64,000 nucleotides of DNA from Phenylobacterium sp. LH3H17 (GTDB lineage Bacteria; Pseudomonadota; Alphaproteobacteria; Caulobacterales; Caulobacteraceae): contig NZ_CP101283.1 in NCBI RefSeq assembly GCF_024298925.1, forward strand, positions 3,353,001 to 3,417,000. Reading direction: 5' to 3'. The number at the start of each line of letters is the position of its first letter. Position 1 is the first letter of the stretch. The translations under genes and the position numbers were made by a program. Shown piece after piece: positions 1-64,000 of the stretch. The notes below the pieces were generated by a model, which saw only the letters and a program-made list of their open reading frames with translations, was not told where the DNA came from and did no database searches.

Positions 1-1
1 C

Positions 2-364
2 CCGGTCGACATCGTCCTGACCGACCTGGCCATGGAGCCGCTGGACGGTATCGATTTCGTCCGCCTGCTGCGCAACGCGGCCGACAGCCCCAATCAACTC
101 GTCCCCGTCATCATGATCACCGGCCACTTCACCCTGGCGCGCATCCGCGAGGCGCGTGACGCGGGGGTGAACGAATTCCTGGCGAAGCCGATCACCGCGC
201 GAGGGGTGATCGAACGTGTCCACCAGATCATCGACCACTCGCGGCCCTTCGTGCGCACCGACGACTATTTCGGGCCCGACCGGCGCCGGCGGAACGATCC
301 GCGCTACGATGGGCCGCTACGGCGTGTCGCCGATGGCCCGCAGGCGCGCCTGGTGCAGATCTAA
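2..364 (+). CDS. Response regulator, single receiver domain (5' end outside window)
   Basis: This reading frame enters from the left edge and ends at 364, so the N-terminus is missing. What remains is the second half of a CheY-like receiver domain: the phospho-acceptor Asp in LTDLAME (codon at 23-25), a hydrophobic strand ending in MITGH, and the conserved Lys in FLAKPI. No output domain follows. Instead there is a basic tail with FGPDRRRR and a short C-terminus. It is therefore probably a stand-alone receiver acting through protein contacts. The partner kinase is not visible in the window. Confidence 0.85.
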   Translation, partial: PVDIVLTDLAMEPLDGIDFVRLLRNAADSPNQLVPVIMITGHFTLARIREARDAGVNEFLAKPITARGVIERVHQIIDHSRPFVRTDDYFGPDRRRRNDPRYDGPLRRVADGPQARLVQI

Positions 365-407
365 GCCGCGTCACCTTTTGGCGACGATTGGCGGCTAGGC
401 AGGCGCC

Positions 408-635
408 ATGTCCCGACTGCTCCTGCGTCTCGCCGCCCTCACCGTCCTCGGAGTCTCACTATCTGGGTGCCTGGCCATGGCCGCAGGCGCCGTGGTGGGC
501 GGGGCGGTCGGGGTCGCTGGCGCGGCCGTCGGCGTGACGGCCAAGGGTGTGGGCATGGCCGCGGGCGCGGTGATCCCCGGCGGGGACGACGACGAGCATC
601 GAAAGAGCGACCGGAAGCGCCGCGGCGACGACTAG
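408..635 (+). CDS. Small glycine/alanine-rich lipoprotein
   Basis: A 75-residue protein with a signal peptide and a lipobox, LSGC, placing the lipidated Cys at about residue 21. The mature part is an Ala/Gly/Val-rich stretch (residues 23-57) that resembles a glycine-zipper-like membrane-associated segment, followed by a highly charged tail (DDDEHRKSDRKRRGDD). The family is not recognised and no function is proposed. It ends convergently with queD, overlapping its stop by a few bases, so the two transcripts meet here. The reading frame, start and lipobox support a real gene. Confidence 0.7.
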   Translation: MSRLLLRLAALTVLGVSLSGCLAMAAGAVVGGAVGVAGAAVGVTAKGVGMAAGAVIPGGDDDEHRKSDRKRRGDD

Positions 636-1006
636 GCTACCGCCATCGCGCAGCTCTCGCCGATGGTCGGGCGCGAAACCACGATCTTCGAAAGACCAGG
701 GAAGCTCGGCTTCAGACGCTCGGCGAAATAGAGGCAGAGGTGTTCGAGGGTGGGGCGCTCGAGGCCCGGCTTCTCGTTGAGCACGCCGTGGTCCAGCTCG
801 CCCGCCACCGCCCTCAACGCCGCATCCAGGTCGGCCAGGTCGGCCACCCAGCCCACGGGTTCCTGGGTGGCGCCGCGCACCGTCGCCTCAACCTTGAAGG
901 AATGGCCGTGCATGTTCGCATAGGGCCGGTGCTGCGGCCCCTCGGCGAAGTAGTGCGCCGCGTCGAAGGTCGCGGCCTTGGTGATCTCGAAAACAGGCTG
1001 GGTCAT
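632..1006 (-). CDS. queD: QueD-like 6-carboxy-5,6,7,8-tetrahydropterin synthase
   Basis: Last gene of the queC-queE-queD operon that makes preQ0 for queuosine tRNA modification. QueD converts dihydroneopterin triphosphate to 6-carboxytetrahydropterin. The 124 residues have the expected length and the Zn ligands His18 (FDAAH) and His33/His35 (MHGHSF), plus the LDH motif. Aligned by eye with E. coli QueD, the position of the catalytic Cys four residues before HGH is Tyr29 (RPYANMHGH), and the C-terminal KET segment is SRPTIGESC. It is therefore a divergent QueD subtype or uses another residue. Operon context makes QueD the best call. Confidence 0.85.
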   Translation of the reverse strand: MTQPVFEITKAATFDAAHYFAEGPQHRPYANMHGHSFKVEATVRGATQEPVGWVADLADLDAALRAVAGELDHGVLNEKPGLERPTLEHLCLYFAERLKPSFPGLSKIVVSRPTIGESCAMAVA

Positions 1007-1030
1007 CAGGAGGTTCTGGAGCGTCCCACG

Positions 1031-1663
1031 TCACGGGATGCCGAGGTACTTGTGTGTTTGCACGCTTAAACGCCAGCGAGGGTGGGCGAGGCAATAGGCG
1101 ATCGCCGCCTGCGTGTTCTCCAGTCGCGCCGGACCATCCATCGGCTGCAGCAGGAAACGCTCGAAATCCAGGTGCTCGAAGGCGGCCGGATCGACGCCGG
1201 CCTGGGGATAGACCAGCTTCAGTTCCTGACCCTGGACCTGCACCACCTTGGCCTGGGCCTTTGGGCTGACGCAGACCCAGTCGATCCCGTCCGGCGCGGC
1301 CAGGGTGCCGTTGGTCTCCACCGCGATGCGGAAGCCGCGCCCATGCAGGGCGTCGATCGCCGCCGCGTCCAGCTGCAGCAGCGGTTCGCCGCCGGTGCAG
1401 ACCACCAGACGGTTGTCGGGCCCGGCGATCCAGGCGGCCTCGACGGCGTCGGCCAGCGCCACCGCATCGGGGAACCGTCCCCCGCCGGGGCCGTCCAGGC
1501 CCACAAAGTCGGTGTCGCAGAAGGTGCAGACCGCCTCGACCCGGTCCTGCTCGCGGCCGGACCACAGGTTGCAGCCGGCGAAGCGGCAGAACACCGCCGG
1601 CTGGCCCGCCTGGCCGCCCTCCCCCTGCAGGGTCAGGAAGATCTCCTTGACGGCGTAGCTCAT
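1031..1663 (-). CDS. queE: 7-carboxy-7-deazaguanine synthase, radical SAM
   Basis: Second enzyme of the preQ0 operon, converting carboxytetrahydropterin to 7-carboxy-7-deazaguanine with SAM and a 4Fe-4S cluster. Cys31, Cys46 and Cys49 form a CX14CX2C cluster motif, the QueE variant known from Burkholderia rather than the classical CX3CX2C. The N-terminal FLTLQGEG and the glycine-rich CTGGEP motif are also typical of QueE. I start at the ATG at 1663 because it overlaps the queC stop in an ATGA arrangement and begins MSYAVKEIF, the usual QueE N-terminus. An upstream in-frame ATG at 1696 lies inside queC and is less likely. Confidence 0.93.
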
Positions 1664-2403
1664 GGGGCGAGCTCCGGACGCCCGGCGGCCACCCATTCGG
1701 CCCAGCCCCGGGCGCGCAGATCGCAGGCGGGGCAGTCGCCGCAGCCATGCCCCCAGGCGTGACGCTCCCCGCGGGTTCCGCGATAGCAGGTGTGGCTGTC
1801 CTCCAGAATCAGCTCGACCAGGGCCTCCCCGCCCAGGGCCTTGGCCAGACTCCAGGTTTCGGCCTTGGTCAGGGCCATCAGGGGGGTCTCGACCACGAAG
1901 TCCTGGGCCATGCCCAGATTCAAGGCGCCTTCCAGGGCGTCCAGGGTGTCACGCCGACAGTCCGGGTAACCGGAGAAGTCCGTCTCGCACATCCCGCCCA
2001 CAAGAAACTTCAATCCGCGCCGATCGGCCAGCGCCGCCGCATAGGTCAGGAACACCAGGTTTCGCCCGGGCACGAAGGTGTTTGGCAGCCCCTTCTCGGT
2101 GACCTCGAAGGCGCGCTCCTCCGTCATCGCCGTCTCACCGACGGCGCCGAAACCGCGCAGGTCGAGGACATGGTCGTCGCCCAGCCGATGGGCCCATTGC
2201 GGGAACCGCGCGGCGATCTCGCGGCGAACGACCTGGCGCTGCCGCATCTCCACGCCATGCCGCTGGCCGTAATCGAAGCCGACGGTCTCCACATGGCCGT
2301 GGCGCGCCAGGGCCCAGGCCAGGCAGACGCTGGAGTCCTGCCCGCCGGAAAACAGCACCAGGGCGCGGCTCGGATCGGAGATCTGTGGCGAAGGTCGGCT
2401 CAT
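1660..2403 (-). CDS. queC: 7-cyano-7-deazaguanine (preQ0) synthase
   Basis: First gene of the preQ0 operon. QueC is an ATP-dependent ligase turning 7-carboxy-7-deazaguanine into preQ0. It shows the PP-loop SGGQDS (residues 19-24) near the N-terminus, VPGRN in the middle, and a C-terminal Zn-binding set in HTCYRGTRG...[11 protein letters not shown]. Length (about 247 residues) fits the family. Two ATGs are possible, 2403 and 2412; I use the inner one, three codons downstream. Its stop overlaps the queE start, which implies translational coupling. The promoter must lie in the 2404-2801 region shared with the divergent TonB receptor gene. Confidence 0.93.
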
Positions 2404-2526
2404 CGGCCCCATATGCGCGCGCCGGGCTCAAACCGGAAGCCCGGCGCGACGAGACTTCGCAGGCTGAGCATACCGGGTGCTTGAAAAAAGTCCGGCCCGC
2501 AAATCTTCGCACGTGCAGCACGATTA

Positions 2527-2552
2527 TTCGCAAGTGCGAAATAAGTGTTCGC
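2527..2552. promoter_or_regulatory. Composite palindromic operator-like element, copy 1
   Basis: TTCGCA-AG-TGCGAA (2527-2540) is a perfect inverted repeat with a two-base centre. After one base it is followed by TAAGT, one base, and TTCGC, a third half-site in the same orientation as the left arm. The same 26-base arrangement recurs at 47188-47213 with only the spacer bases changed. Two unlinked copies in promoter positions suggest a binding site for a dimeric regulator. Which regulator is unknown. Confidence 0.55.
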
Positions 2553-2601
2553 GGTCCAAAAAACCCCAAACCTGACGCCGCGTAACAGTCTTCGGAGCCT
2601 T

Positions 2602-2670
2602 GGTATTTACGCCACAGACCTGTGGAAGTTTCGACCTGAACGCCGTTCACTTATCACCGTCATGTTGACA
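2602..2670 (+). promoter_or_regulatory. Upstream module shared by the two TonB receptor genes, copy 1
   Basis: GGTATTTACGCCACAG at 2602-2617 is matched at 15 of 16 positions by 5859-5874 upstream of the second receptor. In both places a TTGAC hexamer follows at nearly the same distance, 63 bases here (2665) and 61 there (5920). It then lies 137 or 129 bases before the ATG. This looks like a conserved promoter or a duplicated leader, but the transcription start is not known. Confidence 0.5.
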
Positions 2671-2801
2671 GACTCCCTGGCAAAGCGGGAGCTTGCGACG
2701 TTGGGGGAAAGGCCGCCTGCCCCTGATCGATATCTTGAGCGGCGATGCTGACGGACCGGGCCGGCTTGTAGAGAGCCCGGCCGTCATGGGAGGAGCCTGG
2801 A

Positions 2802-5636
2802 ATGTCCAATACTCTGCACTTGCGGAGCCTGCTGATCGTGGGCGCGTCGGCCGTAGCGCTGAGCACGATCGCGTCTCCGGCGTGGTCCCAGAATGTCATC
2901 CAAGAACTGGTCGTCACCGCCCAGAAACGCGAGGAAGCCCTCCAGGACGTCCCGATCGCCGTGTCGGCCTTCAACCAGGATGCGCTTGAGAAAGCCAAGA
3001 TCGACGGCGGCCCGAACCTGGTGCTGGCCGTCCCGAATGTGAACTTCTCCAAGGGGAATTTCACCGGCTACAACTTCCAGATCCGCGGCATCGGCTCCAA
3101 GCTGGTGGCGGGCTCCGGCGACGCCGGCACCGGCATCCACCTCAACAACGCCCCTCTGATCGCCAACAACCTGTTCGAGACCGAGTTCTACGATGTGGAA
3201 CGGGTCGAGGTCCTGCGCGGACCGCAGGGCACCCTATACGGACGCAACGCCACCGGCGGCGTGGTCAACATGATCACCGCCAAGCCGATCGACGAATTCG
3301 AGGCCATGGTCCGCGGCGAGATCGGCAACTATTCCAGCCGCAAGCTGCGCGGGATGGTCAACGTGCCGCTCGGCGACACCTTCGCCCTGCGTCTGGCCGG
3401 CTCCTACCTGAAGCGCGACGGCTACGGGAAAAACCTGGTCACCGGCAACGACGCCGACGATCGCGACCTGTACGGCATGCGGGCCACCCTGGCCTTCAGC
3501 CCCACCGACGAATTCCGCGCCTACTTCATGTGGGACCACTTCAACGAAGAGGATAACCGCTCGCGGATCGGCAAGCAGTTCTGCACAAAGGACAATGGCC
3601 CGGCCAATGTCGGCGGCGTTGGCTACTCGGCAGCGGCTGGCGGCCTGGTCGGCCAGATCCAGCGCGGCTTCTTCACCCAGGGCTGCCAGGCGACCTCGCT
3701 CTACTCGGCGGGCGTGCTCGGCACGGTCAACTCCCAGGCCACGCTCGGCGGCCTGTTCGGGGCGCTGGGCGGGTTCCAGACCGGCGACGCCTACGCCGGC
3801 AAGATGCAGACGACGGACGTGCGGGACATCGAGTCGACCTTCGATCCGATCTACAATTCCAAGACCGACATCTACATGTTCAATGTCGACTGGGACCTGA
3901 CCGAAGACTTGAAGCTGACCTGGTTGGCCGCGCTCACCAAGTACGACCTCTTTACGCGGCAGGACTACAACCGCTACGTCCCCAGCACGAACTTCAACAG
4001 CTCGCCCAATCCAGTCAACGCCCTGGCGGGAGTCCCCGGCTATGCGGGCCTCTATGCCGGTCTGTTCCCCGGCGGCGTCGTCAACGATCCGCAGAACGGC
4101 GCCTACAACCGCTTCACCACCAGCGACATCTCCTCGGCCAACACCGAGCAGTGGAGCCAGGAGGTCCGGCTGCAGTCGGCCTTCGACGGTCCGTTCAACT
4201 TCAACGTCGGCGCGATCATGGTCCGGTTCCAGGCGACCGGCGACTACTTCGTGATGTTCAACACCGGGACCGCCTGGTACCAGGCGAACAACCTGCTCAC
4301 GACCGGCAATCCAAACTGCAACACGGCGGCGCCCTGCGTCGGGGTCGACCCGAACCAGGACCCCAACCGCAGCGGCCACAACTACTACGACGCCTATGGC
4401 CCCTATGACCTGCGCTCGCACGCCTTCTTCGGCGAACTCTATTATGAGCTGAGCGACACCCTGAAGCTGACCGGCGGCCTGCGCTACACGGTCGACGACA
4501 AGGAGGTGGAGAACCACCAGGTCACCCTGGGCACGCCCGGGACCGGCATCGGCGGCCCGCTACCCGGCACCCCGGCGATCCTGAAGACCAAGTTCAAGGA
4601 AACCACGGGCCGTGTTGGCTTCGACTGGAAGCCGGACCTCGGCTTCACGGATGAGACCCTGATCTACGGCTTCTTCTCGCGCGGCTATAAGGCCGGGGGC
4701 CTCAATTCCCCCTGCAGCGGCGGCGCCGGGGTGATCTGCGGACCGGCGTCGTTCGAACCGGAGTTCATCAAGTCGATCGAATTCGGGGCCAAGAACACCC
4801 TGCTCGACGGCACGATGACGGCGAACCTCACTGTCTTCACCTACGACTATGAAGGCTATCAGGTCTCCAAGATCGTCAACCGCGCCTCCACCAACGAAAA
4901 CATCGACGCCAAGGTCAAGGGCGCGGAGTTCGAGTCGGTCTGGCAACCGCTGGACGGCCTGCGCCTCAACGCGGCCATCGGCTACCTGGACACCGAGATC
5001 CAGGGCGGCGTGTCGATCGACACCTTCAACCGCACCCAGAGCAATCCAAACCTGGTGGTGGTGAAGTCGAGCGCGGCTTCCAACTGCGTGGTGAGCCTGG
5101 CCTCGGCCCAGACGGCCCTGACCATCTCCAACACGGTCGGCAACCCGTTCGCCCTGCTGAGCGTCTGCACCCCGGCCTCCACGGCCGGCGCGGGCACCAA
5201 CATCGGCAGCGGCGCCATCGCCGTCGGCACCAACGCCTTCGGCGGCCTGGTCAGCGACGGGGTCCCGGTCGGTCTGGAAGGCAAGGAACTGCCGAACGCC
5301 CCGCACTGGACCATCTCGCTGGGCGCGCAATACGATTGGGACTTCGGCGACGGCTGGAACGTCACCGTGCGCGGCGACTACTACAAGCAGACCGAGACCT
5401 TCGCCCGGATCTACAACAGCGAACCGGACCGCATCAACAACTGGCACAACGTCAACCTGACGCTGACCGTCGCCAACCGCGAGAAGGGTTGGGAAATCGG
5501 CGCCTATGTGAAGAACGCCACCGACGAAGAGGCGATCACCGACTTCTACCTGACCGATGACTCCTCGGGCCTGTTCCGGAACGCCTTCTACACCGAGCCG
5601 CGCACCTACGGCATCTCGCTGCAGAAGCGCTTCTGA
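2802..5636 (+). CDS. TonB-dependent outer-membrane receptor 1
   Basis: A 944-residue outer-membrane receptor for active uptake of a large or scarce ligand using TonB energy. A signal peptide of about 29 residues ends near PAWSQ. A TonB box-like segment (ELVVTAQKRE) and a plug domain with RVEVLRGPQGTLYGRNATGG follow. The rest is a long beta-barrel ending in the terminal aromatic KRF. A good ribosome site (GGGAGGAG) fixes the ATG. Several long extracellular loops contain paired Cys residues. The ligand cannot be read from sequence, and no siderophore, vitamin or sugar genes are adjacent. A strong terminator follows, so it is probably monocistronic. It is paralogous to the next gene. Confidence 0.93.
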   Translation: MSNTLHLRSLLIVGASAVALSTIASPAWSQNVIQELVVTAQKREEALQDVPIAVSAFNQDALEKAKIDGGPNLVLAVPNVNFSKGNFTGYNFQIRGIGSKLVAGSGDAGTGIHLNNAPLIANNLFETEFYDVERVEVLRGPQGTLYGRNATGGVVNMITAKPIDEFEAMVRGEIGNYSSRKLRGMVNVPLGDTFALRLAGSYLKRDGYGKNLVTGNDADDRDLYGMRATLAFSPTDEFRAYFMWDHFNEEDNRSRIGKQFCTKDNGPANVGGVGYSAAAGGLVGQIQRGFFTQGCQATSLYSAGVLGTVNSQATLGGLFGALGGFQTGDAYAGKMQTTDVRDIESTFDPIYNSKTDIYMFNVDWDLTEDLKLTWLAALTKYDLFTRQDYNRYVPSTNFNSSPNPVNALAGVPGYAGLYAGLFPGGVVNDPQNGAYNRFTTSDISSANTEQWSQEVRLQSAFDGPFNFNVGAIMVRFQATGDYFVMFNTGTAWYQANNLLTTGNPNCNTAAPCVGVDPNQDPNRSGHNYYDAYGPYDLRSHAFFGELYYELSDTLKLTGGLRYTVDDKEVENHQVTLGTPGTGIGGPLPGTPAILKTKFKETTGRVGFDWKPDLGFTDETLIYGFFSRGYKAGGLNSPCSGGAGVICGPASFEPEFIKSIEFGAKNTLLDGTMTANLTVFTYDYEGYQVSKIVNRASTNENIDAKVKGAEFESVWQPLDGLRLNAAIGYLDTEIQGGVSIDTFNRTQSNPNLVVVKSSAASNCVVSLASAQTALTISNTVGNPFALLSVCTPASTAGAGTNIGSGAIAVGTNAFGGLVSDGVPVGLEGKELPNAPHWTISLGAQYDWDFGDGWNVTVRGDYYKQTETFARIYNSEPDRINNWHNVNLTLTVANREKGWEIGAYVKNATDEEAITDFYLTDDSSGLFRNAFYTEPRTYGISLQKRF

Positions 5637-5665
5637 TCACCAGACTATCCTAGCCGAACAACCTT

Positions 5666-5700
5666 GGCCGCCGCCCCTCGGGGCGGCGGCCTTTTCTTTT
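5666..5700 (+). terminator. Intrinsic terminator after TonB receptor 1
   Basis: An 11-12 bp perfect GC stem (GGCCGCCGCCC with its complement) around a CTCG loop, followed by TTTTCTTTT. It lies 30 bases after the receptor stop codon and is a textbook Rho-independent terminator. Confidence 0.93.
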
Positions 5701-6048
5701 GTTCGTGATGTCGTCTCGCGTTGGTCGCCGAACGCTGATTCATAGACTCGGTATGGAAACCTCGACATTCAGGCCGATTTCGAGGCCGGCGTTTCCGTTT
5801 GATTCACGAATTCATCAAAGAACACCGGTCGTTTTTGTGCATGCTATTCGAAAACGCGGTATTTCCGCCACAGGCTGACAAAACGTCCGTCCAAACGCGG
5901 TAAGTGATCAGCCTTTACATTGACGCCGCAGAGCACCGGACAGAGGTTCCGCGGCCCGGCGCCTCCCCGCGCCGGACTTCACTGCATGCGCATCACGCGG
6001 GCGGCTACGCGGACGATTCCTCGTCCCCGCCGCCCTGGGAGGATACTG
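5701..6048 (+). promoter_or_regulatory. Leader and promoter region of TonB receptor 2
   Basis: About 350 bases with no supported gene. It contains the second copy of the shared receptor module: GGTATTTCCGCCACAG at 5859-5874 and TTGACG at 5920-5925. The ribosome site GGGAGGAT sits just before the ATG at 6049. An in-frame ATG at 5920 exists, but its translation lacks a signal peptide and the region looks like leader DNA. Confidence 0.55.
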
Positions 6049-8547
6049 ATGTCTTACAACGCTCCGCGTCTGCGGACCCTGCTCGCCATGAGCGCGTCCG
6101 TCATGACGCTGTCGGCGGTCGCGGTCCCCGCCTTCGCCCAAGACGCCGCCCCGGCCGACGACGCTTTCGAGATCGAGGAACTGGTGATCACCGCCGAAAA
6201 GCGGGAACAGGCTCTGCAGGACGTGCCCGTCGCCGTATCGGCCTACACCTCCGAACAGCGCGACATCGCCGGCATCACCGGCATCCAGGACTTCGTGAAT
6301 TTCACGCCGGGCATGAACTATTCCGGCACCGACCGCGTCTCGCTGCGCGGCGCGGGCCGCAACACCTTCTATGTCGGCAACGACCCGGGCGTGGCCTCCT
6401 ACACCGACGGCTTCTATTCGGCTTCGTCCTCGGAGCTGTTCAAGACCCCGCTGTTCATCGAACGCACCGAGATCCTGCGCGGCCCGCAGGGAACCCTGTA
6501 CGGCCGCAACGCCATCGGCGGCGCGATCAACATGGTCTCCAAGCGCCCGGCCGACGAGTTCGGCGGCGAGATCCGCCTCGGCGTCGGCAACTATGAACGC
6601 ACCAAGATCGAAGGCGTGCTCTCGATCCCGGTGGCCGAGAACCTGCGCTTCAAGATCGGCGGCAGCCAGGACTGGCAGCGCGAAGGCTTCATCGAGAACA
6701 TCGGTTCGGCCAACGACGCGGCCAAGATCAAGCGCACCTATTTCGAAGTGCAGATGGAAGCCGAGCTGGGCGAAGATGTGGACGTGTTCGTCCGCTACAA
6801 CCGCTCCAACTGGGATGACAGCATGGGTGTGGGCGACCGCCTCAACAACCTGATCACCCCCTACGACACCACCAACCCGTTCGGCCCCATCGGCCAGCTG
6901 ATGCCGAACCCGCAATTCGGCTACACGACCGCCAATCCCGGCGTGACCGACCCGTACAAGCAGAACACCAACACCGACGGCTACGGCCAGCTTCGCGGCA
7001 ACCACGTCCTGATCGCAAACGTCACCTATGACCTCGGCTGGGCGGACCTGAAGTACATCGGCGGCTTCCAGCAGTACAACTACCAGACCGGCGGCGACAA
7101 CGACTTCACCAGCCGCACCACGGCCATCGCCATCCCCGGCATGGCGGTGCCGTACTTCCCGACCCTGACCACCGATTTCGACGAAAACAAGCGGTACTAC
7201 TCGAACGAGGTCAACTTGACCTCGAACTCGGACGGTCCCCTGAGCTGGATCCTCGGCCTCTACCAGTACCACGAGGAATACAAGCAGCGCATCCAGCTGC
7301 GGAACCCGAACCAGACGCAGCTCTCGCAGCCCCTGACCCTGCTCGGGACCCTTGCGGCCCCGAACCCGCTGCGCAACTACGCCGACACCCAGGCGGCCCT
7401 AACCTCCAAGGCCTGGGCGGTGTTCGGCCAGACGACCTACCGGTTCAACGACCAGTGGGCCATCACCGGCGGTCTGCGCTACACCAAGGACGAGAAGGAC
7501 GGCTTCGAAAGCCAGCGCCTGATCATCCTGTCGCCGGGCATCGCCGGCGGTGCGGCGTCGTTCGACGTCTCCACCGACACCAACCCGGCGCTTCCGGGCG
7601 TGCAGAACTCGCGCACCCTGTCCGACAGCTGGGACGCCGTCACCGGCGTGGTGAACCTGGACTGGACGCCGGACGACGACACCCTGGTCTACGCCAAGTA
7701 CAGCCGCGGCTATAAGTCGGGCGGGTTCCTGCTCGGCACCCTGTCGTCGCAGCCCAAGGCCGACCAGGAGCAGGTCGACGCCTACGAACTCGGCATGAAG
7801 AAGACCTTCGGCGGTCGCCTGATCCTCAACGCCTCGGCCTTCTTCAACGACTACAAGGACCTGCAGCTCAACCTGTCGCAGCTCAACGCGGCGGGCACGG
7901 CGGCGGCCAACAACTTCGTCAATGTCGACGCCGAGGCCTACGGGCTGGAGCTGGAAGCTATCTGGCAGCCCATCAAGGCCCTGCAGATGTCGGCCAGCTA
8001 CGGCTATCTGAACACCGAGATCACCCGCGGCTGCTGCTTCTATGATCCGGCGGATCCGGGCGCCCTCGACCCGGCGGCCACCCCCAGCGGCGGCTCGGCG
8101 CTCAGCAATGGCACCCGCCTGGTGTTCCAGACCCTGAAGGGCTCGAACCTCTATCAGTCGCCCGAGAACAAGTTCGCGTTCAACGGCAACTACACCTTCG
8201 ACTTCACCCCGGGCTCGCTGATCCTCTCGGCCACCTACACCTGGACCGACGAGACCATCTACCAGCCGTTCAAGAGCCGCGACCTGAAGGTGCCGTCCTA
8301 CGGCGTCACCGACTTCCGGGTGCTCTGGAACGACGCCGAGGACCGCTACACCCTGATCGGCTTCGTCAAGAACGCCTTCGACGAAGAGGGCTACAACTCG
8401 ACCAGCTCGACCAACCCGACGGCGATCTTCGGCATGCCGAACCCCGGTTCGGCCGCCGCGGGCACGCTGCGCCAGACGGGCACCGCGATCGCGCGCGGCC
8501 TGATCCAGCCCCGGACCTACGGCCTGGAGCTGCAGTACCGCTTCTAA
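6049..8547 (+). CDS. TonB-dependent outer-membrane receptor 2
   Basis: An 832-residue receptor. The start at 6049 is chosen because GGGAGGAT precedes it and the product then begins with a proper signal peptide ending at PAFAQ. A TonB box-like ELVITAEKRE is followed by the plug motif RTEILRGPQGTLYGRNAIGG, then a barrel ending in aromatic YRF. It shares the upstream module with receptor 1 and the same ELV(V/I)TA(Q/E)KRE signature, so the two arose by duplication or have a common regulator. Barrel loops differ greatly in length, suggesting different ligands. No adjacent periplasmic or inner-membrane transporter is present, so the substrate is unknown. Confidence 0.93.
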   Translation: MSYNAPRLRTLLAMSASVMTLSAVAVPAFAQDAAPADDAFEIEELVITAEKREQALQDVPVAVSAYTSEQRDIAGITGIQDFVNFTPGMNYSGTDRVSLRGAGRNTFYVGNDPGVASYTDGFYSASSSELFKTPLFIERTEILRGPQGTLYGRNAIGGAINMVSKRPADEFGGEIRLGVGNYERTKIEGVLSIPVAENLRFKIGGSQDWQREGFIENIGSANDAAKIKRTYFEVQMEAELGEDVDVFVRYNRSNWDDSMGVGDRLNNLITPYDTTNPFGPIGQLMPNPQFGYTTANPGVTDPYKQNTNTDGYGQLRGNHVLIANVTYDLGWADLKYIGGFQQYNYQTGGDNDFTSRTTAIAIPGMAVPYFPTLTTDFDENKRYYSNEVNLTSNSDGPLSWILGLYQYHEEYKQRIQLRNPNQTQLSQPLTLLGTLAAPNPLRNYADTQAALTSKAWAVFGQTTYRFNDQWAITGGLRYTKDEKDGFESQRLIILSPGIAGGAASFDVSTDTNPALPGVQNSRTLSDSWDAVTGVVNLDWTPDDDTLVYAKYSRGYKSGGFLLGTLSSQPKADQEQVDAYELGMKKTFGGRLILNASAFFNDYKDLQLNLSQLNAAGTAAANNFVNVDAEAYGLELEAIWQPIKALQMSASYGYLNTEITRGCCFYDPADPGALDPAATPSGGSALSNGTRLVFQTLKGSNLYQSPENKFAFNGNYTFDFTPGSLILSATYTWTDETIYQPFKSRDLKVPSYGVTDFRVLWNDAEDRYTLIGFVKNAFDEEGYNSTSSTNPTAIFGMPNPGSAAAGTLRQTGTAIARGLIQPRTYGLELQYRF

Positions 8548-8572
8548 GACGGGCTGAAACCACACGACGCGA

Positions 8573-8603
8573 AGGGCGGCGGGAGCGATCCCGCCGCCCT
8601 TTT
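8573..8603 (+). terminator. Intrinsic terminator after TonB receptor 2
   Basis: Perfect 12-bp inverted repeat (AGGGCGGCGGGA, GCGA loop, complement) followed by a run of four T counting the last stem base. It lies 26 bases past the receptor stop codon. Confidence 0.9.
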
Positions 8604-8715
8604 CGCAGGTCGGTCGCGTATCGATGCGACGCTGACGCACAGGCGGAATTTAACGTCTCCGCAAGCGCTTACGTCCATCCTGAGCACAAGTGCTTCCCCG
8701 GGACGCCCCCCATTC

Positions 8716-9819
8716 ATGTCCTTGCCTGAGTTTTTCTTCGAGCGTGTCACCAGCGAAATCCATCAACAGATGGAGGGCGTGCTGGCGCTTGCCGAGCGGC
8801 TGTCGCGCCAGCCGATGGGCGCCGACGCCCAGGCCTGCGTGGCCGGCGTGGCCGAGGCCGCGCGAACCGTGCGCCAGATACTTGCCTCATCGACCGACCT
8901 GAAGACCGCCGCCACCAATGGCCTGACCTTCACCCTCGAACCCAAGCGCCTGGCTGATCTCGCCGACGACATTCAGGGCCGCTGGCAGGATCGCGCGCTC
9001 GCCGGCGGTGTCACCCTTCTTTTCTCGTATGACGGCGATCCCGACACGGTCGTGCTGATCGACGCCGAGCGCATAGGCCAGGTTTTCGACGCCTTCATCG
9101 CCCAGGCCCTGGCCGGGGTGCGGCGCGGGGCGGTGGAAGCCACCCTGCGCGCGGTCGCCGATGGCGATCAGGTGCGGCTGGAAGGCAGCGTCCGCGGCGG
9201 GTCGGAACGCGTGCTCGGCGATCGCGCCCTGGACATCCGCGAGATCGAGGCCCTGTTCGGACTGGAGACCGCGCTTGGAGTCGCGCTCGGCCGAAGCATC
9301 GTCACGGCCATGCAGGGCGATGTGCGGGTCGAGTCCAATGTGGGGGCCGGCGAGACGCTCACCTTCCACATCGTCGCCCAGCGCGCGCCCGATGAGGTCG
9401 TCGCGCCCGAGACCCTGGTCCAGCACGACCGCGCCGCCCACATCCTGGTGGTCGACGACAACGCCACCAACCGCATGGTCGCCGAGACCCTCTGCGAGAT
9501 GTTCGACTGCACCTCGGAGTCGGCCGTCGACGGGGTGGAGGCGGTTGAAGCCGCCCGCACCGGCCGCTTCGACCTGATCCTGATGGACATCAAGATGCCC
9601 CGTATGGATGGCGTCTCGGCGACCCGCGAGATTCGCGGCTTCCCGGGACCCGCCGGCCGGGTGCCGATTATCGCGCTCACCGCAAACGCCGATCCGGAGG
9701 ACGCCGCCGGTTACCTCAAGGCCGGCATGAACGGCGTGGTCGAAAAGCCCATGAAGCCCGAGAACCTGCTGCGCGCCCTGCAGGAAAACCTGGGCGGCGG
9801 CGCGGCCGTCGCGGCCTAG
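8716..9819 (+). CDS. Degenerate hybrid histidine kinase with C-terminal receiver
   Basis: A 367-residue soluble protein in three parts. The N-terminal helical region (residues 8-60) has His16 in EIHQQMEGV, only loosely like an H-box. A HATPase-like region (about 75-220) has the N-box Asn replaced by Gln130 (DAFIAQAL), and its G-box reads ETALGVALGRS instead of GTGLGL. The receiver domain (about 242-360) looks complete, with DD247-248, phospho-acceptor Asp291 (LILMDIKMP) and a Lys in VEKPMKP. It may have lost kinase activity and act as a receiver or phosphatase scaffold. No transmembrane segment is visible. Confidence 0.75.
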   Translation: MSLPEFFFERVTSEIHQQMEGVLALAERLSRQPMGADAQACVAGVAEAARTVRQILASSTDLKTAATNGLTFTLEPKRLADLADDIQGRWQDRALAGGVTLLFSYDGDPDTVVLIDAERIGQVFDAFIAQALAGVRRGAVEATLRAVADGDQVRLEGSVRGGSERVLGDRALDIREIEALFGLETALGVALGRSIVTAMQGDVRVESNVGAGETLTFHIVAQRAPDEVVAPETLVQHDRAAHILVVDDNATNRMVAETLCEMFDCTSESAVDGVEAVEAARTGRFDLILMDIKMPRMDGVSATREIRGFPGPAGRVPIIALTANADPEDAAGYLKAGMNGVVEKPMKPENLLRALQENLGGGAAVAA

Positions 9820-9898
9820 GGCCAAGCTTTCCGCATGAAGGACTAGGCGGGGACCTGCGGTTGAGCCATCGTCCGCCAACGCTGGGAGCCGCTGGCCG

Positions 9899-10519
9899 AT
9901 GCCATCCTTCTACGACCGCCACATCCTGCCCCGCCTGCTGACCTGCGCCTGCGCCTCGTCGCCGATCATGAGGCAGCGCGCCAAGATCGTGCCCCTGGCC
10001 TCGGGTCGGGTTCTGGAACTGGGGATCGGCATGGGCCTGAACCTCCCGCTCTACGACGCCGACAAGGTCGAGAGCGTCACTGGGGTCGACCCAGCGGCCG
10101 AACTTCGCGCCCTGGCCCAGGCCGCGCCGCACGATCCGCGGCTGGCCGTGTCGGTGGTTGAGGGAACCGCCGAGGCCCTGCCCTTCCCGGACGCCAGCTT
10201 CGACTGCGTCGTCTGCACCTTCACCCTCTGCTCCGTCCAGTCGCCGGCCAGGGCGCTGGCCGAGGCGCGGCGGGTGCTGAAGCCTGGCGGCCGTTTCCTG
10301 TTCTGCGAGCATGGCCTGGCCCCCGACGCCGACGTGGCCAAGTGGCAACGCCGCGTCGAGCCGATCTGGAAGCGCCTGGCCGGCGGCTGCCACCTCACCC
10401 GACCGGTGGCCGCCGCCATAAAGGCGTCAGGACTTTCGATACAGAATCTGGAAACGTTTTATCTACCCAAGACGCCCAGGATCGCCGGGTGGAACGAGTG
10501 GGGCGTCGCGGTCGCCTGA
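9899..10519 (+). CDS. Class I SAM-dependent methyltransferase
   Basis: A 206-residue methyltransferase with motif I VLELGIGMGLNLPLY (from about residue 38), an acidic loop (TGVDPA), motif II-like region DASFDCVVCTFTLCSV, and motif III LKPGGRFLFCEHG. The overall pattern (short N-terminal helix, FYDRHILPRLL, C-terminal NLETFYLPKTPR) resembles the METTL7/phospholipid N-methyltransferase-like group. The substrate is not known, and lipid is only a guess. It stands alone between the kinase-like gene and the protease gene. Confidence 0.85.
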   Translation: MPSFYDRHILPRLLTCACASSPIMRQRAKIVPLASGRVLELGIGMGLNLPLYDADKVESVTGVDPAAELRALAQAAPHDPRLAVSVVEGTAEALPFPDASFDCVVCTFTLCSVQSPARALAEARRVLKPGGRFLFCEHGLAPDADVAKWQRRVEPIWKRLAGGCHLTRPVAAAIKASGLSIQNLETFYLPKTPRIAGWNEWGVAVA

Positions 10520-10648
10520 TGTATGAATTATCCTGTAATCCCAATGAGATGCACGTGCGCGATATCGCCGCAAGGGCAGAACTCGCATTGTTCGCCGAAC
10601 GTGATCGCCGTATGAATCTGGTCGGCCGGGGGGCCGTGGAACGTGTAA

Positions 10649-12364
10649 ATGTTGTTTGATTCCGAGACGTCCCGCGGCTGTGGCTGCACCGGCCCGTGCG
10701 GTCACTTCGTGGTCGAGGACGTCGCCCGTGATGCCGGCCAGCCGCAGGCCTATCTCAACGCCGACGAGCGTGGCTCCCTGGTCGGATCCAAGGAGAGCTA
10801 CACCATCGCCGAAGCCGGCAACCAGCTCATTCGCGGCGACGCGGGCTGGGGCGGGGTGCTGGGGCAGGCCTTCACGGTCACCTACGGCTTCCGGGCCAAC
10901 GCGCCATTTACGATGCCCGACGACACGGCCGGGTTCGAACGCTTCAACTCCGCCCAGATCGCCCAGGCCGAGATGGCCCTGGCCGGTTGGTCGGACGCCG
11001 GCAATATCTACTTCACCCGGGTGGGGTTCGGGTCGTTCGGCGAGACCGCCTATTCCGACCAGGCCACGATCCTGTTCGGCAACTATTCCAGCGGCGCGGA
11101 TTCAGCCAGCGCCTTCGCCTACTATCCCGGCTCGACCAGCTATTCGTCGCGGGCCGGCGACGTCTGGGTGAACATCACCAAGGGCAGCAACGCCACGCCC
11201 GGCGTCGGCAACCATGGGGGCATGGTCCTGGCGCACGAGATCGGCCACGCCATCGGCCTGGCCCACCCGGCCGACTACGACTCCGACACCTCACCCAGCT
11301 ACGCCGCCGACGCGATCTATTACGAAGACTCCCGCCAGTACACGGTGATGAGCTACTTCAGCGAGACCAACACCGGCGCCAGCTTCGGCGGCCGTTACGC
11401 CGCCGCGCCGCTGCTCGACGACATCTCGGCGATCCAGCAGGAGTACGGGGCCAATCTGTCCACCCGCACGGGCGACACCGTCTACGGCTTCAACTCCAAC
11501 GCCGGGCGGGCGTGGTTCGAGGCCACCTCGGTCGCCTCGCGGGTCATCTTCGCGGTCTGGGACGCCGGCGGGAACGACACCTTCAACTTCTCCGGCTGGT
11601 CCAGCGCCCAGACCATCGACCTGCGGGCAGGCAACTTCTCCAATGTCGGCGGCCTGACCGGCAACGTCGCCATCTCGGCCAATGTGACCATCGAGAACGC
11701 CCTGGGCGGCGCCGCCGCCGACACCATCACTGGCAACACGGCCTACAACGTCCTGGAAGGCAACGGCGGGAACGACGTCATCTGGTCAGGCGCGGGCAAT
11801 GACACCCTGCGCGGGGGCGACGGCCTGGACTTCCTCCGCGGCGAGGAAGGGGACGACCTGCTCTCTGGCGGCGCGGCCTTCGACGACATGCACGGCAATA
11901 TGGGGAACGACACCGGCTACGGCGGCGACGGCGACGACTGGGTGGTCGGCGGCAAGGATCTCGACGTGCTCTACGGAGAGGCTGGCTCGGACGTCATCTA
12001 CGGCAACATGGGCGACGATTCCTGCTACGGCGGCGACGGCAACGATCTGATCCGCGGCGGCCAGCACAACGACTACATCGAAGGCGGCGCGGGCGACGAC
12101 TGGATCTCGGGCGACCGCGAGTCCGACACCATCTGGGGCGGTTCGGGCGCCGACACCTTCCACACCTGGCGCGACGCGGGTCTGGACCGCGTGATGGATT
12201 TCAACCGCTCCGAGGGCGACAGGGTGCTGGTGAGCGAGGGCTCGACCTACACGGTCGGCCAGGTAGGCGGCGATGTGGTGATCGACATGGGCGGCGGCGC
12301 CCAGATGATCCTGGTGGGCGTCCAGATGTCATCCCTGACCGCCGGCTGGATCGTGGCGACCTAG
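10649..12364 (+). CDS. Serralysin-type M10 metalloprotease with RTX repeats
   Basis: A 571-residue secreted Zn protease. The catalytic motif HEIGHAIGLAH (His196, Glu197, His200, His206) is followed by the Met-turn VMSY (Met234), the signature of the metzincin M10 family. From about residue 350 there are nonapeptide-like RTX repeats (GGxGxD, e.g. GNGGNDVIW, GGDGNDLIR) that bind calcium, then a C-terminal region typical of type I secretion substrates. There is no Sec signal peptide. No type I secretion ABC, membrane fusion or outer-membrane gene and no inhibitor gene is in the window, so export must use a distant system. Confidence 0.92.
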   Translation: MLFDSETSRGCGCTGPCGHFVVEDVARDAGQPQAYLNADERGSLVGSKESYTIAEAGNQLIRGDAGWGGVLGQAFTVTYGFRANAPFTMPDDTAGFERFNSAQIAQAEMALAGWSDAGNIYFTRVGFGSFGETAYSDQATILFGNYSSGADSASAFAYYPGSTSYSSRAGDVWVNITKGSNATPGVGNHGGMVLAHEIGHAIGLAHPADYDSDTSPSYAADAIYYEDSRQYTVMSYFSETNTGASFGGRYAAAPLLDDISAIQQEYGANLSTRTGDTVYGFNSNAGRAWFEATSVASRVIFAVWDAGGNDTFNFSGWSSAQTIDLRAGNFSNVGGLTGNVAISANVTIENALGGAAADTITGNTAYNVLEGNGGNDVIWSGAGNDTLRGGDGLDFLRGEEGDDLLSGGAAFDDMHGNMGNDTGYGGDGDDWVVGGKDLDVLYGEAGSDVIYGNMGDDSCYGGDGNDLIRGGQHNDYIEGGAGDDWISGDRESDTIWGGSGADTFHTWRDAGLDRVMDFNRSEGDRVLVSEGSTYTVGQVGGDVVIDMGGGAQMILVGVQMSSLTAGWIVAT

Positions 12365-12382
12365 CCGGCCCCGCGGACCGTA

Positions 12383-12613
12383 TTAGAGCTGGTTGTACTC
12401 GCCGCAGCGGCACTTCACGACCACGTCGGCGATGTCGGAGCGATCGCGGCTGGTCATCACCACTTCTTCGCAGGCGCCGCAGAGGAAGGCCGTTCCGGGC
12501 TCGCCCTCGCCGAAGATGTGCGGGGTCTCCAAGGCCGTGACCACCTCGCGCCGACCCACGAACAGGCTGGGGAAAACTCGCATGGACGTCATGATCATTG
12601 GAAACTGCCTCAT
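12383..12613 (-). CDS. Small Zn-ribbon-like protein
   Basis: A 76-residue protein with two Cys clusters near its C-terminus, CGAC (about residues 45-48) and CRCG (about 68-71), spaced as in a zinc ribbon. The N-terminal half is a hydrophobic/basic stretch including RVFPSLFVGRREVV. Several Met codons lie within the first 11 residues, so the start is uncertain; MRVFPSL may be the true N-terminus. The family is not recognised. It is transcribed away from the PEP-CTERM gene region and ends tail-to-tail with the protease gene. Confidence 0.6.
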   Translation of the reverse strand: MRQFPMIMTSMRVFPSLFVGRREVVTALETPHIFGEGEPGTAFLCGACEEVVMTSRDRSDIADVVVKCRCGEYNQL

Positions 12614-12773
12614 TCTGACCCGTACCGGGCTACGCTACTGTGCAACTGCAAAACGCGTGTAGCCGAGTTTTGCTGCAGCGCAATGACGCTTTGTCGGAAA
12701 ACGGTTTCGTGAGGACGCCGGCGCCTGAAAAACAGGCCGGATCGAAACTCGCGCACACGAGCGGACATGACGA

Positions 12774-12798
12774 CGCCGCCGGCTGGAGACCGGCGGCG
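12774..12798 (-). terminator. Possible hairpin downstream of the PEP-CTERM gene
   Basis: CGCCGCCGG and its complement CCGGCGGCG separated by seven bases, 20 bases beyond the stop of the minus-strand PEP-CTERM gene. No T-run follows on that strand, so it is at best a weak or Rho-assisted terminator. Confidence 0.4.
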
Positions 12799-12817
12799 GG
12801 GTCGAGACTCTTGGCGG

Positions 12818-13519
12818 CTAGGCCAGGACGGCGACCTGTCGGCGGCGCGATGTCCTGAGCATGGCGCCGGCGGCGCCGAAGCCCATGATCATCATGCCCC
12901 AGGTGGACGGTTCCGGGACGGCCGAGAGCACCGGACCGTTGAACGAGACCTGGCGGATGTTGTCGAAGTTGGCGGCGGTGGTCACCAGGGTGTCCGGAGC
13001 GCCCTGCTTGCCCTTGATCGTCGTCAGGGCCTTCAGGTTGCGCAGCTCCATGCTCTGGATCACCTCGCCCGCGCCGGCGTGGACGTCGAACTTGTTGTTC
13101 GCCGCGAAGCCGGTGGTGAAGGTCTGGCTCGGCGCTCCGCCCACGAAGTTCAGAACCAGATCGAAGGTAAAGGTGGGCTTGGGGCCCGTGCCGACGAACG
13201 GGTCCAGCTTGAAGCCGATATCGGTGAAGCCGACGATGGGAGCGTCCGGATCGATGACCAGCCAGGAGAAGGGCCCGGTGACCGTCGCGTAGCCGTTGCC
13301 GTTCCCGCCCGGATTGAGGACGCTGCCCGACGTGTAGAACACATCGTAGTCGCCGGGTTGGGTGGTCAGGGTGACGCTCGTGCCAGTGGGCGCCGCGTCG
13401 TTGTGGACCTGATAATAGTAGTCCGGACCGCCGGCGCCGAGCACCAGCGTGGCGGCGGAAGCCTGCGCGCCGGTGAGACAGATGGCGGCGAAGGCCGCGG
13501 CCGCAAAGAAGGTCTTCAT
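12818..13519 (-). CDS. PEPxxW-CTERM sorted secreted protein
   Basis: A 233-residue exported protein. The start at 13519 (MKTFFAAAAF) gives a clean signal peptide ending around ASAA, whereas the longer frame to 13642 has an implausible N-terminus. The C-terminus carries VPEPSTWGMMIMGFGAAGAML followed by RTSRRR: the PEP motif, a transmembrane segment and a basic end. This is the sorting tripartite signal recognised by exosortases. The central region is beta-rich and Thr/Gly/Asp-rich. No exosortase gene is in the window. Known PEP-CTERM proteins are linked to exopolysaccharide; the role here is unknown. Confidence 0.88.
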   Translation of the reverse strand: MKTFFAAAAFAAICLTGAQASAATLVLGAGGPDYYYQVHNDAAPTGTSVTLTTQPGDYDVFYTSGSVLNPGGNGNGYATVTGPFSWLVIDPDAPIVGFTDIGFKLDPFVGTGPKPTFTFDLVLNFVGGAPSQTFTTGFAANNKFDVHAGAGEVIQSMELRNLKALTTIKGKQGAPDTLVTTAANFDNIRQVSFNGPVLSAVPEPSTWGMMIMGFGAAGAMLRTSRRRQVAVLA

Positions 13520-13912
13520 CTTGCTATCCCCGTCATGGCCGCCGGGCGGACCGAATTGGCACAGGCCCGAACATCCGCGGACCCGTTGACGGAACAGCTG
13601 CAAGAGCGGCGCCGGAAACCCGGGCCGTCGATAGGAGATCACCGAGGTGGGGGGGAGAGCGGGCCGATCCGCGATTGAGGACGCAGACCAGCCCGCTCAT
13701 TTAGGGGCTTACTTGCGCCTTCATGGAGGTGAAAGACGACGCTCAACAGATATCACAGCCATCCCGCGGTCCAATTAGGGACTGGGCGTTCGCACCTTAA
13801 TAGAGAGGGTATTTCCTCAGGCTCGGCTTAACATCGCCTAATAATCACCGGCCCGGCGTCAAGATGTCGCGGCCCAGCGGGTCAGGCCGGCTTGGCCGAA
13901 TCAGGCCGTAGC
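13520..13912. other. Intergenic region, no gene found
   Basis: Nearly 400 bases between the start of the PEP-CTERM gene and the end of the XRE regulator gene. The part next to 13519 must carry the PEP-CTERM promoter. No convincing reading frame, repeat or terminator was seen. Confidence 0.5.
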
Positions 13913-14290
13913 CTATCCCTCGGTTCGCTCAGGGTAGAAGAACTCCACCGGTCGATTGAGGCCCTGGGACAGGCGCCAGACCAGGGCGGCCTGGATGACG
14001 GCGCGGCCCGCCTCGTAGCGCTCGACCTGTTCCACCGCGATCCCACAGAGCTCCGCCAGGGCTTTGGTGCTCAGCCCCAGCTCATGGCGCCGCTGGCGCA
14101 CCCGCGCGCCGATATAGGCGTCCACGCTCGCCGTGGCTTCAGCGTCGATCTCGAGGAGGTCGACCTGCCGCCGCCACGCACGCGCGAACCCGTCGAACGC
14201 CAACATGGTCGGGTAGTCCAAGGCCGCGTCGGCCTTCGCGGTGATCCTGTCGGCCAGCCGCCGACAGGCCCGGATGTCGAACTTCGTCAT
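13913..14290 (-). CDS. XRE-family helix-turn-helix regulator
   Basis: A 125-residue protein. The N-terminal half (about 1-60) is helical and charged (DIRACRRLADRI...WRRQVDLLEIDAEA). The C-terminal half is a Cro/C1-type HTH: GARVRQRRHELGLSTKALAELCG, with the recognition helix near IAVEQVERYEAGRA, then a segment LVWRLSQGLNRPVEFFYPE. This LNRPVEFFY ending is common in alphaproteobacterial XRE regulators. The target is unknown; it could act on its own upstream region, which contains GGGAA-TAT-TTCCC at 14415-14427. Confidence 0.85.
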   Translation of the reverse strand: MTKFDIRACRRLADRITAKADAALDYPTMLAFDGFARAWRRQVDLLEIDAEATASVDAYIGARVRQRRHELGLSTKALAELCGIAVEQVERYEAGRAVIQAALVWRLSQGLNRPVEFFYPERTEG

Positions 14291-14922
14291 GCTACGCCCT
14301 ATCGCACGGGATCAGGTCAGCGCCGACGATCAGCCGCCGAACCACGCCGTTCCGAATGTAACGCCGCAGTCGAGGGTTCTGGAATAAGAGAAAGTTAAGT
14401 CCAGGAATAGGATTGGGAATATTTCCCGCATGGGTCCGTAATTCCCCCGCCAGGCGAAATTCTATATTCATTGCAGCAATAAATACAATGAGAACACATC
14501 TCGTACTCTATGGAACGCCGGGCTAAATTTCGAACGTGTGCTATGCTTCTTTAACTTCCTCTTATTTTCTAAACTTGGCGTCAATGGTAATTACAAGGTC
14601 AATTGGCGCGGCCACGTTGCGTTTCGCCGAAGACCCGCAGGCAGTCATGGGTGCTCCTCTGCGCCAGTTCGCGTCGCCCGATATCCTGGAACGGACCGGA
14701 TCGCCGCCCTCGGAGCGCGCGGCCAGGTCTCAGGTCCCAACCTCTTCCCGAAGTCCAGGCCGAGGCGCCAAGATCGTCGCGAACGCACGTGCGGAATTTT
14801 CAACATTACTGAGCAGGGTGTTAGTCTGGCTTGGCTTCGTCTCGCCGCTGTTCCTTGGTGACCGCGATCGTGTCGGGCGCCGCCAGGGGGGCGCGGCGGA
14901 CGGGGGCCGGGGGGAGTGGCTG
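14291..14922. promoter_or_regulatory. AT-rich region upstream of the XRE gene and the KdpD-like kinase
   Basis: About 630 bases. From 14380 to 14610 it is markedly richer in A and T than the rest of the window and contains the short palindrome GGGAA-TAT-TTCCC at 14415-14427. The kinase reading frame stays open leftward to 14536, but the translation of 14536-14922 is Arg/Pro/Ser-rich and does not look like protein. I treat this stretch as regulatory DNA serving the two divergent genes. Confidence 0.45.
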
Positions 14923-16830
14923 ATGGCTGACATGTTGCGCGGAGGTCCGCCGCCGACGGCGCACGATTCACCGCCGAGCGATCTGGAGGCGATGGGCAAC
15001 ATCTTCGCCCTGCTGCGGACGCTGGCCTTCGCAGCGGCGATCACCCTCGGCCTCTCCCAGAGCCCCCAGCTCGGCAATCTGGTCACCGCCTTCCTGGCGA
15101 TGACCCTGATCGTGGCCGTCGTGTTCGGCCTGACCTCGGGCCTGCTGGCGGCCGTGGCGGGGCTCGCCGCCCTGCACCTCCTCCGCGGCCTGGCGTTTCC
15201 GCCGACCGGCCTGAGTTCCGACGACGGATTTCTGCTGGCCCTGTTCGGCGCCAGCGTCGTCACCACCGGCGTCTATTCGGACGTGGTGCGGCGGCGCAAC
15301 CGGCAGGCGCGGTCGCTGCTCGAGGCCGGGCGGCCACTGTCGCCCCATGCGTCCGGACCCGCCCTGGGGGACTTCTTCCGGGTCGCCAGACACAGGGGGC
15401 TGAACGCCGGCCGCTTGTCGGCGGCCGAAGAGGCCCAGCGAGCGTTCGCCGCCTTCTGCATCGTGGGCCTCGGCCTGGTGGGGAGTCTGGTGGCCGGATA
15501 CCTGCTGGGGCCGTTCGCCGCCATGCTTTCTGTTCTGGTCGCGGTGGTGATTGTCGGGGGCGGGTTCGGCGCCCGGTTCGGGCTCGCCGCGGGCATATTC
15601 GCCATGCTGATCCTGAACGGCCTCCCCGGCGGAGCCGAGCACACGCCCATGCTCAAGCCCCTGGAAGCCGGGTTCAGCATGGTGATGTTCGCCGCCCTGG
15701 GGTGGTCGGTCGGCGTGCTCGCCGATCGGCTTCAGCAGGAGCAGGGCGCCTTGGAGACCCTGGTCACCGCCGGTCGGGACCTTTCGGCCAGCACCGACGA
15801 GGTGGCCATCCGACAGGTGCTGTTCGACAGCCTGGTCAGGATCGCGCCGAGAGGCGGCGTCGTGCAGGTCCGCGACGAGGCGGGGACGATCAGCCATACG
15901 ACGCCGGGGGCTGAAGCCCTGTCGGACGGACAACGGCCGGACTCGGCCGAGGGCTGGAACGTGAAGCGGCTGGCCGCCGACGGCCGCGACGTGGGGGTGG
16001 TCGTCTGGCGTATCCCGGGCGCCGCGGCGATGGTGCGGGCCGCCAACGAGATCGTGGTGTCGCTGATCGATCTGGGCGCGTCCGCCATCGTCCGCTCCCG
16101 CCTCGGCCTCGAAAAGGCCGATGTCGAGTTCGTCGCCCGGACGGAGCAATTGCGGACCATCCTGCTCGACGCTGTTTCCCACCACTTCCGCTCACCCCTG
16201 GCCGGGATCATGGGCTCGGTCACCAGCATCCTGAACCTCCCCGAGCAGCACGACCGCGGCGTGCGCCGCGAGCTGCTGCTCATCATCAAGGAGCAGGCGA
16301 ACCGGCTGGACCGCTACGTCGACAACTTCCTGAGCGTGGCGCGGCTGGAGTCCGGCTCGATCGACGTGAACCTCACGGACATCAGCCTCGAGCCGCTGAT
16401 CTACGACGTGTGGGAAACCTTCGGAGAGGCTGGCGGGGCCCGACGGTTCCTGCACGTCAAGATCGACTCAGACCTGGTCCGCGCCGATTCCAGCCTCCTG
16501 GGGCAGGTGTTCGGGAACGTCCTGGAGAACGCGATCAAGTTCAGTCCCGAGGGCTCGGTGGTCGACGTGCGCAGCCGCAAGGCCGGCTCCCACCTGGTGG
16601 TGGAGGTCTCCGACCAGGGCCCCGGCGTCGAGCAGGAATATCAGGATCGTATCTTCGACCGCTTCTTCCGCAGCCGCCGGGCCAAGGCGCCCGGTCTCGG
16701 CCTCGGTCTCTACATCACGCGTAGTCTCGTCGAAATCATGGGCGGCTCAGTGCAGGCCCGAAACCGTCCCAATGGTGAAACCGGCCTGGTGATGTCCATC
16801 ACCCTGCCGCTTGCAGAGGCCTTGAAATGA
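14923..16830 (+). CDS. KdpD-like membrane sensor histidine kinase lacking the KdpD sensor domain
   Basis: A 635-residue kinase. I place the start at 14923 (MADMLRGG) after a GGGGGAG ribosome site. Two DUF4118-like blocks of four membrane segments each (about residues 25-115 and 160-255) flank a cytosolic linker. Then come a GAF-like region, HisKA with VSHHFRSPL (His420), and a HATPase with N-box VLENAIKFS, DQGPGV and GLGLGLYI. It resembles the C-terminal half of KdpD without the N-terminal KdpD and UspA domains. It overlaps the next gene by ATGA. No kdpFABC genes are nearby, so potassium regulation is not implied. Confidence 0.85.
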   Translation: MADMLRGGPPPTAHDSPPSDLEAMGNIFALLRTLAFAAAITLGLSQSPQLGNLVTAFLAMTLIVAVVFGLTSGLLAAVAGLAALHLLRGLAFPPTGLSSDDGFLLALFGASVVTTGVYSDVVRRRNRQARSLLEAGRPLSPHASGPALGDFFRVARHRGLNAGRLSAAEEAQRAFAAFCIVGLGLVGSLVAGYLLGPFAAMLSVLVAVVIVGGGFGARFGLAAGIFAMLILNGLPGGAEHTPMLKPLEAGFSMVMFAALGWSVGVLADRLQQEQGALETLVTAGRDLSASTDEVAIRQVLFDSLVRIAPRGGVVQVRDEAGTISHTTPGAEALSDGQRPDSAEGWNVKRLAADGRDVGVVVWRIPGAAAMVRAANEIVVSLIDLGASAIVRSRLGLEKADVEFVARTEQLRTILLDAVSHHFRSPLAGIMGSVTSILNLPEQHDRGVRRELLLIIKEQANRLDRYVDNFLSVARLESGSIDVNLTDISLEPLIYDVWETFGEAGGARRFLHVKIDSDLVRADSSLLGQVFGNVLENAIKFSPEGSVVDVRSRKAGSHLVVEVSDQGPGVEQEYQDRIFDRFFRSRRAKAPGLGLGLYITRSLVEIMGGSVQARNRPNGETGLVMSITLPLAEALK

Positions 16831-17516
16831 GTAGCGACGCGAAAATCCTGATCGTCGAGGACGAGGAGCAGCTGCTGCGCATGCTGCGCTCCACCCTGAT
16901 CCAGGCCGGATACGCGGTGACGACGGCCAAGACCGGCGCGGAGGCTCTCGAACAACTGGTTCTCGAAGAGTTCGGCGTGGTGCTCCTGGACCTCGGCCTG
17001 CCCGATATCGACGGGAAGGAAGTCATCAGCCAGGCCCGGGCGATCTCCAAGGCGCCCATTCTCGTCATATCGGCGCGCGGTTCGGAGCGGGAGAAGATCG
17101 CCGCCCTGGACCTCGGCGCGAGTGACTATGTGCCCAAACCGTTCGACGTCGGCGAGCTCTTGGCCCGCATCCGCGTGGCCCTGCGTCCGCCCCGGCGGTG
17201 CGCCGCGAGCGAGTCCGGCGTGTCCAAGAAGGGCCTCCAGATCGACATGGCCACCCGCCGCGCCATCGTTGATGGCGAGTACGTCCGGCTGTCGCGCAAG
17301 GAGGCCGAGCTGCTGCAGCTGCTGGCCGACGCCAAGGGCGAGATCGTCTCGCATGACCAGATCATCGAGGCGATCTGGGGACGCGCCGGCGATGCGGACT
17401 TCATGAATGTGCGCGTCCTGGCGTGGCAGGTTCGCCGCAAGATCGAGCCGGACGCCGCCGCGCCGCGCTTCCTGCTCGCCGAGTCCGGCCTGGGTTACCG
17501 TCTCAACATGACCTGA
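16827..17516 (+). CDS. OmpR/KdpE-type response regulator
   Basis: A 229-residue partner of the preceding kinase, translationally coupled by an ATGA overlap. The receiver domain spans about residues 5-118, with Glu/Asp at 11-13, phospho-acceptor Asp55 (VVLLDLGLPD), ISARGSE and the Lys in YVPKPFD. The winged-helix DNA-binding domain (about 135-229) contains RLSRKEAELLQLLADAKGEIVSHDQIIEAIWG, typical of OmpR/PhoB, and ends in GLGYRL. It closely resembles KdpE in layout. Target promoters are unknown. No downstream gene is on the same strand for 700 bases, so it probably regulates distant genes or itself. Confidence 0.92.
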   Translation: MSSDAKILIVEDEEQLLRMLRSTLIQAGYAVTTAKTGAEALEQLVLEEFGVVLLDLGLPDIDGKEVISQARAISKAPILVISARGSEREKIAALDLGASDYVPKPFDVGELLARIRVALRPPRRCAASESGVSKKGLQIDMATRRAIVDGEYVRLSRKEAELLQLLADAKGEIVSHDQIIEAIWGRAGDADFMNVRVLAWQVRRKIEPDAAAPRFLLAESGLGYRLNMT

Positions 17517-17526
17517 CGATCCGCGA

Positions 17527-18144
17527 TCAGAAGATCCCCGGGATCAGCCGGAAGCGGACCCGCTCCGCATAGGCCTGGTATTCCGGGTCCGTGAGCAGCC
17601 AGCGCTCTTCGCGGAACAGCCGGGCGACCTGCACGCTCCACGCGACCAGGTAGAGGCCCAGATTGTAGAGGCTGGGATTGGTCAGCAGGAAGCCGACCTG
17701 GACGATGATGTAGCCCGTGTACATCGGGTGGCGGACGACGGAATAGGCCCAGGCGGCCTGTATGCCGCGATTGGCGGGCGCCAGGCCGAACCGCCGGTTC
17801 AGGCTGAGCTTCGCTGCGATGGTGACCAAGACCCCGACCGCCATCAGCGAAGCCCCGACAAACTCCGGCACCAGCGGCCCGGGGGCCGGGCGGACCATCA
17901 GGGGCAGCATGGCGCCGCCCAGGGCCAGGGCCCAGTCGAGCGGCGCCGTGCTGGCGCTGATCGCCTGCCGCCGGATCAGGATGAAGAAGACCGACATGCC
18001 TTCCGTCGTGAGCAGAAGGAAATTCGCCGGCGCGCCTGAGCGAATGGTTGCATTCGCCAAGGCTGCGAACAGCAAGACCAAGATCAGTCGTTCGGATAAA
18101 TCAAGTATACGCCCCATAGTCGGAGCCTGCCATGAAACCGCCAA
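17527..18144 (-). CDS. ICMT/PEMT-family membrane methyltransferase
   Basis: A 205-residue protein with four or five membrane segments. The C-terminal half carries the family signature: SVVRHPMYTGYIIVQVG followed by EERWLLTDPEYQAYAERVRFRLIPGIF. This RHPxYxG...EE pattern is shared by isoprenylcysteine carboxyl methyltransferases (Ste14/ICMT), phospholipid methyltransferases and NnrU-like proteins. The substrate is not decided by sequence. The start could be 18144 or the inner ATG at 18117. It is divergently arranged with a CAAX-type protease gene 130 bases away, a notable pairing because the two families process the same substrates in eukaryotes. Confidence 0.82.
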   Translation of the reverse strand: MAVSWQAPTMGRILDLSERLILVLLFAALANATIRSGAPANFLLLTTEGMSVFFILIRRQAISASTAPLDWALALGGAMLPLMVRPAPGPLVPEFVGASLMAVGVLVTIAAKLSLNRRFGLAPANRGIQAAWAYSVVRHPMYTGYIIVQVGFLLTNPSLYNLGLYLVAWSVQVARLFREERWLLTDPEYQAYAERVRFRLIPGIF

Positions 18145-18276
18145 GACCGCTACTTTGCCGTCGAAGGTAGTGGGAACGGTGATCCTGAACAGGCCTCCGC
18201 TGTCTTGCCAATCGGCGCGCTCACATCCACAAGGCGGGATTGCCGGCCGCGCCCGGTGAGACGGATGGGGCGAGGC

Positions 18277-19230
18277 ATGTTGGCTGACTGGCGCGAGAGC
18301 CCTCCCGATCGCTACCCCTTCCTGCGTCAGGCCGGCGACGGCGCGGCGCGATGGTGGCGCGTCCTCCAGGTGCTCGCCCTGGGCGGGCTGGCGGGCCTGC
18401 TCGCCGCCAGCCTGGTCATGCTGCTCGTTCTGGTGATCGCGGCGGGGCTGATGGCCGCGGGCGGCTTGGTCGGCGTGACCGAGGCCATCGGCGTCCTCAC
18501 CGACTTCAGTCGCACCGGCCGCACGCTGCAGAGCTACATCTTCGAACTGGCCTTGGCCGGTCTGAGCTCCTTCACGGCCGCCTGGACCTTCATCGCCGTC
18601 GCCGCCCGTATCGAGCGGCGGCCGCGGCTGAGCTTCCTGACCGTCGCTCCGCGCTTCCGCTGGCGGCTGGTCAGCCTGGGACTCGCCGTCGCGACGCCGG
18701 TCCTGGGGGTGTCGGTGGTCATCGCCTATCTGACCGGTGACGCGTCCCAGGCCCCGGTCCTGACGCCCGGCGTCCCCGTATGGGCGCGCCTCGCCTATGT
18801 CGCGGCGTCAGCGATCTTCCTGTGCCTGGCGGCCCTGGCCGAGGAGATGCTGTTCCGCGGATGGCTGTTGCAGCAGACCTCGGTCTACGTCGGCAAGGTG
18901 GCGCTGCTGCTGGCCCTCAACGGGCTGCTGTTCTCGCTCGCCCACGCCGATCCCAACCTCGGATCGTTCCTGATCAGGGCCGCCATGGGCGCGGCCTGGG
19001 CCTGGGTGGTGCTGCGGACCGGCGGCCTCGAGTTCGCGCTCGGGGCGCACCTGGCCAACAACCTGATGATAAGCCTGTTCATCAAGCCGGTCAGCCTCGC
19101 GCCCATCGCCGCGCGGCCGCTCGACTATCTGGAGCTCGCCATCGAGGTGGTGGGCCTGGCCCTCATGGTCGGGGTGGTCGAATGGCTGGTCCGGACGCGC
19201 GCCATGGGCCGCGCCCCATCGAACGCTTAA
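18277..19230 (+). CDS. CPBP (CAAX-type) intramembrane metalloprotease
   Basis: A 317-residue polytopic membrane protein. The ATG at 18277 is preferred because GGGGCGAGG precedes it and MLADWRESPPDRYPF follows. The CPBP/Abi motifs are present in the C-terminal half: EEMLFRGWLLQ (motif 1, two Glu and an Arg), FSLAHADPN (motif 2, His) and GAHLANNLM (motif 3, His and Asn). These match the active site of Rce1-type glutamate-dependent proteases. Bacterial members act in bacteriocin immunity, signalling or unknown processing. It lies head-to-head with the ICMT-like gene. Confidence 0.87.
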   Translation: MLADWRESPPDRYPFLRQAGDGAARWWRVLQVLALGGLAGLLAASLVMLLVLVIAAGLMAAGGLVGVTEAIGVLTDFSRTGRTLQSYIFELALAGLSSFTAAWTFIAVAARIERRPRLSFLTVAPRFRWRLVSLGLAVATPVLGVSVVIAYLTGDASQAPVLTPGVPVWARLAYVAASAIFLCLAALAEEMLFRGWLLQQTSVYVGKVALLLALNGLLFSLAHADPNLGSFLIRAAMGAAWAWVVLRTGGLEFALGAHLANNLMISLFIKPVSLAPIAARPLDYLELAIEVVGLALMVGVVEWLVRTRAMGRAPSNA

Positions 19231-19233
19231 GCA

Positions 19234-19425
19234 TCAGGACAGGGCGTACAGGCCCAGCTTTGCGGTGAGCACCGGCAGGAGGAAGACGAACTCCGCGAGC
19301 GCGAGGCCGTAGAGCATCGCCAGGACCGGCCGCCCGCCGCGCAGGTTCAAGACGATGCCGGCGGTCAGGGGGCCGCTCACCGGCCCGAGCAGGAAGAATG
19401 GCGCAAGGCGCTTCATGCGGGACAT
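19234..19425 (-). CDS. Small two-segment membrane protein
   Basis: A 63-residue hydrophobic protein with two likely membrane segments: FFLLGPVSGPLTAGIVL and LAMLYGLALAEFVFLLPVLTAKL, joined by a short basic loop (NLRGGRP). It ends tail-to-tail with the CAAX-type protease gene, four bases away. The family is not recognised. Hydrophobic periodicity and the start ATG support a real gene, but no function is proposed. Confidence 0.5.
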   Translation of the reverse strand: MSRMKRLAPFFLLGPVSGPLTAGIVLNLRGGRPVLAMLYGLALAEFVFLLPVLTAKLGLYALS

Positions 19426-19628
19426 GGGCGGTCTCCAGGATTGCGCCAGGCTCGGTTAACGCCCGCCGCGCCTCGTCGGTTTCATCAAAGGGGTGAACCG
19501 GGACGTCTGGCGCCGCCACGGTGGTCAAGCACGGCAAGGCGACTGGATCCAGGCAGCCTGGCGCCGCCCGTGAGTCTTGGCCAGTGATCGTTATTCCAAA
19601 TTAAACCAATCTGCGCGGAGGTTGGTCC

Positions 19629-20582
19629 ATGCTCCAGGCTGGCCCGCCCGCAGACCTCGCATCCCTCCGGGTGACGAACCTCGCCAAGACCTATGCCGGC
19701 GGCCAGGGGGTCACCGATGTCTCCTTCACGGTCGCGCGCGGCAGCATCGCCGGCTTCATCGGGGTCAACGGCGCAGGCAAGAGCACAACCCTCAAGGCGA
19801 TCATGGGCCTGGTCGCCCACGACCGGGGCGGGATCGAGCTCTTCGGGCGTCCGGCGTCCTTCGAGGCCCGCAAGCGCCTGGGGTTCCTGCCCGAGGAGCG
19901 CGGCCTGGCCCCACGGGAACGCGCGCGCGACGCCATCGCCTTCCATGCGCGGCTTAAGGGCGTGCCGCGCAAGGCCGCCTACCTGCGTGCCGACGCCCTG
20001 CTGGAGCGCATCGGCCTGGCCGACCGCACCCGGGCGCGGGTCGGCGAATTGTCGAAGGGCAACGCCCAGAGGGTTCAGATTCTCTGCGCCATCGCCCACG
20101 AACCAGACCTGCTGATCCTGGACGAACCGTTCTCGGGCCTCGACCCGATCGCACAGGCCGAGGTGCAGTCGCTGTTCAGCGAATACCGCGCCAAGGGCGG
20201 CGCCATCCTGTTCTCGACCCACTCAATGGCCGTGGCCGAGCGCCTGTGCGATCAGGTGGTGATCCTGTCGGGCGGTCGCACGGTCTTCGAAGGCGCCGTG
20301 GCCGAGGCCACGACCCACGCCCCGCACGGGGTCTATGTCACCATCAATGACGACGCGGCCTTGCTGGAGATCGTCCGCGACCTGGGCGGCGAGGCCCAGG
20401 CTTTCCCCAGCAAGATGGGCGACGCCATGCGCTGGCGGGTGCTGCTGCCGCATAACGTCCCCTACCCCGCCCTCATGCGGGCCATGGCCGAGCGCGAACT
20501 GGCCGTCCACGGCTTCGAGCCGATCCAGGCCGATCTGGAAGGCGCCTTCTGGACCCTCGCCGGCTACCAGGCGGCCGCCTGA
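19629..20582 (+). CDS. ABC transporter ATP-binding protein, NatA-like
   Basis: A 317-residue ATPase for the permease encoded next. Walker A GVNGAGKST is at residues 45-53, the signature LSKGNAQRVQ at 141-150, and Walker B LLILDEP at 161-167, followed by the D-loop FSGLD and the switch His in FSTHS. A C-terminal extension of about 90 residues (DUF4162-like) follows the core, as in NatA-type exporters. The stop overlaps the next start (TGATG), so the two are coupled. The substrate is unknown; NatAB relatives move Na+, lipids, peptides or drugs outward. Confidence 0.92.
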   Translation: MLQAGPPADLASLRVTNLAKTYAGGQGVTDVSFTVARGSIAGFIGVNGAGKSTTLKAIMGLVAHDRGGIELFGRPASFEARKRLGFLPEERGLAPRERARDAIAFHARLKGVPRKAAYLRADALLERIGLADRTRARVGELSKGNAQRVQILCAIAHEPDLLILDEPFSGLDPIAQAEVQSLFSEYRAKGGAILFSTHSMAVAERLCDQVVILSGGRTVFEGAVAEATTHAPHGVYVTINDDAALLEIVRDLGGEAQAFPSKMGDAMRWRVLLPHNVPYPALMRAMAERELAVHGFEPIQADLEGAFWTLAGYQAAA

Positions 20583-21769
20583 TGCGCAGGCTCTGGCTCA
20601 TCGCCCAGCGCGAGATCGCCGCCTATGCGTCCGTGCCGAGCTTCTGGGTCGCCCTGCTGCTTGGCCCCGCGCTCATGCTGGCGACCAGCCTGGTCGGCGC
20701 CGCAATGTCGGGCCAGAGCCGGAGCCCGGCGCCGCCCGCCCAGTCAGTGCTCCTTCGGGCGAACGACCCGGCGCTGCGCGCCACGGCCCTGGCGGCCATC
20801 GAAGACGCCAACGGCCTCGGCGGGCTGCGACTCGCCGTCCAGGCCGAGCGCGCCGCGACGCCGGCCGACACCATCATCGACATATCGGGCGCGCAGGTCG
20901 TCGTCCGTGGCCAGGCCCTGCCCGCCGTCGCCGCCGATGTGCTGCGGCGTGATCTCACCGCCACCCTGCAACAGCGCGCCCTGCGCGAGGCCGGGGTCTC
21001 CGACGCGGCCTTGGACGCCGCCGGGACCGTTCGGGTCGACGTGGCCTGGATCAAGCCCGCGGCCACCGCGCCCGGCTCGCGGGTTGGACCCCAGGTCGGC
21101 CGCTTCGCCATCGTCATGCTGCTGTGGATGAACCTCATCGGGGCGCTTGGCATGCTGCTGCAGGCCATCGTACGCGAGCGGTCGAACCGCGCCCTCGACA
21201 GCCTCCTCGCCTCCGCGCGCTCCAGCGAGATCATCTTCGGAAAGCTGCTGGGCGTGGGCGTGCTGTCCCTGTTTGTCCTGGCCGCCTGGCTTGGCGCGGG
21301 CGCCGCGGTCGCCGCCAGCCCGCTCGGCGGCCTGGGCGGCGGGCTACAGACGCTGTTGCTGGCGGCCTTCAGGAGCCCCGCGACCCTGGTCCAGGCTGGG
21401 GCCTTCTATCTCCTGGCCTTCGCCATGTACGGGTCGGCCATGATCGGCGTCGGCGCCGTGGCCAAGGACCTGCCCGCCGCGCAGAACCTCTCGCGGCCGA
21501 TCTTCGGCCTGCTGCTGCTGGTCTTCTTCGTGGCCCTGACGCAGCTCTCCGGCGATCTCGCGCAGACCGCGTGGCTGGCCTGGGTTCCGCCGTTCACCCC
21601 CTTCGTCATCCTCATGGCGCCGCCAGGAACCCTGCCGTTGGCCCAGATCCTAGGCGGCTTCGTCCTGATGCTGCTGACCACCCTGGCCGTGGGCGCCGCG
21701 GCCGCCATGGCCCTGACCGAGGCCCCGCTGGAGCGGGCGCGCAAGGCGCTCGGCTTTCGGTCGGCCTAG
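20582..21769 (+). CDS. ABC-2 type permease, NatB-like
   Basis: A 395-residue membrane partner of the ATPase above. Architecture: one N-terminal membrane segment (VPSFWVALLLGPALMLATSL), a large extracytoplasmic domain (about residues 45-165) rich in Ala, then five membrane segments from FAIVMLLWMNLIGALGMLLQ onward. This one-plus-five layout is typical of NatB/ABC-2 permeases. The VRERSNRALDSLLAS segment matches the coupling-helix region of the family. Together the two genes form a complete half-transporter pair. Nothing in the neighbourhood fixes the substrate. Confidence 0.9.
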   Translation: MRRLWLIAQREIAAYASVPSFWVALLLGPALMLATSLVGAAMSGQSRSPAPPAQSVLLRANDPALRATALAAIEDANGLGGLRLAVQAERAATPADTIIDISGAQVVVRGQALPAVAADVLRRDLTATLQQRALREAGVSDAALDAAGTVRVDVAWIKPAATAPGSRVGPQVGRFAIVMLLWMNLIGALGMLLQAIVRERSNRALDSLLASARSSEIIFGKLLGVGVLSLFVLAAWLGAGAAVAASPLGGLGGGLQTLLLAAFRSPATLVQAGAFYLLAFAMYGSAMIGVGAVAKDLPAAQNLSRPIFGLLLLVFFVALTQLSGDLAQTAWLAWVPPFTPFVILMAPPGTLPLAQILGGFVLMLLTTLAVGAAAAMALTEAPLERARKALGFRSA

Positions 21770-21849
21770 ACTTGAGGCGGCGAACCTAACCTTAAGAATT
21801 CAGTAGTATTAAAGCCTCTTCGCGCCGCGGAACCTGGCGCCAAGTCTGG

Positions 21850-22845
21850 GTGATCGACGTGACGGCAGATGTTCAGGGGCGAGCCTTGCGACTGACGCCT
21901 CGCTCTCGGGCGGGGAAGTTGCTGTCCCTGATCGTGCCGATGCACGACGAGGCGCCGGTGCTCGACCACCTGTTCAAGGCCCTGGACGCCGTCATCGCCG
22001 ACCTGGGCGTTCACGCCGAAATCATCTGCGTCGACGACGGCAGCCGCGACGCCACGCTAGAACAGTTGAGGATCCGCGCCGCCGCCGACCCGCGCATCCG
22101 GGTGATCGCCCTGTCCCGCAACTTCGGCAAGGAGGCGGCGCTGACCGCCGGCGTCGACGTCGCGGGCGGCGACATGGTGGTCCCCCTCGACGCCGACCTG
22201 CAGGACCCGCCCTCGCTGATCGCGGAGTTCGTGGAGCTGTGGGAGCAGGGCTATGACGTGGTCTACGGCGTTCGGGCCGACCGCCGCAGCGACGACTGGC
22301 TGAAGCGCCTGACCGCGGGGTCGTTCTACCGCGTGTTCAACGCGATATCGGCCAGCCCCATCCCGCCCAGCACCGGCGATTTCCGGCTGATGGATCGCCA
22401 GGTCATCGAGGCCCTAAAGCAGCTGCCCGAACGCAACCGGTTCATGAAGGGGCTGTTCGCCTGGGTCGGCTTCCGGCAGGTGGGCGTGGCCTATGTCCGC
22501 CCCGAGCGCGTGGCCGGCCAGACCTCCTGGCGCTACTTCCAGCTCTGGCGGTTCGCCCTGGACGGCATCACCTCGTTCACCACCGCCCCGCTGCGGGTCT
22601 GGACGGCGGTGGGCCTCGCGGCCGCGGCGACGGCCCTGATCGCCGCCCTGGCGCTGATCGTCCGCGTGCTGGTGGTGGGCCGCGAAGTGCCGGGCTACGC
22701 CTCGCTGATGGTCGTGGTGCTGTTCGGCTTCGCCATCCAGATGATCGCCTTCGGCATCCTCGGCGAGTATGTCGGCCGACTCTATGAGGAGGTGAAGGGC
22801 CGCCCCCTCTATCTCGTGCGCGAACGCGTCGGGTTCGAGGCCTGA
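21850..22845 (+). CDS. GtrB/ArnC-like polyprenyl-phosphate glycosyltransferase
   Basis: A 331-residue family-2 glycosyltransferase with two C-terminal membrane segments (about 255-275 and 290-315). The GT-A core shows LSLIVPMHDEAPVL, CVDDGSRDAT, LSRNFGKEAAL and the metal-binding DADLQDPP, then the membrane-interface motif ERNRFMKGLFAWVGF. This pattern makes undecaprenyl-phosphate sugars on the cytoplasmic face. GTG at 21850 is the longest start; another GTG at 21859 is possible. It is followed immediately by a methyltransferase gene, suggesting a short surface-sugar operon. Confidence 0.9.
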   Translation: MIDVTADVQGRALRLTPRSRAGKLLSLIVPMHDEAPVLDHLFKALDAVIADLGVHAEIICVDDGSRDATLEQLRIRAAADPRIRVIALSRNFGKEAALTAGVDVAGGDMVVPLDADLQDPPSLIAEFVELWEQGYDVVYGVRADRRSDDWLKRLTAGSFYRVFNAISASPIPPSTGDFRLMDRQVIEALKQLPERNRFMKGLFAWVGFRQVGVAYVRPERVAGQTSWRYFQLWRFALDGITSFTTAPLRVWTAVGLAAAATALIAALALIVRVLVVGREVPGYASLMVVVLFGFAIQMIAFGILGEYVGRLYEEVKGRPLYLVRERVGFEA

Positions 22846-22846
22846 C

Positions 22847-23575
22847 ATGGACCGCGAAGTCTATGACACCATGCGCCGGATCGAGCGGGACCACTGGTGG
22901 TTCGCCGCCCGGCGGCAGATCCTCGCCGACCGCATCGCCGCCCTTCACCTGCCCGCCGACGCAGCGATCCTGGAGGTGGGCTGCGGGACGGGCGGAAACC
23001 TCGAAATGCTGTCGCGCTTCGGCCGGGTGCGGGCCATCGAGCCGGACGCCGAGTCACGAGCCTATGCGGCACGCGGCGGAGTCGAGGTCCAGGACGGCCT
23101 GCTGCCCGAAGGCCTGCCGCGCTTCGAGGCGCCGTTCGACCTGGTCGCGGCCTTCGACGTCATCGAACACGTGGACGACGACCTGGCCTCGGTCGCGGCC
23201 CTGTCACGCCTGCTCAAGCCCGGCGGCTATTTCATCGCCACGGTCCCGGCCAACGCCTGGATGTGGAGCCGGCATGACGAACTTCACCACCACAAGCGCC
23301 GCTACGCCCTGCCCGCCTTCCGTGCGCTGTTCGCGCAGGCCGGGCTGACGGTCGAGAAGGCCACCCACTTCAACACCCTGCTCTTCCCGCCCATCGCCGC
23401 GGTGCGGCTGGTCAAGGCCGCGATGGGCGACACGGCAGGCGGCGACGACGCCATGCCCTCCGCGGGCCTCAACGCCCTCCTGCGTCGGGTCTTCGCCCTG
23501 GAGCGGGGCCTGCTCGGCGTCCTGGACCTGCCGTTCGGGGTTTCGATCCTGCTCGTCGCGCGGCGTCCGGCCTGA
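22847..23575 (+). CDS. SAM-dependent methyltransferase
   Basis: A 242-residue class I methyltransferase starting two bases after the GtrB-like gene. It has an N-terminal DHWWFAARR segment typical of a group found in cell-surface glycan loci, motif I ILEVGCGTGGNLEML, the acidic residue in RAIEPD, VAAFDVIEHVDDD, and LKPGGYFIATVPA. The C-terminal part (residues 165-240) is helical and hydrophobic and could touch the membrane. The coupling with a polyprenyl-phosphate glycosyltransferase suggests a lipid-linked sugar or glycan substrate, which is inference only. Confidence 0.88.
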   Translation: MDREVYDTMRRIERDHWWFAARRQILADRIAALHLPADAAILEVGCGTGGNLEMLSRFGRVRAIEPDAESRAYAARGGVEVQDGLLPEGLPRFEAPFDLVAAFDVIEHVDDDLASVAALSRLLKPGGYFIATVPANAWMWSRHDELHHHKRRYALPAFRALFAQAGLTVEKATHFNTLLFPPIAAVRLVKAAMGDTAGGDDAMPSAGLNALLRRVFALERGLLGVLDLPFGVSILLVARRPA

Positions 23576-23642
23576 TGCCCCACGAAGGCGTCAGGCAAGG
23601 TGGGATCTCATCCTTGTCAGCATTGCGGCCACCCTGGTCTAT

Positions 23643-23846
23643 GTGGCGGTGGCGCGTGGCGCGCGCGCGGTGCTCGGCCTCGCCCCGCCCAACGCCAATC
23701 TGGCCGGTTATGGCGCGGCGGCCCTGGTCTACCTCCTGGTGAAGCGTCCGGGGTGGCCCTTCTGGCTGGCCCTGGTCCCAGTGGTGCTCGCCGTCCCGGC
23801 CCTAAGCTTCGCGCTCTCCAAGCTGTGGGCGCTCAGAGCCGCCTAG
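23643..23846 (+). CDS. Small hydrophobic membrane protein, start uncertain
   Basis: A short frame with two or three membrane-like segments (YGAAALVYLLVKR; WLALVPVVLAVPALSFAL). GTG at 23643 is the first available start. However, the frame stays open upstream and its translation there (WDLILVSIAATLVYVAV) looks like another membrane segment without any ATG, GTG or TTG. Either an unusual start is used or a frameshift separates it from the ATG at 23575. It overlaps the end of the convergent GT87 gene by 45 bases. Evidence is modest. Confidence 0.35.
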   Translation: MAVARGARAVLGLAPPNANLAGYGAAALVYLLVKRPGWPFWLALVPVVLAVPALSFALSKLWALRAA

Positions 23847-24950
23847 GGACCCCGGCGCCAGCACGCAGACCAGCAGGCCCGCTAGGATGGCCAGGCCCGG
23901 GAGCGTCAGGCTGAGCAAAAGCAGCGCCAGGAGGTAGTAGAGCCAGCGGCTGTCGCCGGGCGGGACCGCAAGGGCCGCGACGGCCGGCGCGATGACGGCG
24001 ATCTCATACTGCATGGCGTAGGGCGTGATAAGCAGGCCGGCGCCGATCAGGGCGGTCAGCCGCTGACCGGGGCTGCTGGCCCGCCGGAAGGTCCACCAGA
24101 CCAGGCCCGCGGCGAGCGCGACACAGGCCGCCTGCGCGACGGCGAGCGCGGCCCCCCCGGCGCCCATCCGAACCAGGGCGCCGATCGGGGTGACCACGTT
24201 GCGCATCAGGCCGGGGTCGTCGGCGACCAGCCGCGCGAACCTCGGCAGGGCCGCGAGCCAGTCCGTCCAGGCGCTCACGCCGAAGACCGCCAGTGAGCCG
24301 AGGCAGACGAGGCCGCCCGTCGCGAAGGCCGCCGCCAGCGCCCGCCAGCGGCCCTCCAAGGCCAGGGCGAGTGGAAACAGCACCAGCAGCTGCGGCTTCA
24401 GCGCCGCGGCTATCCCCAGCAAGGCGCCGGCCACGACCGGTCGGTCGCGAAGGATGAGGGCCAGCAGGACCAGCCCGCCGATCAGGAACGAGAGCTGGCC
24501 GATCAGCCCCGACAACACCACCGGCGGCGCCAATACCAGCAGGACCAGCGGCGCGATCCCGCGCGAGATGCGCCGGGCCGCGGCAAAATAGAGCGCGCCC
24601 GTGAGCAGGATGAAGCCCGCATAGGCCGTCCAGAAGCCGACCAGACCGAACGGCAGGAACAGCAGGGCCGCGCTCGGCGGATAGACGAAGGGCCGGACCT
24701 TGGAGCCCGCCCCCAGCAGCCACTGCTGGCTGTGGGTGACCGCGGCGAAGTCGTAGAGGCGATCCGGCTGCTCCAGGGCGACGCGGACCCCGCTCCAGAT
24801 CGCCAGGAAGTCGATGCCTAGCGGCTGGACCTCGACCATCGCCAGCACCAGCCGCAGGTCGATCCACAGGAACAGGGCGAAGACGGCGGCCAGGACGACA
24901 GGGCGGATCTTCGACTCCATGCCCGACAATGACGCCATGGCCGCGAGCAA
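23802..24950 (-). CDS. GT87-family (DUF2029) polytopic mannosyltransferase-like protein
   Basis: A 382-residue membrane protein with about ten segments. Features of the GT87/DUF2029 group are present: an acidic first loop (GIDFLAIWSGVRVALE), the loop VRPFVYPPSAALLFLPF, and AALKPQLLVLFPLAL in the middle, where the KPQ motif is characteristic. Known members use polyprenyl-phosphate-mannose to extend lipid-linked glycans on the outer face of the inner membrane. A GtrB-like donor-making enzyme is encoded nearby. In-frame ATGs at 24950, 24938 and 24920 leave the start open. A paralog is at 41317-42513. Confidence 0.8.
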   Translation of the reverse strand: MLAAMASLSGMESKIRPVVLAAVFALFLWIDLRLVLAMVEVQPLGIDFLAIWSGVRVALEQPDRLYDFAAVTHSQQWLLGAGSKVRPFVYPPSAALLFLPFGLVGFWTAYAGFILLTGALYFAAARRISRGIAPLVLLVLAPPVVLSGLIGQLSFLIGGLVLLALILRDRPVVAGALLGIAAALKPQLLVLFPLALALEGRWRALAAAFATGGLVCLGSLAVFGVSAWTDWLAALPRFARLVADDPGLMRNVVTPIGALVRMGAGGAALAVAQAACVALAAGLVWWTFRRASSPGQRLTALIGAGLLITPYAMQYEIAVIAPAVAALAVPPGDSRWLYYLLALLLLSLTLPGLAILAGLLVCVLAPGSLGGSERPQLGEREA

Positions 24951-25032
24951 GACAACAGCCCTTCGATGACTGTCATCGCGGCCTGTTCATCTCTTCAGGT
25001 CGTCGTTAGCCTGACATTAAGCGGCGCAGGGC

Positions 25033-26649
25033 GTGATGAGCCGGCTCCGTCGCTTCATCGACAAAGGTCCGGCGGTCCGCATGGTCGAAACCCCAGCCAA
25101 CGACACCTTGAGTCCGGGCCTCGTCGACCGCCTCTTCTCCTGGCTGTTCTCCGGCGTCTCAGGCCCACGGCTGGTGGCGTTCTGCAGCCTCGCCGCCTTC
25201 GTCGCCGTGCTGTCGGTCGGCAAGATCTTCGACGACGGCGACACCTACTGGCACCTGGCGACCGGCGATTGGATCCTGCTCCATGGGGCGATCCCGACCA
25301 CCGACCCCTTCTCCTACACCTTCGCCGGCGCGCCGTGGCAGGCGCACGAGTGGCTGTCCGAACTGCTGATGGCCCTGGTCTTCCGGGCCGGCGGCTGGAG
25401 CGGCCTGGCCCTGCTGTTCGCCGCCGCGGTCGGCGCTGCGGCCCTGATCGTCGCGGCCTATCTGCGCCGCTGGCTGGCGCCAGGTCCGCTGATGCTCGCC
25501 CTCGGCTTCGCGCTCGCCTGCGGCGCGCCCAGCCTGCTGGCCCGACCCCACCTGCTGGCGTTCCCGGTGCTGGCCGCCTGGGTCGTGGGCCTGGTCGTGG
25601 CGCGGGAGGAAGGCCGCGCGCCGTCGTGGCGCCTGCTGCCCCTCATGCTGGTCTGGGCCAACCTGCACGGCAGCTTCGTCCTGGGCCTGGCGCTGATCGG
25701 GCCCTTCGCGCTGGAGGCCCTGGTCGAGAACCGTCACCGGCTCTGGGCGACCCTGCGGGACTGGGCCCTGTTCTCGTTCGCCGCCCTGGCCCTGGCCCTG
25801 GTCACGCCGCACGGGATCGAAGGTCTGATCTTCCCGCTCAAGGTCACGGGCATGACCAGCCTGCCGGTCATCGTCGAGTGGCGCAGCGCCGACTTCAGCA
25901 AGCTCAGCGTCTTCGAGATCGCCCTGCTGGAGGTCCTGTTCCTCTGCCTGTGGCGCGGGGTCCAGGTTCCGGTCGTGCGGCTGCTGCTATTGCTGGGCCT
26001 GCTGCACATGGCGCTGCAGCACATCCGCCACCAGGCGGCCTTCGCCCTTATCGCCGCAATGCTGCTGGCCGAGCCGCTGGCCCGCGCCAAGAGCCGGCCC
26101 GCGGAGGCCCTGCCACATCCTGCCGGAGACCGCCGCGCCGCCGTTCTCGCGGCTGTCGTCCTAGGCCTGGCGGTCATCGCCGTGGGCGCCGCGCGGCTGG
26201 CGCTGCCGATAACCCGCGGCGATGGGGTGAACAGCCCGATCTCGGCCCTCGCCGCGGTCCCGCCCGACCTGGCGCGCCGGCCGGTGTTCAACGAGTATGG
26301 CTTCGGCGGCTACCTGATCTTCATGGGCGTGCGCCCCTTCATCGACGGGCGTGCCGACATGTACGGCGACACCTTCATGCACCTCTATTCCAGCCTGACC
26401 CGGCCCGACGCAGCGGCCCTGAGGGCGGAACTCGAGGCGCGCGACGTGGACTGGACGATCCTGCAGCCCACCAATCCCGCCGTGGCGGTGCTGGACGAGC
26501 TACCCGGCTGGCGCCGGCTGCACGCCGACCGGATCGCCGTGGTGCATGTCAGAATCAGCCCCGGAGCGTCGAACTTCGCGCCGGGCGCTGGCGGGATAGC
26601 CGGGCCATCACCGTCATCATCGCCAACAACAGCCCCGCCAACAGACTGA
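25033..26649 (+). CDS. Polytopic GT-C-like membrane protein
   Basis: A 538-residue protein with about eleven membrane segments and a C-terminal soluble part. The first extracytoplasmic loop has the acidic GDTYWHLATGDWIL and HEWLSELLMAL, the sort of Asp/Glu/His-rich loop seen in GT-C glycosyltransferases. The C-terminal portion (about residue 400 onward) contains VFNEYGFGGYLIFMG, RPFIDGRADMYGD and DVDWTILQPT. I do not recognise a named family. A start at Met17 (MVETPANDT) is possible. The last 95 bases overlap the convergent gene ending at 26555. Confidence 0.7.
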   Translation: MMSRLRRFIDKGPAVRMVETPANDTLSPGLVDRLFSWLFSGVSGPRLVAFCSLAAFVAVLSVGKIFDDGDTYWHLATGDWILLHGAIPTTDPFSYTFAGAPWQAHEWLSELLMALVFRAGGWSGLALLFAAAVGAAALIVAAYLRRWLAPGPLMLALGFALACGAPSLLARPHLLAFPVLAAWVVGLVVAREEGRAPSWRLLPLMLVWANLHGSFVLGLALIGPFALEALVENRHRLWATLRDWALFSFAALALALVTPHGIEGLIFPLKVTGMTSLPVIVEWRSADFSKLSVFEIALLEVLFLCLWRGVQVPVVRLLLLLGLLHMALQHIRHQAAFALIAAMLLAEPLARAKSRPAEALPHPAGDRRAAVLAAVVLGLAVIAVGAARLALPITRGDGVNSPISALAAVPPDLARRPVFNEYGFGGYLIFMGVRPFIDGRADMYGDTFMHLYSSLTRPDAAALRAELEARDVDWTILQPTNPAVAVLDELPGWRRLHADRIAVVHVRISPGASNFAPGAGGIAGPSPSSSPTTAPPTD

Positions 26650-27877
26650 TCCACCCGCCGATCACGGTCTCGCGCACCGGTTTGGGCCCGAGGGTCGGGC
26701 GCGCCGCCTTGCTCAGGTCGGGCGTCCGGGACTCCGCCGTGATCCCGGCGAATTTCGAGCCCGCGGGCAGATATTCCGGGGCGTCGGGCAGGTCGCGCTC
26801 GACATACGCCGGAAGGGGCTCGTTCAAACTGTTGACGGCGACATTGATCACACGCGCATAGGCCGGCGCGCTGAGGGCGATCGCCGTCGCGACAGCCACG
26901 ATCGACAGCCGTGGTGAGAGTGCGGCCGCGGTGATGGCGGCGAACTCGGCGACCACCAGCATGCGCCACGGAAACTGGACCTGACTCAGCGGCGGAAGTT
27001 CCCAGACGAACGGGATCAGGGCCAGACTCATCGCGGCGCAGAACACCGTGAGGCCCAGCCAGAACCGGGACCTGCCGATCGCCAGGGCGACAGGCGCCAG
27101 GGCCAACGGGACAACCCACAGCGCCGCGCTCGGCCCCCACGGCGCCCAGTTGGCGGGCTGATAGGAGGGAGAGAACATCACGGCGGTGGAGATGTGGTCC
27201 TGTAGGGTGAGCGCGGGGAGCAGGTATATCGCGCTGAGACCCAACCCCAGCGCGCCTGAGACCCCGTATGCCTTCAGGTGTTCGCGCTGGGCGATCACCA
27301 TGGGCAGAATCAGACCAAGGCTGGTCAGGAGCGCCACCGGCAAGTGCGTCATGATCAGGCCGGCGAACGACACCGCCAGCAGCGGCGTCGCCCAGCGGCG
27401 GGGCTGGGCCTCGATGGCGAGCGCGATCAGCGGGAGCCAGGCGAACGAGACGAACTCGGCCAGGGCGGCGCGCTGGTACCAGTCGGCCATGTGGTAGGGG
27501 GCGGCCATGTAGAGCAATGCCCAGAGCGGGTTGGCGCCCTTGAATTTCAGCCAGGCGGCCATCGACAGGCCAGAGGCCAGCAGCGCCAGCGTGGCTGCTC
27601 CAGCGATGGCCTGCAGCGTGGTCAGTCCGGCGAGCTGAAGCAGGCCAGAAATATAGAAGGCGATCGGCGGATAGAAGTAGAAGGTCGGACTGCCAAGACC
27701 CTCGAAGGAGCCGGGAAGCCAGCGTGGATACATGACGCCCTGCCCAAGGGCCTCTCCGAATTGCCTGGTCCAGACGTAGTTGTAGACTGCGGAGTCAATT
27801 GGCGCGGGTCCCCAGATCAGGGTCGGCAGCATCAGCAGCCCCGCCAGCGCCACCACGGCCGCAATCGCAAAGCGCAT
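26555..27877 (-). CDS. 6-pyruvoyl-tetrahydropterin synthase-related membrane protein (YfhO-like)
   Basis: A 440-residue polytopic protein. The start at 27877 (MRFAIAAVV) is chosen because GGGGGAAG precedes it and it begins in a membrane segment; the frame extends to 27976 without a better start. The loop PRWLPGSFEGLGSPTFYFYPPIAFYISGL is the signature of the so-called PTPS-related membrane family, which despite its name is thought to be glycosyltransferase-like. AAPYHMADWYQR and PPLSQVQFPWRML are further conserved-looking segments. It is transcribed toward the GT-C-like gene with overlapping 3' ends. Confidence 0.78.
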   Translation of the reverse strand: MRFAIAAVVALAGLLMLPTLIWGPAPIDSAVYNYVWTRQFGEALGQGVMYPRWLPGSFEGLGSPTFYFYPPIAFYISGLLQLAGLTTLQAIAGAATLALLASGLSMAAWLKFKGANPLWALLYMAAPYHMADWYQRAALAEFVSFAWLPLIALAIEAQPRRWATPLLAVSFAGLIMTHLPVALLTSLGLILPMVIAQREHLKAYGVSGALGLGLSAIYLLPALTLQDHISTAVMFSPSYQPANWAPWGPSAALWVVPLALAPVALAIGRSRFWLGLTVFCAAMSLALIPFVWELPPLSQVQFPWRMLVVAEFAAITAAALSPRLSIVAVATAIALSAPAYARVINVAVNSLNEPLPAYVERDLPDAPEYLPAGSKFAGITAESRTPDLSKAARPTLGPKPVRETVIGGWISLLAGLLLAMMTVMARLSRQRPARSSTLRG

Positions 27878-28434
27878 GTCTTCCCCCGCCCCCGCCGCCC
27901 CTTGATACTCACGCCTGGCCCAGTTCCTGGCCATTGGTACGTCGGCGAACATTGTCCGCGCCAGCCTCGAATTCACGCCTACCGAGTGATCAAGGGGGTG
28001 GCGACACCGTTTTACACGGCCGCGAGTGTTTCCTTGCGGATACAGTCTTCAATTGCGCAAAAACTCCGACAGCGGCCAATAATTTCCATATTAGGCAATA
28101 TTAAAGTTGCCTCCCACACAGCTTATCCGTGCGGAAATAGAGGCGCAAAATGCTGGTTAACGATTGACTGGCTTGGGAGATTCAATTTCGGAAGCGTCGC
28201 CGTGCAGACACCTTAATTCCCGCGATGACGACTCTGTGCGCGCGCCTTCAATTCGCGTGCCAAGTATTCCTTTCCTAACGGTTTCTCCAACAACAAGGTT
28301 AACGCATAAGATTTCGATTTACAGTTTCTTAACGAAGGGTCTAACTGGGGCAAGAGACGGCGGGGGCTGCTCGCATCCCACCACCGTCTGACGACGCCAT
28401 CTGGCGATCGGTCAGCATCAATGGGGGTTTGCTT
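27878..28434 (+). promoter_or_regulatory. Long promoter region upstream of the flp pilin genes
   Basis: About 560 bases with no supported gene, AT-richer than its surroundings between 28020 and 28340. Three TTAAC half-sites occur at 28157, 28299 and 28329. TTAA-N7-TTAAC is the CtrA recognition pattern, but none of the three has a second half at exactly seven bases, so CtrA control is only possible. The pilin ATG at 28435 is preceded by GGGGG seven bases upstream. Confidence 0.45.
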
Positions 28435-28602
28435 ATGTCCAAGTTTGTTTCGTTCTTCAAAGACGAGTCCGGCGCCTCGGCCGCCGAATACGCGCTCATC
28501 CTCGCCATCGTCGGCGTGGGTATCGTGGCCGCCGCCGGCGTGCTGCGGAATTCCATCGCCACCGCGATGAACAGCGCTTCGTCGACCATCACCGCGTCGT
28601 AG
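28435..28602 (+). CDS. Flp/PilA-type pilin 1
   Basis: A 55-residue prepilin. After a 13-residue basic leader (MSKFVSFFKDESG) comes the Flp signature ASAAEYALILAIVGVGIVAAAGVL, with Glu and Tyr at mature positions 5 and 6. Cleavage by CpaA is expected after Gly13. It is the major subunit of the Tad pilus used for surface attachment. It differs from the next pilin at only 7 of 55 positions. It is followed by an 84-base gap to flp2 and then the cpa genes. Confidence 0.93.
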   Translation: MSKFVSFFKDESGASAAEYALILAIVGVGIVAAAGVLRNSIATAMNSASSTITAS

Positions 28603-28686
28603 CCGCACCGGCGTCCTCGCGGCTTCAAATCGACAGGATCGCGGGCTGCTTCGCGAAAAGCTGCAACCGGTCCCTTGGAGGTTTCC

Positions 28687-28854
28687 ATGACTAAGTTGTG
28701 TTCGTTCTTCAAAGACGAGTCCGGCGCCTCGGCGGCGGAGTACGCCTTGATCCTCGCCATCGTGGGCGTCGGTATTGTCGCCGCGACCGGCGTCCTGCGG
28801 GACTCCATCGCCACGGCGATGAACACTGCGTCCTCGTCCATCACCGCGTCTTGA
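28687..28854 (+). CDS. Flp/PilA-type pilin 2
   Basis: A 55-residue near copy of the upstream pilin (48 of 55 residues identical), with a GGAGG ribosome site. The leader is MTKLCSFFKDESG and the mature part begins ASAAEYALIL. Changes are Ala34 to Thr, Asn39 to Asp, Ser47 to Thr and Thr51 to Ser in the mature chain and three in the leader, including a Cys at residue 5 that is removed by processing. DNA identity is highest across the leader/Flp motif junction, which points to a recent tandem duplication or gene conversion. Confidence 0.93.
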   Translation: MTKLCSFFKDESGASAAEYALILAIVGVGIVAATGVLRDSIATAMNTASSSITAS

Positions 28855-28865
28855 GCCTTCGGGCC

Positions 28866-28904
28866 GCTGGAGCAACTGCGGTCTAGGCCCGCGACTGCTC
28901 CAGC
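28866..28904 (+). terminator. Long hairpin between the pilin genes and cpaB
   Basis: GCTGGAGCA (28866-28874) pairs with TGCTCCAGC (28896-28904), and an inner GCGG/CCGC stem sits inside. It starts 12 bases after the flp2 stop codon and has no T-run. Its place fits an attenuator or mRNA-stabilising hairpin that lets pilin transcripts outnumber assembly-gene transcripts, as seen in other pilus operons. Confidence 0.6.
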
Positions 28905-29006
28905 ATACGCGACCTATTAACTAGAGCTGCGCTTAAGTCGCATCGAGTAAAGCTTCTCGAAGATCGCGAACAGACAAGCGAGCTTCTTTACGGGCGGTCT
29001 TACAAC

Positions 29007-29864
29007 ATGCCTATCCGCACGCTCGCTACTCTCGCGATCGCGATACTCCTGGGTCTTGTCGCGGTGGCCCTGGCCAATATGTGGCTCAGCGGCCAGCGCA
29101 ATGCAGATGCGTCGACGGTGTCGCTCGCCGGAACAGTTCCGGTGGTCGTCGCCACGCAACCCATCGAGCGGGGCGTCGCGCTCCAGCCCGCCGCCCTCAA
29201 GGTCGTCCGCTTCCCCCAAGCGGCCGCACCTGCGGGGGCGCTCTCCACCATCGAGGAGGCCAGCGCCGGCGGTCAACGCCTGGCGCTGCGCCCGATCGTG
29301 GTCAACGAACCGATCCTGGCGACCAAGATCACCGCCCCCGGCGGCAAGGTGAACCTGTCGGCCGCCATGACGCCGGGCATGCGCGCAGTGACCTTCCGCG
29401 CCGACGACGTGGCCGGGGTCGCCGGCTTCGTGCTTCCGGGCGACCGGGTCGATGTCCTGGTGACCCGCGACGTGGGCGCCCAGGGCGGCAAGACCGGCTC
29501 AGCCTTCGTCACCCAGATCCTGGCCGACAATCTAAAGGTGCTCGGGGTCGACCAGCTCGACGACGACACCACCACCAAGCCCGTCGTGGTCAAGGCGATC
29601 ACCCTCGAGGTGACGGCCGCCCAGGCCCAGGTCATCTCCCTGGCGCAGGCGGTCGGGACGGTCTCGCTCGCCCTTCGCCAGGTCGGCGATCAGGCGCCGG
29701 TCGACAAGCGCATGACCACGGTCGCCGATCTCGGCGGCCGCGGCGCTGCGCCGATGGTTCTGCGGACGGCCGCGCCGCGCCGCGCCGCCCGACCCGCGAC
29801 GCCAGGCCTGCGCGTGAATGTCACCCGCGGCGTGATCACCTCGGACTACGCGGTGTCGCGCTGA
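29007..29864 (+). CDS. cpaB: Tad pilus assembly protein CpaB
   Basis: A 285-residue inner-membrane/periplasmic protein of the Tad machine. One N-terminal membrane segment (LATLAIAILLGLVAVALANMW) is followed by an SAF domain (about residues 45-110; VVATQPIERGVALQPAAL) and a beta-rich region with VLPGDRVDVLVTRD. CpaB is thought to stabilise the secretin CpaC. It begins the assembly part of the operon, 150 bases after flp2 and beyond the hairpin. The C-terminus is basic and Ala-rich. Confidence 0.93.
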   Translation: MPIRTLATLAIAILLGLVAVALANMWLSGQRNADASTVSLAGTVPVVVATQPIERGVALQPAALKVVRFPQAAAPAGALSTIEEASAGGQRLALRPIVVNEPILATKITAPGGKVNLSAAMTPGMRAVTFRADDVAGVAGFVLPGDRVDVLVTRDVGAQGGKTGSAFVTQILADNLKVLGVDQLDDDTTTKPVVVKAITLEVTAAQAQVISLAQAVGTVSLALRQVGDQAPVDKRMTTVADLGGRGAAPMVLRTAAPRRAARPATPGLRVNVTRGVITSDYAVSR

Positions 29865-29924
29865 CTTAGAGAACAAGACCGCATGAGCCCCGTGGGGCGC
29901 GGCGCTTAGAACAGGGGTAGGGGC

Positions 29925-31370
29925 GTGAACATCGAGACGATCAAATCGAAGGGCTCCCTTGGCGCGACGTGGCGCCTGGCGCGGGCGCTCCTGCTGGCCG
30001 CGGCGCTCTGCGCGCCCTCGGCCCCCGCCATGGCTCAGGCCGTGGGCGGCGGCTACGAACTGGTGGTTCCGGCCGGCAAGTCCGAGGTCCTGGAGGCCCC
30101 GACCTATACCGACCTGATGATCGCCAATCCGGAGATCGCCGATGTGCTGCCCCTGTCGACCCACTCGGTCTACGTGGTCGGCAAGAAGATGGGTTCGACC
30201 GTCCTCAGCATCTACGGGCCGGGCAAGCGGCTGATCTCCTCGATCAATGTGGTGGTGTCGGCCGACGTCGGCGGGCTGAAGAGCCGCCTGCACGAAGTGA
30301 TGCCCGAAGAAAACGGCGTCAATGTCAGCGCCGCCAACGAGTCCATCGTCCTCTCCGGCCGCGTCAGCAGCGGCCCTAAGGTGGCGCAGATGGTCGCCCT
30401 GGCCGAGACCTACGCCCCGGGAAAGGTGGTCAACATGCTCTCCGTCCAGGGCGTGCAGCAGGTGATGCTGTCGGTGCGCTTCGTCGAGATGGAGCGTTCG
30501 ATCGCCAAGCAACTGCGGGTGAACACCAGTTCGCCGTCCAACGGCGCCCCCGGCCGGCCGTTCTCCTCGCAGGCGGGCGAGCCCTACGTCGCCACCGGTG
30601 ACTCCCTCAAGGGCGGCAGCTTCGACGGCTTCGGGGTCTTCCAGGCGCTGATCCGGTCCGGCGACGTCAATCTCGACATCCTGTTCGACGCCCTGGAGAC
30701 CAAGGGCCTGGTCAAGACCCTGGCCGAGCCGACGTTGGTGGCCATGTCCGGCGACACCGCCACCTTCCTGGCGGGCGGCGAGTTCCCCATCCCGATCGCC
30801 CAGAACACCCAGGGCGGCGAGCGCACCATCACCGTCGAGTTCAAGGAGTTCGGTATCTCGCTCGGCTTCACGCCCACCGTGCTCGACGACGGGGTGATCA
30901 ACCTCATCGTGGCGCCGGAGGTGTCGTCCATCGACCCGACCAACTCCGTGACAACAGGCGACCTGACCATCCCTGGCCTCAAGGTGCGCCGCGCCAGGAC
31001 CACGATCGAGCTGAGGGACGGAGAGTCCTTCACCATCGCCGGCCTTCTGAAGGACGAATATCGCAGCGACATCCGACAGTATCCCTTCATCGGGGATCTT
31101 CCGGTGATCGGCGCCCTGTTCCGTTCCAGCGGCTACCAGAAGAACCAGACGGAACTGGTCCTGGTGGTCACGCCGCACCTGGCCACGCCGACCCGCGGCC
31201 GGGCCGCGACGCCGGCCGATCGGTTCGTCCCGCCATCCGATTTCGAGCTGTTCGTCTTCGGCGCCCAGCGCGCGTCGCTCAAGGCCCGAACGCCCGAGGA
31301 ACGCGCCCTGATGTCGGTGGATCCGGCCAAGGGCGGGCTCGAAGGCGGCTACGGCCACGTGCTGCATTAG
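29925..31370 (+). CDS. cpaC: Tad pilus secretin CpaC
   Basis: A 481-residue outer-membrane secretin forming the pilus exit channel. A signal peptide ending at PAMAQ follows the GTG start at 29925 (ribosome site AGGGGTAGGGG). An N-terminal BON/N0-like domain (VVPAGKSEVLEAPTYTDLMIANPEIADVLPL) precedes the secretin core. The core contains the VxFVEM strand (LSVRFVEMERSIAKQL), GDVNLDILFDALE and the conserved ending FIGDLPVIGALFRSSGYQKNQTELVLVVTPHL. Order and length match cpaC of Caulobacter-type tad loci. Confidence 0.95.
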   Translation: MNIETIKSKGSLGATWRLARALLLAAALCAPSAPAMAQAVGGGYELVVPAGKSEVLEAPTYTDLMIANPEIADVLPLSTHSVYVVGKKMGSTVLSIYGPGKRLISSINVVVSADVGGLKSRLHEVMPEENGVNVSAANESIVLSGRVSSGPKVAQMVALAETYAPGKVVNMLSVQGVQQVMLSVRFVEMERSIAKQLRVNTSSPSNGAPGRPFSSQAGEPYVATGDSLKGGSFDGFGVFQALIRSGDVNLDILFDALETKGLVKTLAEPTLVAMSGDTATFLAGGEFPIPIAQNTQGGERTITVEFKEFGISLGFTPTVLDDGVINLIVAPEVSSIDPTNSVTTGDLTIPGLKVRRARTTIELRDGESFTIAGLLKDEYRSDIRQYPFIGDLPVIGALFRSSGYQKNQTELVLVVTPHLATPTRGRAATPADRFVPPSDFELFVFGAQRASLKARTPEERALMSVDPAKGGLEGGYGHVLH

Positions 31371-31374
31371 GAAC

Positions 31375-31683
31375 ATGTCCATGACCGTTCGCACATCGAC
31401 AATCGTCGCCCTGGCCGTCGCCGCGCTATCGCTCGGGGCTTGCGTCTCGGCCCAAGGGAACCTCTCGCCCGACTACGGTCAGAGCGTGAAGCAGAACCTG
31501 GCCGCCCAGGTCGCCGATCCCGACGCCGCCTATCGGCGCGACGCCCCGCCGGCCGCCGCCGGGGCGCGCACCAACCTGGCCCAGGATCGCTACAACAAGG
31601 GTAAGGTCACTCAGCCGGCGGCGGCGAGCGCCAGTCGTGTCGGAAACAGCGGCGCCGCGGCCCCCGGCGCGCCGCCGACCTGA
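31375..31683 (+). CDS. Minimal CpaD-like lipoprotein
   Basis: A 102-residue lipoprotein (lipobox LGAC, Cys22) occupying the place of cpaD between cpaC and cpaE. Normal CpaD is about 220 residues; only its C-terminal signature seems present here: YGQSVKQNLAAQVADPDAAYRRD and GARTNLAQDRYNKGK. This resembles the NLAAQVADP...ADGAR...YRKG ending of the CpaD family as I recall it. It may be a reduced pilotin for the secretin. The start four bases after the cpaC stop indicates coupling. A distinct small-lipoprotein family is the alternative. Confidence 0.7.
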   Translation: MSMTVRTSTIVALAVAALSLGACVSAQGNLSPDYGQSVKQNLAAQVADPDAAYRRDAPPAAAGARTNLAQDRYNKGKVTQPAAASASRVGNSGAAAPGAPPT

Positions 31684-31756
31684 TGAATGGGATATCAAAG
31701 CACGAGCAAGGGCGGCCCCCGCGCCCGTCTGCTCAGATTAGGTTTCGGAGTATCTA

Positions 31757-32980
31757 GTGGCCCTGTTCAGTCGCCTGTCCGCCGCGCGGGAACCGACGAG
31801 AGACGTCGCCGATCCACGGGAACGGCTGGTGCGTCTCGCCTATGACGTCGCGGCCTTCGACGGCCGGGCGCCCTCCGAGACCCTGAAATCCCAGTTTCCC
31901 CAGGTCCTGTTCGAGCCCGGCGCCGGCGAGAGCTTCCAGACGGCCCTGGAGCGCGTGGACGTCGTGATCGCCGCGGCGGACGGCGCCAAGCCCAACGAGA
32001 TCGATCGACTCTGTGCGGGCCTGCGCGGCTGCGAGCGGCGCGGCCGGGTCGTGGTGTTCCTGTCCAACCCGGACGTCGAGACGACCCGCCGCATCGTGCG
32101 CGAAGGCGCCGGCGACGTCCTGCTCTCGCCGATCTCCGAGCCCGCGCTGGCCGCCACGCTGGAACGCATCCTGGCCGCCATGGGCCGCCCGGAGGGCGCC
32201 GGCGGCGTCGCGAGCGGCCATGTGGTGTCGCTGCTGAAGGCCGGCGGCGGCGTCGGCGCCACCGCCATCGCCGCCCAGGTCGCCGCCATGGTCGCGGAGA
32301 ACGGCAAGGCCCAACGCGTCTGCCTGGTCGACCTGGACGTCCAGGCCGGCATGGCGGCGGTCTATCTCGATGTGACGGACTCCATCACCATGGCCGAGGT
32401 CCTGGCCGCCGAGGGCAGCCCGTCCGAGATCGGCTTCGCCGCAGGCCTTGGCCAGCACGCCAGCGGCGTGAGGGTCCTGGCCGCGCCGCACGCCTTCATG
32501 CCGCTCGAGGCGATCACCATGGAGGTGATCGACGGCCTGATCATCGCCCTGCGCCGGGACTTCGACCTTGTCCTGCTGGACCTGCCGAGCGCCTGGACGG
32601 CCTGGACGAACCGCGCGTTGCGCCAGTCCGATCAGATCATCATGGTGACCAACCTCTCGGTGCCGCACGCTCACCTCACCCACCGCCAGCTCGACCTGCT
32701 CGCCTCGCAGGGCCTCTCCCACGTGCCGGTGACCGTGGTGTGCAACCGCTGTGGCGGCGACGCCCCCGCGGCGATCTCGAAGCGGGCCGTCGAGCAAGCG
32801 ATCGGCCGCCCCTTCGACGTCCTGATCCCCGAGGATCGCAAGCTGATGAGCGAGGCCGTTAACCAGGGCGCCGCGATCTCCGCGATCCGCCGGGGCACGA
32901 AGCTCGAGAAGGCCTTGCGCCAGCTTGTCGGCGAGATCAGCGCCGTGCGAACGGCCAAGTCCAGCATGCGTGAGGCCTGA
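31757..32980 (+). CDS. cpaE: Tad pilus localisation ATPase CpaE/TadZ
   Basis: A 407-residue protein with an N-terminal atypical receiver-like domain (about residues 25-145) and a MinD/ParA-type ATPase domain. The P-loop reads KAGGGVGATA (161-170), the deviant form usual in TadZ, with LVDLDVQAGM and VLLDLPSAW downstream. CpaE marks the polar site of pilus assembly. The GTG start at 31757 follows a 74-base gap after the lipoprotein gene. One base separates its stop from the cpaF start codon region. Confidence 0.93.
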   Translation: MALFSRLSAAREPTRDVADPRERLVRLAYDVAAFDGRAPSETLKSQFPQVLFEPGAGESFQTALERVDVVIAAADGAKPNEIDRLCAGLRGCERRGRVVVFLSNPDVETTRRIVREGAGDVLLSPISEPALAATLERILAAMGRPEGAGGVASGHVVSLLKAGGGVGATAIAAQVAAMVAENGKAQRVCLVDLDVQAGMAAVYLDVTDSITMAEVLAAEGSPSEIGFAAGLGQHASGVRVLAAPHAFMPLEAITMEVIDGLIIALRRDFDLVLLDLPSAWTAWTNRALRQSDQIIMVTNLSVPHAHLTHRQLDLLASQGLSHVPVTVVCNRCGGDAPAAISKRAVEQAIGRPFDVLIPEDRKLMSEAVNQGAAISAIRRGTKLEKALRQLVGEISAVRTAKSSMREA

Positions 32981-32981
32981 C

Positions 32982-34319
<1,338 letters not shown>

Positions 34320-34321
34320 CC

Positions 34322-35302
34322 ATGCAGGACCTCATCCTCCCCATCACCCTGGTCTTCGCCTTCGTGGCGACCGTGCTGGCCATTCAGGCTGGGGCCTCGA
34401 TCCTGTTCGCCTCGAGGGCGCGCCGTCAGCGCGTGAACCGGCGGCTGACCTTGCTGGAGTCGGGTATTCCGGCCAAGCAGGTCTACGAGAGCCTGGTGCG
34501 CCGGCAGTCGACCTCCGGGCTGGGCGGCATCGGCGGACGGCTCTTCGACCGCGCGGGCCTGTATCTGAGCCAGGCGGGCCTTACGGTCAGCCCGATGCGG
34601 CTGCTGGCCTACGCCGGCGGCGCGGTGGGCGTGCTCTGGCTGCTCTCGACCTTCGTGCTCGGCGCGCGCAGCCTGCAGGACACGCTGACCGCCCTGGTCG
34701 CCGCGACCGTGCTGGTGTCGGCGGTGGTGTGGGTCTGGGTGTCGCGCCAGCACGCCCAGCGCAAGAAGCTTCTGGAGGAACAGCTTCCCCTGGCCCTCGA
34801 CATCATCATCCGCGCCATCCGCGCCGGCCACCCGGTCGTGTCGGCCGTGCACCTGGTCACCCAGGAGATGGGCGACCCGATCGGTTCCGAGTTCGGGCTC
34901 ATCGTGGACGAGACCACCTACGGGTTCGAATTCCGCGAGGCCCTGGCCAACTTCGCCCGCCGGACGGGTTCGGAGGACGCCCACTTCTTCGCCGTTAGCG
35001 TCGGCATCCAGTCCGAGACCGGAGGCAATCTCGCCGAGATCCTCGCCAACCTGACCAATGTCATCCGCGGCCGCATCACGCTGGGCAAGCGCGTCCAGGC
35101 CTTGGCCAGCGAAGGCCGGATGTCTGCGGTGGTGCTCAGCCTGCTGCCGCTGTTCCTGATCTCGTTCGTCGGCCTGACCCAGCCGGCCTTCTACACGTCC
35201 AAGTTCGCCGACCCGATCTTCTGGCCTGTCGTGACCCTGACCCTGATCCTCTACGCGATCGGCCAGGTCGTCATGCACCGCATCGTCAACTTCAAGTACT
35301 AG
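34322..35302 (+). CDS. tadB: Tad pilus inner-membrane platform protein TadB
   Basis: A 326-residue T2SS-F-type platform protein. One N-terminal membrane segment (LVFAFVATVLAIQAGASIL), two more around residues 90-145, a cytosolic T2SSF domain (DIIIRAIRAGHPVVSAVHLVTQEMGDPIG...FAVSVGIQSETGGNLAEILANL), and two C-terminal segments. It starts two bases after cpaF. With TadC it forms the membrane base that CpaF rotates or pushes. Family length and all motifs are as expected. Confidence 0.94.
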   Translation: MQDLILPITLVFAFVATVLAIQAGASILFASRARRQRVNRRLTLLESGIPAKQVYESLVRRQSTSGLGGIGGRLFDRAGLYLSQAGLTVSPMRLLAYAGGAVGVLWLLSTFVLGARSLQDTLTALVAATVLVSAVVWVWVSRQHAQRKKLLEEQLPLALDIIIRAIRAGHPVVSAVHLVTQEMGDPIGSEFGLIVDETTYGFEFREALANFARRTGSEDAHFFAVSVGIQSETGGNLAEILANLTNVIRGRITLGKRVQALASEGRMSAVVLSLLPLFLISFVGLTQPAFYTSKFADPIFWPVVTLTLILYAIGQVVMHRIVNFKY

Positions 35303-35311
35303 GGGGCAGCC

Positions 35312-36262
35312 ATGGCGAACATCACGGAACTCCTCGTGCTGATCGGCGTCTTCCTCGCCGCCGTCGCCTCGTCCTATTGGCTGCTCTATCGGCTGGAATC
35401 GACGTTCCTGGTCAATCGCCGACTGCGCAAGGCGCCCGGCGGCGCCAGCGCCGGACACACGTCGTCGGTGATCAAGGACAACCGGGTCTCGAACCGGCTT
35501 CTGGCGTGGGTCCAGTCTTCCACCTCCCTGAACAACGACGTCGATCGCCGCAAGATGAGCGACCTGCTCTTCCGCGCCGGGTTCGAGAGCCCGTCCGCGC
35601 CGGTGTGGTTCTTCATCGCCCGCTTCGGCCTGGGCATTGGCTTGCCGATGCTGTTCCTGGTCGGCCAGATGCTGAGCGCCGCGCCCTACGGCACGACCAA
35701 GATGGCGATCTTCGCCGTGGTCCTGTGCGGCGCGGGCCTCATCGCACCCCGGGCCATCGTGGACCGGATGGCGGAGTCGCGCCGGGAGCAGCTGCAGCAG
35801 CAGTTCCCGGACGCCCTGGACCTGATGGTGGTCTGCATCGAGGCTGGCCTCGGCATGGAGGCGGCCTTCGTGCGGGTCGGCCAGGAGGTGACGGAGTCGC
35901 ATCCTCGCATCGCCCGGGAGTTCGGCGTCCTGTCGCAGGAGCTCAGGGCCGGGCGCACCCGGGTCGAGGCGCTGCGGAGCCTGGGCGAGCGGACCGACGT
36001 GCCGGCGATCCGCTCCTTCTCCGCCCTGTTGATCCAGACCGATTCCCTGGGGACCAGCGTCGGCCAGACCATGCGCACCTATTCCCAGGAGATGCGCCAG
36101 GATCGCCTGCTGAAGGCCGAGGAGAAGGCCATGCGCATCCCCGTGCTGATGACCATCCCGCTGGTCGCCTGCATTCTCCCGGTGGTGGTCACCGCCCTGC
36201 TGCTTCCGGGAATGATCGATATGGTTCGCGAAGGGCTGCCGGCCTTGAGGGGGACGGGTTGA
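35312..36262 (+). CDS. tadC: Tad pilus inner-membrane platform protein TadC
   Basis: A 316-residue second platform protein paired with TadB. Four membrane segments bracket a T2SSF domain with QQQFPDALDLMVVCIEAGLGMEAAFVRVG, QELRAGRTRVEALRSLGERTDVPAIRSF and LKAEEKAMRIPVLMTIPL. The start codon at 35312 follows AGGGGGC. Its TGA overlaps the ATG of the next gene (TGATG), so translation is coupled. Confidence 0.94.
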   Translation: MANITELLVLIGVFLAAVASSYWLLYRLESTFLVNRRLRKAPGGASAGHTSSVIKDNRVSNRLLAWVQSSTSLNNDVDRRKMSDLLFRAGFESPSAPVWFFIARFGLGIGLPMLFLVGQMLSAAPYGTTKMAIFAVVLCGAGLIAPRAIVDRMAESRREQLQQQFPDALDLMVVCIEAGLGMEAAFVRVGQEVTESHPRIAREFGVLSQELRAGRTRVEALRSLGERTDVPAIRSFSALLIQTDSLGTSVGQTMRTYSQEMRQDRLLKAEEKAMRIPVLMTIPLVACILPVVVTALLLPGMIDMVREGLPALRGTG

Positions 36263-37140
36263 TGTCCAGGAAACTTGCACGCGCCATCGCGCTCGCCGCG
36301 CCGCTGCTGGCCTTGACGCTGGGCGGCTGCGCGACGGTCGGAAACCTCATGAGCCGGCTGTCCGGCCACAAGCCGGTCCCGCAGCTCCAGGCCCGCGCCG
36401 CGCCGACTGGAGCCTCCGAAGTTCCGACGACCTTGCCGGCCGACCGCCTGTACGGCGCCGCGGCCCGGAGCATCCGGGAGCGAGACTATGCCGGGGCGCT
36501 GGACATCCTTCAGGTCGCACGGGAACGCACGCCGGAAGACGCGCGCATCCTGAACGCCATGGGCGTGGTCTATGACAAGCTTGGCCGCTTCGACCTGAGC
36601 GAGCGCTACTACGCCCAGGCCGCGCGCGTCGAGCCGGACTCGCCGATCATCGCCGCGAACCTTCGCTATTCGTCCATGCTCCAGGCGGCTCAGCGGAACC
36701 CGGCGCCTTTGCTTGCCCAATCCACGCCACCGGCGCCGACGCGCCTGGCCGATCTTGCCCGGACGGGCGAGACCCGGGCCGTGCCCGCGACGCCGCCGCT
36801 GATCCGGCGCGTCATCCCCGTGGGCGTGGTCCACCGCGCGACCCCCGCCCTCGCCGGCGGGCGGCTGACCCTGGTGAATGCCGGCGGCCGCACCCTGACC
36901 CCGACCCGTCTCTACCTCGCCGGCGCCGGCTGGACGCTGACCCAGGCGGACCAGGCCGCGGCGCCGCAGGATCGCTCCGAGATCCGGTACGACGCGCAGA
37001 TCGAACCGGTGGCCCGGGCGCTGGCACGAACCTTGCCGTTCAAGGTGGCAATGGCGGCCTGCGCCTCGGCCTGCCCGTTCCAGCTGGTGCTGGGTCGGGA
37101 CGCGCCGGCGGCGCTGGCGCTCAAGGGAGGACGTTCGTGA
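36262..37140 (+). CDS. tadD: TPR lipoprotein, TadD-like
   Basis: A 292-residue lipoprotein with lipobox LGGC (Cys23). Two tetratricopeptide repeats are visible at about 75-145: YGAAARSIRERDYAGALDIL and AMGVVYDKLGRFDLSERYYAQ. The remaining 130 residues are a Pro/Ala linker and a beta-rich domain with two Cys (ACASACPF). TadD proteins are outer-membrane pilotin-like TPR lipoproteins for the secretin. Only the N-terminal half looks like TadD; the C-terminal domain is unassigned. It overlaps both neighbours by one base. Confidence 0.8.
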   Translation: MSRKLARAIALAAPLLALTLGGCATVGNLMSRLSGHKPVPQLQARAAPTGASEVPTTLPADRLYGAAARSIRERDYAGALDILQVARERTPEDARILNAMGVVYDKLGRFDLSERYYAQAARVEPDSPIIAANLRYSSMLQAAQRNPAPLLAQSTPPAPTRLADLARTGETRAVPATPPLIRRVIPVGVVHRATPALAGGRLTLVNAGGRTLTPTRLYLAGAGWTLTQADQAAAPQDRSEIRYDAQIEPVARALARTLPFKVAMAACASACPFQLVLGRDAPAALALKGGRS

Positions 37141-38054
37141 TGACAGGCTACAGGTCGAGTGCAAGGCTCGCGGCCCTGGCGTTCGCGGCCCTGGCCGTGG
37201 CGTCCGTCGGGACGCCGGCCGCAGCCGGCTTCTTCAAGCCGGGCAAGGCCGCCCAGGCGACCGCCAACCTGGACATCGCCACCAGCGAGTTCGATCGCGC
37301 CATGCAGGAACAGCGCCTCGTGGACGCCGGCCGGGTTCTCGACGGAGCCCTGGTCGTCGCGCCGACCGATCCGCGACTGATGTTGCGATCTGGCGAACTG
37401 CACCTGGCGCGAGGACGATTCGAAGAGGCCGCCCGCAGCTTCGCGCTGGCGGAAGCCGCGCCGACGCTGAACGCCCAGGCGCTGCAGGGCCGCGGCGTCG
37501 CCCTGGCCCAACTCGGCCGTTCTGACGAGGCCATCGCCACCTTGCGCCGCGCGGTCGCCGCCGACCCTGCCCTCTGGCGCGCCTGGAACGCGCTGGGCGT
37601 CGAGAGCGACCGCCGCCGGGACTGGACGACCGCGGAAGCCGCCTATGCGAAGGCCATCGCCACGCCGTCGGTGGACGAGATCGTCTACAACAACCGCGGC
37701 TATTCGCGCCTGCTGCAAGGCCGCTATTCGGACGCCTCGGCCGATTTCGTCGCCGCCCTGGATCGCGACCCGACCCTCACCGCCGCCCGGATGAATCTGA
37801 GACTCTCACTGGCGCTGCAGGGCGACTACGCCCGTGCGACGGCGGTGGGCGACAAGGACCAGAAGGCCGGCGTGCTCAACAACGCCGGGTTCGCCGCCGT
37901 GCTGCGGGGCGACCTGGACGACGCCCAGCGCCTGTTCGAACAGGCCATCGACAATCGCGGCAGCACCTATGGCCGCGCCTATCACAACCTGGAACTGGTC
38001 AAGGCTATGAAGGCCGGCCAGCCGGATATCGCGACGATTCCCGCCAAGCCATGA
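37140..38054 (+). CDS. Second periplasmic TPR protein of the Tad operon
   Basis: A 304-residue exported protein made almost entirely of TPR-like helical pairs (about residues 45-280), e.g. ARGRFEEAARSFALAEAA, AQLGRSDEAIATLRRAVAADP and LQGRYSDASADFVAALDRDP. The signal peptide ends near TPAAAG and there is no lipobox. Its ATG at 37140 shares a base with the preceding stop (a GTG three bases upstream is an alternative). Its end overlaps cpaA by four bases. It probably serves as a periplasmic scaffold for pilus assembly, by position. Confidence 0.82.
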   Translation: MTGYRSSARLAALAFAALAVASVGTPAAAGFFKPGKAAQATANLDIATSEFDRAMQEQRLVDAGRVLDGALVVAPTDPRLMLRSGELHLARGRFEEAARSFALAEAAPTLNAQALQGRGVALAQLGRSDEAIATLRRAVAADPALWRAWNALGVESDRRRDWTTAEAAYAKAIATPSVDEIVYNNRGYSRLLQGRYSDASADFVAALDRDPTLTAARMNLRLSLALQGDYARATAVGDKDQKAGVLNNAGFAAVLRGDLDDAQRLFEQAIDNRGSTYGRAYHNLELVKAMKAGQPDIATIPAKP

Positions 38055-38554
38055 TCGCAGAGGTCCTGCCCTGGGTGACGCCAGCCGTGTTCGCGGCCAT
38101 GCTGGCGATCGCCGCGATTATGGACATCCTGCATCGACGGATTCCGAACTGGACGGTCGCCGTCCTGATCGTCACCTATCTCGCGGCGGTCGCCGCGGGG
38201 CTCGCGCCCTCCCCGCTGCTCTCGGGGCTTGGCGCGGCAGCCATCACCTTCGCCGTCACCTACCTACTCTACCATTTCAACATCTTTGGAGCCGGCGACG
38301 CCAAGCTGTTTTCGGCGGCGGCCCTGTTCGCCGGCCTGGCGAACCTGGGGACCCTGGCCCTCCTCACCGTGCTGTTCGGCGGCGCGATCGCCTTGGGCTT
38401 CCTGCTCCTGCGGCCGGACCGGGCCATGCGCGCCCTGACCACACGGGGCCGGACTTCCGGCGAAAAGTCGGGCATCCCCTACGGCGTGGCCATCGCGCTG
38501 GGCGCCATCACGACGGGGGTCGTCACCCCCGGATTCCTTCCGCCGCTGGGCTAG
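38051..38554 (+). CDS. cpaA: Prepilin peptidase CpaA/TadV
   Basis: A 167-residue type IV prepilin peptidase of the short form without the methyltransferase domain. The two catalytic Asp residues are in IMDILHRRIPN (Asp25) and FGAGDAKL (about Asp83). About six membrane segments are predicted by eye. It matures the Flp pilins and TadE/F pseudopilins. It closes the operon instead of lying next to the pilin gene as in Caulobacter. Its TAG overlaps the stop of the convergent pseudopilin gene in a CTAG palindrome. Confidence 0.92.
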   Translation: MIAEVLPWVTPAVFAAMLAIAAIMDILHRRIPNWTVAVLIVTYLAAVAAGLAPSPLLSGLGAAAITFAVTYLLYHFNIFGAGDAKLFSAAALFAGLANLGTLALLTVLFGGAIALGFLLLRPDRAMRALTTRGRTSGEKSGIPYGVAIALGAITTGVVTPGFLPPLG

Positions 38555-38943
38555 TCCGGGAAGCAGGCCGTCGCGTTGAGCGGCACCGCCAGGGTCATAA
38601 GGCCCGTGCGCAGCGAGAAGAATCCCGCGCCGCTCACCTGATACCCGCATGCCACCGCTGCCGCAGGGCTGGTGAAGGTCAAACTCGCCAGGCCGGGGCC
38701 GCTATAGCGCGTCGCGGCGTAGGCTTCCGTCGTCGTCTTGTTCGTGCAGACCAAGGTCTTGACCGCCCGGCATCGCGCGGCGTCCTGCACGGCGAAATGC
38801 AGACTCGACGCGGCTTGCAGCATGAAGGTCAGGTAGATGGTGCCGATAGTCAGCAGGAGCAGGAGCGGCAGGACCAGCACGAACTCCGCAGCGCTTGAGC
38901 CGCTCTGGTCTGCAAAGAATTCCCTGGCGCGGCGCAAGATCAT
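38551..38943 (-). CDS. TadE/F-like pseudopilin
   Basis: A 130-residue protein. The start at 38943 (MILRRAREFFADQSG) is set two bases beyond the upstream gene's stop and gives the standard TadE-like N-terminus: charged leader, SGSSAAEFVLVLPLLLLLTIGTIYLTF membrane helix with Glu at mature position 5, then a beta-rich domain with five Cys. It is cut by CpaA and is a minor pilus component. It is the third gene of a three-gene minus-strand unit facing the main Tad operon. Confidence 0.87.
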   Translation of the reverse strand: MILRRAREFFADQSGSSAAEFVLVLPLLLLLTIGTIYLTFMLQAASSLHFAVQDAARCRAVKTLVCTNKTTTEAYAATRYSGPGLASLTFTSPAAAVACGYQVSGAGFFSLRTGLMTLAVPLNATACFPD

Positions 38944-38945
38944 GC

Positions 38946-39488
38946 TCAGCCCAACCGCATCCAGGCCGTGCGGACAATCGGGGTCGGCAGCAGGCTGACG
39001 ATCGACACCCCCGAGAACACCGGCGAATAGCTGTAACTGACCGCCACCTGGATATAGTCGCCGGCCGTACCGGCCGGATAGCCGGCCGCCGCGCAACTCT
39101 GACCATAGGTTCCCACCGGTTGCAGCACCTCTGTCGCGTCGGGGCAGTAGGCCCCTTCCGTGGGCGAGCCCGTCACCAGGGTCACATTCGCGCCCAGCGA
39201 GGTGCTCTGGATCGCCGTGGAGATGGCGTTGGTCATGGTGGCGCCGCACGCCGTGCCCTTCGGCTGGCCGGCCAGCGCCGAGCAGGCATCCCACGCCGCC
39301 TGGGCGCCGACCTGGGCCGCCTCCTCGACCTGCATCTTCTGGAAGGTGTAGAAGCCCAGGTCCACGACATTGAGGACCGGCACGACCAAGACCCCGGCCC
39401 AGAGCGCGATTTCCAGGGCCGCCGCGCCGCGCTCGTTGGCGAGAAAACCTTTCCGACGCTTGGGGATGGGAAAGCTGGGAACGGTCAT
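38946..39488 (-). CDS. TadE-like pseudopilin
   Basis: A 180-residue pseudopilin. The ATG at 39488 overlaps the stop of the TadG-like gene (ATGA). After a basic leader (KRRKGFLANERG) comes AAALEIALWAGVLVVPVLNVVDLGFYTF with the conserved Glu, then an extracytoplasmic domain with four Cys. It ends three bases before the next gene starts. Such pairs (TadE, TadF) interact as minor pilins required for Flp pilus formation. Confidence 0.87.
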   Translation of the reverse strand: MTVPSFPIPKRRKGFLANERGAAALEIALWAGVLVVPVLNVVDLGFYTFQKMQVEEAAQVGAQAAWDACSALAGQPKGTACGATMTNAISTAIQSTSLGANVTLVTGSPTEGAYCPDATEVLQPVGTYGQSCAAAGYPAGTAGDYIQVAVSYSYSPVFSGVSIVSLLPTPIVRTAWMRLG

Positions 39489-40822
39489 TGGATGAGACTG
39501 GGACCGGCTCCTGACCCGGGCGGGCCCTGCAGGGTTAGGTTCGCGCGATCGCACTGGCTGGTCGGCGCGCTGAAGATGCCGCCCGTTCCGCGGATATCGA
39601 TGGTCCAGGCCACGATCGCCATGCAGTTGTCGCCGCCGGTCTTATGGTCGATGGCGCCCTTGATGATGATATTGGCCTTGGGCATGTAGAGCAGGCCCGT
39701 GACCTTGTAGATGGGCGCGTTGCCGGCGTCGCTGACGTCCAGGCCGGAATGCGCCGTCAAGGCCGGATCCTGATAGATCGCCACCCCGGCCCACACGCCG
39801 GTCGTCGGCGCGGCGAAGTCCATCGTGCCGTTGCCCGTGAAGACATGCGATTGGCCATCACCCGGCGACCCGGTGAAGATGATCGTGAGATGCCCCGTGC
39901 CGGTGGTGCTCAGGGTGAAGTTGTTGAGATTGAGCTGCCCTTGCGAAATCGTCATGACGACGTCGCTGGTGACCGTGACGTTTCCGGTCAGCGTCACGTC
40001 TCCGCAGCGGGAATAGTTGGCGCTGAGTGGTCCCGTCAGGGTGTGCGACCCGCGAACCCCGCACGGGTTCACGATGTTCGAAGCCAGCGGCGCATAGATG
40101 TCCGCCGGCGGTGCGCCGACGATCTCGTTCGAACCGCAGTTGTCGTTCGACTTGCCCGCCATGGTGACATAGGCGTGGCCCACCGTGTCTCCGGAGTTGC
40201 CGTTGCAGCTCGCCCCGCCGGCGGAAGCGATGTCGCAGCCGGTAAGGTCGAGGCTGGGCGCGCCCTTGAATTGCAGGGCGTCGGCGGCTGGATTGAACGT
40301 GGTCAGGCAGTACGTACCCTTGCTGCCGGCTCGGGCGATGGCGGTCGAGATCACGGTCTTGGCGCGTCCGGCGCCCATGGCCACATCGCCATTGTACCCG
40401 ACCAGCCGGGCCAGGCGGATCGGGATGTCCCGCGTGATCGTCACTTGGTAGCAGTTGCCGGTCCAGGGCGCCGGACAGGTCGGATAGGTGGCCACAACGC
40501 TGACATTGTTGGTCCCGGTCGTGTAGCCGTAGCGGCTCGCCACGCCCCTGGCCTCTTCGGAATAGGTCGGCGGCGGGCTGGTGCTGGGTCCGGTGTTGTT
40601 GGTGGCCGCGGCCAGGGCGGCGGAGTCGGCCGCGTGCTGCATGGAACGCTGCGCCAGGAACCAGGTCGAGGTCTCGCTGGCCACGGCGAAGCCGCCGACG
40701 ATGGCCGGCAGCAGGATCGCGATGATCGGGGTGACGTTGCCCTGCGTCGAACCCATCAGCCGGACAAGGCCCCGCTTCAAGGTTCGGCCGACCGTCCTTG
40801 AGAATTCGCCGCCGCCAGCCAA
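39485..40822 (-). CDS. TadG-like pilus/von Willebrand-type secreted protein
   Basis: A 445-residue protein beginning with a TadG-type anchor: GSTQGNVTPIIAILLPAIVGGFAVASETSTWFLAQRSMQHAADSAALAA split over residues 24-72, the putative-Flp-secreted (Tad) N-terminus with one membrane helix. The rest is a long beta-rich extracytoplasmic region with many Cys and repeats such as LTGNVTVTSDVV and SGLDVSDAGNAPIYKV. It heads the minus-strand TadG-E-F unit. The C-terminal domain is not recognised. Confidence 0.82.
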   Translation of the reverse strand: MAGGGEFSRTVGRTLKRGLVRLMGSTQGNVTPIIAILLPAIVGGFAVASETSTWFLAQRSMQHAADSAALAAATNNTGPSTSPPPTYSEEARGVASRYGYTTGTNNVSVVATYPTCPAPWTGNCYQVTITRDIPIRLARLVGYNGDVAMGAGRAKTVISTAIARAGSKGTYCLTTFNPAADALQFKGAPSLDLTGCDIASAGGASCNGNSGDTVGHAYVTMAGKSNDNCGSNEIVGAPPADIYAPLASNIVNPCGVRGSHTLTGPLSANYSRCGDVTLTGNVTVTSDVVMTISQGQLNLNNFTLSTTGTGHLTIIFTGSPGDGQSHVFTGNGTMDFAAPTTGVWAGVAIYQDPALTAHSGLDVSDAGNAPIYKVTGLLYMPKANIIIKGAIDHKTGGDNCMAIVAWTIDIRGTGGIFSAPTSQCDRANLTLQGPPGSGAGPSLIQ

Positions 40823-41150
40823 TGCACCACCCCCGCCTACAAGCTTCCGTCAGTCATCCAATCCCATCGACAATATACCTTCATCTCCCGGTAGACATCA
40901 ATGCTGGCGACCGAATACCGGGAGATCGTCGTGAAGAATCAAGTGGTGGTTGAAAACCCGTTCCCCCTTGGGGTTGGTGGATCGATTTCTGTACTGGCCG
41001 GTCTGTGTTAAGCTTGTTCACTTCGCGGTGACGCGCTGGCATTAGGTATAGTTAAGATATAGACTCCTCGGGAGTTGGCTGGGGCGTGGGATTGCGGCGA
41101 CATCACGCCGTCATCCTCGACCATCTGACGGCGAACGGAGGCCAGGTCCG
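40823..41150. promoter_or_regulatory. Divergent intergenic region before the TadG-like gene
   Basis: About 330 bases, AT-rich between 40990 and 41070 (GTGTTAAGCTTGTTCAC, GGTATAGTTAAGATATAG). It must contain the promoter for the TadG-E-F unit and perhaps one for the small gene at 41151. No other element was recognised. Confidence 0.45.
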
Positions 41151-41336
41151 ATGATCAAGGTGCGGGAGGGCGTCCTGCTTGCCATGATGGGCATGCTCGC
41201 CTGGTATGCGCTTCTGCTCGCGCCCGAACGGCGCATCGCCCTGGATCAGCGGATATATGAGGTCGCGCAGCAGGGCGGCGAGGCGGCCGCGACGGGTCTG
41301 GAGACCATCCGATACGTCATAGCGCGGCGCTCCTGA
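41151..41336 (+). CDS. Small single-pass membrane protein
   Basis: A 61-residue protein with one membrane helix (VLLAMMGMLAWYALLLA) and an amphipathic C-terminal part. GGAGG lies nine bases before the ATG, which supports translation. It overlaps the end of the convergent GT87-like gene by 20 bases. The family is unknown. It lies between the Tad and chaperone-usher loci but no link can be shown. Confidence 0.45.
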   Translation: MIKVREGVLLAMMGMLAWYALLLAPERRIALDQRIYEVAQQGGEAAATGLETIRYVIARRS

Positions 41337-42513
41337 CCTTGCCGGCAGGCGCCTCGCCAAGGGCCGTGGCCGCGATCAGGCCAAGCAGTCCGACCACCAG
41401 CAGTGGCATGAGATTGAACCCCAGGGTGATGGCCGCCGGACGGCAGATCACCGGCGTCACGTAGATCGTCAGCAGCAGCAGCTTCCCCCAAGGGCCAAAG
41501 CCTGACTCCATTCCGCGCCGCGCCAGCCAGCAGAGCGGGACGATGAGCAGGACGAAGTCGTAGTCGAGCACATAGGGCGTGGCCAGGAGCGACCCCGTCG
41601 CCAGGGCGGCCAGCCTGGTGAGCGCGTCGGCGCCGGACCGCCAGACCCACGCCACCGCCCCGGCCGCGGCGAGGCTCAGCAGCCCTTGAGAACCGATCGC
41701 CGCCCAGGCCGGAGCGCCGATCTGGCGCAGGGCGCCGTACAGGCTCTGGACCTTTGCCCAGCCCAACGGGGATCCCTCTTGCAGCAGGCCGAGGCTGGTC
41801 GAACCGGCGCCCATGAATGCGGCGTAGGTCTCCGGTCCGAAGGCGACCAGCGCCAGAAGCAGCAGGGCGAGGCTGGACAGCGCCGCGCCCAGCAGGGTTC
41901 GCCAGAATCCGCCCGCGATCAGGGCGAGCGGAATGAGCAGCCCGAGCTGCGGCTTGAAGATCAGGCACCCGAAGACCAGGCCGGCGACGAACGGGCGGCG
42001 CGCCATGAGCAGTCCGGCCGCCACGAACAGGCCCGTGAACAGCGCCGCCGTCTGACCCTGGACCGCGTTGACGTAGAGCGCGGGAAACACCGCGATGGGC
42101 CAGGCGCCGGCGCGCAGCAGACGCCGGGCGGCCCCGAGATAGACCGCGTAGGTCGCCGCCACCCACGTCGGGTAGGCGACCGCGAAGGGGATCAAGGCCA
42201 GCGGCGCGACGAGGGCGAGAAACGGCGGCGGATACAGGAACGGAAGGTAGCGGCCATGGCTCTGGAAGGCCTCGGCCTGGAAGGCGATCTGGGCGGCGGC
42301 GTCATAGGCGCTCGCGGGATCGCGCCAGAACAGCGACCCGGCGCTCCAGAAGCTCATGAAGTCGACGTTCGGGCGGCCGCCCGGCTGCGTTCCGATGGCG
42401 TAGAGATATGGAATGATCAAAAGCGGGACATAGGCCAGCGCCAGGATCTTGGCGTATCCGACCGCGCGGTCCCGATCGAGCCAGCGGGCGTGGCGAACGA
42501 AATCCAGGCTCAT
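41317..42513 (-). CDS. GT87-family (DUF2029) polytopic glycosyltransferase-like protein
   Basis: A 398-residue membrane protein, paralogous in layout to the gene at 23802-24950: NVDFMSFWSAGSLFWRD first loop, YLPFLYPPPFLALVAPLAL, and the central FKPQLGLLIPLAL with the KPQ motif. The start at 42513 (MSLDFVRHARW) follows GGGGAGGG; the frame is open to 42639 but the extra residues look non-coding. About eleven membrane segments. It is divergent from the DUF4402 pilin operon. The donor is likely a polyprenyl-phosphate sugar, by family. Confidence 0.8.
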   Translation of the reverse strand: MSLDFVRHARWLDRDRAVGYAKILALAYVPLLIIPYLYAIGTQPGGRPNVDFMSFWSAGSLFWRDPASAYDAAAQIAFQAEAFQSHGRYLPFLYPPPFLALVAPLALIPFAVAYPTWVAATYAVYLGAARRLLRAGAWPIAVFPALYVNAVQGQTAALFTGLFVAAGLLMARRPFVAGLVFGCLIFKPQLGLLIPLALIAGGFWRTLLGAALSSLALLLLALVAFGPETYAAFMGAGSTSLGLLQEGSPLGWAKVQSLYGALRQIGAPAWAAIGSQGLLSLAAAGAVAWVWRSGADALTRLAALATGSLLATPYVLDYDFVLLIVPLCWLARRGMESGFGPWGKLLLLTIYVTPVICRPAAITLGFNLMPLLVVGLLGLIAATALGEAPAGKVRSAAL

Positions 42514-42861
42514 CGCCGACCCTCCCCGCGAAACCGCGCGCCCGTCGCGGCGGCCTGCCCAGTTCAGCCTAGCAGGTCTTTCGGTCGCCGCCGCCACCCC
42601 CGACCTGGCGAGGAAGACGAGTCTTGGCGGATCAACCACAAGACCAACGCCCCGGTCGTCAAGTCATCGGCATGGCGGATGAAGCATCTCCAGTCACGAC
42701 GCCGGTTCCGGTCCTTGGCGCCATCCGTATTCGCTCGCGGCATCCCCCATATGGGACTTGCGGGGTTAAGGGAGGTTAAGGCTCCCTTAAGGCAAGCTGG
42801 CCATGGGGCCCGGCGCGGGGGGCGCGAGCTGCTTCCCGGCAACCTGTCTGGGGGTTCGACT
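42514..42861. promoter_or_regulatory. Divergent promoter region of the DUF4402 fimbrial operon
   Basis: About 350 bases between the GT87-like gene and the first fimbrial pilin. It holds the CtrA-like site and nested inverted repeat at 42766-42790. The pilin ribosome site is GGGGG seven bases before the ATG. Confidence 0.55.
42766..42790. promoter_or_regulatory. Exact CtrA-type box nested in an inverted repeat
   Basis: TTAAGGCTCCCTTAA at 42776-42790 matches TTAA-N7-TTAA exactly. A third TTAA lies six bases upstream (42766), and TTAAGGGAG/CTCCCTTAA form perfect 9-bp arms around GTTAAGG. It sits 72 bases before the pilin ATG. CtrA is the Caulobacterales cell-cycle master regulator; binding is inferred from sequence only. 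Confidence 0.55.
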
Positions 42862-43398
42862 ATGAAATTGCTTATCAAGGGCGCGCTCGCCGCGCTGCTG
42901 CTGACCGGAGCCGCGACCTCGGCCTCGGCGCAGGCGACCGCCACGGCCAACGCCAACGGCTCGGTGACCATCTTCCGGCCGATCACGGTCGCCAAGAACG
43001 CCGACCTGAAGTTCGGAAACATCGTGAAGCCGGGCGGCGGCACGGGCACGGCCAGCGTGGCCGCAGACTCCGGCGGCGCGCTCACGGTCGGCGGCGGCGT
43101 GGTCGACCTCGCGAGCGGCGACGCGTCGTCTGCGGCGAAGTTCACGGTCGCCGGCGAAGGCGGCCAGGCCTTCACCCTGGCGGTGGCCGACAGCTTCGTG
43201 ATCACTAATACAGTCGACAACATCACCGTGACGACCAGCCAGGACGTGGCCGACGGCACGCAAAGCCTCAGCGGCGCGCTGGGCGACGGATCCGACGGGA
43301 CCAAGGAAGTCCATGTGGGCGGCTCGATCTCGGTGCCCAGCTCCATCTCGACCGGCCTGTTCACCGGCTCCTTCAGCGTCACGGCTACCTACAACTAG
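42862..43398 (+). CDS. DUF4402-family fimbrial pilin (major subunit candidate)
   Basis: A 178-residue secreted protein. The signal peptide ends at ASAQ; the mature chain starts with NANGSVTIFRPITVAKNADLKFGNIVKP, the conserved DUF4402 strand pattern. Gly/Ser/Ala-rich beta strands follow, ending in GLFTGSFSVTATYN with a penultimate Tyr, as in chaperone-usher pilins. No Cys is present. It is the first gene of the operon, followed by hairpins, then a PapD-like chaperone and a usher-like protein. A similar pilin closes the operon at 48430. That it is a pilin rests on context plus the C-terminal strand. Confidence 0.82.
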   Translation: MKLLIKGALAALLLTGAATSASAQATATANANGSVTIFRPITVAKNADLKFGNIVKPGGGTGTASVAADSGGALTVGGGVVDLASGDASSAAKFTVAGEGGQAFTLAVADSFVITNTVDNITVTTSQDVADGTQSLSGALGDGSDGTKEVHVGGSISVPSSISTGLFTGSFSVTATYN

Positions 43399-43425
43399 TT
43401 CAGCTTTTTCCGGTCCCCCGCGGAC

Positions 43426-43470
43426 GTCCCGCACGGCGCAAGCCATGCGGGACGAAGCCGGGGCGGCTTC
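43426..43470 (+). terminator. Two hairpins after the first DUF4402 pilin gene
   Basis: GTCCCGCA (43426-43433) pairs with TGCGGGAC (43446-43453), directly followed by GAAGCC (43454-43459) and GGCTTC (43465-43470). No U-run follows, so partial termination or 3' end protection of pilin mRNA is more likely than full stop. Confidence 0.55.
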
Positions 43471-43524
43471 ATCTTGTGGAAATCCGGCGCGGCCATAGTG
43501 AGTCCTCTGGTCGCGGGGGCGCCG

Positions 43525-44424
43525 ATGAATATCGTACCAGTGCAATTCGCGCGGCTCGCAGCCGCCTTGTTCGCGGCGCTGCTCCTGGCGCCTGGGACGG
43601 CGTCGGCCCAGGTCGGCGCGGACCTCAACATCTCGCCCAAGCGCGTGGTCTTCGACCCCAACGGGCGCAGCGCCAGCGTCTATGTCTTCAACCAGGGCGA
43701 CGCGCCGGCGACCTATAGCGTCGCGCTGGTCGATCGGGTCATGCTGGACACCGGCGAGATCATCGCCATCGACGACGCCCAGAAGGATCCAGCCAAGGCC
43801 GCGACCGCCGCGATGGTCAAGTCGGCCAAGTCCCTGATCACCTTCACCCCGCGCCGGGTCACCCTGGCGCCCAAGACCAGCCAGCTCGTGCGCCTGCGGG
43901 TGCTGCGTCCTGGCGACCTGGCCGCGGGCGAATACCGCACCCATCTGACGGTCACCGCCATTCCGCCCGAGGACACCGGCGTCACCGCCGAACAGGCGGC
44001 CGCCGGCCTGCAGCCGGGCGAGATGACCGTCCGCGTTGTGGCGCTGTTCAGTCTCAGCATCCCGCTGATTGTCCGCCACGGACCGGAAGATGTCCGCGGC
44101 GGCGTCGAGAACCTCGCCTACGAGATCCGCGACATGGACGGCCCAGACGGCGGCACGGCGCGCAAGACCGGCTTCGTCAGCCTCGACCTCACCCGCCTCG
44201 GCGCCAGCTCGCTCTATGGCGACGTGGAAATCCGCGGCGGCCCCAAGAACGAGATCATCGGCGGGATGCGCGGCATCGGCGTCTATCCCGAGATCGCGCG
44301 CCGACGTGTAACCCTGCAACTGCAGACCCTGCCGAACCACGGCGACGTCCTGACGGTGAACCTGAAAGATGACGAGGCCCGGCCGGGCGCGCCGATCGCG
44401 ACGGGTCGTCTGACGGTCCCATGA
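43525..44424 (+). CDS. PapD-like periplasmic fimbrial chaperone
   Basis: A 299-residue exported protein starting at 43525 (MNIVPVQFARL), signal peptide ending at ASAQ. The first Ig-like domain (about 30-160) has ISPKRVVFDPNGRSASVYVFNQGD and the chaperone-style edge strand FTPRRVTLAPKTSQLVRLRVLRP. The second domain (about 165-299) is beta-rich. It is longer than classical PapD (about 220). It probably donates a strand to the DUF4402 subunits and hands them to the usher. Its stop overlaps the usher start (ATGA). Confidence 0.82.
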   Translation: MNIVPVQFARLAAALFAALLLAPGTASAQVGADLNISPKRVVFDPNGRSASVYVFNQGDAPATYSVALVDRVMLDTGEIIAIDDAQKDPAKAATAAMVKSAKSLITFTPRRVTLAPKTSQLVRLRVLRPGDLAAGEYRTHLTVTAIPPEDTGVTAEQAAAGLQPGEMTVRVVALFSLSIPLIVRHGPEDVRGGVENLAYEIRDMDGPDGGTARKTGFVSLDLTRLGASSLYGDVEIRGGPKNEIIGGMRGIGVYPEIARRRVTLQLQTLPNHGDVLTVNLKDDEARPGAPIATGRLTVP

Positions 44425-47138
44425 CTGCCCGCCTGCGGCTGGCCGCGCTGGCGCTGGCCGCGGCCTTCGCGGCAAGCTCACTCCACGCCGAGCCCATTGT
44501 CGCCCTCGACGCCGCGGGCGCCTCGGCGCCCAGCGCGCCGTTCACGGCCGAGGACTTGGTGCTGCTGGAGGTCCGCGCCGGCGACTACGTCCTGACCGAC
44601 GCCCTTGACGGCTATGCCGCTCGCTCCGGCGTGTTCGTGCCGCTGGGTCAGCTCTCACGGCTGCTCGACCTCGCCATCGTGGTCTCGCCGCCGGACCGGC
44701 GGGCGGAGGGCTGGGCCCTATCGCCCGACAAGCGCGTCCAGCTCGATCTGGCCGCCGAGACCGCCAGCGCCGGGGGCGAGACCTTCCGCGTGGACGCCGC
44801 CCAGGCGGTGCTGCTGGGCGACGAGATCTATGTGCGCACCGACCTGCTGGAGCGCCTGCTGCCGCTGAAGGCCAAGGCCGACATCCCCAGCCTGTCGCTC
44901 ACCCTCGTCCCTCTGACGCCCCTGCCCTTCCAGGAACGGCTGGCGCGGGAGAGCAAGCGGAAGGGCCTGGACGGTTCGCGCACCATCGAGGCGGTGCTGG
45001 ATGTCGCCACACCCTATGAGCTGTTCACACCGCCGTCGGCCGACCTGAACCTGAATGTCGAGATGGCCGGCAATGCGCCTGACCCGACGACCCAGTACCA
45101 GCTGCGCCTGGCGGGCGACCTCTTCTATGCCGGCGCCCAGCTGTATGCCGGCTCCGACAGCCGCGGCGAGCTCTCCGACGTCCGCATGGTGCTGGAGCGC
45201 AAGGACCCCGAGGGCGGGATCGGCCCGTTGCACCTCACCCGCGCCGGCGCCGGCGACGTCTTCACCCCCGCCCTGGCCATCGGAGCGCGGGGGGCGGGGG
45301 GGCGGGGCGTCTATATGACCTCCGAGCCACTGGAGCAGCCGAGCGTGCTGGGCCGCATCGACGTGCGCGGCGAGCTCGAACTGGGCTGGGATGTGGAGCT
45401 CTATCTCAACGAACTGCTCCAGGGCTCGCAGGCCACGCCGGTCGGCGGACGCTACGAGTTTCCCGAAGTGCCCCTGTCCTACGGGCTGAACACCCTGCGC
45501 CTGGTCTTCTACGGTCCACGCGGCGAGCGGCGCGAAGAGGTGCGGCGGCTGAACTTCGGCGGCGGCCTCCTGCCCAAGGGCCGAGCGGTGTTCCGCTTCG
45601 GCGCCGTCGAGGAGGGCGTCAACCTCATCAAGGTCGGCGACGGAGCGATGCTCTCCGGCGGCGGTCTTGCCGGCCAGGGGCAGTGGCGAGTGCTGGCCGG
45701 GTTCGACTACGGCCTGGCGACCAACCTCTCACTATCGACCGGCTACGCCCGCTACACGCCGGCCCCTGACGACACGCGCCAGTTGTTGACGACCGGCGTG
45801 CGGACCAGCGTGGCTGGCGTCGCGCTGATCGCGGACGGGGCCGTCGACGGCGAGGGCGGAGCGGCCGTGGCCATCACCGGCCTGGGCCGGGCGCGCGGGG
45901 TATCCTACAGCCTGCGTCACGCCGAATACGGCGGGGGCTTCGTCGACGAGACCCAGTCGCGCGGCTCAGACGTGTCCCGCCCCCTCGCCCGGTCGAGCGA
46001 GCTGCGGCTGGACGGTCAGGCGCGCCTGCCGCTGCTGAATCGAGACGCGCCCGCCTCGCTCAGCCTGCGCCGCGACCAGTTGGCGAACGGCGACACCTTC
46101 CTGCAGGCCGCGGCGCGGGCCTCGACGACGGTGGACGGCTTCGTGGTGGCGACCAACCTCGCCTATACGCGCGACGACCAGGCCGGCCGGGGCGCCAGCG
46201 ATCGCCTGACCGGCGGTATGGACGCCTCCGGCGTCGTGGCCGACGTCTGGCGGGTCCGGGTCGGGGTCGACGCGGACCTGGCGCCCGAACTGCAGGCGCG
46301 GACCGCCGTGCTCACCCTGGACCGGGAGTTCGGGCAGAACCGCTCGCTGCGGTTGGGGCTGTCCCATGCGTTCGGCGACGACCCCAGCACAGGATTCCAG
46401 GCTGCGGCCACCTGGCGGTTGTCGATGGCCGACGTCACGGTGGGCGGCGGCTACGACACGGGCACGGACGAGTGGCGGATTGGATTCCAGCTCAGCACCG
46501 GCCTTTTGTTCGATCCCCTTCAGCGGCGCTACAGGCCCGCCCGCCCCGGCGCCGCCGCCGGCGGCAACGTCGCCCTGCTGGCCTTCGTGGACGAAAACGG
46601 CGACGGCGTCGCCCAGCCGGGCGAGCGGCGGATGCCAGGCTTGAAGGTGAGCGGCGGCTATCGCGAGGAGGAGGCCGACGCTCTTGGGCGGCTGGTGATC
46701 GCGGCCCTGGGAGACGGGGCATATGTGCGCCTGCGGGTCGACCCGGAGTCCGTCGACGACGCCTTCATGTCCCTGCCGCCGACGACCATCCAGTTCACGC
46801 CGCGGCCCGGCCGCGTAGCGGTGGTCGAATACGGCATGCGCACCACCAGCGAGGTCGAGCTTCGCATGTTGCTGCGAGACGCGGCCGGCGGGAGCCGGGG
46901 CCTATCGGCCCTCGGCGTCCAGCTCGTCGACGCCCAGGGCACAGTGGTCGCCGAAGGCCGCACCGAATACGACGGCGCTCTCATCCTGGAAGGCCTGCCG
47001 GCCGGCGCCTATGAGGTACGGCTGGATCCGCAGCAGAGCGCCCGCCTGCGCATGTCGCTGGAGGAGCCCGTGACGGTGCAGGTTGGAGCCGGCGGCGGCT
47101 TCCTCGGAACGGTTCGCGCGTATATTAAGATAAATTAG
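44421..47138 (+). CDS. Usher-like outer-membrane assembly protein
   Basis: A 905-residue exported protein, coupled to the chaperone. After a signal peptide (ending near LHAEP), residues 30-170 form a soluble alpha/beta region. About 220-700 is a beta-barrel-like region with alternating aromatic/hydrophobic residues and typical usher phrases such as VPLSYGLNTLRLVFYGPRG and ELYLNELLQG. The C-terminal 200 residues hold Ig/carboxypeptidase-regulatory-like modules, including a Ca-binding-like loop DENGDGVAQPGE. It differs from FimD in order and lacks an obvious Cys pair at the C-terminus. It resembles alternate-type ushers. Confidence 0.75.
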   Translation: MTARLRLAALALAAAFAASSLHAEPIVALDAAGASAPSAPFTAEDLVLLEVRAGDYVLTDALDGYAARSGVFVPLGQLSRLLDLAIVVSPPDRRAEGWALSPDKRVQLDLAAETASAGGETFRVDAAQAVLLGDEIYVRTDLLERLLPLKAKADIPSLSLTLVPLTPLPFQERLARESKRKGLDGSRTIEAVLDVATPYELFTPPSADLNLNVEMAGNAPDPTTQYQLRLAGDLFYAGAQLYAGSDSRGELSDVRMVLERKDPEGGIGPLHLTRAGAGDVFTPALAIGARGAGGRGVYMTSEPLEQPSVLGRIDVRGELELGWDVELYLNELLQGSQATPVGGRYEFPEVPLSYGLNTLRLVFYGPRGERREEVRRLNFGGGLLPKGRAVFRFGAVEEGVNLIKVGDGAMLSGGGLAGQGQWRVLAGFDYGLATNLSLSTGYARYTPAPDDTRQLLTTGVRTSVAGVALIADGAVDGEGGAAVAITGLGRARGVSYSLRHAEYGGGFVDETQSRGSDVSRPLARSSELRLDGQARLPLLNRDAPASLSLRRDQLANGDTFLQAAARASTTVDGFVVATNLAYTRDDQAGRGASDRLTGGMDASGVVADVWRVRVGVDADLAPELQARTAVLTLDREFGQNRSLRLGLSHAFGDDPSTGFQAAATWRLSMADVTVGGGYDTGTDEWRIGFQLSTGLLFDPLQRRYRPARPGAAAGGNVALLAFVDENGDGVAQPGERRMPGLKVSGGYREEEADALGRLVIAALGDGAYVRLRVDPESVDDAFMSLPPTTIQFTPRPGRVAVVEYGMRTTSEVELRMLLRDAAGGSRGLSALGVQLVDAQGTVVAEGRTEYDGALILEGLPAGAYEVRLDPQQSARLRMSLEEPVTVQVGAGGGFLGTVRAYIKIN

Positions 47139-47187
47139 GATCTATTATAGAACATTAGTAAGAATATTCGCGCGTTCGGCATTTGTT

Positions 47188-47213
47188 TTCGCAGTTGCGA
47201 AGTAAGTATTCGC
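47188..47213. promoter_or_regulatory. Composite palindromic operator-like element, copy 2
   Basis: TTCGCA-GT-TGCGAA, one base, TAAGT, one base, TTCGC. The arms, inner TAAGT and third half-site are identical to 2527-2552; only spacer bases differ. It lies in a short AT-rich gap after the usher gene and just before the LuxR-type gene, which may be its regulator or its target. Confidence 0.6.
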
Positions 47214-47270
47214 TTATGAAGAGAATTCAAAATATTAGCGTATATCCGCGTGATAGCGTCCGATTGCCTA

Positions 47271-47873
47271 ATGGGGGTGAGGGGTCGGGACGTGGTTCTT
47301 CGTGTGAAATCTCTGCGTTGGCTAGTCGCCGTCGATGGGCGGACCGTCGCCAACCTGTCGCCGGATCCGGCGCGTCGCGACATCGCCGGCGCTCCGATCG
47401 GCCGGGTGCTGCACCTGACCTGCCGCGACACCGCCACACATCTCGACTTGGCGATCGCCCGGGCGGCGCGCGACGGGGTCGGCGGGCTGGTCATGGCCCG
47501 CGAGGCCAATCACCAGATCGGCCTGCTGCTCAGCGTCAGACCGGCCCGGGAGCGCGGTTATGCGGTGGTGGAGGCGACGGACCTCGACGCGCCGCCGGAA
47601 ATGCTGGACTGGGCCGAGCTTGCCGAACTGTTCGGCATCTCGCGGGCCGAAGCCGAGATCGCCATCGGACTGCACGAGGGGGCCGACTTGGCGCTGATCG
47701 CCGAACAGCGTGGCGTACAGCTCGACACCGTGCGCAACCAGGTAAAGAGCCTGCTGCGGAAACTGGGCCTGGCCAGCCAGAAGCACCTGACTGCAACGCT
47801 TGTTCGCGTCGCCCTCGCCGGTCCGCCCCGGACGCCCCGTACCCCAGGTGGGGAATTGCGGATCGCCAGTTGA
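47271..47873 (+). CDS. LuxR-type helix-turn-helix regulator within the fimbrial operon
   Basis: A 200-residue protein whose C-terminal third is a LuxR/GerE-like HTH: LAELFGISRAEAEIAIGLHEGADLALIAEQRGV followed by DTVRNQVKSLLRKLGL. The N-terminal 120 residues (DGRTVANLSPDPARRDIAGAP, REANHQIGLLLSVRP) are an unassigned sensory region. The start is uncertain: ATG 47271 is used, but GTG codons at 47250, 47277 and 47292 are in frame. It lies between usher and minor subunit genes, directly after the composite palindrome, so it likely controls this operon. Confidence 0.78.
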   Translation: MGVRGRDVVLRVKSLRWLVAVDGRTVANLSPDPARRDIAGAPIGRVLHLTCRDTATHLDLAIARAARDGVGGLVMAREANHQIGLLLSVRPARERGYAVVEATDLDAPPEMLDWAELAELFGISRAEAEIAIGLHEGADLALIAEQRGVQLDTVRNQVKSLLRKLGLASQKHLTATLVRVALAGPPRTPRTPGGELRIAS

Positions 47874-47905
47874 GGTCCGACAGTGCGTGTAATTGGGAGG
47901 GTGTG

Positions 47906-48433
47906 ATGCGGCGGCGCTGGGCGGCAGGTTTGATCGCAGGGCTCTGCATGGTCGCGGGCGGCGCGTCGGCCGCTGAATCACTGGCGCTTAGCGTTACCCC
48001 GGGAGGCGCTCCGGCCCTCGGGAGAGTCTATCGCGCCGGCGCCAGCACGGCTTTCACTATCGGTACAAACGGCACCGTTTCACAGATTGGCCCTGCTCTT
48101 CGTTTTCCGGCCACAGGGGTTACAACCCCGACGATATCGATCACCTGCAACGGAAACGGCCACTGCAATAATCGGCCGATCACCTTTACGATTACATCGA
48201 CGGGGACAGCTCCGGCCAAGTTCACCAAGTTTTCGGTAGCATGCATTCTAGGTTGCAGCGGGATTACCCTCTCGCCAGTCTCACCTAACGGCGCGTCTCC
48301 GCTTGTCTTCACCCTTTCGGGAATGAATGGAAACAATGTGAGATTTAGCCTTGGCGGCGAAGTGACCGTAGATGCGCTCGCCGCATCGGGCCTCAAGACA
48401 TTGCCCTTCACAGTTCACGCAAACCTTCCATGA
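47906..48433 (+). CDS. Secreted beta-rich protein, candidate tip subunit or adhesin
   Basis: A 175-residue exported protein (signal peptide ending ASAA) with GGGAGGG before its ATG. The mature chain is Thr/Ser/Gly/Asn-rich with four or more Cys (TCNGNGHCN, ACILGCSG) and ends in LPFTVHANLP. It has no clear DUF4402 motif. Base composition from 48020 to 48400 is visibly lower in G+C than all neighbouring genes, with many A/T-ending codons. That suggests a different origin or diversifying selection. Its stop overlaps the next start. Being last but one in a pilus operon, it could be a tip adhesin. Confidence 0.65.
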   Translation: MRRRWAAGLIAGLCMVAGGASAAESLALSVTPGGAPALGRVYRAGASTAFTIGTNGTVSQIGPALRFPATGVTTPTISITCNGNGHCNNRPITFTITSTGTAPAKFTKFSVACILGCSGITLSPVSPNGASPLVFTLSGMNGNNVRFSLGGEVTVDALAASGLKTLPFTVHANLP

Positions 48434-48996
48434 GGCGGCAAATCCTTCAGCGGTTGTGCAAGACACCTCGTTGGGCGCCGCTCATGGCCCTCGCGCTGCT
48501 GGCGCCCACCCCCACCCCAGCCCAGGTCTCCGTCACCCGTTCCGCCAACGGCTCCGTGACCATTTTCCGGCCGCTTTCGGTCGGTGGGACGGGCGGGCTC
48601 AACTTCGGGCGGCTACACAACCAGGGCCCCAAGGGGCCGGTCGGGACGGTCACGGTGACTTCGGCGTCGCCGGCGGCGCGGAGCTCGACCGGGTCAGGCA
48701 TGCAGCTCCTGCCTGGGACCAGTCCGGCTCCGGTCATCCGCAACCTGACGGGTGAGCCAAGCCGCGCCTATCATGTGGGGCTGCCGGCCTCGGTCACCGC
48801 CACGCCCGGCGGGTTGCTGGTCAACCAGTTCACCGTCTGGAGCCAGAACTCCGGCAACATCAGCGTCAGCCGCCTGGGCCAGCTCAACGCCTCGGGCCAG
48901 GACACGGTGCGAGTCGGCGCGACCCTCACCGTACCGCCGGGGACCGGGAACAATGTCTTCACCGCCAACGTGCCCGTCACCCTCACCTACGACTAG
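48430..48996 (+). CDS. DUF4402-family fimbrial subunit (minor pilin candidate)
   Basis: A 188-residue secreted protein, coupled by ATGA to the previous gene. After a signal peptide ending at PTPAQ the mature chain begins RSANGSVTIFRPLSVGGTGGLNFGRL, the same DUF4402 opening as the pilin at 42862. It ends NVFTANVPVTLTYD, again with a penultimate Tyr and alternating hydrophobic strand as in donor-strand-complemented pilins. It closes the operon. The G+C content returns to the local norm. It is more divergent in the middle than expected of a recent duplicate. Confidence 0.8.
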   Translation: MRRQILQRLCKTPRWAPLMALALLAPTPTPAQVSVTRSANGSVTIFRPLSVGGTGGLNFGRLHNQGPKGPVGTVTVTSASPAARSSTGSGMQLLPGTSPAPVIRNLTGEPSRAYHVGLPASVTATPGGLLVNQFTVWSQNSGNISVSRLGQLNASGQDTVRVGATLTVPPGTGNNVFTANVPVTLTYD

Positions 48997-49005
48997 GCGC
49001 GAATC

Positions 49006-49116
49006 CTAGCGGCGACGGTCGTCGGATCGCCGCTGCGCGGTTCTGAACGCAAGATAGAGCCCGAACACGCCGCCCGCGATGAGCAGGGGTCCGACTATGG
49101 CCAGGACAATGTTCAA
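49006..49116 (-). CDS. Possible 36-residue membrane protein with TTG start
   Basis: A short minus-strand frame: one membrane helix (NIVLAIVGPLLIAGGVFGLYLAF) and a strongly basic tail (RTAQRRSDDRRR). The TTG start is preceded by AGGGGGCAG at a good distance. It occupies the otherwise empty gap between the fimbrial operon and the sphingolipid cluster. The positive-inside pattern is convincing for a small membrane protein, but length and rare start make it tentative. Confidence 0.4.
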   Translation of the reverse strand: MNIVLAIVGPLLIAGGVFGLYLAFRTAQRRSDDRRR

Positions 49117-49249
49117 GTGACTGCCCCCTGCTGGCGCCCCGCCGGCCAGCTTGGCTTGACCGCCGGGGCTTTGGTGACTTTGACCTTCCAAAAGATAGTA
49201 GCGACAATGATCGAAGCTAGACCCCGGGCGCAGGGGTAGGAGATAGGCC

Positions 49250-49855
49250 ATGCGGCTTCGATCACGTGGCCCGGCGACCGGGGCTCGGCTCCGCGCGGGA
49301 CATCTCACCCGGGTGAGGGTCCTGCGCCGGGCCCTGCCGACCACAGCGGCGGTCCTCTGCGCGCTTTGCGCGGCCCAGATCGCCATGAGCGGCGTCGCCG
49401 CGCCGAGCCGGCCCCAGACGAGCGATGTCGACACCATGGTCAAGCCCCGATTCGCGGGGCGGGGCCCCAGCGGGGAGAGCTTCATCATCACCGGAAGTGA
49501 GGGCCGCCGCGCCGACCCGACCACCGCCCGCATCGAGATCGTCGACCCGGTCCTGGTCCTGCGGGACGAGGCGGACAGGACCAAGCGCATGACCGCCCGG
49601 GCCGGGGTGTTCGACGAGACCGCCCACGTCCTGGTCCTGACCGGCGACGTCAGGATGGACAACGGCGGCGGCGGTCGCTTCGCCGCCGACCAGGCGCGCA
49701 TCGACACCCGGACCGGCGCGGTCAGTGGCCAGAGCGGCCTGCGGATCGAGAGCGGCGCCGGCGTCGTCCAGGGCGGGTCGTACGAGGCCGACCAAGAGGG
49801 CGATCGCTTGATCCTCAAGGGCGGCGTTCGCGGCCGGCTGACGCCGAACAACTAG
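49250..49855 (+). CDS. LptC-like periplasmic lipid-export protein
   Basis: A 201-residue bitopic protein: one N-terminal membrane helix (TTAAVLCALCAAQIAMSG) and a beta-rich periplasmic part with the LptC/OstA-like pattern VKPRFAGRGPSGESFIITGSEGRR, IVDPVLVLRDE, and VLTGDVRMDN. LptC links LptB2FG to the periplasmic LptA bridge. Placed at the head of the sphingolipid cluster, with LptF/LptG-like genes at the other end, it may serve sphingolipid rather than LPS transport. A second, LPS-type lptC elsewhere would support that. Assignment to the fold is fairly firm; substrate is inference. Confidence 0.75.
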   Translation: MRLRSRGPATGARLRAGHLTRVRVLRRALPTTAAVLCALCAAQIAMSGVAAPSRPQTSDVDTMVKPRFAGRGPSGESFIITGSEGRRADPTTARIEIVDPVLVLRDEADRTKRMTARAGVFDETAHVLVLTGDVRMDNGGGGRFAADQARIDTRTGAVSGQSGLRIESGAGVVQGGSYEADQEGDRLILKGGVRGRLTPNN

Positions 49856-49902
49856 AAACAAGCGTTGCGGCGGCCCCCGGACTGGGCCAATGCGCAGATC
49901 AC

Positions 49903-51042
49903 ATGACCTCGCCCGCCCCGCCCCGTCGGATCTGCTTCCTCTACATCGCGCAGATCCATCAGATCCTGCACAGCCTGCCGATAGCCGTCGAGCTGGCCAG
50001 GGGCTGGCCTCAGTTCGAGGTCGACCTGGCCGCCACCTCGCAGGCGCATCTGGACTATATCGACCGCGCCCTGGAGCGGCTGGGCGGCGCGCCGGTGCGT
50101 GGCCGACTTCTCGGCCCGAAATGGCTCCGGGAATTTCGCCTGCGCGGCGCCTCGACCCCGCCCAAGGCGGCCATGCTCGTCGCCAACCTGCGGACCTTCG
50201 CGGCCTATGACGCCCTGGTCACGCCGGAACGCACCACCGCACTGGTCCGCCAGCTGGGGGTGACCAAGCCACGCCTGATCTACACCCAGCACGGGGCCGG
50301 CGATCGCGGCGGCCCCTTCGAGCCACGGCTGGGTCAGTTCGACCTGGTCATGGCCGCGGGCCCCAAGCAGCGCGACCGCATGGTCGACTCCGGCCTCGTG
50401 CGGGCGGAAAACTGCGCCATGGTCGGCTATCCGAAGTTCGATATCGTCGAGGCCCTGGCGCCCACGCCCGCGCGGCCCTTCGCCGACGACCGGCCGATCG
50501 TCCTCTACAATCCGCATTTCGATCCGCGGCTCAGCTCCTGGCCCCGCTGGGGCGCCCAGGTGCTGGAAAATCTGGCCGCCGATGGCCGGTTCAACGTGAT
50601 CTTCGCCCCGCATGTGCGGCTGTTCGATCCGGCCACGGCCGCGGACCTGGCGGCCATCGAACCGTTCCGCAGCCACCCCCGGATCCACATCGACCTGGGC
50701 GGGCCGTCGGCCATCGACATGACCTGGACCCGCGTCGCCGACCTCTATCTGGGCGACGTCAGCAGCCAGATCTACGAGTTCCTGCGCTCCCCGCGCCCGG
50801 CCGCCTTCCTGAACGCCCACGGCGTCGCCTGGGCGGGCGACGAAAGCTATCGGCATTGGCGCTACGGCCCGGTGATCGAACGACTGGACGGTCTGGCCGA
50901 CGCCCTGGACGCCGCGCGGAAGACACACGGCGCCTATCTCGCCGAACAGCAGGCCGGCTTCGCCGAGAGCTTCGACCTTCAGCCCCGCTCGTCCTCCCTG
51001 CGCGCCGCCGAGGCGATCGCCGCTCGGCTGGAGGCGGGATGA
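49903..51042 (+). CDS. CDP-glycerol glycerophosphotransferase-like (TagF-like) enzyme
   Basis: A 379-residue GT-B-like protein. Motifs resemble the TagF/Glyphos_transf family: YTQHGAGDRGG in the middle, VLYNPHFDPRLSSW, FAPHVRLF, and the conserved ending DLYLGDVSSQIYEFL. Such enzymes move glycerol-phosphate from CDP-glycerol. In a sphingolipid locus it may add a phosphoglycerol/phosphoglycerate unit to a ceramide headgroup. This is inference, since it has no membrane segment or teichoic acid context. ATGA overlap with the flippase gene indicates coupling. Confidence 0.78.
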   Translation: MTSPAPPRRICFLYIAQIHQILHSLPIAVELARGWPQFEVDLAATSQAHLDYIDRALERLGGAPVRGRLLGPKWLREFRLRGASTPPKAAMLVANLRTFAAYDALVTPERTTALVRQLGVTKPRLIYTQHGAGDRGGPFEPRLGQFDLVMAAGPKQRDRMVDSGLVRAENCAMVGYPKFDIVEALAPTPARPFADDRPIVLYNPHFDPRLSSWPRWGAQVLENLAADGRFNVIFAPHVRLFDPATAADLAAIEPFRSHPRIHIDLGGPSAIDMTWTRVADLYLGDVSSQIYEFLRSPRPAAFLNAHGVAWAGDESYRHWRYGPVIERLDGLADALDAARKTHGAYLAEQQAGFAESFDLQPRSSSLRAAEAIAARLEAG

Positions 51043-52355
51043 CGCAGGCGGCGAGCCACGAGGGCCTGCTGGGCCGGGTCATGGCGAACGCCGGCCTGCT
51101 GCTGGGCGGGCGCGCGGTCAATGCAGCGCTCAGCCTGGCCTATATGGCGCTGGCCGCCCGGAGCTTGGGCCTTTCGGAGTTCGGCGTCCTGGTGCTGATC
51201 AACACCTTCGCCCAGTTCGTCGCCGACATCGCCCGGTTCCAGACCTGGCAGACGGTGCTGCAGTTCGGCGCCGCCCCCTTGGCCGAGGATCGCGGCGCCG
51301 ACTTCCAGCGCGTGGTGCGCTTCGGCCTCCTCCTCGACCTCATCGGCGCGGCGGCGGGTGCGATCCTGGGCGTCGCCGGAGCCTTCTTGCTGGGACCGCA
51401 TGTGGGACTGCCCAGGGAGGCGGCCGGTCCGGCGGCGCTCTACGCCCTGACCATCGTCTTCATGGTCCCGACCAGCCAGATCGGGCTGCTGCGGCTGTTC
51501 GACCGGTTCGGCCTGCTGTCGGCCCAGGCGGCGATCGGCTCGGCGGTGCGCCTGGCTGGCGGCCTGGTCGGCATCGTGATCGGCGCCCCGGTGGCCTTCT
51601 TCCTGATTGTCTGGGCCGCCGGAACCCTGGCGGGCTTCCTCTATGTGTCCTTCGCCGCGTTGGCCGAGATGCGCCGCCGCGGCCTTCTGGTGGACCTGCT
51701 GCGGTCTGAGTCTCCCAGCGCGCCGATCCCCGGCGGCTGGCGGTTCGCCTGGGCGGCCAACGCCAGCGGCAGCCTGGAGGTGGCCTTCACCCATGCGGCG
51801 ACCCTGGTGGTCGGCGCCCTGCTCGGCGCCGCCGACGCCGGCCTGTGGCGCATCGCCCGCCAGATCGCCGACGCCCTGGCCAAGCCCGCCCGGCTGCTGA
51901 TCCCCGCCCTCTATCCCGAGCTCGCCAAGCTGCGTGCCAGCGGCAGCCATGCCGGCATGCGCGCCCTGGCCCTACGCGTGGGGCTGGTCGGGGGCGGCGG
52001 CGCGACCTTGCTCCTGCTGGTGGCCGTCTTGGCGGGGGAGGCTCTATTGACCCTGGTCATGGGGCCGGATTTCGGGACGGCCGCGCCCACCATGATCTGG
52101 CAGGTGGCAGCCGCTGTGATCGGGGTCTGGGCCCTGCCGCTGGAACCCATGCTGGTCTCCATGGGCAAGCCGGGAGCGGTCCTGCGCGTCCGGCTGGTCG
52201 TGGCCGCCGCCTTCCTGGTCTCCCTGCCGCCGATCGTCGCAGCCCACGGACTGCCCGGCGCCGGTGCGGCCCTGGTGGGCGCAACCCTGGCCTTGGCCTT
52301 GGGAATGCTCTGGAGCCTGCAAAAACTCGTTCGCAAAGAGCGCCTTGCACACTAA
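51039..52355 (+). CDS. MOP-superfamily (Wzx-like) flippase
   Basis: A 438-residue membrane protein with about twelve membrane segments, in the polysaccharide-transporter/flippase pattern: an N-terminal ANAGLLLGGRAVNAALSLAYMALAARSLG segment, SEFGVLVLINTF, and central AGLWRIARQIADALAKPARLLIPALYPELAKL. It starts inside the stop of the TagF-like gene. In this locus it could flip a headgroup-bearing sphingolipid or a lipid-linked glycan across the inner membrane. The ligand is inferred from context only. Confidence 0.82.
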   Translation: MTQAASHEGLLGRVMANAGLLLGGRAVNAALSLAYMALAARSLGLSEFGVLVLINTFAQFVADIARFQTWQTVLQFGAAPLAEDRGADFQRVVRFGLLLDLIGAAAGAILGVAGAFLLGPHVGLPREAAGPAALYALTIVFMVPTSQIGLLRLFDRFGLLSAQAAIGSAVRLAGGLVGIVIGAPVAFFLIVWAAGTLAGFLYVSFAALAEMRRRGLLVDLLRSESPSAPIPGGWRFAWAANASGSLEVAFTHAATLVVGALLGAADAGLWRIARQIADALAKPARLLIPALYPELAKLRASGSHAGMRALALRVGLVGGGGATLLLLVAVLAGEALLTLVMGPDFGTAAPTMIWQVAAAVIGVWALPLEPMLVSMGKPGAVLRVRLVVAAAFLVSLPPIVAAHGLPGAGAALVGATLALALGMLWSLQKLVRKERLAH

Positions 52356-52395
52356 GTCCTTGCCGAGTCCAAACGAACCGCGCGAAGCCTGACCA

Positions 52396-54105
52396 ATGAT
52401 TACGCCGACAGCGCCGGAACGCGGCCTCCGACTGGCCGATTTCACGACCCTCCTCGAAGCGCTGGACTTCGCGGCGCGCGGCGAAACGGGGGTTAATGTC
52501 TACGGCCTGCGAGGCGAGTTCATCCGCGCCCTGCCCTACAGCGAGTTGCGCGAGGCCGCCCGCGGGGCCGCGGTGCGACTGCTGGGCGCGGGTCTTGCGC
52601 CGGGCGACCGGGTCGGGCTGATCGCCGAGACCGACGCCGACTTCGTCATCGCCTTCTTCGCCTGCCAGTATGCGGGCCTGGTTCCCGCGCCGCTGCCCCT
52701 GCCGACACCCCTGGGCGGCCGGGAGGCCTATGTCGAGCAGATCCGCCGGATGCTGCGGACCGCCGACGCCAGCGGGCTGATGGGCCCCGCCGCCATGGGC
52801 GCCTGGCTGACCGAGATCGCCGAGGGCCAGGCCCTGCGCTTCGCCGGCGCCCTCTCCGACCTCCCGCAAGGCGGACCGGCGGACCTGCCCGCCATCGGGC
52901 CGCAAAGCCCCTGCTATTTGCAGTTTTCGTCGGGCAGCACCCGGTTTCCGGCGGGGGTCCTGGTGACGCACCGCGCGCTCATGGCCAACGCCGTGGCCAT
53001 CACCCGCGACGGCCTGCACGTGAAGCCGCAGGACAGAGCCTGTTCCTGGCTGCCGCTCTACCACGACATGGGGCTGGTCGGGTTCCTGCTGAGCCCGCTC
53101 ACCGCCCAGATGAGCGTCGACCTCCTGCCGACCGGCGCCTTCGTCCGCCGCCCGCTCAAGTGGCTGGAACTGATGGCCGCCAACGGCGCCACCATCTCCT
53201 ATAGCCCCACCTTCGGCTACGAACTCTGCGCGCGGCGAGCCGAGAACGCCCGGCCTGAAGGCCTCGACCTTTCGGCCTGGCGGGTCGCCGGCCTCGGCGG
53301 CGACATGATCCGCACCCCACCCCTGAAGCAGTTCGCCGAACGGTTCGCGCATGCGGGCTTCTCGCCCAACGCCTATGTGGCCAGCTACGGCATGGCCGAG
53401 GCGACCCTGGCGTTGACCATGGCGCCGCTGGGCCGAGGCCTCGTCGCCGAGAGTCTCGATGTCGGGCGCCTCGAGCGCGACGGCCTGGCCGTGGCCTCGA
53501 ACCAGGCCGGGCGAGTCCGCGACTTCGCCCGCTGCGGCCCAGCCTTGCCCGGTCACGAGTTGCAGGTCCGCGACGATGACGGCGAGGTGCTGCCCGAGCG
53601 CACGGTCGGCCGGGTCTTCGCCCGGGGGCCCAGCCTCATGGAGGGCTACTTCCGCCAGCCGGAGGCCACCCATCAGGCGCTCTCGACCGACGGCTGGCTC
53701 GACACCGGCGACCTGGGCTACCTCTCGCAGGGCGAGATCGTGCTGACCGGCCGCATCAAGGACCTGATCATCCTCAACGGCCGCAACATCTGGCCGCAGG
53801 ACCTGGAATGGACCGCCGAGGCCGAGATCGCGGCCCTGCGCAGCGGCGATGTCGCGGCCTTCTCCGCGCCCGGCGACGGCGAGGAGGCGGTGATCGTCCT
53901 CGTCCAGTGCCGCAGCAGCGATCCGGAAACCCGCGAGACCCTCGCGCGCGAGGTGACCGACCTGCTCCGGCTGCGCCACGGGGTCGAGGCCGAGGTCAAT
54001 CTGGTGGGCGGCCACGCCCTGCCGCAGACCTCATCGGGGAAACTCAGCCGTTCGCGGGCGAAGGCCGGCTATCTGGCGGGGCTGGCGGCGACGGAGCCCG
54101 CCTGA
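52396..54105 (+). CDS. acsR: Acyl-AMP/acyl-ACP synthetase of ceramide synthesis
   Basis: A 569-residue adenylate-forming enzyme. The P-loop-like A3 motif is SSGSTRFPAGV (178-188); others are SYGMAEATLALT, LDTGDLGYLSQGEIVLTGRIKD split before IILNGRNIWPQDLEW. It resembles fatty acyl-AMP ligases. In C. crescentus the homologous position encodes AcsR, which loads an acyl chain on AcpR for Spt. It precedes cerR by one base. Gene order acsR-cerR-acpR-spt supports the name. Confidence 0.87.
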   Translation: MITPTAPERGLRLADFTTLLEALDFAARGETGVNVYGLRGEFIRALPYSELREAARGAAVRLLGAGLAPGDRVGLIAETDADFVIAFFACQYAGLVPAPLPLPTPLGGREAYVEQIRRMLRTADASGLMGPAAMGAWLTEIAEGQALRFAGALSDLPQGGPADLPAIGPQSPCYLQFSSGSTRFPAGVLVTHRALMANAVAITRDGLHVKPQDRACSWLPLYHDMGLVGFLLSPLTAQMSVDLLPTGAFVRRPLKWLELMAANGATISYSPTFGYELCARRAENARPEGLDLSAWRVAGLGGDMIRTPPLKQFAERFAHAGFSPNAYVASYGMAEATLALTMAPLGRGLVAESLDVGRLERDGLAVASNQAGRVRDFARCGPALPGHELQVRDDDGEVLPERTVGRVFARGPSLMEGYFRQPEATHQALSTDGWLDTGDLGYLSQGEIVLTGRIKDLIILNGRNIWPQDLEWTAEAEIAALRSGDVAAFSAPGDGEEAVIVLVQCRSSDPETRETLAREVTDLLRLRHGVEAEVNLVGGHALPQTSSGKLSRSRAKAGYLAGLAATEPA

Positions 54106-54106
54106 G

Positions 54107-55084
54107 GTGGCCGAGCGGCTGGCCGCGGTCACCGGAGCGACGGGCTTCCTCGGGCGCCATCTGGTTCGGGAACTCACTGCGCGCGGCTGGCGCGTACGCA
54201 TCCTGGCCCGGCGCGATCCGATCCATCCACTCTGGCGCGACCTTGGGATCGAGGTGGTCCCGGGCGACCTCACCGACGACGCGGCGCTCTCCGCCCTCTG
54301 CCGTGACGCGGAGGTGGTGGTTCACGGCGCGGGGCTGATCAAGGCGCGCGACCGCCGCGCCTTTTTCGCCGTCAATGTGGAGGGCGCCGAGCGCCTGGCC
54401 CGACATACGCCGGCCGCCATGGTGCTGGTCTCCAGCCTCGCCGCCCGCGAACCCGGCTTGTCCGACTACGCCGCCAGCAAGCGCGGAGGCGAGAACGCAG
54501 CGCGCGCCCACCTCGGCCCGCGCCTCAACATCGCCCGACCCCCGGCGCTTTACGGACCGGACGACGCCGAGACCCTGCCGCTCTTCCGCCTCGCCGCCTC
54601 CAGCCCGGTGCTGCCGCTGTTCGACCCCAAGGCGCGCCTGGCCATGATGCATGTGGTCGACGCCGCGCGACAGATCGCCGCCCTGGCCGAGAAGCCGACC
54701 GGTTTCAGCGTCACCCTGTCCGACCACCGCCCGGAGGGCTACGGCTGGCGCGAGATCCTGCAGACCGCCGCGGCGGCGTTCGGAGCGCAGCCACGGTTCG
54801 TCCGCACGCCGGGGCTGCTTCTGACCGCGCTGGCCGCCGGAGGTCGGGTTGCGCAAGGCCTGGGCGTCCCGGAGATTCTCAGCCCCGGCAAGGTCCGCGA
54901 ACTCCGGCATCTCGACTGGTCGGTCCGGGCCGACGAGCAGCCGCTCGATCTTCCGGCGCCCCTCTTCGATCTCGCGCAGGGCTTCCTAAATACGGTCGAA
55001 GGGTACAAGACGGGTGGCGTCATGTTTGGTAGAGCACATAGGCGCGCCAAGGATGCCGCGGTTCCGCTCGGCGGAACGGCCTAA
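54107..55084 (+). CDS. cerR: NAD(P)-dependent ceramide reductase
   Basis: A 325-residue extended short-chain dehydrogenase/epimerase-type protein with GTG start one base after acsR. Rossmann motif TGATGFLG (9-16) and the catalytic YAASK (Tyr121, Lys125) are intact; Ser109/110 (LVSS) completes the triad. In C. crescentus CerR reduces the 3-keto product of the sphingolipid pathway after bCerS acylation. Its C-terminal half is hydrophobic-rich, consistent with a lipid substrate. Its 3' end leaves 49 bases to the ACP gene. Confidence 0.86.
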   Translation: MAERLAAVTGATGFLGRHLVRELTARGWRVRILARRDPIHPLWRDLGIEVVPGDLTDDAALSALCRDAEVVVHGAGLIKARDRRAFFAVNVEGAERLARHTPAAMVLVSSLAAREPGLSDYAASKRGGENAARAHLGPRLNIARPPALYGPDDAETLPLFRLAASSPVLPLFDPKARLAMMHVVDAARQIAALAEKPTGFSVTLSDHRPEGYGWREILQTAAAAFGAQPRFVRTPGLLLTALAAGGRVAQGLGVPEILSPGKVRELRHLDWSVRADEQPLDLPAPLFDLAQGFLNTVEGYKTGGVMFGRAHRRAKDAAVPLGGTA

Positions 55085-55133
55085 ATGTGCGACGCTGATT
55101 GACGATCGTTCGAGGGGGCTCGTCGAACCTTAT

Positions 55134-55385
55134 ATGCAGCTTGTGACAGATCTTACCGTGCTCGAGGTCGCGCGCGCCGCCGAGGTCGTGCTGGAACGCA
55201 GCGTCCACGTGACGGCAGCCTCGGACATCTCCCGCGACCTCGCCGTTGATTCCCTGGCGCTCATGAACATCGTCATGGAGCTCGAGGATCGTTTCGACAT
55301 CTCCATTCCCATCGACCGGCTGAGCGAAGTTCAGACCGTGGGCGACCTCGCGTCGCTGATCGACAACATTCGAAAGAAAGCTTGA
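55134..55385 (+). CDS. acpR: Acyl carrier protein for serine palmitoyltransferase
   Basis: An 83-residue acyl carrier protein. The phosphopantetheine site is DSL with Ser40 (DLAVDSLALMNIVMELED), followed by the usual FDISIPIDRLSEVQTVGDLASLI helices. I start at ATG 55134 (MQLVTDLTV); the frame is open further left into cerR but that part does not resemble ACP. It ends with TGA overlapping a TTG near the spt start. It is the AcpR partner of AcsR and Spt. Confidence 0.9.
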   Translation: MQLVTDLTVLEVARAAEVVLERSVHVTAASDISRDLAVDSLALMNIVMELEDRFDISIPIDRLSEVQTVGDLASLIDNIRKKA

Positions 55386-55387
55386 GC

Positions 55388-56605
55388 ATGGCCTTGCTCG
55401 ACAGACACGCGGCGTCGCGCGACCGCTACGAAGCGCTCCGCCAGGCGTCGGCCGACCCGTTCGGCGTCCGCTTCGACGAGGTGATCTCGCCGACCGAGGG
55501 CGTCGTCGAGGGGCGGCGCACCATCCTGCTCGGCACCAACAACTATCTCGGCCTGACCTTCGACCCCGAATGCGTCGAGGATTCCGTGCGCGCCGTGCGC
55601 GAGCGCGGCACCGGGACCACCGGCTCGCGGATCGCCAACGGCAGCTATGAGGGCCATCTCGAACTCGAGTCGGCGCTGAAGACCTACTACGGCCGCAAGC
55701 ACGCCATGGTCTTCACCACCGGCTACCAGGCCAATCTCGGCCTGCTCTCCAGCCTGGTCGGCCGCGGCGACCACCTGATCCTCGACGCCGACAGCCACGC
55801 CAGCATCTATGACGGCGCGCGGCTGGGCCATGCCGAGGTCACCCGTTTCCGCCACAACGACCCCGAGGACCTCTACAAGCGCCTGAAGCGCCTGAAGGAC
55901 ACGCCCGGCGAGAAGCTGATCGTGGTCGAGGGCATCTATTCCATGGTCGGTGACGTCGCGCCGCTGCGCGAGATCGCCGCCATCAAGCGCGAGATGGGCG
56001 CTTATCTGGTGGTCGACGAAGCCCACTCCATGGGCGTGCTCGGCGAAACCGGCCGCGGCCTGGCCGAGGAGGCCGGCGTCGAGGCCGACGTCGACGTGGT
56101 GGTCGGCACCTTCTCCAAGAGCCTGGGCTCGGTCGGGGGCTTCTGCGTGGCCGACATGGACGATTTCGACGTCCTGCGGATCGTCTGCCGCCCCTACATG
56201 TTCACCGCCTCGCTGCCGCCGGCGGTGATCGCGTCGACCGTCACCGCTCTGCGTCGCCTGCAGGAACAACCGGAACTGCGCCTCCGCCTCCACGCCAATG
56301 CGCGGCGGCTATATGACGGCCTCACAGCCATGGGCCTGGCCACCGGCCCGACCTGCAGCCCGATCGTCGCGGTGACCATGCCCGACCAGGCCGCCGCCAT
56401 CGCCATGTGGAACGGCCTGCTGCAGAACGGGGTCTATCTGAACCTGGCCCTGCCGCCGGCCACGCCGGATAACCGCCCGCTCCTGCGCAGCAGTATCAGC
56501 GCGGCCCACACGCCCGAGCAGATCGACCAGGTCATCGCGGTCATGGGACGAGTCGCCAGCCAACTCGGTCTGCTGGGCGCCGAACCCCGCCGGGCCAAGG
56601 GGTAG
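55388..56605 (+). CDS. spt: Serine palmitoyltransferase
   Basis: A 405-residue PLP-dependent alpha-oxoamine synthase, first committed enzyme of sphingolipid synthesis, condensing L-serine with an acyl thioester. PLP Lys244 is in GTFSKSLGSVGG, the ring-stacking His137 in DADSHASIYD, and Asp210/His213 in VVDEAHSMGVLG. NNYLGLTFDP, GTGTTGSRI and PPATPDNRPLLRSSI also match Spt. It starts two bases after acpR with ATG at 55388; a TTG at 55382 overlapping the acpR stop is an alternative. KBL or BioF is excluded by the acpR/cerR context. Confidence 0.95.
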   Translation: MALLDRHAASRDRYEALRQASADPFGVRFDEVISPTEGVVEGRRTILLGTNNYLGLTFDPECVEDSVRAVRERGTGTTGSRIANGSYEGHLELESALKTYYGRKHAMVFTTGYQANLGLLSSLVGRGDHLILDADSHASIYDGARLGHAEVTRFRHNDPEDLYKRLKRLKDTPGEKLIVVEGIYSMVGDVAPLREIAAIKREMGAYLVVDEAHSMGVLGETGRGLAEEAGVEADVDVVVGTFSKSLGSVGGFCVADMDDFDVLRIVCRPYMFTASLPPAVIASTVTALRRLQEQPELRLRLHANARRLYDGLTAMGLATGPTCSPIVAVTMPDQAAAIAMWNGLLQNGVYLNLALPPATPDNRPLLRSSISAAHTPEQIDQVIAVMGRVASQLGLLGAEPRRAKG

Positions 56606-56728
56606 CGGGACCTCTCCATTCCATGACCCGCGCCTCGAATTCGAGCCGCACCTGGTAGCTTGCGCAAGCGCTAGTGACCGTACCTTCGCCCGCTCTTCGA
56701 AGGCTTTCAACGCGTTGAGCCCGCTAGC
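56606..56728. other. Convergent intergenic gap with two perfect palindromes
   Basis: Between the stops of spt and the convergent NTase-like gene lie CTCGAATTCGAG (56634-56645) and GCTTGCGCAAGC (56658-56669), both perfect 12-base palindromes. Neither has a T-run. They may form hairpins ending transcription from both sides. Confidence 0.4.
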
Positions 56729-57649
56729 TCAGCGCTTGCCCCGCCGCCGCCAGAGCCGCCACAACACCCCCGGCGAAGCCAGGATTGGGTGGCGCTCCCG
56801 CCAGGGGGTCAGCGGCACCGGCAGGCCGGTGTGGCGCTCGATCTTCCAGGCGGCGTAACGCGCCGCGCCTTCGAAGGTGAAGGCCGCCTTGACCAGCCGC
56901 GCCAGATTGAGCGGCTTGCCCAGGGCCCGCCGCCGCCGCCAGGCCGCGAGCTGGCTCGCGCGATCCGCCTCGCTCAGGGCGGGCGCCACTTCCCCGTCGC
57001 TTCGCGCCTCGAACCCTAGCCCGCCGGCCCGCCAGGCGGCGGTCAGCAGACGGTCGTAGCGCTGCGGATCGACGCCAAGGATCTGGGCTTCGCGCCCCGC
57101 CGCCTCCACCCGGAACTCCGCGGCGTAGGTCTGGCGGAACAGCGCGCGCCAGAAGGCCGCCGGCCGGCCCCGCGGCGGCCCGATCGCCGCGGCGTACCGC
57201 GAGGCGGTCTCCGCCGCCCGCGCTACCGCCCGGTGAACCGCCTCGCGCGCGCTGGGGGTCGCCGCCCAGACCAGGGCGGCTGGTTGCACGAAGCGTGTCC
57301 AGATCGTGGTGTCGGCGCCGCGTCCGGTCGCCGCCTGTCCGAACTGGGCGAGGGTCATCGAGGCCACCTTGGCGCGCAGGGTCGCCCCGTCGGACTCCAG
57401 CTCGTGATAGCTCACGTCCGGCCACAGCAGCCGCCCCATGACGCCGGCGAAACCGCGGCGCGGCGCCTCCGTCAGGACGTAGAAATCCATCACCCCGTCG
57501 GCGTCGCCGGTCCGCAGCACCGAACCGTAGAACAACACCGCCGCCGCGCCCTCGAACCGAGCGGCCAGGTGCGCCCCCATGTCTCGGGCGATCGACGGCG
57601 GCGACGCCTCAAGCTCAGCGACGACCAGGGTCTGGAGATCCGCGATCAT
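56729..57649 (-). CDS. Nucleotidyltransferase-fold protein of the anionic sphingolipid set (CpgC position)
   Basis: A 306-residue protein. The N-terminal region (about 35-60) has a Pol-beta-like nucleotidyltransferase pattern: VLFYGSVLRTGDADGVMDFYVL, with GS at 42-43 and Asp51/Asp55. The rest is helical and basic (RRRRALGKPLNLARLVKAAFTFEGAARYAAWKIERHTG). The start overlaps the lipid-kinase stop (ATGA). By gene order it matches the C. crescentus gene I recall as cpgC, needed for ceramide phosphoglycerate, but its chemistry is not known to me. Only the first half resembles a nucleotidyltransferase. Confidence 0.7.
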   Translation of the reverse strand: MIADLQTLVVAELEASPPSIARDMGAHLAARFEGAAAVLFYGSVLRTGDADGVMDFYVLTEAPRRGFAGVMGRLLWPDVSYHELESDGATLRAKVASMTLAQFGQAATGRGADTTIWTRFVQPAALVWAATPSAREAVHRAVARAAETASRYAAAIGPPRGRPAAFWRALFRQTYAAEFRVEAAGREAQILGVDPQRYDRLLTAAWRAGGLGFEARSDGEVAPALSEADRASQLAAWRRRRALGKPLNLARLVKAAFTFEGAARYAAWKIERHTGLPVPLTPWRERHPILASPGVLWRLWRRRGKR

Positions 57650-58566
57650 GGGACGAGAAACCGCAGCGGCGCGCCGAGGCGCACAGAGATCTCGCCGCCG
57701 GGAAAGACCTCGCCGTCGATGACGATGGGCTCGTCGACCCGCAGGTCCAGCCGATCCGACAAGCTCCGGCGGTAACCCCTGGCGGCCAGCCACGCATCGC
57801 CCCGTCCGGCCAGGACGACCGGAAGCGCCGCCAGCAATCCGCGCGGCGGGGCGTCCACGTCCAGGACCTTCATCCCCTCTCGAGGCGGTCCGAAAGGCTG
57901 CAGGCCGAAGGGAAGCCGCTTCAAGGCCGTGGCGATCAGCACGAAACGCCGGCCGGCCGGCTGGGCCGCGCCGTCAACGGTCACGGCGGCCCCGACGCCA
58001 CGTCGCCACGGGCTTCCCTTGGTGTCGAACAGGGTCCCGAGCGCCGCCCCAGCCAGGGTGAGGGCCACCGACAGGCTGTGATAGGCGCCCATGCGGTGGA
58101 CCGCCTTCGACATCTGGGTGGCCCGGGCGAAGGCTCCGAGACCGAGGATGAAACCCCGCACCGGGGCCTGGCCGGCCCAGGTCACCTCCAGGGGCGCGCG
58201 CGACTTCAGGGACGGCGCGGACGCGGCGGCGCGGCGCAGCACCTCGGCAAGCGTCCAGTCGCGGCCTGCGCCCAGGTCGAGGGCCAGTACGTTGGTCTTG
58301 CCCGAGGCCAGCACCGCCAGGACAGGCGGCCGGTCCCCATAGGCCTCCGGCAGGGCGCTCAGCACCTCGCGGACCGTTCCGTCGCCGCCGTCGATCACGA
58401 CCAGATCCACACCGGCGGCGGCGAAGCGTTTCATGTCCAGGAGCAGGGCTTGCGGTGTCTCCGGCTCGGCCCAGTTCAGGCCCTCGGGGGCGCCGGACGC
58501 CCGCCCGCGATTGCCGTGGCTGCGCGGATTGCGCACCACCCCGACCGTGGTCAACGCGCGAGCCAC
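57646..58566 (-). CDS. cpgB: Ceramide kinase-like lipid kinase
   Basis: A 306-residue member of the diacylglycerol/sphingosine kinase family. RNPRSHGN near the N-terminus and GGDGT (60-64, VVIDGGDGTVREVL) form the nucleotide-binding signature, and the C-terminal half has the beta-sandwich typical of YegS/DgkB (KVLDVDAPPRG...DEPIVIDGEVFPGGEISVRL). Its homolog CpgB was reported as a ceramide kinase in C. crescentus. A GTG at 58566 is used; a TTG overlapping the preceding stop (58554) is also possible. It lies in a minus-strand unit with its neighbours. Confidence 0.82.
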   Translation of the reverse strand: MARALTTVGVVRNPRSHGNRGRASGAPEGLNWAEPETPQALLLDMKRFAAAGVDLVVIDGGDGTVREVLSALPEAYGDRPPVLAVLASGKTNVLALDLGAGRDWTLAEVLRRAAASAPSLKSRAPLEVTWAGQAPVRGFILGLGAFARATQMSKAVHRMGAYHSLSVALTLAGAALGTLFDTKGSPWRRGVGAAVTVDGAAQPAGRRFVLIATALKRLPFGLQPFGPPREGMKVLDVDAPPRGLLAALPVVLAGRGDAWLAARGYRRSLSDRLDLRVDEPIVIDGEVFPGGEISVRLGAPLRFLVP

Positions 58567-59669
58567 GACGCAACCTGGCCGCGGGGGGTGGCCAGGGCCT
58601 GCAGCACCTGGACGAGATGGACCAGCAGGCTGAGCCCGGTCCAGACCGCCACCAGGGCCAGTCCGACATCGGGGCGACCCACCAGAGCGGCCGGGGTCAG
58701 CAGCAGCAGGTTTGGATTGCGGCGCGCGGTGATCAGCCGGAAGAAGCTGTCGAAAGGCCTCCAGGCGTGCATCTCCACCTTGAAGCGCGCCAGAAACACA
58801 CCTTCCAGCATCCGTTGCAGGACATATCCGCCGACGATCACGCCCAGGATGAGCGTCGAACCTGGCAGGGGATGGGGTCCAGCCTGTACGCCCACCAGCC
58901 AGGCCCACCACCAGAAGGGCGGATGGATCAGGTCGATGCCATGGTCGAAGACGTTGCCCAGCTTCGACGAGGTGAGGGTCACCCGGGCCAGCTTGCCGTC
59001 CACCGTGTCGAGGAAGGTCATCGCCCAGGCCGCCACGAGCCCCCAGCCGAAGTGCCCCGCCCAGAACAGCCAGAACGCCGCCAGGACCAGCAGGAAGCTC
59101 GCGAAGGTCACCTGGTTCGGGGTGATCCCGGCCACGGCGCACCAGCGGGTCACCACCCGCGCCGGCGCCGGCCAGACGTATTTGGTCACCAGGTCGGTGA
59201 CGCCCTTGTACGAGCCCTGGAACAGCCGCTTCTCGACCGCCCGGACATCGCCCTGCGTCAGCCGGCGAAGGATCGGCGGCTCGCGCTTGCGAAGCTCACT
59301 ATTGTAGGCGTCGCCCAGCTCCGAAGCGGTCAGGCGCGGATAGTCCGCCGCGGCCGTGGCGATGTCCTCGCCGGCCTCCAGCCGCGCAACCGCGTCGCCG
59401 ACAGCATGCACGGCGGCCGGAACCCCCTCGTCGTCCACCAGGACCACCCGCGGCCGCCTGGCCAGGGCCCGCAGCAACGCCTCGTCGAACACCCAGCGGG
59501 CGTCTGCGGCCACCAGGCTCGAGGCGCCCCGGACCGCCTCGAGGCCCAGCCGGCGAAAGATCCGCTGCAGCCGTTCGGCCGAGCTCATGCCCCAGATCCG
59601 GACGCTTCCGGAACCGACTGCCAGGGCGCTGGGCTCGGCCGCGCCGACGCCGTCGTGTGTATTCGTCAA
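58551..59669 (-). CDS. Fused NTase-like and CDP-alcohol phosphatidyltransferase protein (CpgA position)
   Basis: A 372-residue two-part protein. The N-terminal part (about 15-140) resembles a degenerate sugar-nucleotidyltransferase domain (LAVGSGSVRIWGMSSAERLQRIFRRLG). The C-terminal part has about six membrane segments and the exact CDP-alcohol phosphatidyltransferase motif: D221xxDGxxAR...G238xxxD242xxxD246. The layout recalls IPCT-DIPPS fusions. It could transfer a phospho-headgroup from a CDP-alcohol to ceramide phosphate or make a soluble phosphodiester. It heads the minus unit. The homolog of the C. crescentus cpgA position is inferred by order. Confidence 0.8.
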   Translation of the reverse strand: MTNTHDGVGAAEPSALAVGSGSVRIWGMSSAERLQRIFRRLGLEAVRGASSLVAADARWVFDEALLRALARRPRVVLVDDEGVPAAVHAVGDAVARLEAGEDIATAAADYPRLTASELGDAYNSELRKREPPILRRLTQGDVRAVEKRLFQGSYKGVTDLVTKYVWPAPARVVTRWCAVAGITPNQVTFASFLLVLAAFWLFWAGHFGWGLVAAWAMTFLDTVDGKLARVTLTSSKLGNVFDHGIDLIHPPFWWWAWLVGVQAGPHPLPGSTLILGVIVGGYVLQRMLEGVFLARFKVEMHAWRPFDSFFRLITARRNPNLLLLTPAALVGRPDVGLALVAVWTGLSLLVHLVQVLQALATPRGQVASWLAR

Positions 59670-59744
59670 TTCCGCCTACCGCGCTGCGCCTGTATGGGAT
59701 TGATAGCCAGCTTCGCCGTCACCTGACCAGAAACCATCGTCCGA

Positions 59745-60638
59745 TTGCCCCCCTATCGCCTCGCACATCTTTCCGACCCGCACCTTCCCCCGCCCGCGGA
59801 CGCGCTCGGCTGGCGCGATCTGGGCTCCAAGCGGCTGCTCAGCGCCATCGCCTGGCGGCGCAAGGGCTCCGGGCACCAGCCCGCCGTGCTGCAGGCCCTG
59901 ATCGACGACGTCGCCCGCCATGCTCCCGACCACATCGCCGTCACCGGCGACCTGACCAATTTCTCAAGCCCCGCCGAATATGCCGCGGCCCGAACCTGGC
60001 TCCAGACCCTCGGCGCGGCGGCCGACGTGACCCTCAGCCCGGGCAATCACGACGCCCTGGTGAGGGCCGAGGGGCCGAGCGCCTTCGAGCCCTGGCGCGA
60101 ATGGCTCGGCGACTCGCCGCAGATCGCCTTCCCCGCCCTGCGCGAACGCGGGCCGCTGGCCGTGATCAACCTCTGTTCGGCGACCCCGACCGCGCCCTGG
60201 CTGGCCAGCGGCCGGTTGGGAGGCGCGCAGCTCGAGCGCCTGGCGCAGATCCTGGCAGGCTTGGCCGGGCGCGACCTCTATCGCGTGCTGACCCTCCACC
60301 ATCCGCCCGCCGCCGGGGTGGTCTCCGGCCGCAAGGCGCTGGAGGACGCCGGCGCGCTACGCGCGCTCCTGGCCGTTCACGGGGTCGACCTGGTGCTCCA
60401 CGGTCACGCCCACGAGGCGGCCGTCAGCGCCATCCCAGGCCCGCACGGCCCGATCCCGGTGCTTGGCGTTCCCTCCGCCTCCGCGGTAGGCAGCGGCCGC
60501 CATGCGCCGGCGCGCTGGCACAGCATCGAGTTTTCCGCCGAACGAAGGATGCGGGTCGTCGCCCGTGGCCTCTCGGCCGTCACCGGCGCCTTCGAGTCCC
60601 TCGGCGATTACATGCTGCAAGCGCCTCAGCGCAGGTAG
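59745..60638 (+). CDS. Calcineurin-like metallophosphoesterase
   Basis: A 297-residue phosphoesterase with all metal-binding blocks: SDPHL (Asp11, His13), VTGDLTN (Asp69), SPGNHD (Asn101, His102), LHHPP and LHGHAHE. A TTG start at 59745 is used, since no ATG or GTG lies suitably upstream, and motif SDPHL begins at residue 10. No signal peptide, so it is cytosolic or membrane-peripheral. In the locus it could act on a phosphorylated headgroup or lipid intermediate. It is divergent from the CDP-alcohol transferase gene, 75 bases away, and tail-to-tail with the DUF2141 gene (13-base overlap). Confidence 0.88.
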   Translation: MPPYRLAHLSDPHLPPPADALGWRDLGSKRLLSAIAWRRKGSGHQPAVLQALIDDVARHAPDHIAVTGDLTNFSSPAEYAAARTWLQTLGAAADVTLSPGNHDALVRAEGPSAFEPWREWLGDSPQIAFPALRERGPLAVINLCSATPTAPWLASGRLGGAQLERLAQILAGLAGRDLYRVLTLHHPPAAGVVSGRKALEDAGALRALLAVHGVDLVLHGHAHEAAVSAIPGPHGPIPVLGVPSASAVGSGRHAPARWHSIEFSAERRMRVVARGLSAVTGAFESLGDYMLQAPQRR

Positions 60639-61105
60639 CGCAGGGCGATCCGGATCGAACTCTCGCCGGCCCGGGCGCGGAATCGCACCTTGGCGAATTC
60701 CGGAAGGCCGATCTTGGTCGGGGCGTCGTTGGAGAATCCGAACCCCTCGATGGGCATGCCATTGGTCCGACTGCGGTTGAAATCCTCGTCGGCGTTGGCG
60801 TCGTGATAGACGGCGACAGCGTAGACCCCGGGCTGCGGCAGCCAGAAACAGGCCTGGGCGACAGGCGACCGCGCCACGACCCTCTGCCGCGCCAGCTTGC
60901 CCCGCGGGGCGAGGAACCGGCGGCCGTCGTCCGGATAGAGGGTCACCGCGACCTGGCCCTGGGCGGCGCGCAGGCCGGTGACCTCGACCGTGAGCCGATT
61001 GGCGCTTGGCTTGCCCGCGCATTCGGCCGCTGCCGCCGCAGCGGGCGGCGCCATGGACATCAGACCGGCGAGGACCGCGCCGCTAAGGCCGGTTCGGACT
61101 TTCAT
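60626..61105 (-). CDS. DUF2141 secreted protein
   Basis: A 159-residue exported protein. The signal peptide ends near AAAAA and is followed by ECAGKPSANRLTVEVTGLRAAQGQVAVTLYPDD, typical of DUF2141. Core motifs YAVAVYHDANADEDFNRSRTNGMPIEGFGFSND and FAKVRFRARAGESSIRIALRYL complete the domain. Function of the family is unknown; the fold is likely a beta-sandwich. It is the only minus-strand gene between two plus-strand transcripts and its end overlaps the phosphoesterase gene by 13 bases. Confidence 0.85.
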   Translation of the reverse strand: MKVRTGLSGAVLAGLMSMAPPAAAAAAECAGKPSANRLTVEVTGLRAAQGQVAVTLYPDDGRRFLAPRGKLARQRVVARSPVAQACFWLPQPGVYAVAVYHDANADEDFNRSRTNGMPIEGFGFSNDAPTKIGLPEFAKVRFRARAGESSIRIALRYLR

Positions 61106-61167
61106 GGAAAACGGCGACTCCCTATGGTGCGCGCACGGCGGCAGGCGCCAGACGAGCAGGCTGCTTC

Positions 61168-61605
61168 ATGAGCAATACGACAGCGGTGAATTTCGGCTAC
61201 CCACGAACTCTGGTGGCCGAAACAGACCATTGGCTGGTCCTCGTGCGACCCAAGCAGCCGACATTTGGGTCCCTGGTGCTCGTGTGCAAGGAGCCCGTCA
61301 CCGCCTTCTCGGACGTCAGCCCGGCTGGATTCGCCGATTTGCAGCCCGTCATCGGCGGAATCGAGCGGCTGCTGAGGGCGGCTGTCGACTACGCCAAGAT
61401 CAACTATCTCATGCTGATGATGGTCGATCCCGACGTCCACTTCCACGTGATTCCCCGTTACGAGGGTGAGCGCGTACACGGCGGACAGGCTTTCCCGGAC
61501 GCGGGCTGGCCGGGCGTTCCGGCGCTGGCGAGCGCGGTGGAGCTCGGTGACGAAGCCCTCCTGGCGCTGACCGCGACCTTGCGCGACGCGTGGTCGGCCG
61601 CGTGA
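61168..61605 (+). CDS. HIT-family protein with altered His triad
   Basis: A 145-residue HIT-like protein: WLVLVRPKQPTFGSLVLVCKEP at the N-terminus and the triad region MMVDPDVHFHVIPRYEG. The normal H-phi-H-phi-H is D-V-H-F-H (Asp89, His91, His93). The nucleophilic middle His is kept while the first His is replaced. Related nucleotide hydrolases or transferases act on nucleoside-phosphoryl substrates. Coupled to the LptF-like gene by a GTGA overlap. A nucleotide-linked headgroup precursor is a speculative substrate. Confidence 0.75.
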   Translation: MSNTTAVNFGYPRTLVAETDHWLVLVRPKQPTFGSLVLVCKEPVTAFSDVSPAGFADLQPVIGGIERLLRAAVDYAKINYLMLMMVDPDVHFHVIPRYEGERVHGGQAFPDAGWPGVPALASAVELGDEALLALTATLRDAWSAA

Positions 61606-62825
61606 GCGCGCGGCGACCATTCCATGTTCCCCCCGGTCTGTCGCTGATCGACCGCTACGTGCTGCGCCTGACCACGGGGCCCATGGTGGGCTGCCTGGCG
61701 GTGACCCTGGTCGCCCTGCTGCTGGAACGGGCCCTGCGCCTGCTGGACCTGCTTTCCCAGAGCAGCGATCGGTTCGGGTTCGTGGTCCAGCTCACCGGCC
61801 AGCTGGTGCCGCACTATTTCGGCCTGGCCCTGCCCGTCGCCTTCTTCGTCGCCCTGTTCATCGTCATCACCCGGCTCAGCGACGGGTCCGAGACCGACGC
61901 CCTGCTGGCCGCAGGAGTGTCGCTGACCCGCCTGGCCGCGCCCTTCGTCGGGCTCGGCCTGGTGCTTACCCTGGTCAGCCTGGTGGTGTTCGGCTACCTG
62001 CAGCCCTCCAGCCGCTATGCCTACCGTGCGGTGATGCACGCCGCGGCCAACGCCGGCTGGAACGGCGAACTGCAGGCCGGCGCCTTCGCCACCGAGGACA
62101 ACCTGATCATGACGGCCGACACGGCCGATCCGGAGGGCCGCGAACTGGGCCGGCTGTTCATCCGCCGGATCACGCCGGAGGGCCGCGAGGAAGTCATCAC
62201 CGCCGGATCCGCCGATCTCCAGGTCTCGCCCGACCGCAAGACGGTGACCCTGCGGCTGCACAATGGCCGGCGCACCCTGGAGGGCCGCGACGGCGCGTTC
62301 GACATCGTCGAGTTCGAGACCTTCGTCGCCCAGGCGCCCCTGGCCGGCTCCAGCGCCCTCATGCGGGCCCGCGGCGGCGACGAGCGCGAGTTGACGCTGG
62401 GCGAACTCTATGCCCGCGCCAAGGCCGACGACGGCCTGCTGCCCCGCGCCACCTTGCTGGCCGAGCTGTACGGGCGGCTGGCGCGAGCCCTGTTCCTGCC
62501 GTTCCTGCCGATGATCGCCTTTCCCCTGGGGCTGGCCGCCAAGCGCGGACGTCGCGCGCCGGGTCTGATCTTCGCCGGCGTCCTGCTGCTGGCCTTCCAG
62601 CACTCCCTGCAGCTTGGCCAGAGCCTGGCCGAGGCTGGCCGCCTGCCGGCCTTCGCGGCGATCTGGACGCCCTTCGCGCTGTTCACCGGATTTGGCGTCT
62701 GGATGTTCATGGGCAGCCGCAATCGACCGGGCGAGACCCCCATCAGCCTGATGATCGGCATGGTCAGTCATCACACGAACGAAGCCCTGGCCCGCGTCCG
62801 GCTCCGACGGGCGGGCGCGGCGTGA
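61602..62825 (+). CDS. LptF-like permease (YjgP/YjgQ family)
   Basis: A 407-residue protein with six membrane segments flanking a periplasmic beta-jellyroll region (about residues 130-260), the LptF/LptG layout. IDRYVLRLTTGP begins the first helix, the LALPVAFFVALFIVITRLSDGSETDALLAAGVS block carries the conserved coupling region, and EVITAGSADLQVSPD lies in the periplasmic part. The GTG at 61602 overlaps the HIT gene stop; a GTG at 61590 is also in frame. With the next gene it forms an Lpt-like permease pair beside the sphingolipid genes. Confidence 0.85.
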   Translation: MSARRPFHVPPGLSLIDRYVLRLTTGPMVGCLAVTLVALLLERALRLLDLLSQSSDRFGFVVQLTGQLVPHYFGLALPVAFFVALFIVITRLSDGSETDALLAAGVSLTRLAAPFVGLGLVLTLVSLVVFGYLQPSSRYAYRAVMHAAANAGWNGELQAGAFATEDNLIMTADTADPEGRELGRLFIRRITPEGREEVITAGSADLQVSPDRKTVTLRLHNGRRTLEGRDGAFDIVEFETFVAQAPLAGSSALMRARGGDERELTLGELYARAKADDGLLPRATLLAELYGRLARALFLPFLPMIAFPLGLAAKRGRRAPGLIFAGVLLLAFQHSLQLGQSLAEAGRLPAFAAIWTPFALFTGFGVWMFMGSRNRPGETPISLMIGMVSHHTNEALARVRLRRAGAA

Positions 62826-63880
62826 AGCTTCGCCTCTATATCCTGCGCATTGTCCTGCTGCGGGTCCTCGCGGCCGGCGCCGTCCTGCTGGCGATCCTGC
62901 AGATCCTCGACCTGCTGGACGTGACGACCGACATCCTGGAGCGCGGCCTGGGCGTGGCCGGCGTGGTCTATCACGCCACCCTGCGCCTGCCCCGGCTGGT
63001 GGAGCAGGTCGCGCCCCTGAGCGTGCTGGCGGGCGGCCTGTTCGCCTTCGCCCAGCTCGCCCGCGAACAGGCGGTGATCGCCATGCGCGCGGCCGGGGTC
63101 TCCAGCTACCGGCTGCTGGAGATGGCGGTCCCGGCCGCCTTGGTCATCGTGATGCTGCACTTCGCCGCCGCCGAGCTGATCGCACCGCGCACCGACGCGG
63201 CGCTGGAGACCTGGTGGAAGGCCAGCGAGCCGGGAGTCCCGGCCGACCCGTCCCCGCGCGCCTTCCGATCCGGAGCCGAGATCGTGGTGGCGAGGCCGGG
63301 CGACGGGGCCGGCGAGCGGCTGAACGATGTGCGCATCTATCGCCGTGACGCCCAGGGTCGGGTTTCCGAACGCATCGAGGCGGCCTCCGCGACGTATGCC
63401 GAAGGCGTCTGGCGCCTGCACGAGCCGCGGATGTTGCGCTTCACCCCCGACCAGGCCCTGGCCTCCTCGGCCGCGGAGCTCGGCTGGCGCTCCCGCCTGC
63501 AACCGGCCGATGTCCGCTCGCTGCTGTCGCCCGCCCAGGCCCCCAGCGCCGCCAGCGCGCGGCGGGCGCTGGAGGGCGGGGGCTCGGAGCGTCCGGACAG
63601 CTATTACGCCGTGCGCGTGCACCGCGCCTTCGCCGCCCCGATCGGGGTGCTGGTCATGCTGCTGCTCGCCGCGCCGGTGGCGCTCGGAAATTTCCGCACC
63701 CGAGAGGGAGCGGTGCTGACCGTGGCGGCCCTGGCCGCGGGCCTGAGTTTCCTGGTGGCGGACGGCCTGTTGACGGCGCTAGGCGAGAGCGCGGCGCTCA
63801 GCCCCCTGCTCGCGGCCTGGACGGCGCCGGCCGTCTTCGCCGCCCTGGCCGGAACGGCCTTGCTGCGGATGGAAGGATGA
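62822..63880 (+). CDS. LptG-like permease (YjgP/YjgQ family)
   Basis: A 352-residue partner of the LptF-like protein, GTGA-coupled. Six membrane segments and a periplasmic domain (about 115-240; AEIVVARPGDGAGERLNDVRIYRRD...). The coupling region reads PLSVLAGGLFAFAQLAREQAVIAMRAAGVSS. The C-terminal half FAAPIGVLVMLLLAAPVALGNFRTREGAVL matches YjgQ-type proteins. No LptB-like ATPase is in the window, so the pair must borrow a distant LptB or has its own elsewhere. Confidence 0.86.
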   Translation: MKLRLYILRIVLLRVLAAGAVLLAILQILDLLDVTTDILERGLGVAGVVYHATLRLPRLVEQVAPLSVLAGGLFAFAQLAREQAVIAMRAAGVSSYRLLEMAVPAALVIVMLHFAAAELIAPRTDAALETWWKASEPGVPADPSPRAFRSGAEIVVARPGDGAGERLNDVRIYRRDAQGRVSERIEAASATYAEGVWRLHEPRMLRFTPDQALASSAAELGWRSRLQPADVRSLLSPAQAPSAASARRALEGGGSERPDSYYAVRVHRAFAAPIGVLVMLLLAAPVALGNFRTREGAVLTVAALAAGLSFLVADGLLTALGESAALSPLLAAWTAPAVFAALAGTALLRMEG

Positions 63881-63884
63881 CCCC

Positions 63885-64000
63885 CTGAGCGACCTGACGA
63901 TCCGACCGGTTGCCTCCAAGGCTGACCTGGCGCGCTTCATCCGCGTGCCCATGACGCTGGCCGCCACCGACCCCAAGTGGATCTCGCCGCTGATCAGCGA
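63885..64000 (+). CDS. GNAT-fold bacterial ceramide synthase-like gene, 5' part only
   Basis: Only the first 38 codons are present before the window ends. The translation (LSDLTIRPVASKADLARF and then IRVPMTLAATDPKWISPL) matches the N-terminus of the GNAT-like family to which the C. crescentus ceramide synthase bCerS belongs. No ATG, GTG or TTG starts this frame; CTG at 63885 has GGAAGGA seven bases upstream. Position after the LptG-like gene is as in Caulobacter. The call rests on a short stretch and synteny. Confidence 0.6.
   Translation, partial: MSDLTIRPVASKADLARFIRVPMTLAATDPKWISPLIS

Follow-up and report, generated by a model that had tools for sequence, protein, structure and literature searches.

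The locus described here is a real, largely unannotated chaperone-usher set of an archaic-like branch of the pathway. It lies in a 64,000-nucleotide stretch of Phenylobacterium sp. LH3H17 DNA, hereafter the window (GCF_024298925.1, NZ_CP101283.1, forward-strand positions 3,353,001 to 3,417,000). Its operon very probably makes a surface fiber by a chaperone-usher route that is akin to the archaic (sigma, Csu-type) systems but has moved far from them. The divergence is great enough that searches with standard family models overlook the pore protein and see in the fiber subunits no more than a domain of unknown function. The six open reading frames, all on the plus strand, occupy positions 42862 to 48996 in the order DUF4402 pilin, chaperone, usher, LuxR-type regulator, Cys-bearing pilin-like protein, and second DUF4402 pilin (Table 1). 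An earlier note had proposed a chaperone-usher-like DUF4402 operon, which is borne out by this gene set, DUF4402 matches above cut-off, the usher fold, and recurring synteny. The coupled starts it described are ATGA overlaps at two junctions, chaperone/usher (44421 to 44424) and Cys protein/second DUF4402 gene (48430 to 48433). The departure from the FimA/C/D scheme that it perceived did not hold, as the order is the usual pilin-chaperone-usher-tip.

Table 1. Features of the chaperone-usher locus (window positions)
Feature	Position	Strand	Remarks
DUF4402 pilin 1	42862..43398	+	178 aa; signal peptide; N-terminal extension
PapD-like periplasmic chaperone	43525..44424	+	299 aa; ATG at 43525
Divergent outer-membrane usher	44421..47138	+	905 aa
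AT-rich gap	47139..47291		43% GC (window, 68.5%)
LuxR-type regulator, accessory insert	47292..47873	+	193 aa; ORF open from 47250
Pilin-like Cys protein	47906..48433	+	175 aa; four Cys in mature part; no Pfam match
DUF4402 pilin 2	48430..48996	+	188 aa; PF14352, 8.9e-15

The DUF4402-chaperone-usher order recurs in the best 80 relatives that were kept, so it is not due to chance. By title, these comprise 36 Caulobacterales, 39 Sphingomonadales, and 5 whose order is not told (counted by hand). The chaperone directly precedes the usher in 75 of the 80 loci, the other five ending at a contig end there. Of these 75, 72 have a DUF4402-type gene (local profile) in front of the chaperone, and the remaining three lie near a contig end. 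Among 240 genomes of the class, including that of LH3H17, 16 had the usher, 10 had DUF4402, and 8 had both, versus 0.67 expected from the product of the frequencies; in all eight, one or more of the DUF4402 matches lie no farther than 3 kb from the usher. Both synteny and co-occurrence therefore support the co-conservation of DUF4402 genes with chaperone and usher. Usher matches were also found in two genomes outside the class. A phylum survey scored 44 genomes as “positive,” five with nearly full-length usher matches and a further one, G267, with a match over 742 of 908 positions; the remainder matched only C-terminal stretches. The idea of a distinct surface-fiber system of Caulobacterales thus stands as regards a chaperone-usher surface fiber but not as regards the limit to that order, given the 39 sphingomonadal loci. 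No published description of the system in Caulobacter, Sphingomonas, Brevundimonas, Phenylobacterium, or Novosphingobium was among the matches listed; a few database entries for the usher family are already named “Fimbrial biogenesis outer membran...”.

At an E value of ≤1, the usher-like protein hit none of the usher models of either Pfam or NCBIfam. The Pfam model PF00577 recovered 0 of 52 usher-family rows and nothing in the LH3H17 genome, and so overlooks a usher branch in Caulobacterales and Sphingomonadales. A PDB sequence search with the single protein gave no useful match for the usher fold. In its AlphaFold model, for which FimD and PapC were structural matches, the protein is predicted to have the barrel with plug and terminal domains of an outer-membrane usher; little was aligned over the usher N-terminal domain by VIA-align. 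The protein suspected to be usher-like thus models as an usher. At the profile level, the family aligned with ushers over 657 columns (hhalign, E = 4.4e-24), with controls at noise. The C-terminal Ig/Ca-loop region noticed earlier is real (SdrD_B, 21.7 bits, under the cut-off of 29.7) but is not an extra module, because it is located where usher C-terminal domains lie. A reading of the protein as an MSCRAMM or carboxypeptidase-like surface protein was rejected, since the corresponding Pfam and PDB sequence matches are confined to this C-terminal region and the modeled barrel decides the matter.

The chaperone scored 24.5 bits against PapD_N, narrowly over the cut-off of 23, and 46 of 64 family members matched this domain at an E value of ≤0.01. 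Its profile aligned with mostly archaic chaperones over 211 columns (hhalign, E = 3.5e-15), and a joint profile, 8 of whose 14 rows come from archaic-type loci, had CsuC as its top match in the PDB (E = 1.9e-25). Matches to Caf1M were weak (E = 0.42), and the single sequence gave no useful match in a PDB sequence search. On these alignments, the protein belongs with the PapD-like chaperones of chaperone-usher systems. Its unusual length, remarked on previously, was confirmed and reflects loop inserts that make it longer than archaic chaperones. The superfamily's invariant proline in strand D1 is P109 (64/64 members; aligned with CsuC Pro59), the equivalent of the CsuC anchor residue Tyr196 is Y254 (63/64), and the equivalent of CsuC Ser117 is kept in 58/64, all places being counted by hand; PMC4654587 describes roles for these residues. 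At the place of the other CsuC anchor, Arg89, R138 and H140 each occur in 63/64 members, the alignment being ambiguous by two residues. CsuC Arg174 is not kept, the aligned place, 231, being Y or F in 63/64.

Both small proteins are members of PF14352 (71.9 and 55.9 bits; cut-off, 25.2). Pfam lists this family, DUF4402, as a domain of unknown function; the difference here is the proposed role as a pilin, which gives DUF4402 a testable function. The word DUF4402 was not found in the PMC literature searched, and its profile found no useful match in the PDB by sequence. The structure model resembles a pilus subunit with moderate support, and the DUF4402 profile aligned with a 19-row alignment of SCPU pilins over 134 columns (hhalign, E = 3.3e-10; controls at ≤0.3% probability). 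DUF4402 pilin 1 is probably the main fiber subunit.

The operon could, at somewhat less than even odds, be an archaic (sigma) operon whose proteins have drifted, with nothing distinct in its mechanism. Computed profile homology links usher, chaperone, and pilin to parts of the Csu system of Acinetobacter baumannii, CsuC being the top PDB match for the joint chaperone profile. The Ser-Ile-Pro after the donor strand, the Tyr196 equivalent, and, in relatives, a two-domain tip-like protein are also shared. However, DUF4402 replaces the SCPU pilins (no PF05229 match in the LH3H17 genome), the first pilin lacks Cys (0/61 family rows), and PF00577 does not see the usher. In addition, the chaperone is longer and has no Arg174 equivalent, and the tip-like protein is split into two genes. 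Arg at the place of PapD Arg8, in 64/64 chaperones by eye, likewise tells against simple drift, several archaic rows also having Arg there. This Arg and the usher and pilin folds are shared with classical pili (FimD/PapC ushers, FimC/PapD chaperones), whereas Pro occupies the place of PapD Lys112 and the usher profile gave no significant match to the FimD sequence alone (hhalign). Both PapD places were aligned by eye. Alternative (alpha) pili, with ECP and CooC_C ushers, share a LuxR-type regulator in the operon (MatA) and, for the usher, a very weak C-terminal alignment to the single EcpC sequence (hhalign, 0.4% probability). They differ in the CooC_C domain, which had no match in the usher at an E value of ≤1 and none in the LH3H17 genome; the CooC_C usher set, whose rows are cut at locus ends and include at least one wrong-strand ORF (L110), reached only 30% probability in what was therefore not a fair comparison. 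Tentatively, and with rather more doubt than conviction, the system may represent a fourth, DUF4402-type class beside the classical, alternative, and archaic ones, whose chaperone would have a hybrid carboxylate anchor peculiar to the class and whose tip subunit would occur in nature both as one two-domain protein (donor strand in cis) and as two proteins (in trans).

In the proposed mechanism, signal peptides would bring the subunits into the periplasm, where the chaperone would cap each DUF4402 subunit by lending its own G1 strand, at about residues 171 to 179, to an Ig fold that would lack the last strand. The usher, with its barrel and N- and C-terminal domains, would receive these complexes and pass the lengthening chain to the outside, with every incoming DUF4402 subunit using its N-terminal extension to take the place of the chaperone strand. 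The Cys protein, with its shorter N terminus, would be exported ahead of the others and sit at the tip, where the extension of DUF4402 pilin 2, at about residues 32 to 47, would hold it, and DUF4402 pilin 1 would be polymerized behind this pair. In relatives, both tip parts would be one protein, with the extension kept between the domains. Calculation supports the usher fold, the gene order, the equivalence of fused and split forms and, moderately, the pilin fold; donor-strand exchange, tip position, polymer formation, use in adhesion, and LuxR regulation are the steps we infer.

The equivalence comes from 30 of the 80 loci, in which a single fused two-domain protein, for example that at L043:10586-11560, is the counterpart of both: the Cys-protein profile covers the N-terminal half, and DUF4402 pilin 2 corresponds to the C-terminal domain. 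The Cys-rich secreted protein of the earlier note has four Cys in its mature part, and we read it and DUF4402 pilin 2 as a tip subunit that is one protein in those relatives and two here. An alternative in which the two serve at the base or as a terminator, or are secreted for some other purpose, is unlikely: Pfam recognized no adhesin domain in the Cys protein and a database search with it gave two relatives, both without names, but the position after the usher, the fusion in relatives, and the shorter N terminus resemble tip subunits. PMC9452303 presents CsuE as a two-domain tip adhesin. A single change on the usher tree accounts for the fused and split forms; 21 rows are labeled as having neither protein, among them L077 and L081, which end behind the usher. 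Three loci of that tree (L047, L056, and L068) have room there and neither a Cys-type nor a fused protein; none of these five loci affects the split/fused count. Four outlying loci did not give the direction of the change, as downstream of their ushers neither a Cys-type protein nor a fused one is recognized. For the tip subunit as we read it, the existence of both forms amounts to a natural experiment that asks if donor-strand complementation operates in the same way when the strand is supplied in cis as when it comes in trans.

Instead of a pilus, the products might form a nonfibrous coat or a short polyadhesin on the surface. Fiber length is unreadable from sequence and the window holds only two DUF4402 genes, but this is rather improbable, as the N-terminal extension, the tip-like two-domain partner in relatives, and, in one clade, as many as seven DUF4402 genes ahead of the chaperone suit a fiber.

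The internal LuxR regulator that had been noted has a LuxR-type HTH (GerE, 16.4 bits, below the cut-off of 23.5) but is an accessory insert; it was rejected as a core part because no more than 3 of the 80 loci (L004, L010, and L027, at the same place) have it within the operon. An integral, ancestral regulator, like the LuxR-type MatA/EcpR of ECP (whose gene matA adjoins ecpA on the same strand in E. coli K-12), is quite improbable: the gene is internal in the window and those three loci, but 13 loci that lack it were inspected and have a Cys-gene open frame that starts in an ATGA shared with the usher gene, and 12 Brevundimonas-type loci have a receiver-type regulator (by eye) divergently upstream instead. 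The Brevundimonas regulators were rejected as close homologues of the LuxR protein on account of their receiver domains, and were matched because profile iteration pulled in the shared HTH. The AT-rich gap is a candidate control region before the LuxR gene; no consensus sigma-70 site was found in it. The three 193-aa relatives of the regulator (93, 90, and 89% identical) place its start at 47292 rather than 47250, and the database copy of the window's regulator has 189 aa, with a start at 47304.

The operon found in the window of Phenylobacterium sp. LH3H17 works like a chaperone-usher pathway and encodes, in order, DUF4402 pilin 1, a chaperone (299 amino acids), an usher (905 amino acids), a LuxR-type regulator, a Cys protein, and a second DUF4402 pilin (DUF4402-2). 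In the 4.27-Mb genome (2 contigs), no PF14352 match was found beyond the operon's two DUF4402 genes, and PF00577, the Pfam usher family, has no match at all.

Coordinates of the operon, its surroundings, and two usher genes of other genomes (window positions unless a genome or locus is named)
Feature	Position	Strand	Remark
631-amino-acid ORF	24966-26861		No Pfam match at E<=0.001
Tad/Flp pilus-type genes	32925-40822		Near the operon; T2SSE ATPase, two T2SSF, TPR protein, TadE, TadG-like protein
GT87 gene	41317-42639	Opposite to operon	Upstream of operon
Operon	42862-48996	+	Six genes (ORF reading); ATGA overlaps at two junctions
Chaperone gene	43525 (start)	+	
Low-GC regions	14381-14600; 47101-47270		Only places with 120-base windows of <42% GC
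LuxR gene	47292 (most likely start)	+	Matches the start of three 193-amino-acid relatives
LptC-like gene	49250-49855		Downstream of operon
Usher match in genome G516	C8:31847-34324		One in-frame TAA; a second match without stop lies on another contig
Usher at locus L090, outside Alphaproteobacteria	499-4035	-	SPOR domain after usher part; same gene in L172

A single search of genome contigs returned 326 usher relatives, and ORF maps were drawn for the best 80. The chaperone gene lies directly upstream of the usher in 75 of these 80 loci (the contig ends there in the other 5), and in 72 of the 75 a DUF4402-type gene, recognized by a local profile, stands before the chaperone, with a contig start close by in the other 3. 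Among 240 alphaproteobacterial genomes, including that of the window, 16 carry the usher (E<=1e-30), 10 carry DUF4402, and 8 carry both; in each of these 8, the usher and a DUF4402 match are no more than 3 kb apart. Eight of the 16 usher-bearing genomes have no DUF4402 match, which counts against tight co-occurrence, and the usher is missing from two DUF4402 genomes, one with an usher below the cutoff (G396) and one with a PF00577 match (G429). The system is present in 17 of 119 genomes of the host's family and is therefore an accessory trait. Nearly full-length usher matches occur in 5 of 299 pseudomonadotal genomes, and a sixth genome, G267, has a match covering 742 of 908 positions; in G267 and G240, both outside Alphaproteobacteria, a chaperone gene adjoins the usher. 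Usher frames are extended N-terminally, by up to about 490 amino acids before the shared part, in L052, L053, L058, L060, L061, L063, L065, and other Novosphingobium/Erythrobacter-type loci, and Pro and Ala abound in all three extensions read (L053, L065, and L082).

PapD_N matches 46 of 64 chaperone family members at E<=0.01. R40 of the window's chaperone is conserved in all 64 and occupies what we take, from alignment by eye, to be the place of PapD Arg8; Arg also stands there in some archaic chaperone rows. The family profile matches that of archaic-type chaperones (E = 3.5e-15 over 211 columns; controls, <=0.5%), the latter built from 22 chaperones gathered with an archaic seed, including some near-duplicates and two rows from loci with CooC_C, a domain of alternative-class ushers. 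In the alignment, the extra length relative to archaic chaperones lies mainly in loops, e.g., at about residues 78 to 100 and 148 to 168. Pro59 of the archaic chaperone CsuC, described as invariant across the superfamily in PMC4654587, aligns with P109 (kept in 64/64). Among the other CsuC residues taken from that paper, with places counted by hand throughout, Tyr196 aligns with Y254 (63/64), Ser117 with S178 (58/64), and Arg89 with R138 or H140 (63/64 each); Arg174 has no equivalent, its aligned place being Y or F. The archaic (sigma) class is the nearest of those tested, yet the system is not assigned to it because SCPU pilins and chaperone Arg174, both features of that class, were sought and neither is present. 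No mention of the term "DUF4402" was found in the PMC literature searched.

The genes behind the usher, grouped by hand in the best 80 of the 326 loci, occur in two main forms. In 30 loci, a fused protein of about 330 amino acids matches the Cys-type profile over its first half and the DUF4402 profile over its second, and 16 loci have two separate genes, as in the window. Neither protein follows the usher in 22 loci, which share a clade with 3 to 7 DUF4402 genes 5' of the chaperone where the contig is long enough; 8 loci are cut off behind the usher, and 4 within the split clade are incomplete, with one of the two proteins or none (L016 and L019). In an unrooted usher tree (86 rows, quick LG+G4, with program warnings of long outlying branches for L087 to L090 and odd letter composition in 11 rows), all 31 fused rows and 2 cut-off rows form one branch (100), and a 23-row branch (97) contains all 18 split rows. 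The two forms differ by one change on this tree; four outlying loci, in which no Cys-type or fused protein was recognized behind the usher, gave no direction for it. Within Phenylobacterium, the fused form occurs in G605, G586, and G620, and neither form follows the usher in G563. The G605 usher (L168), the only one of these four in the tree, clusters with Phenylobacterium deserti, on a different branch from the window's operon, a difference that may reflect either transfer or old paralogy.

In 30 fused proteins, 26 to 43 residues (median, 32) separate the Cys-type domain from the LxFG motif, which would be enough to accommodate a complete DUF4402 N-terminal extension, with the caveat that many Phenylobacterium fused rows carry charged residues there. 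The stretch before the matching motif is shorter in the Cys-type domain (median, 17 versus 31 and 30; the rule applied was a rough one and gave a score for 25/48, 27/45, and 7/9 rows). Two Cys residues are present in 46 of 49 Cys-type domains, four in two, and none in one. Because of the fused and split arrangements, the inter-domain length, and the short Cys-type N terminus, we read the Cys protein as a putative tip that would be held by the DUF4402-2 extension, in trans in the window and in cis in relatives.

LuxR relatives separate the usher and Cys genes in only 3 of the best 80 loci (L004, L010, and L027), all in the split clade, and the usher tree requires three changes for this gene; one relative of the window's LuxR protein bears the name Phenylobacterium. 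The gene looks inserted: in 13 loci that lack it and were inspected (12 of the 13 such split loci, plus L009), the Cys open frame and the usher overlap by ATGA, although a later Cys start is likelier in L015 and L050. The spacer before the LuxR gene belongs to the GC-poorest parts of the window (its 120 bases from 47139 rank 4 of 6388 such segments), and no consensus promoter was found in this spacer; the corresponding spacer has 39% GC in L027 and 52% in L010 and is practically absent in L004. A divergent regulator with a receiver and a LuxR helix-turn-helix, recognized by eye, lies just 5' of the first DUF4402 gene in 12 Brevundimonas-type loci (L003, L005 to L009, L011, L012, L014, L045, L055, and L062).
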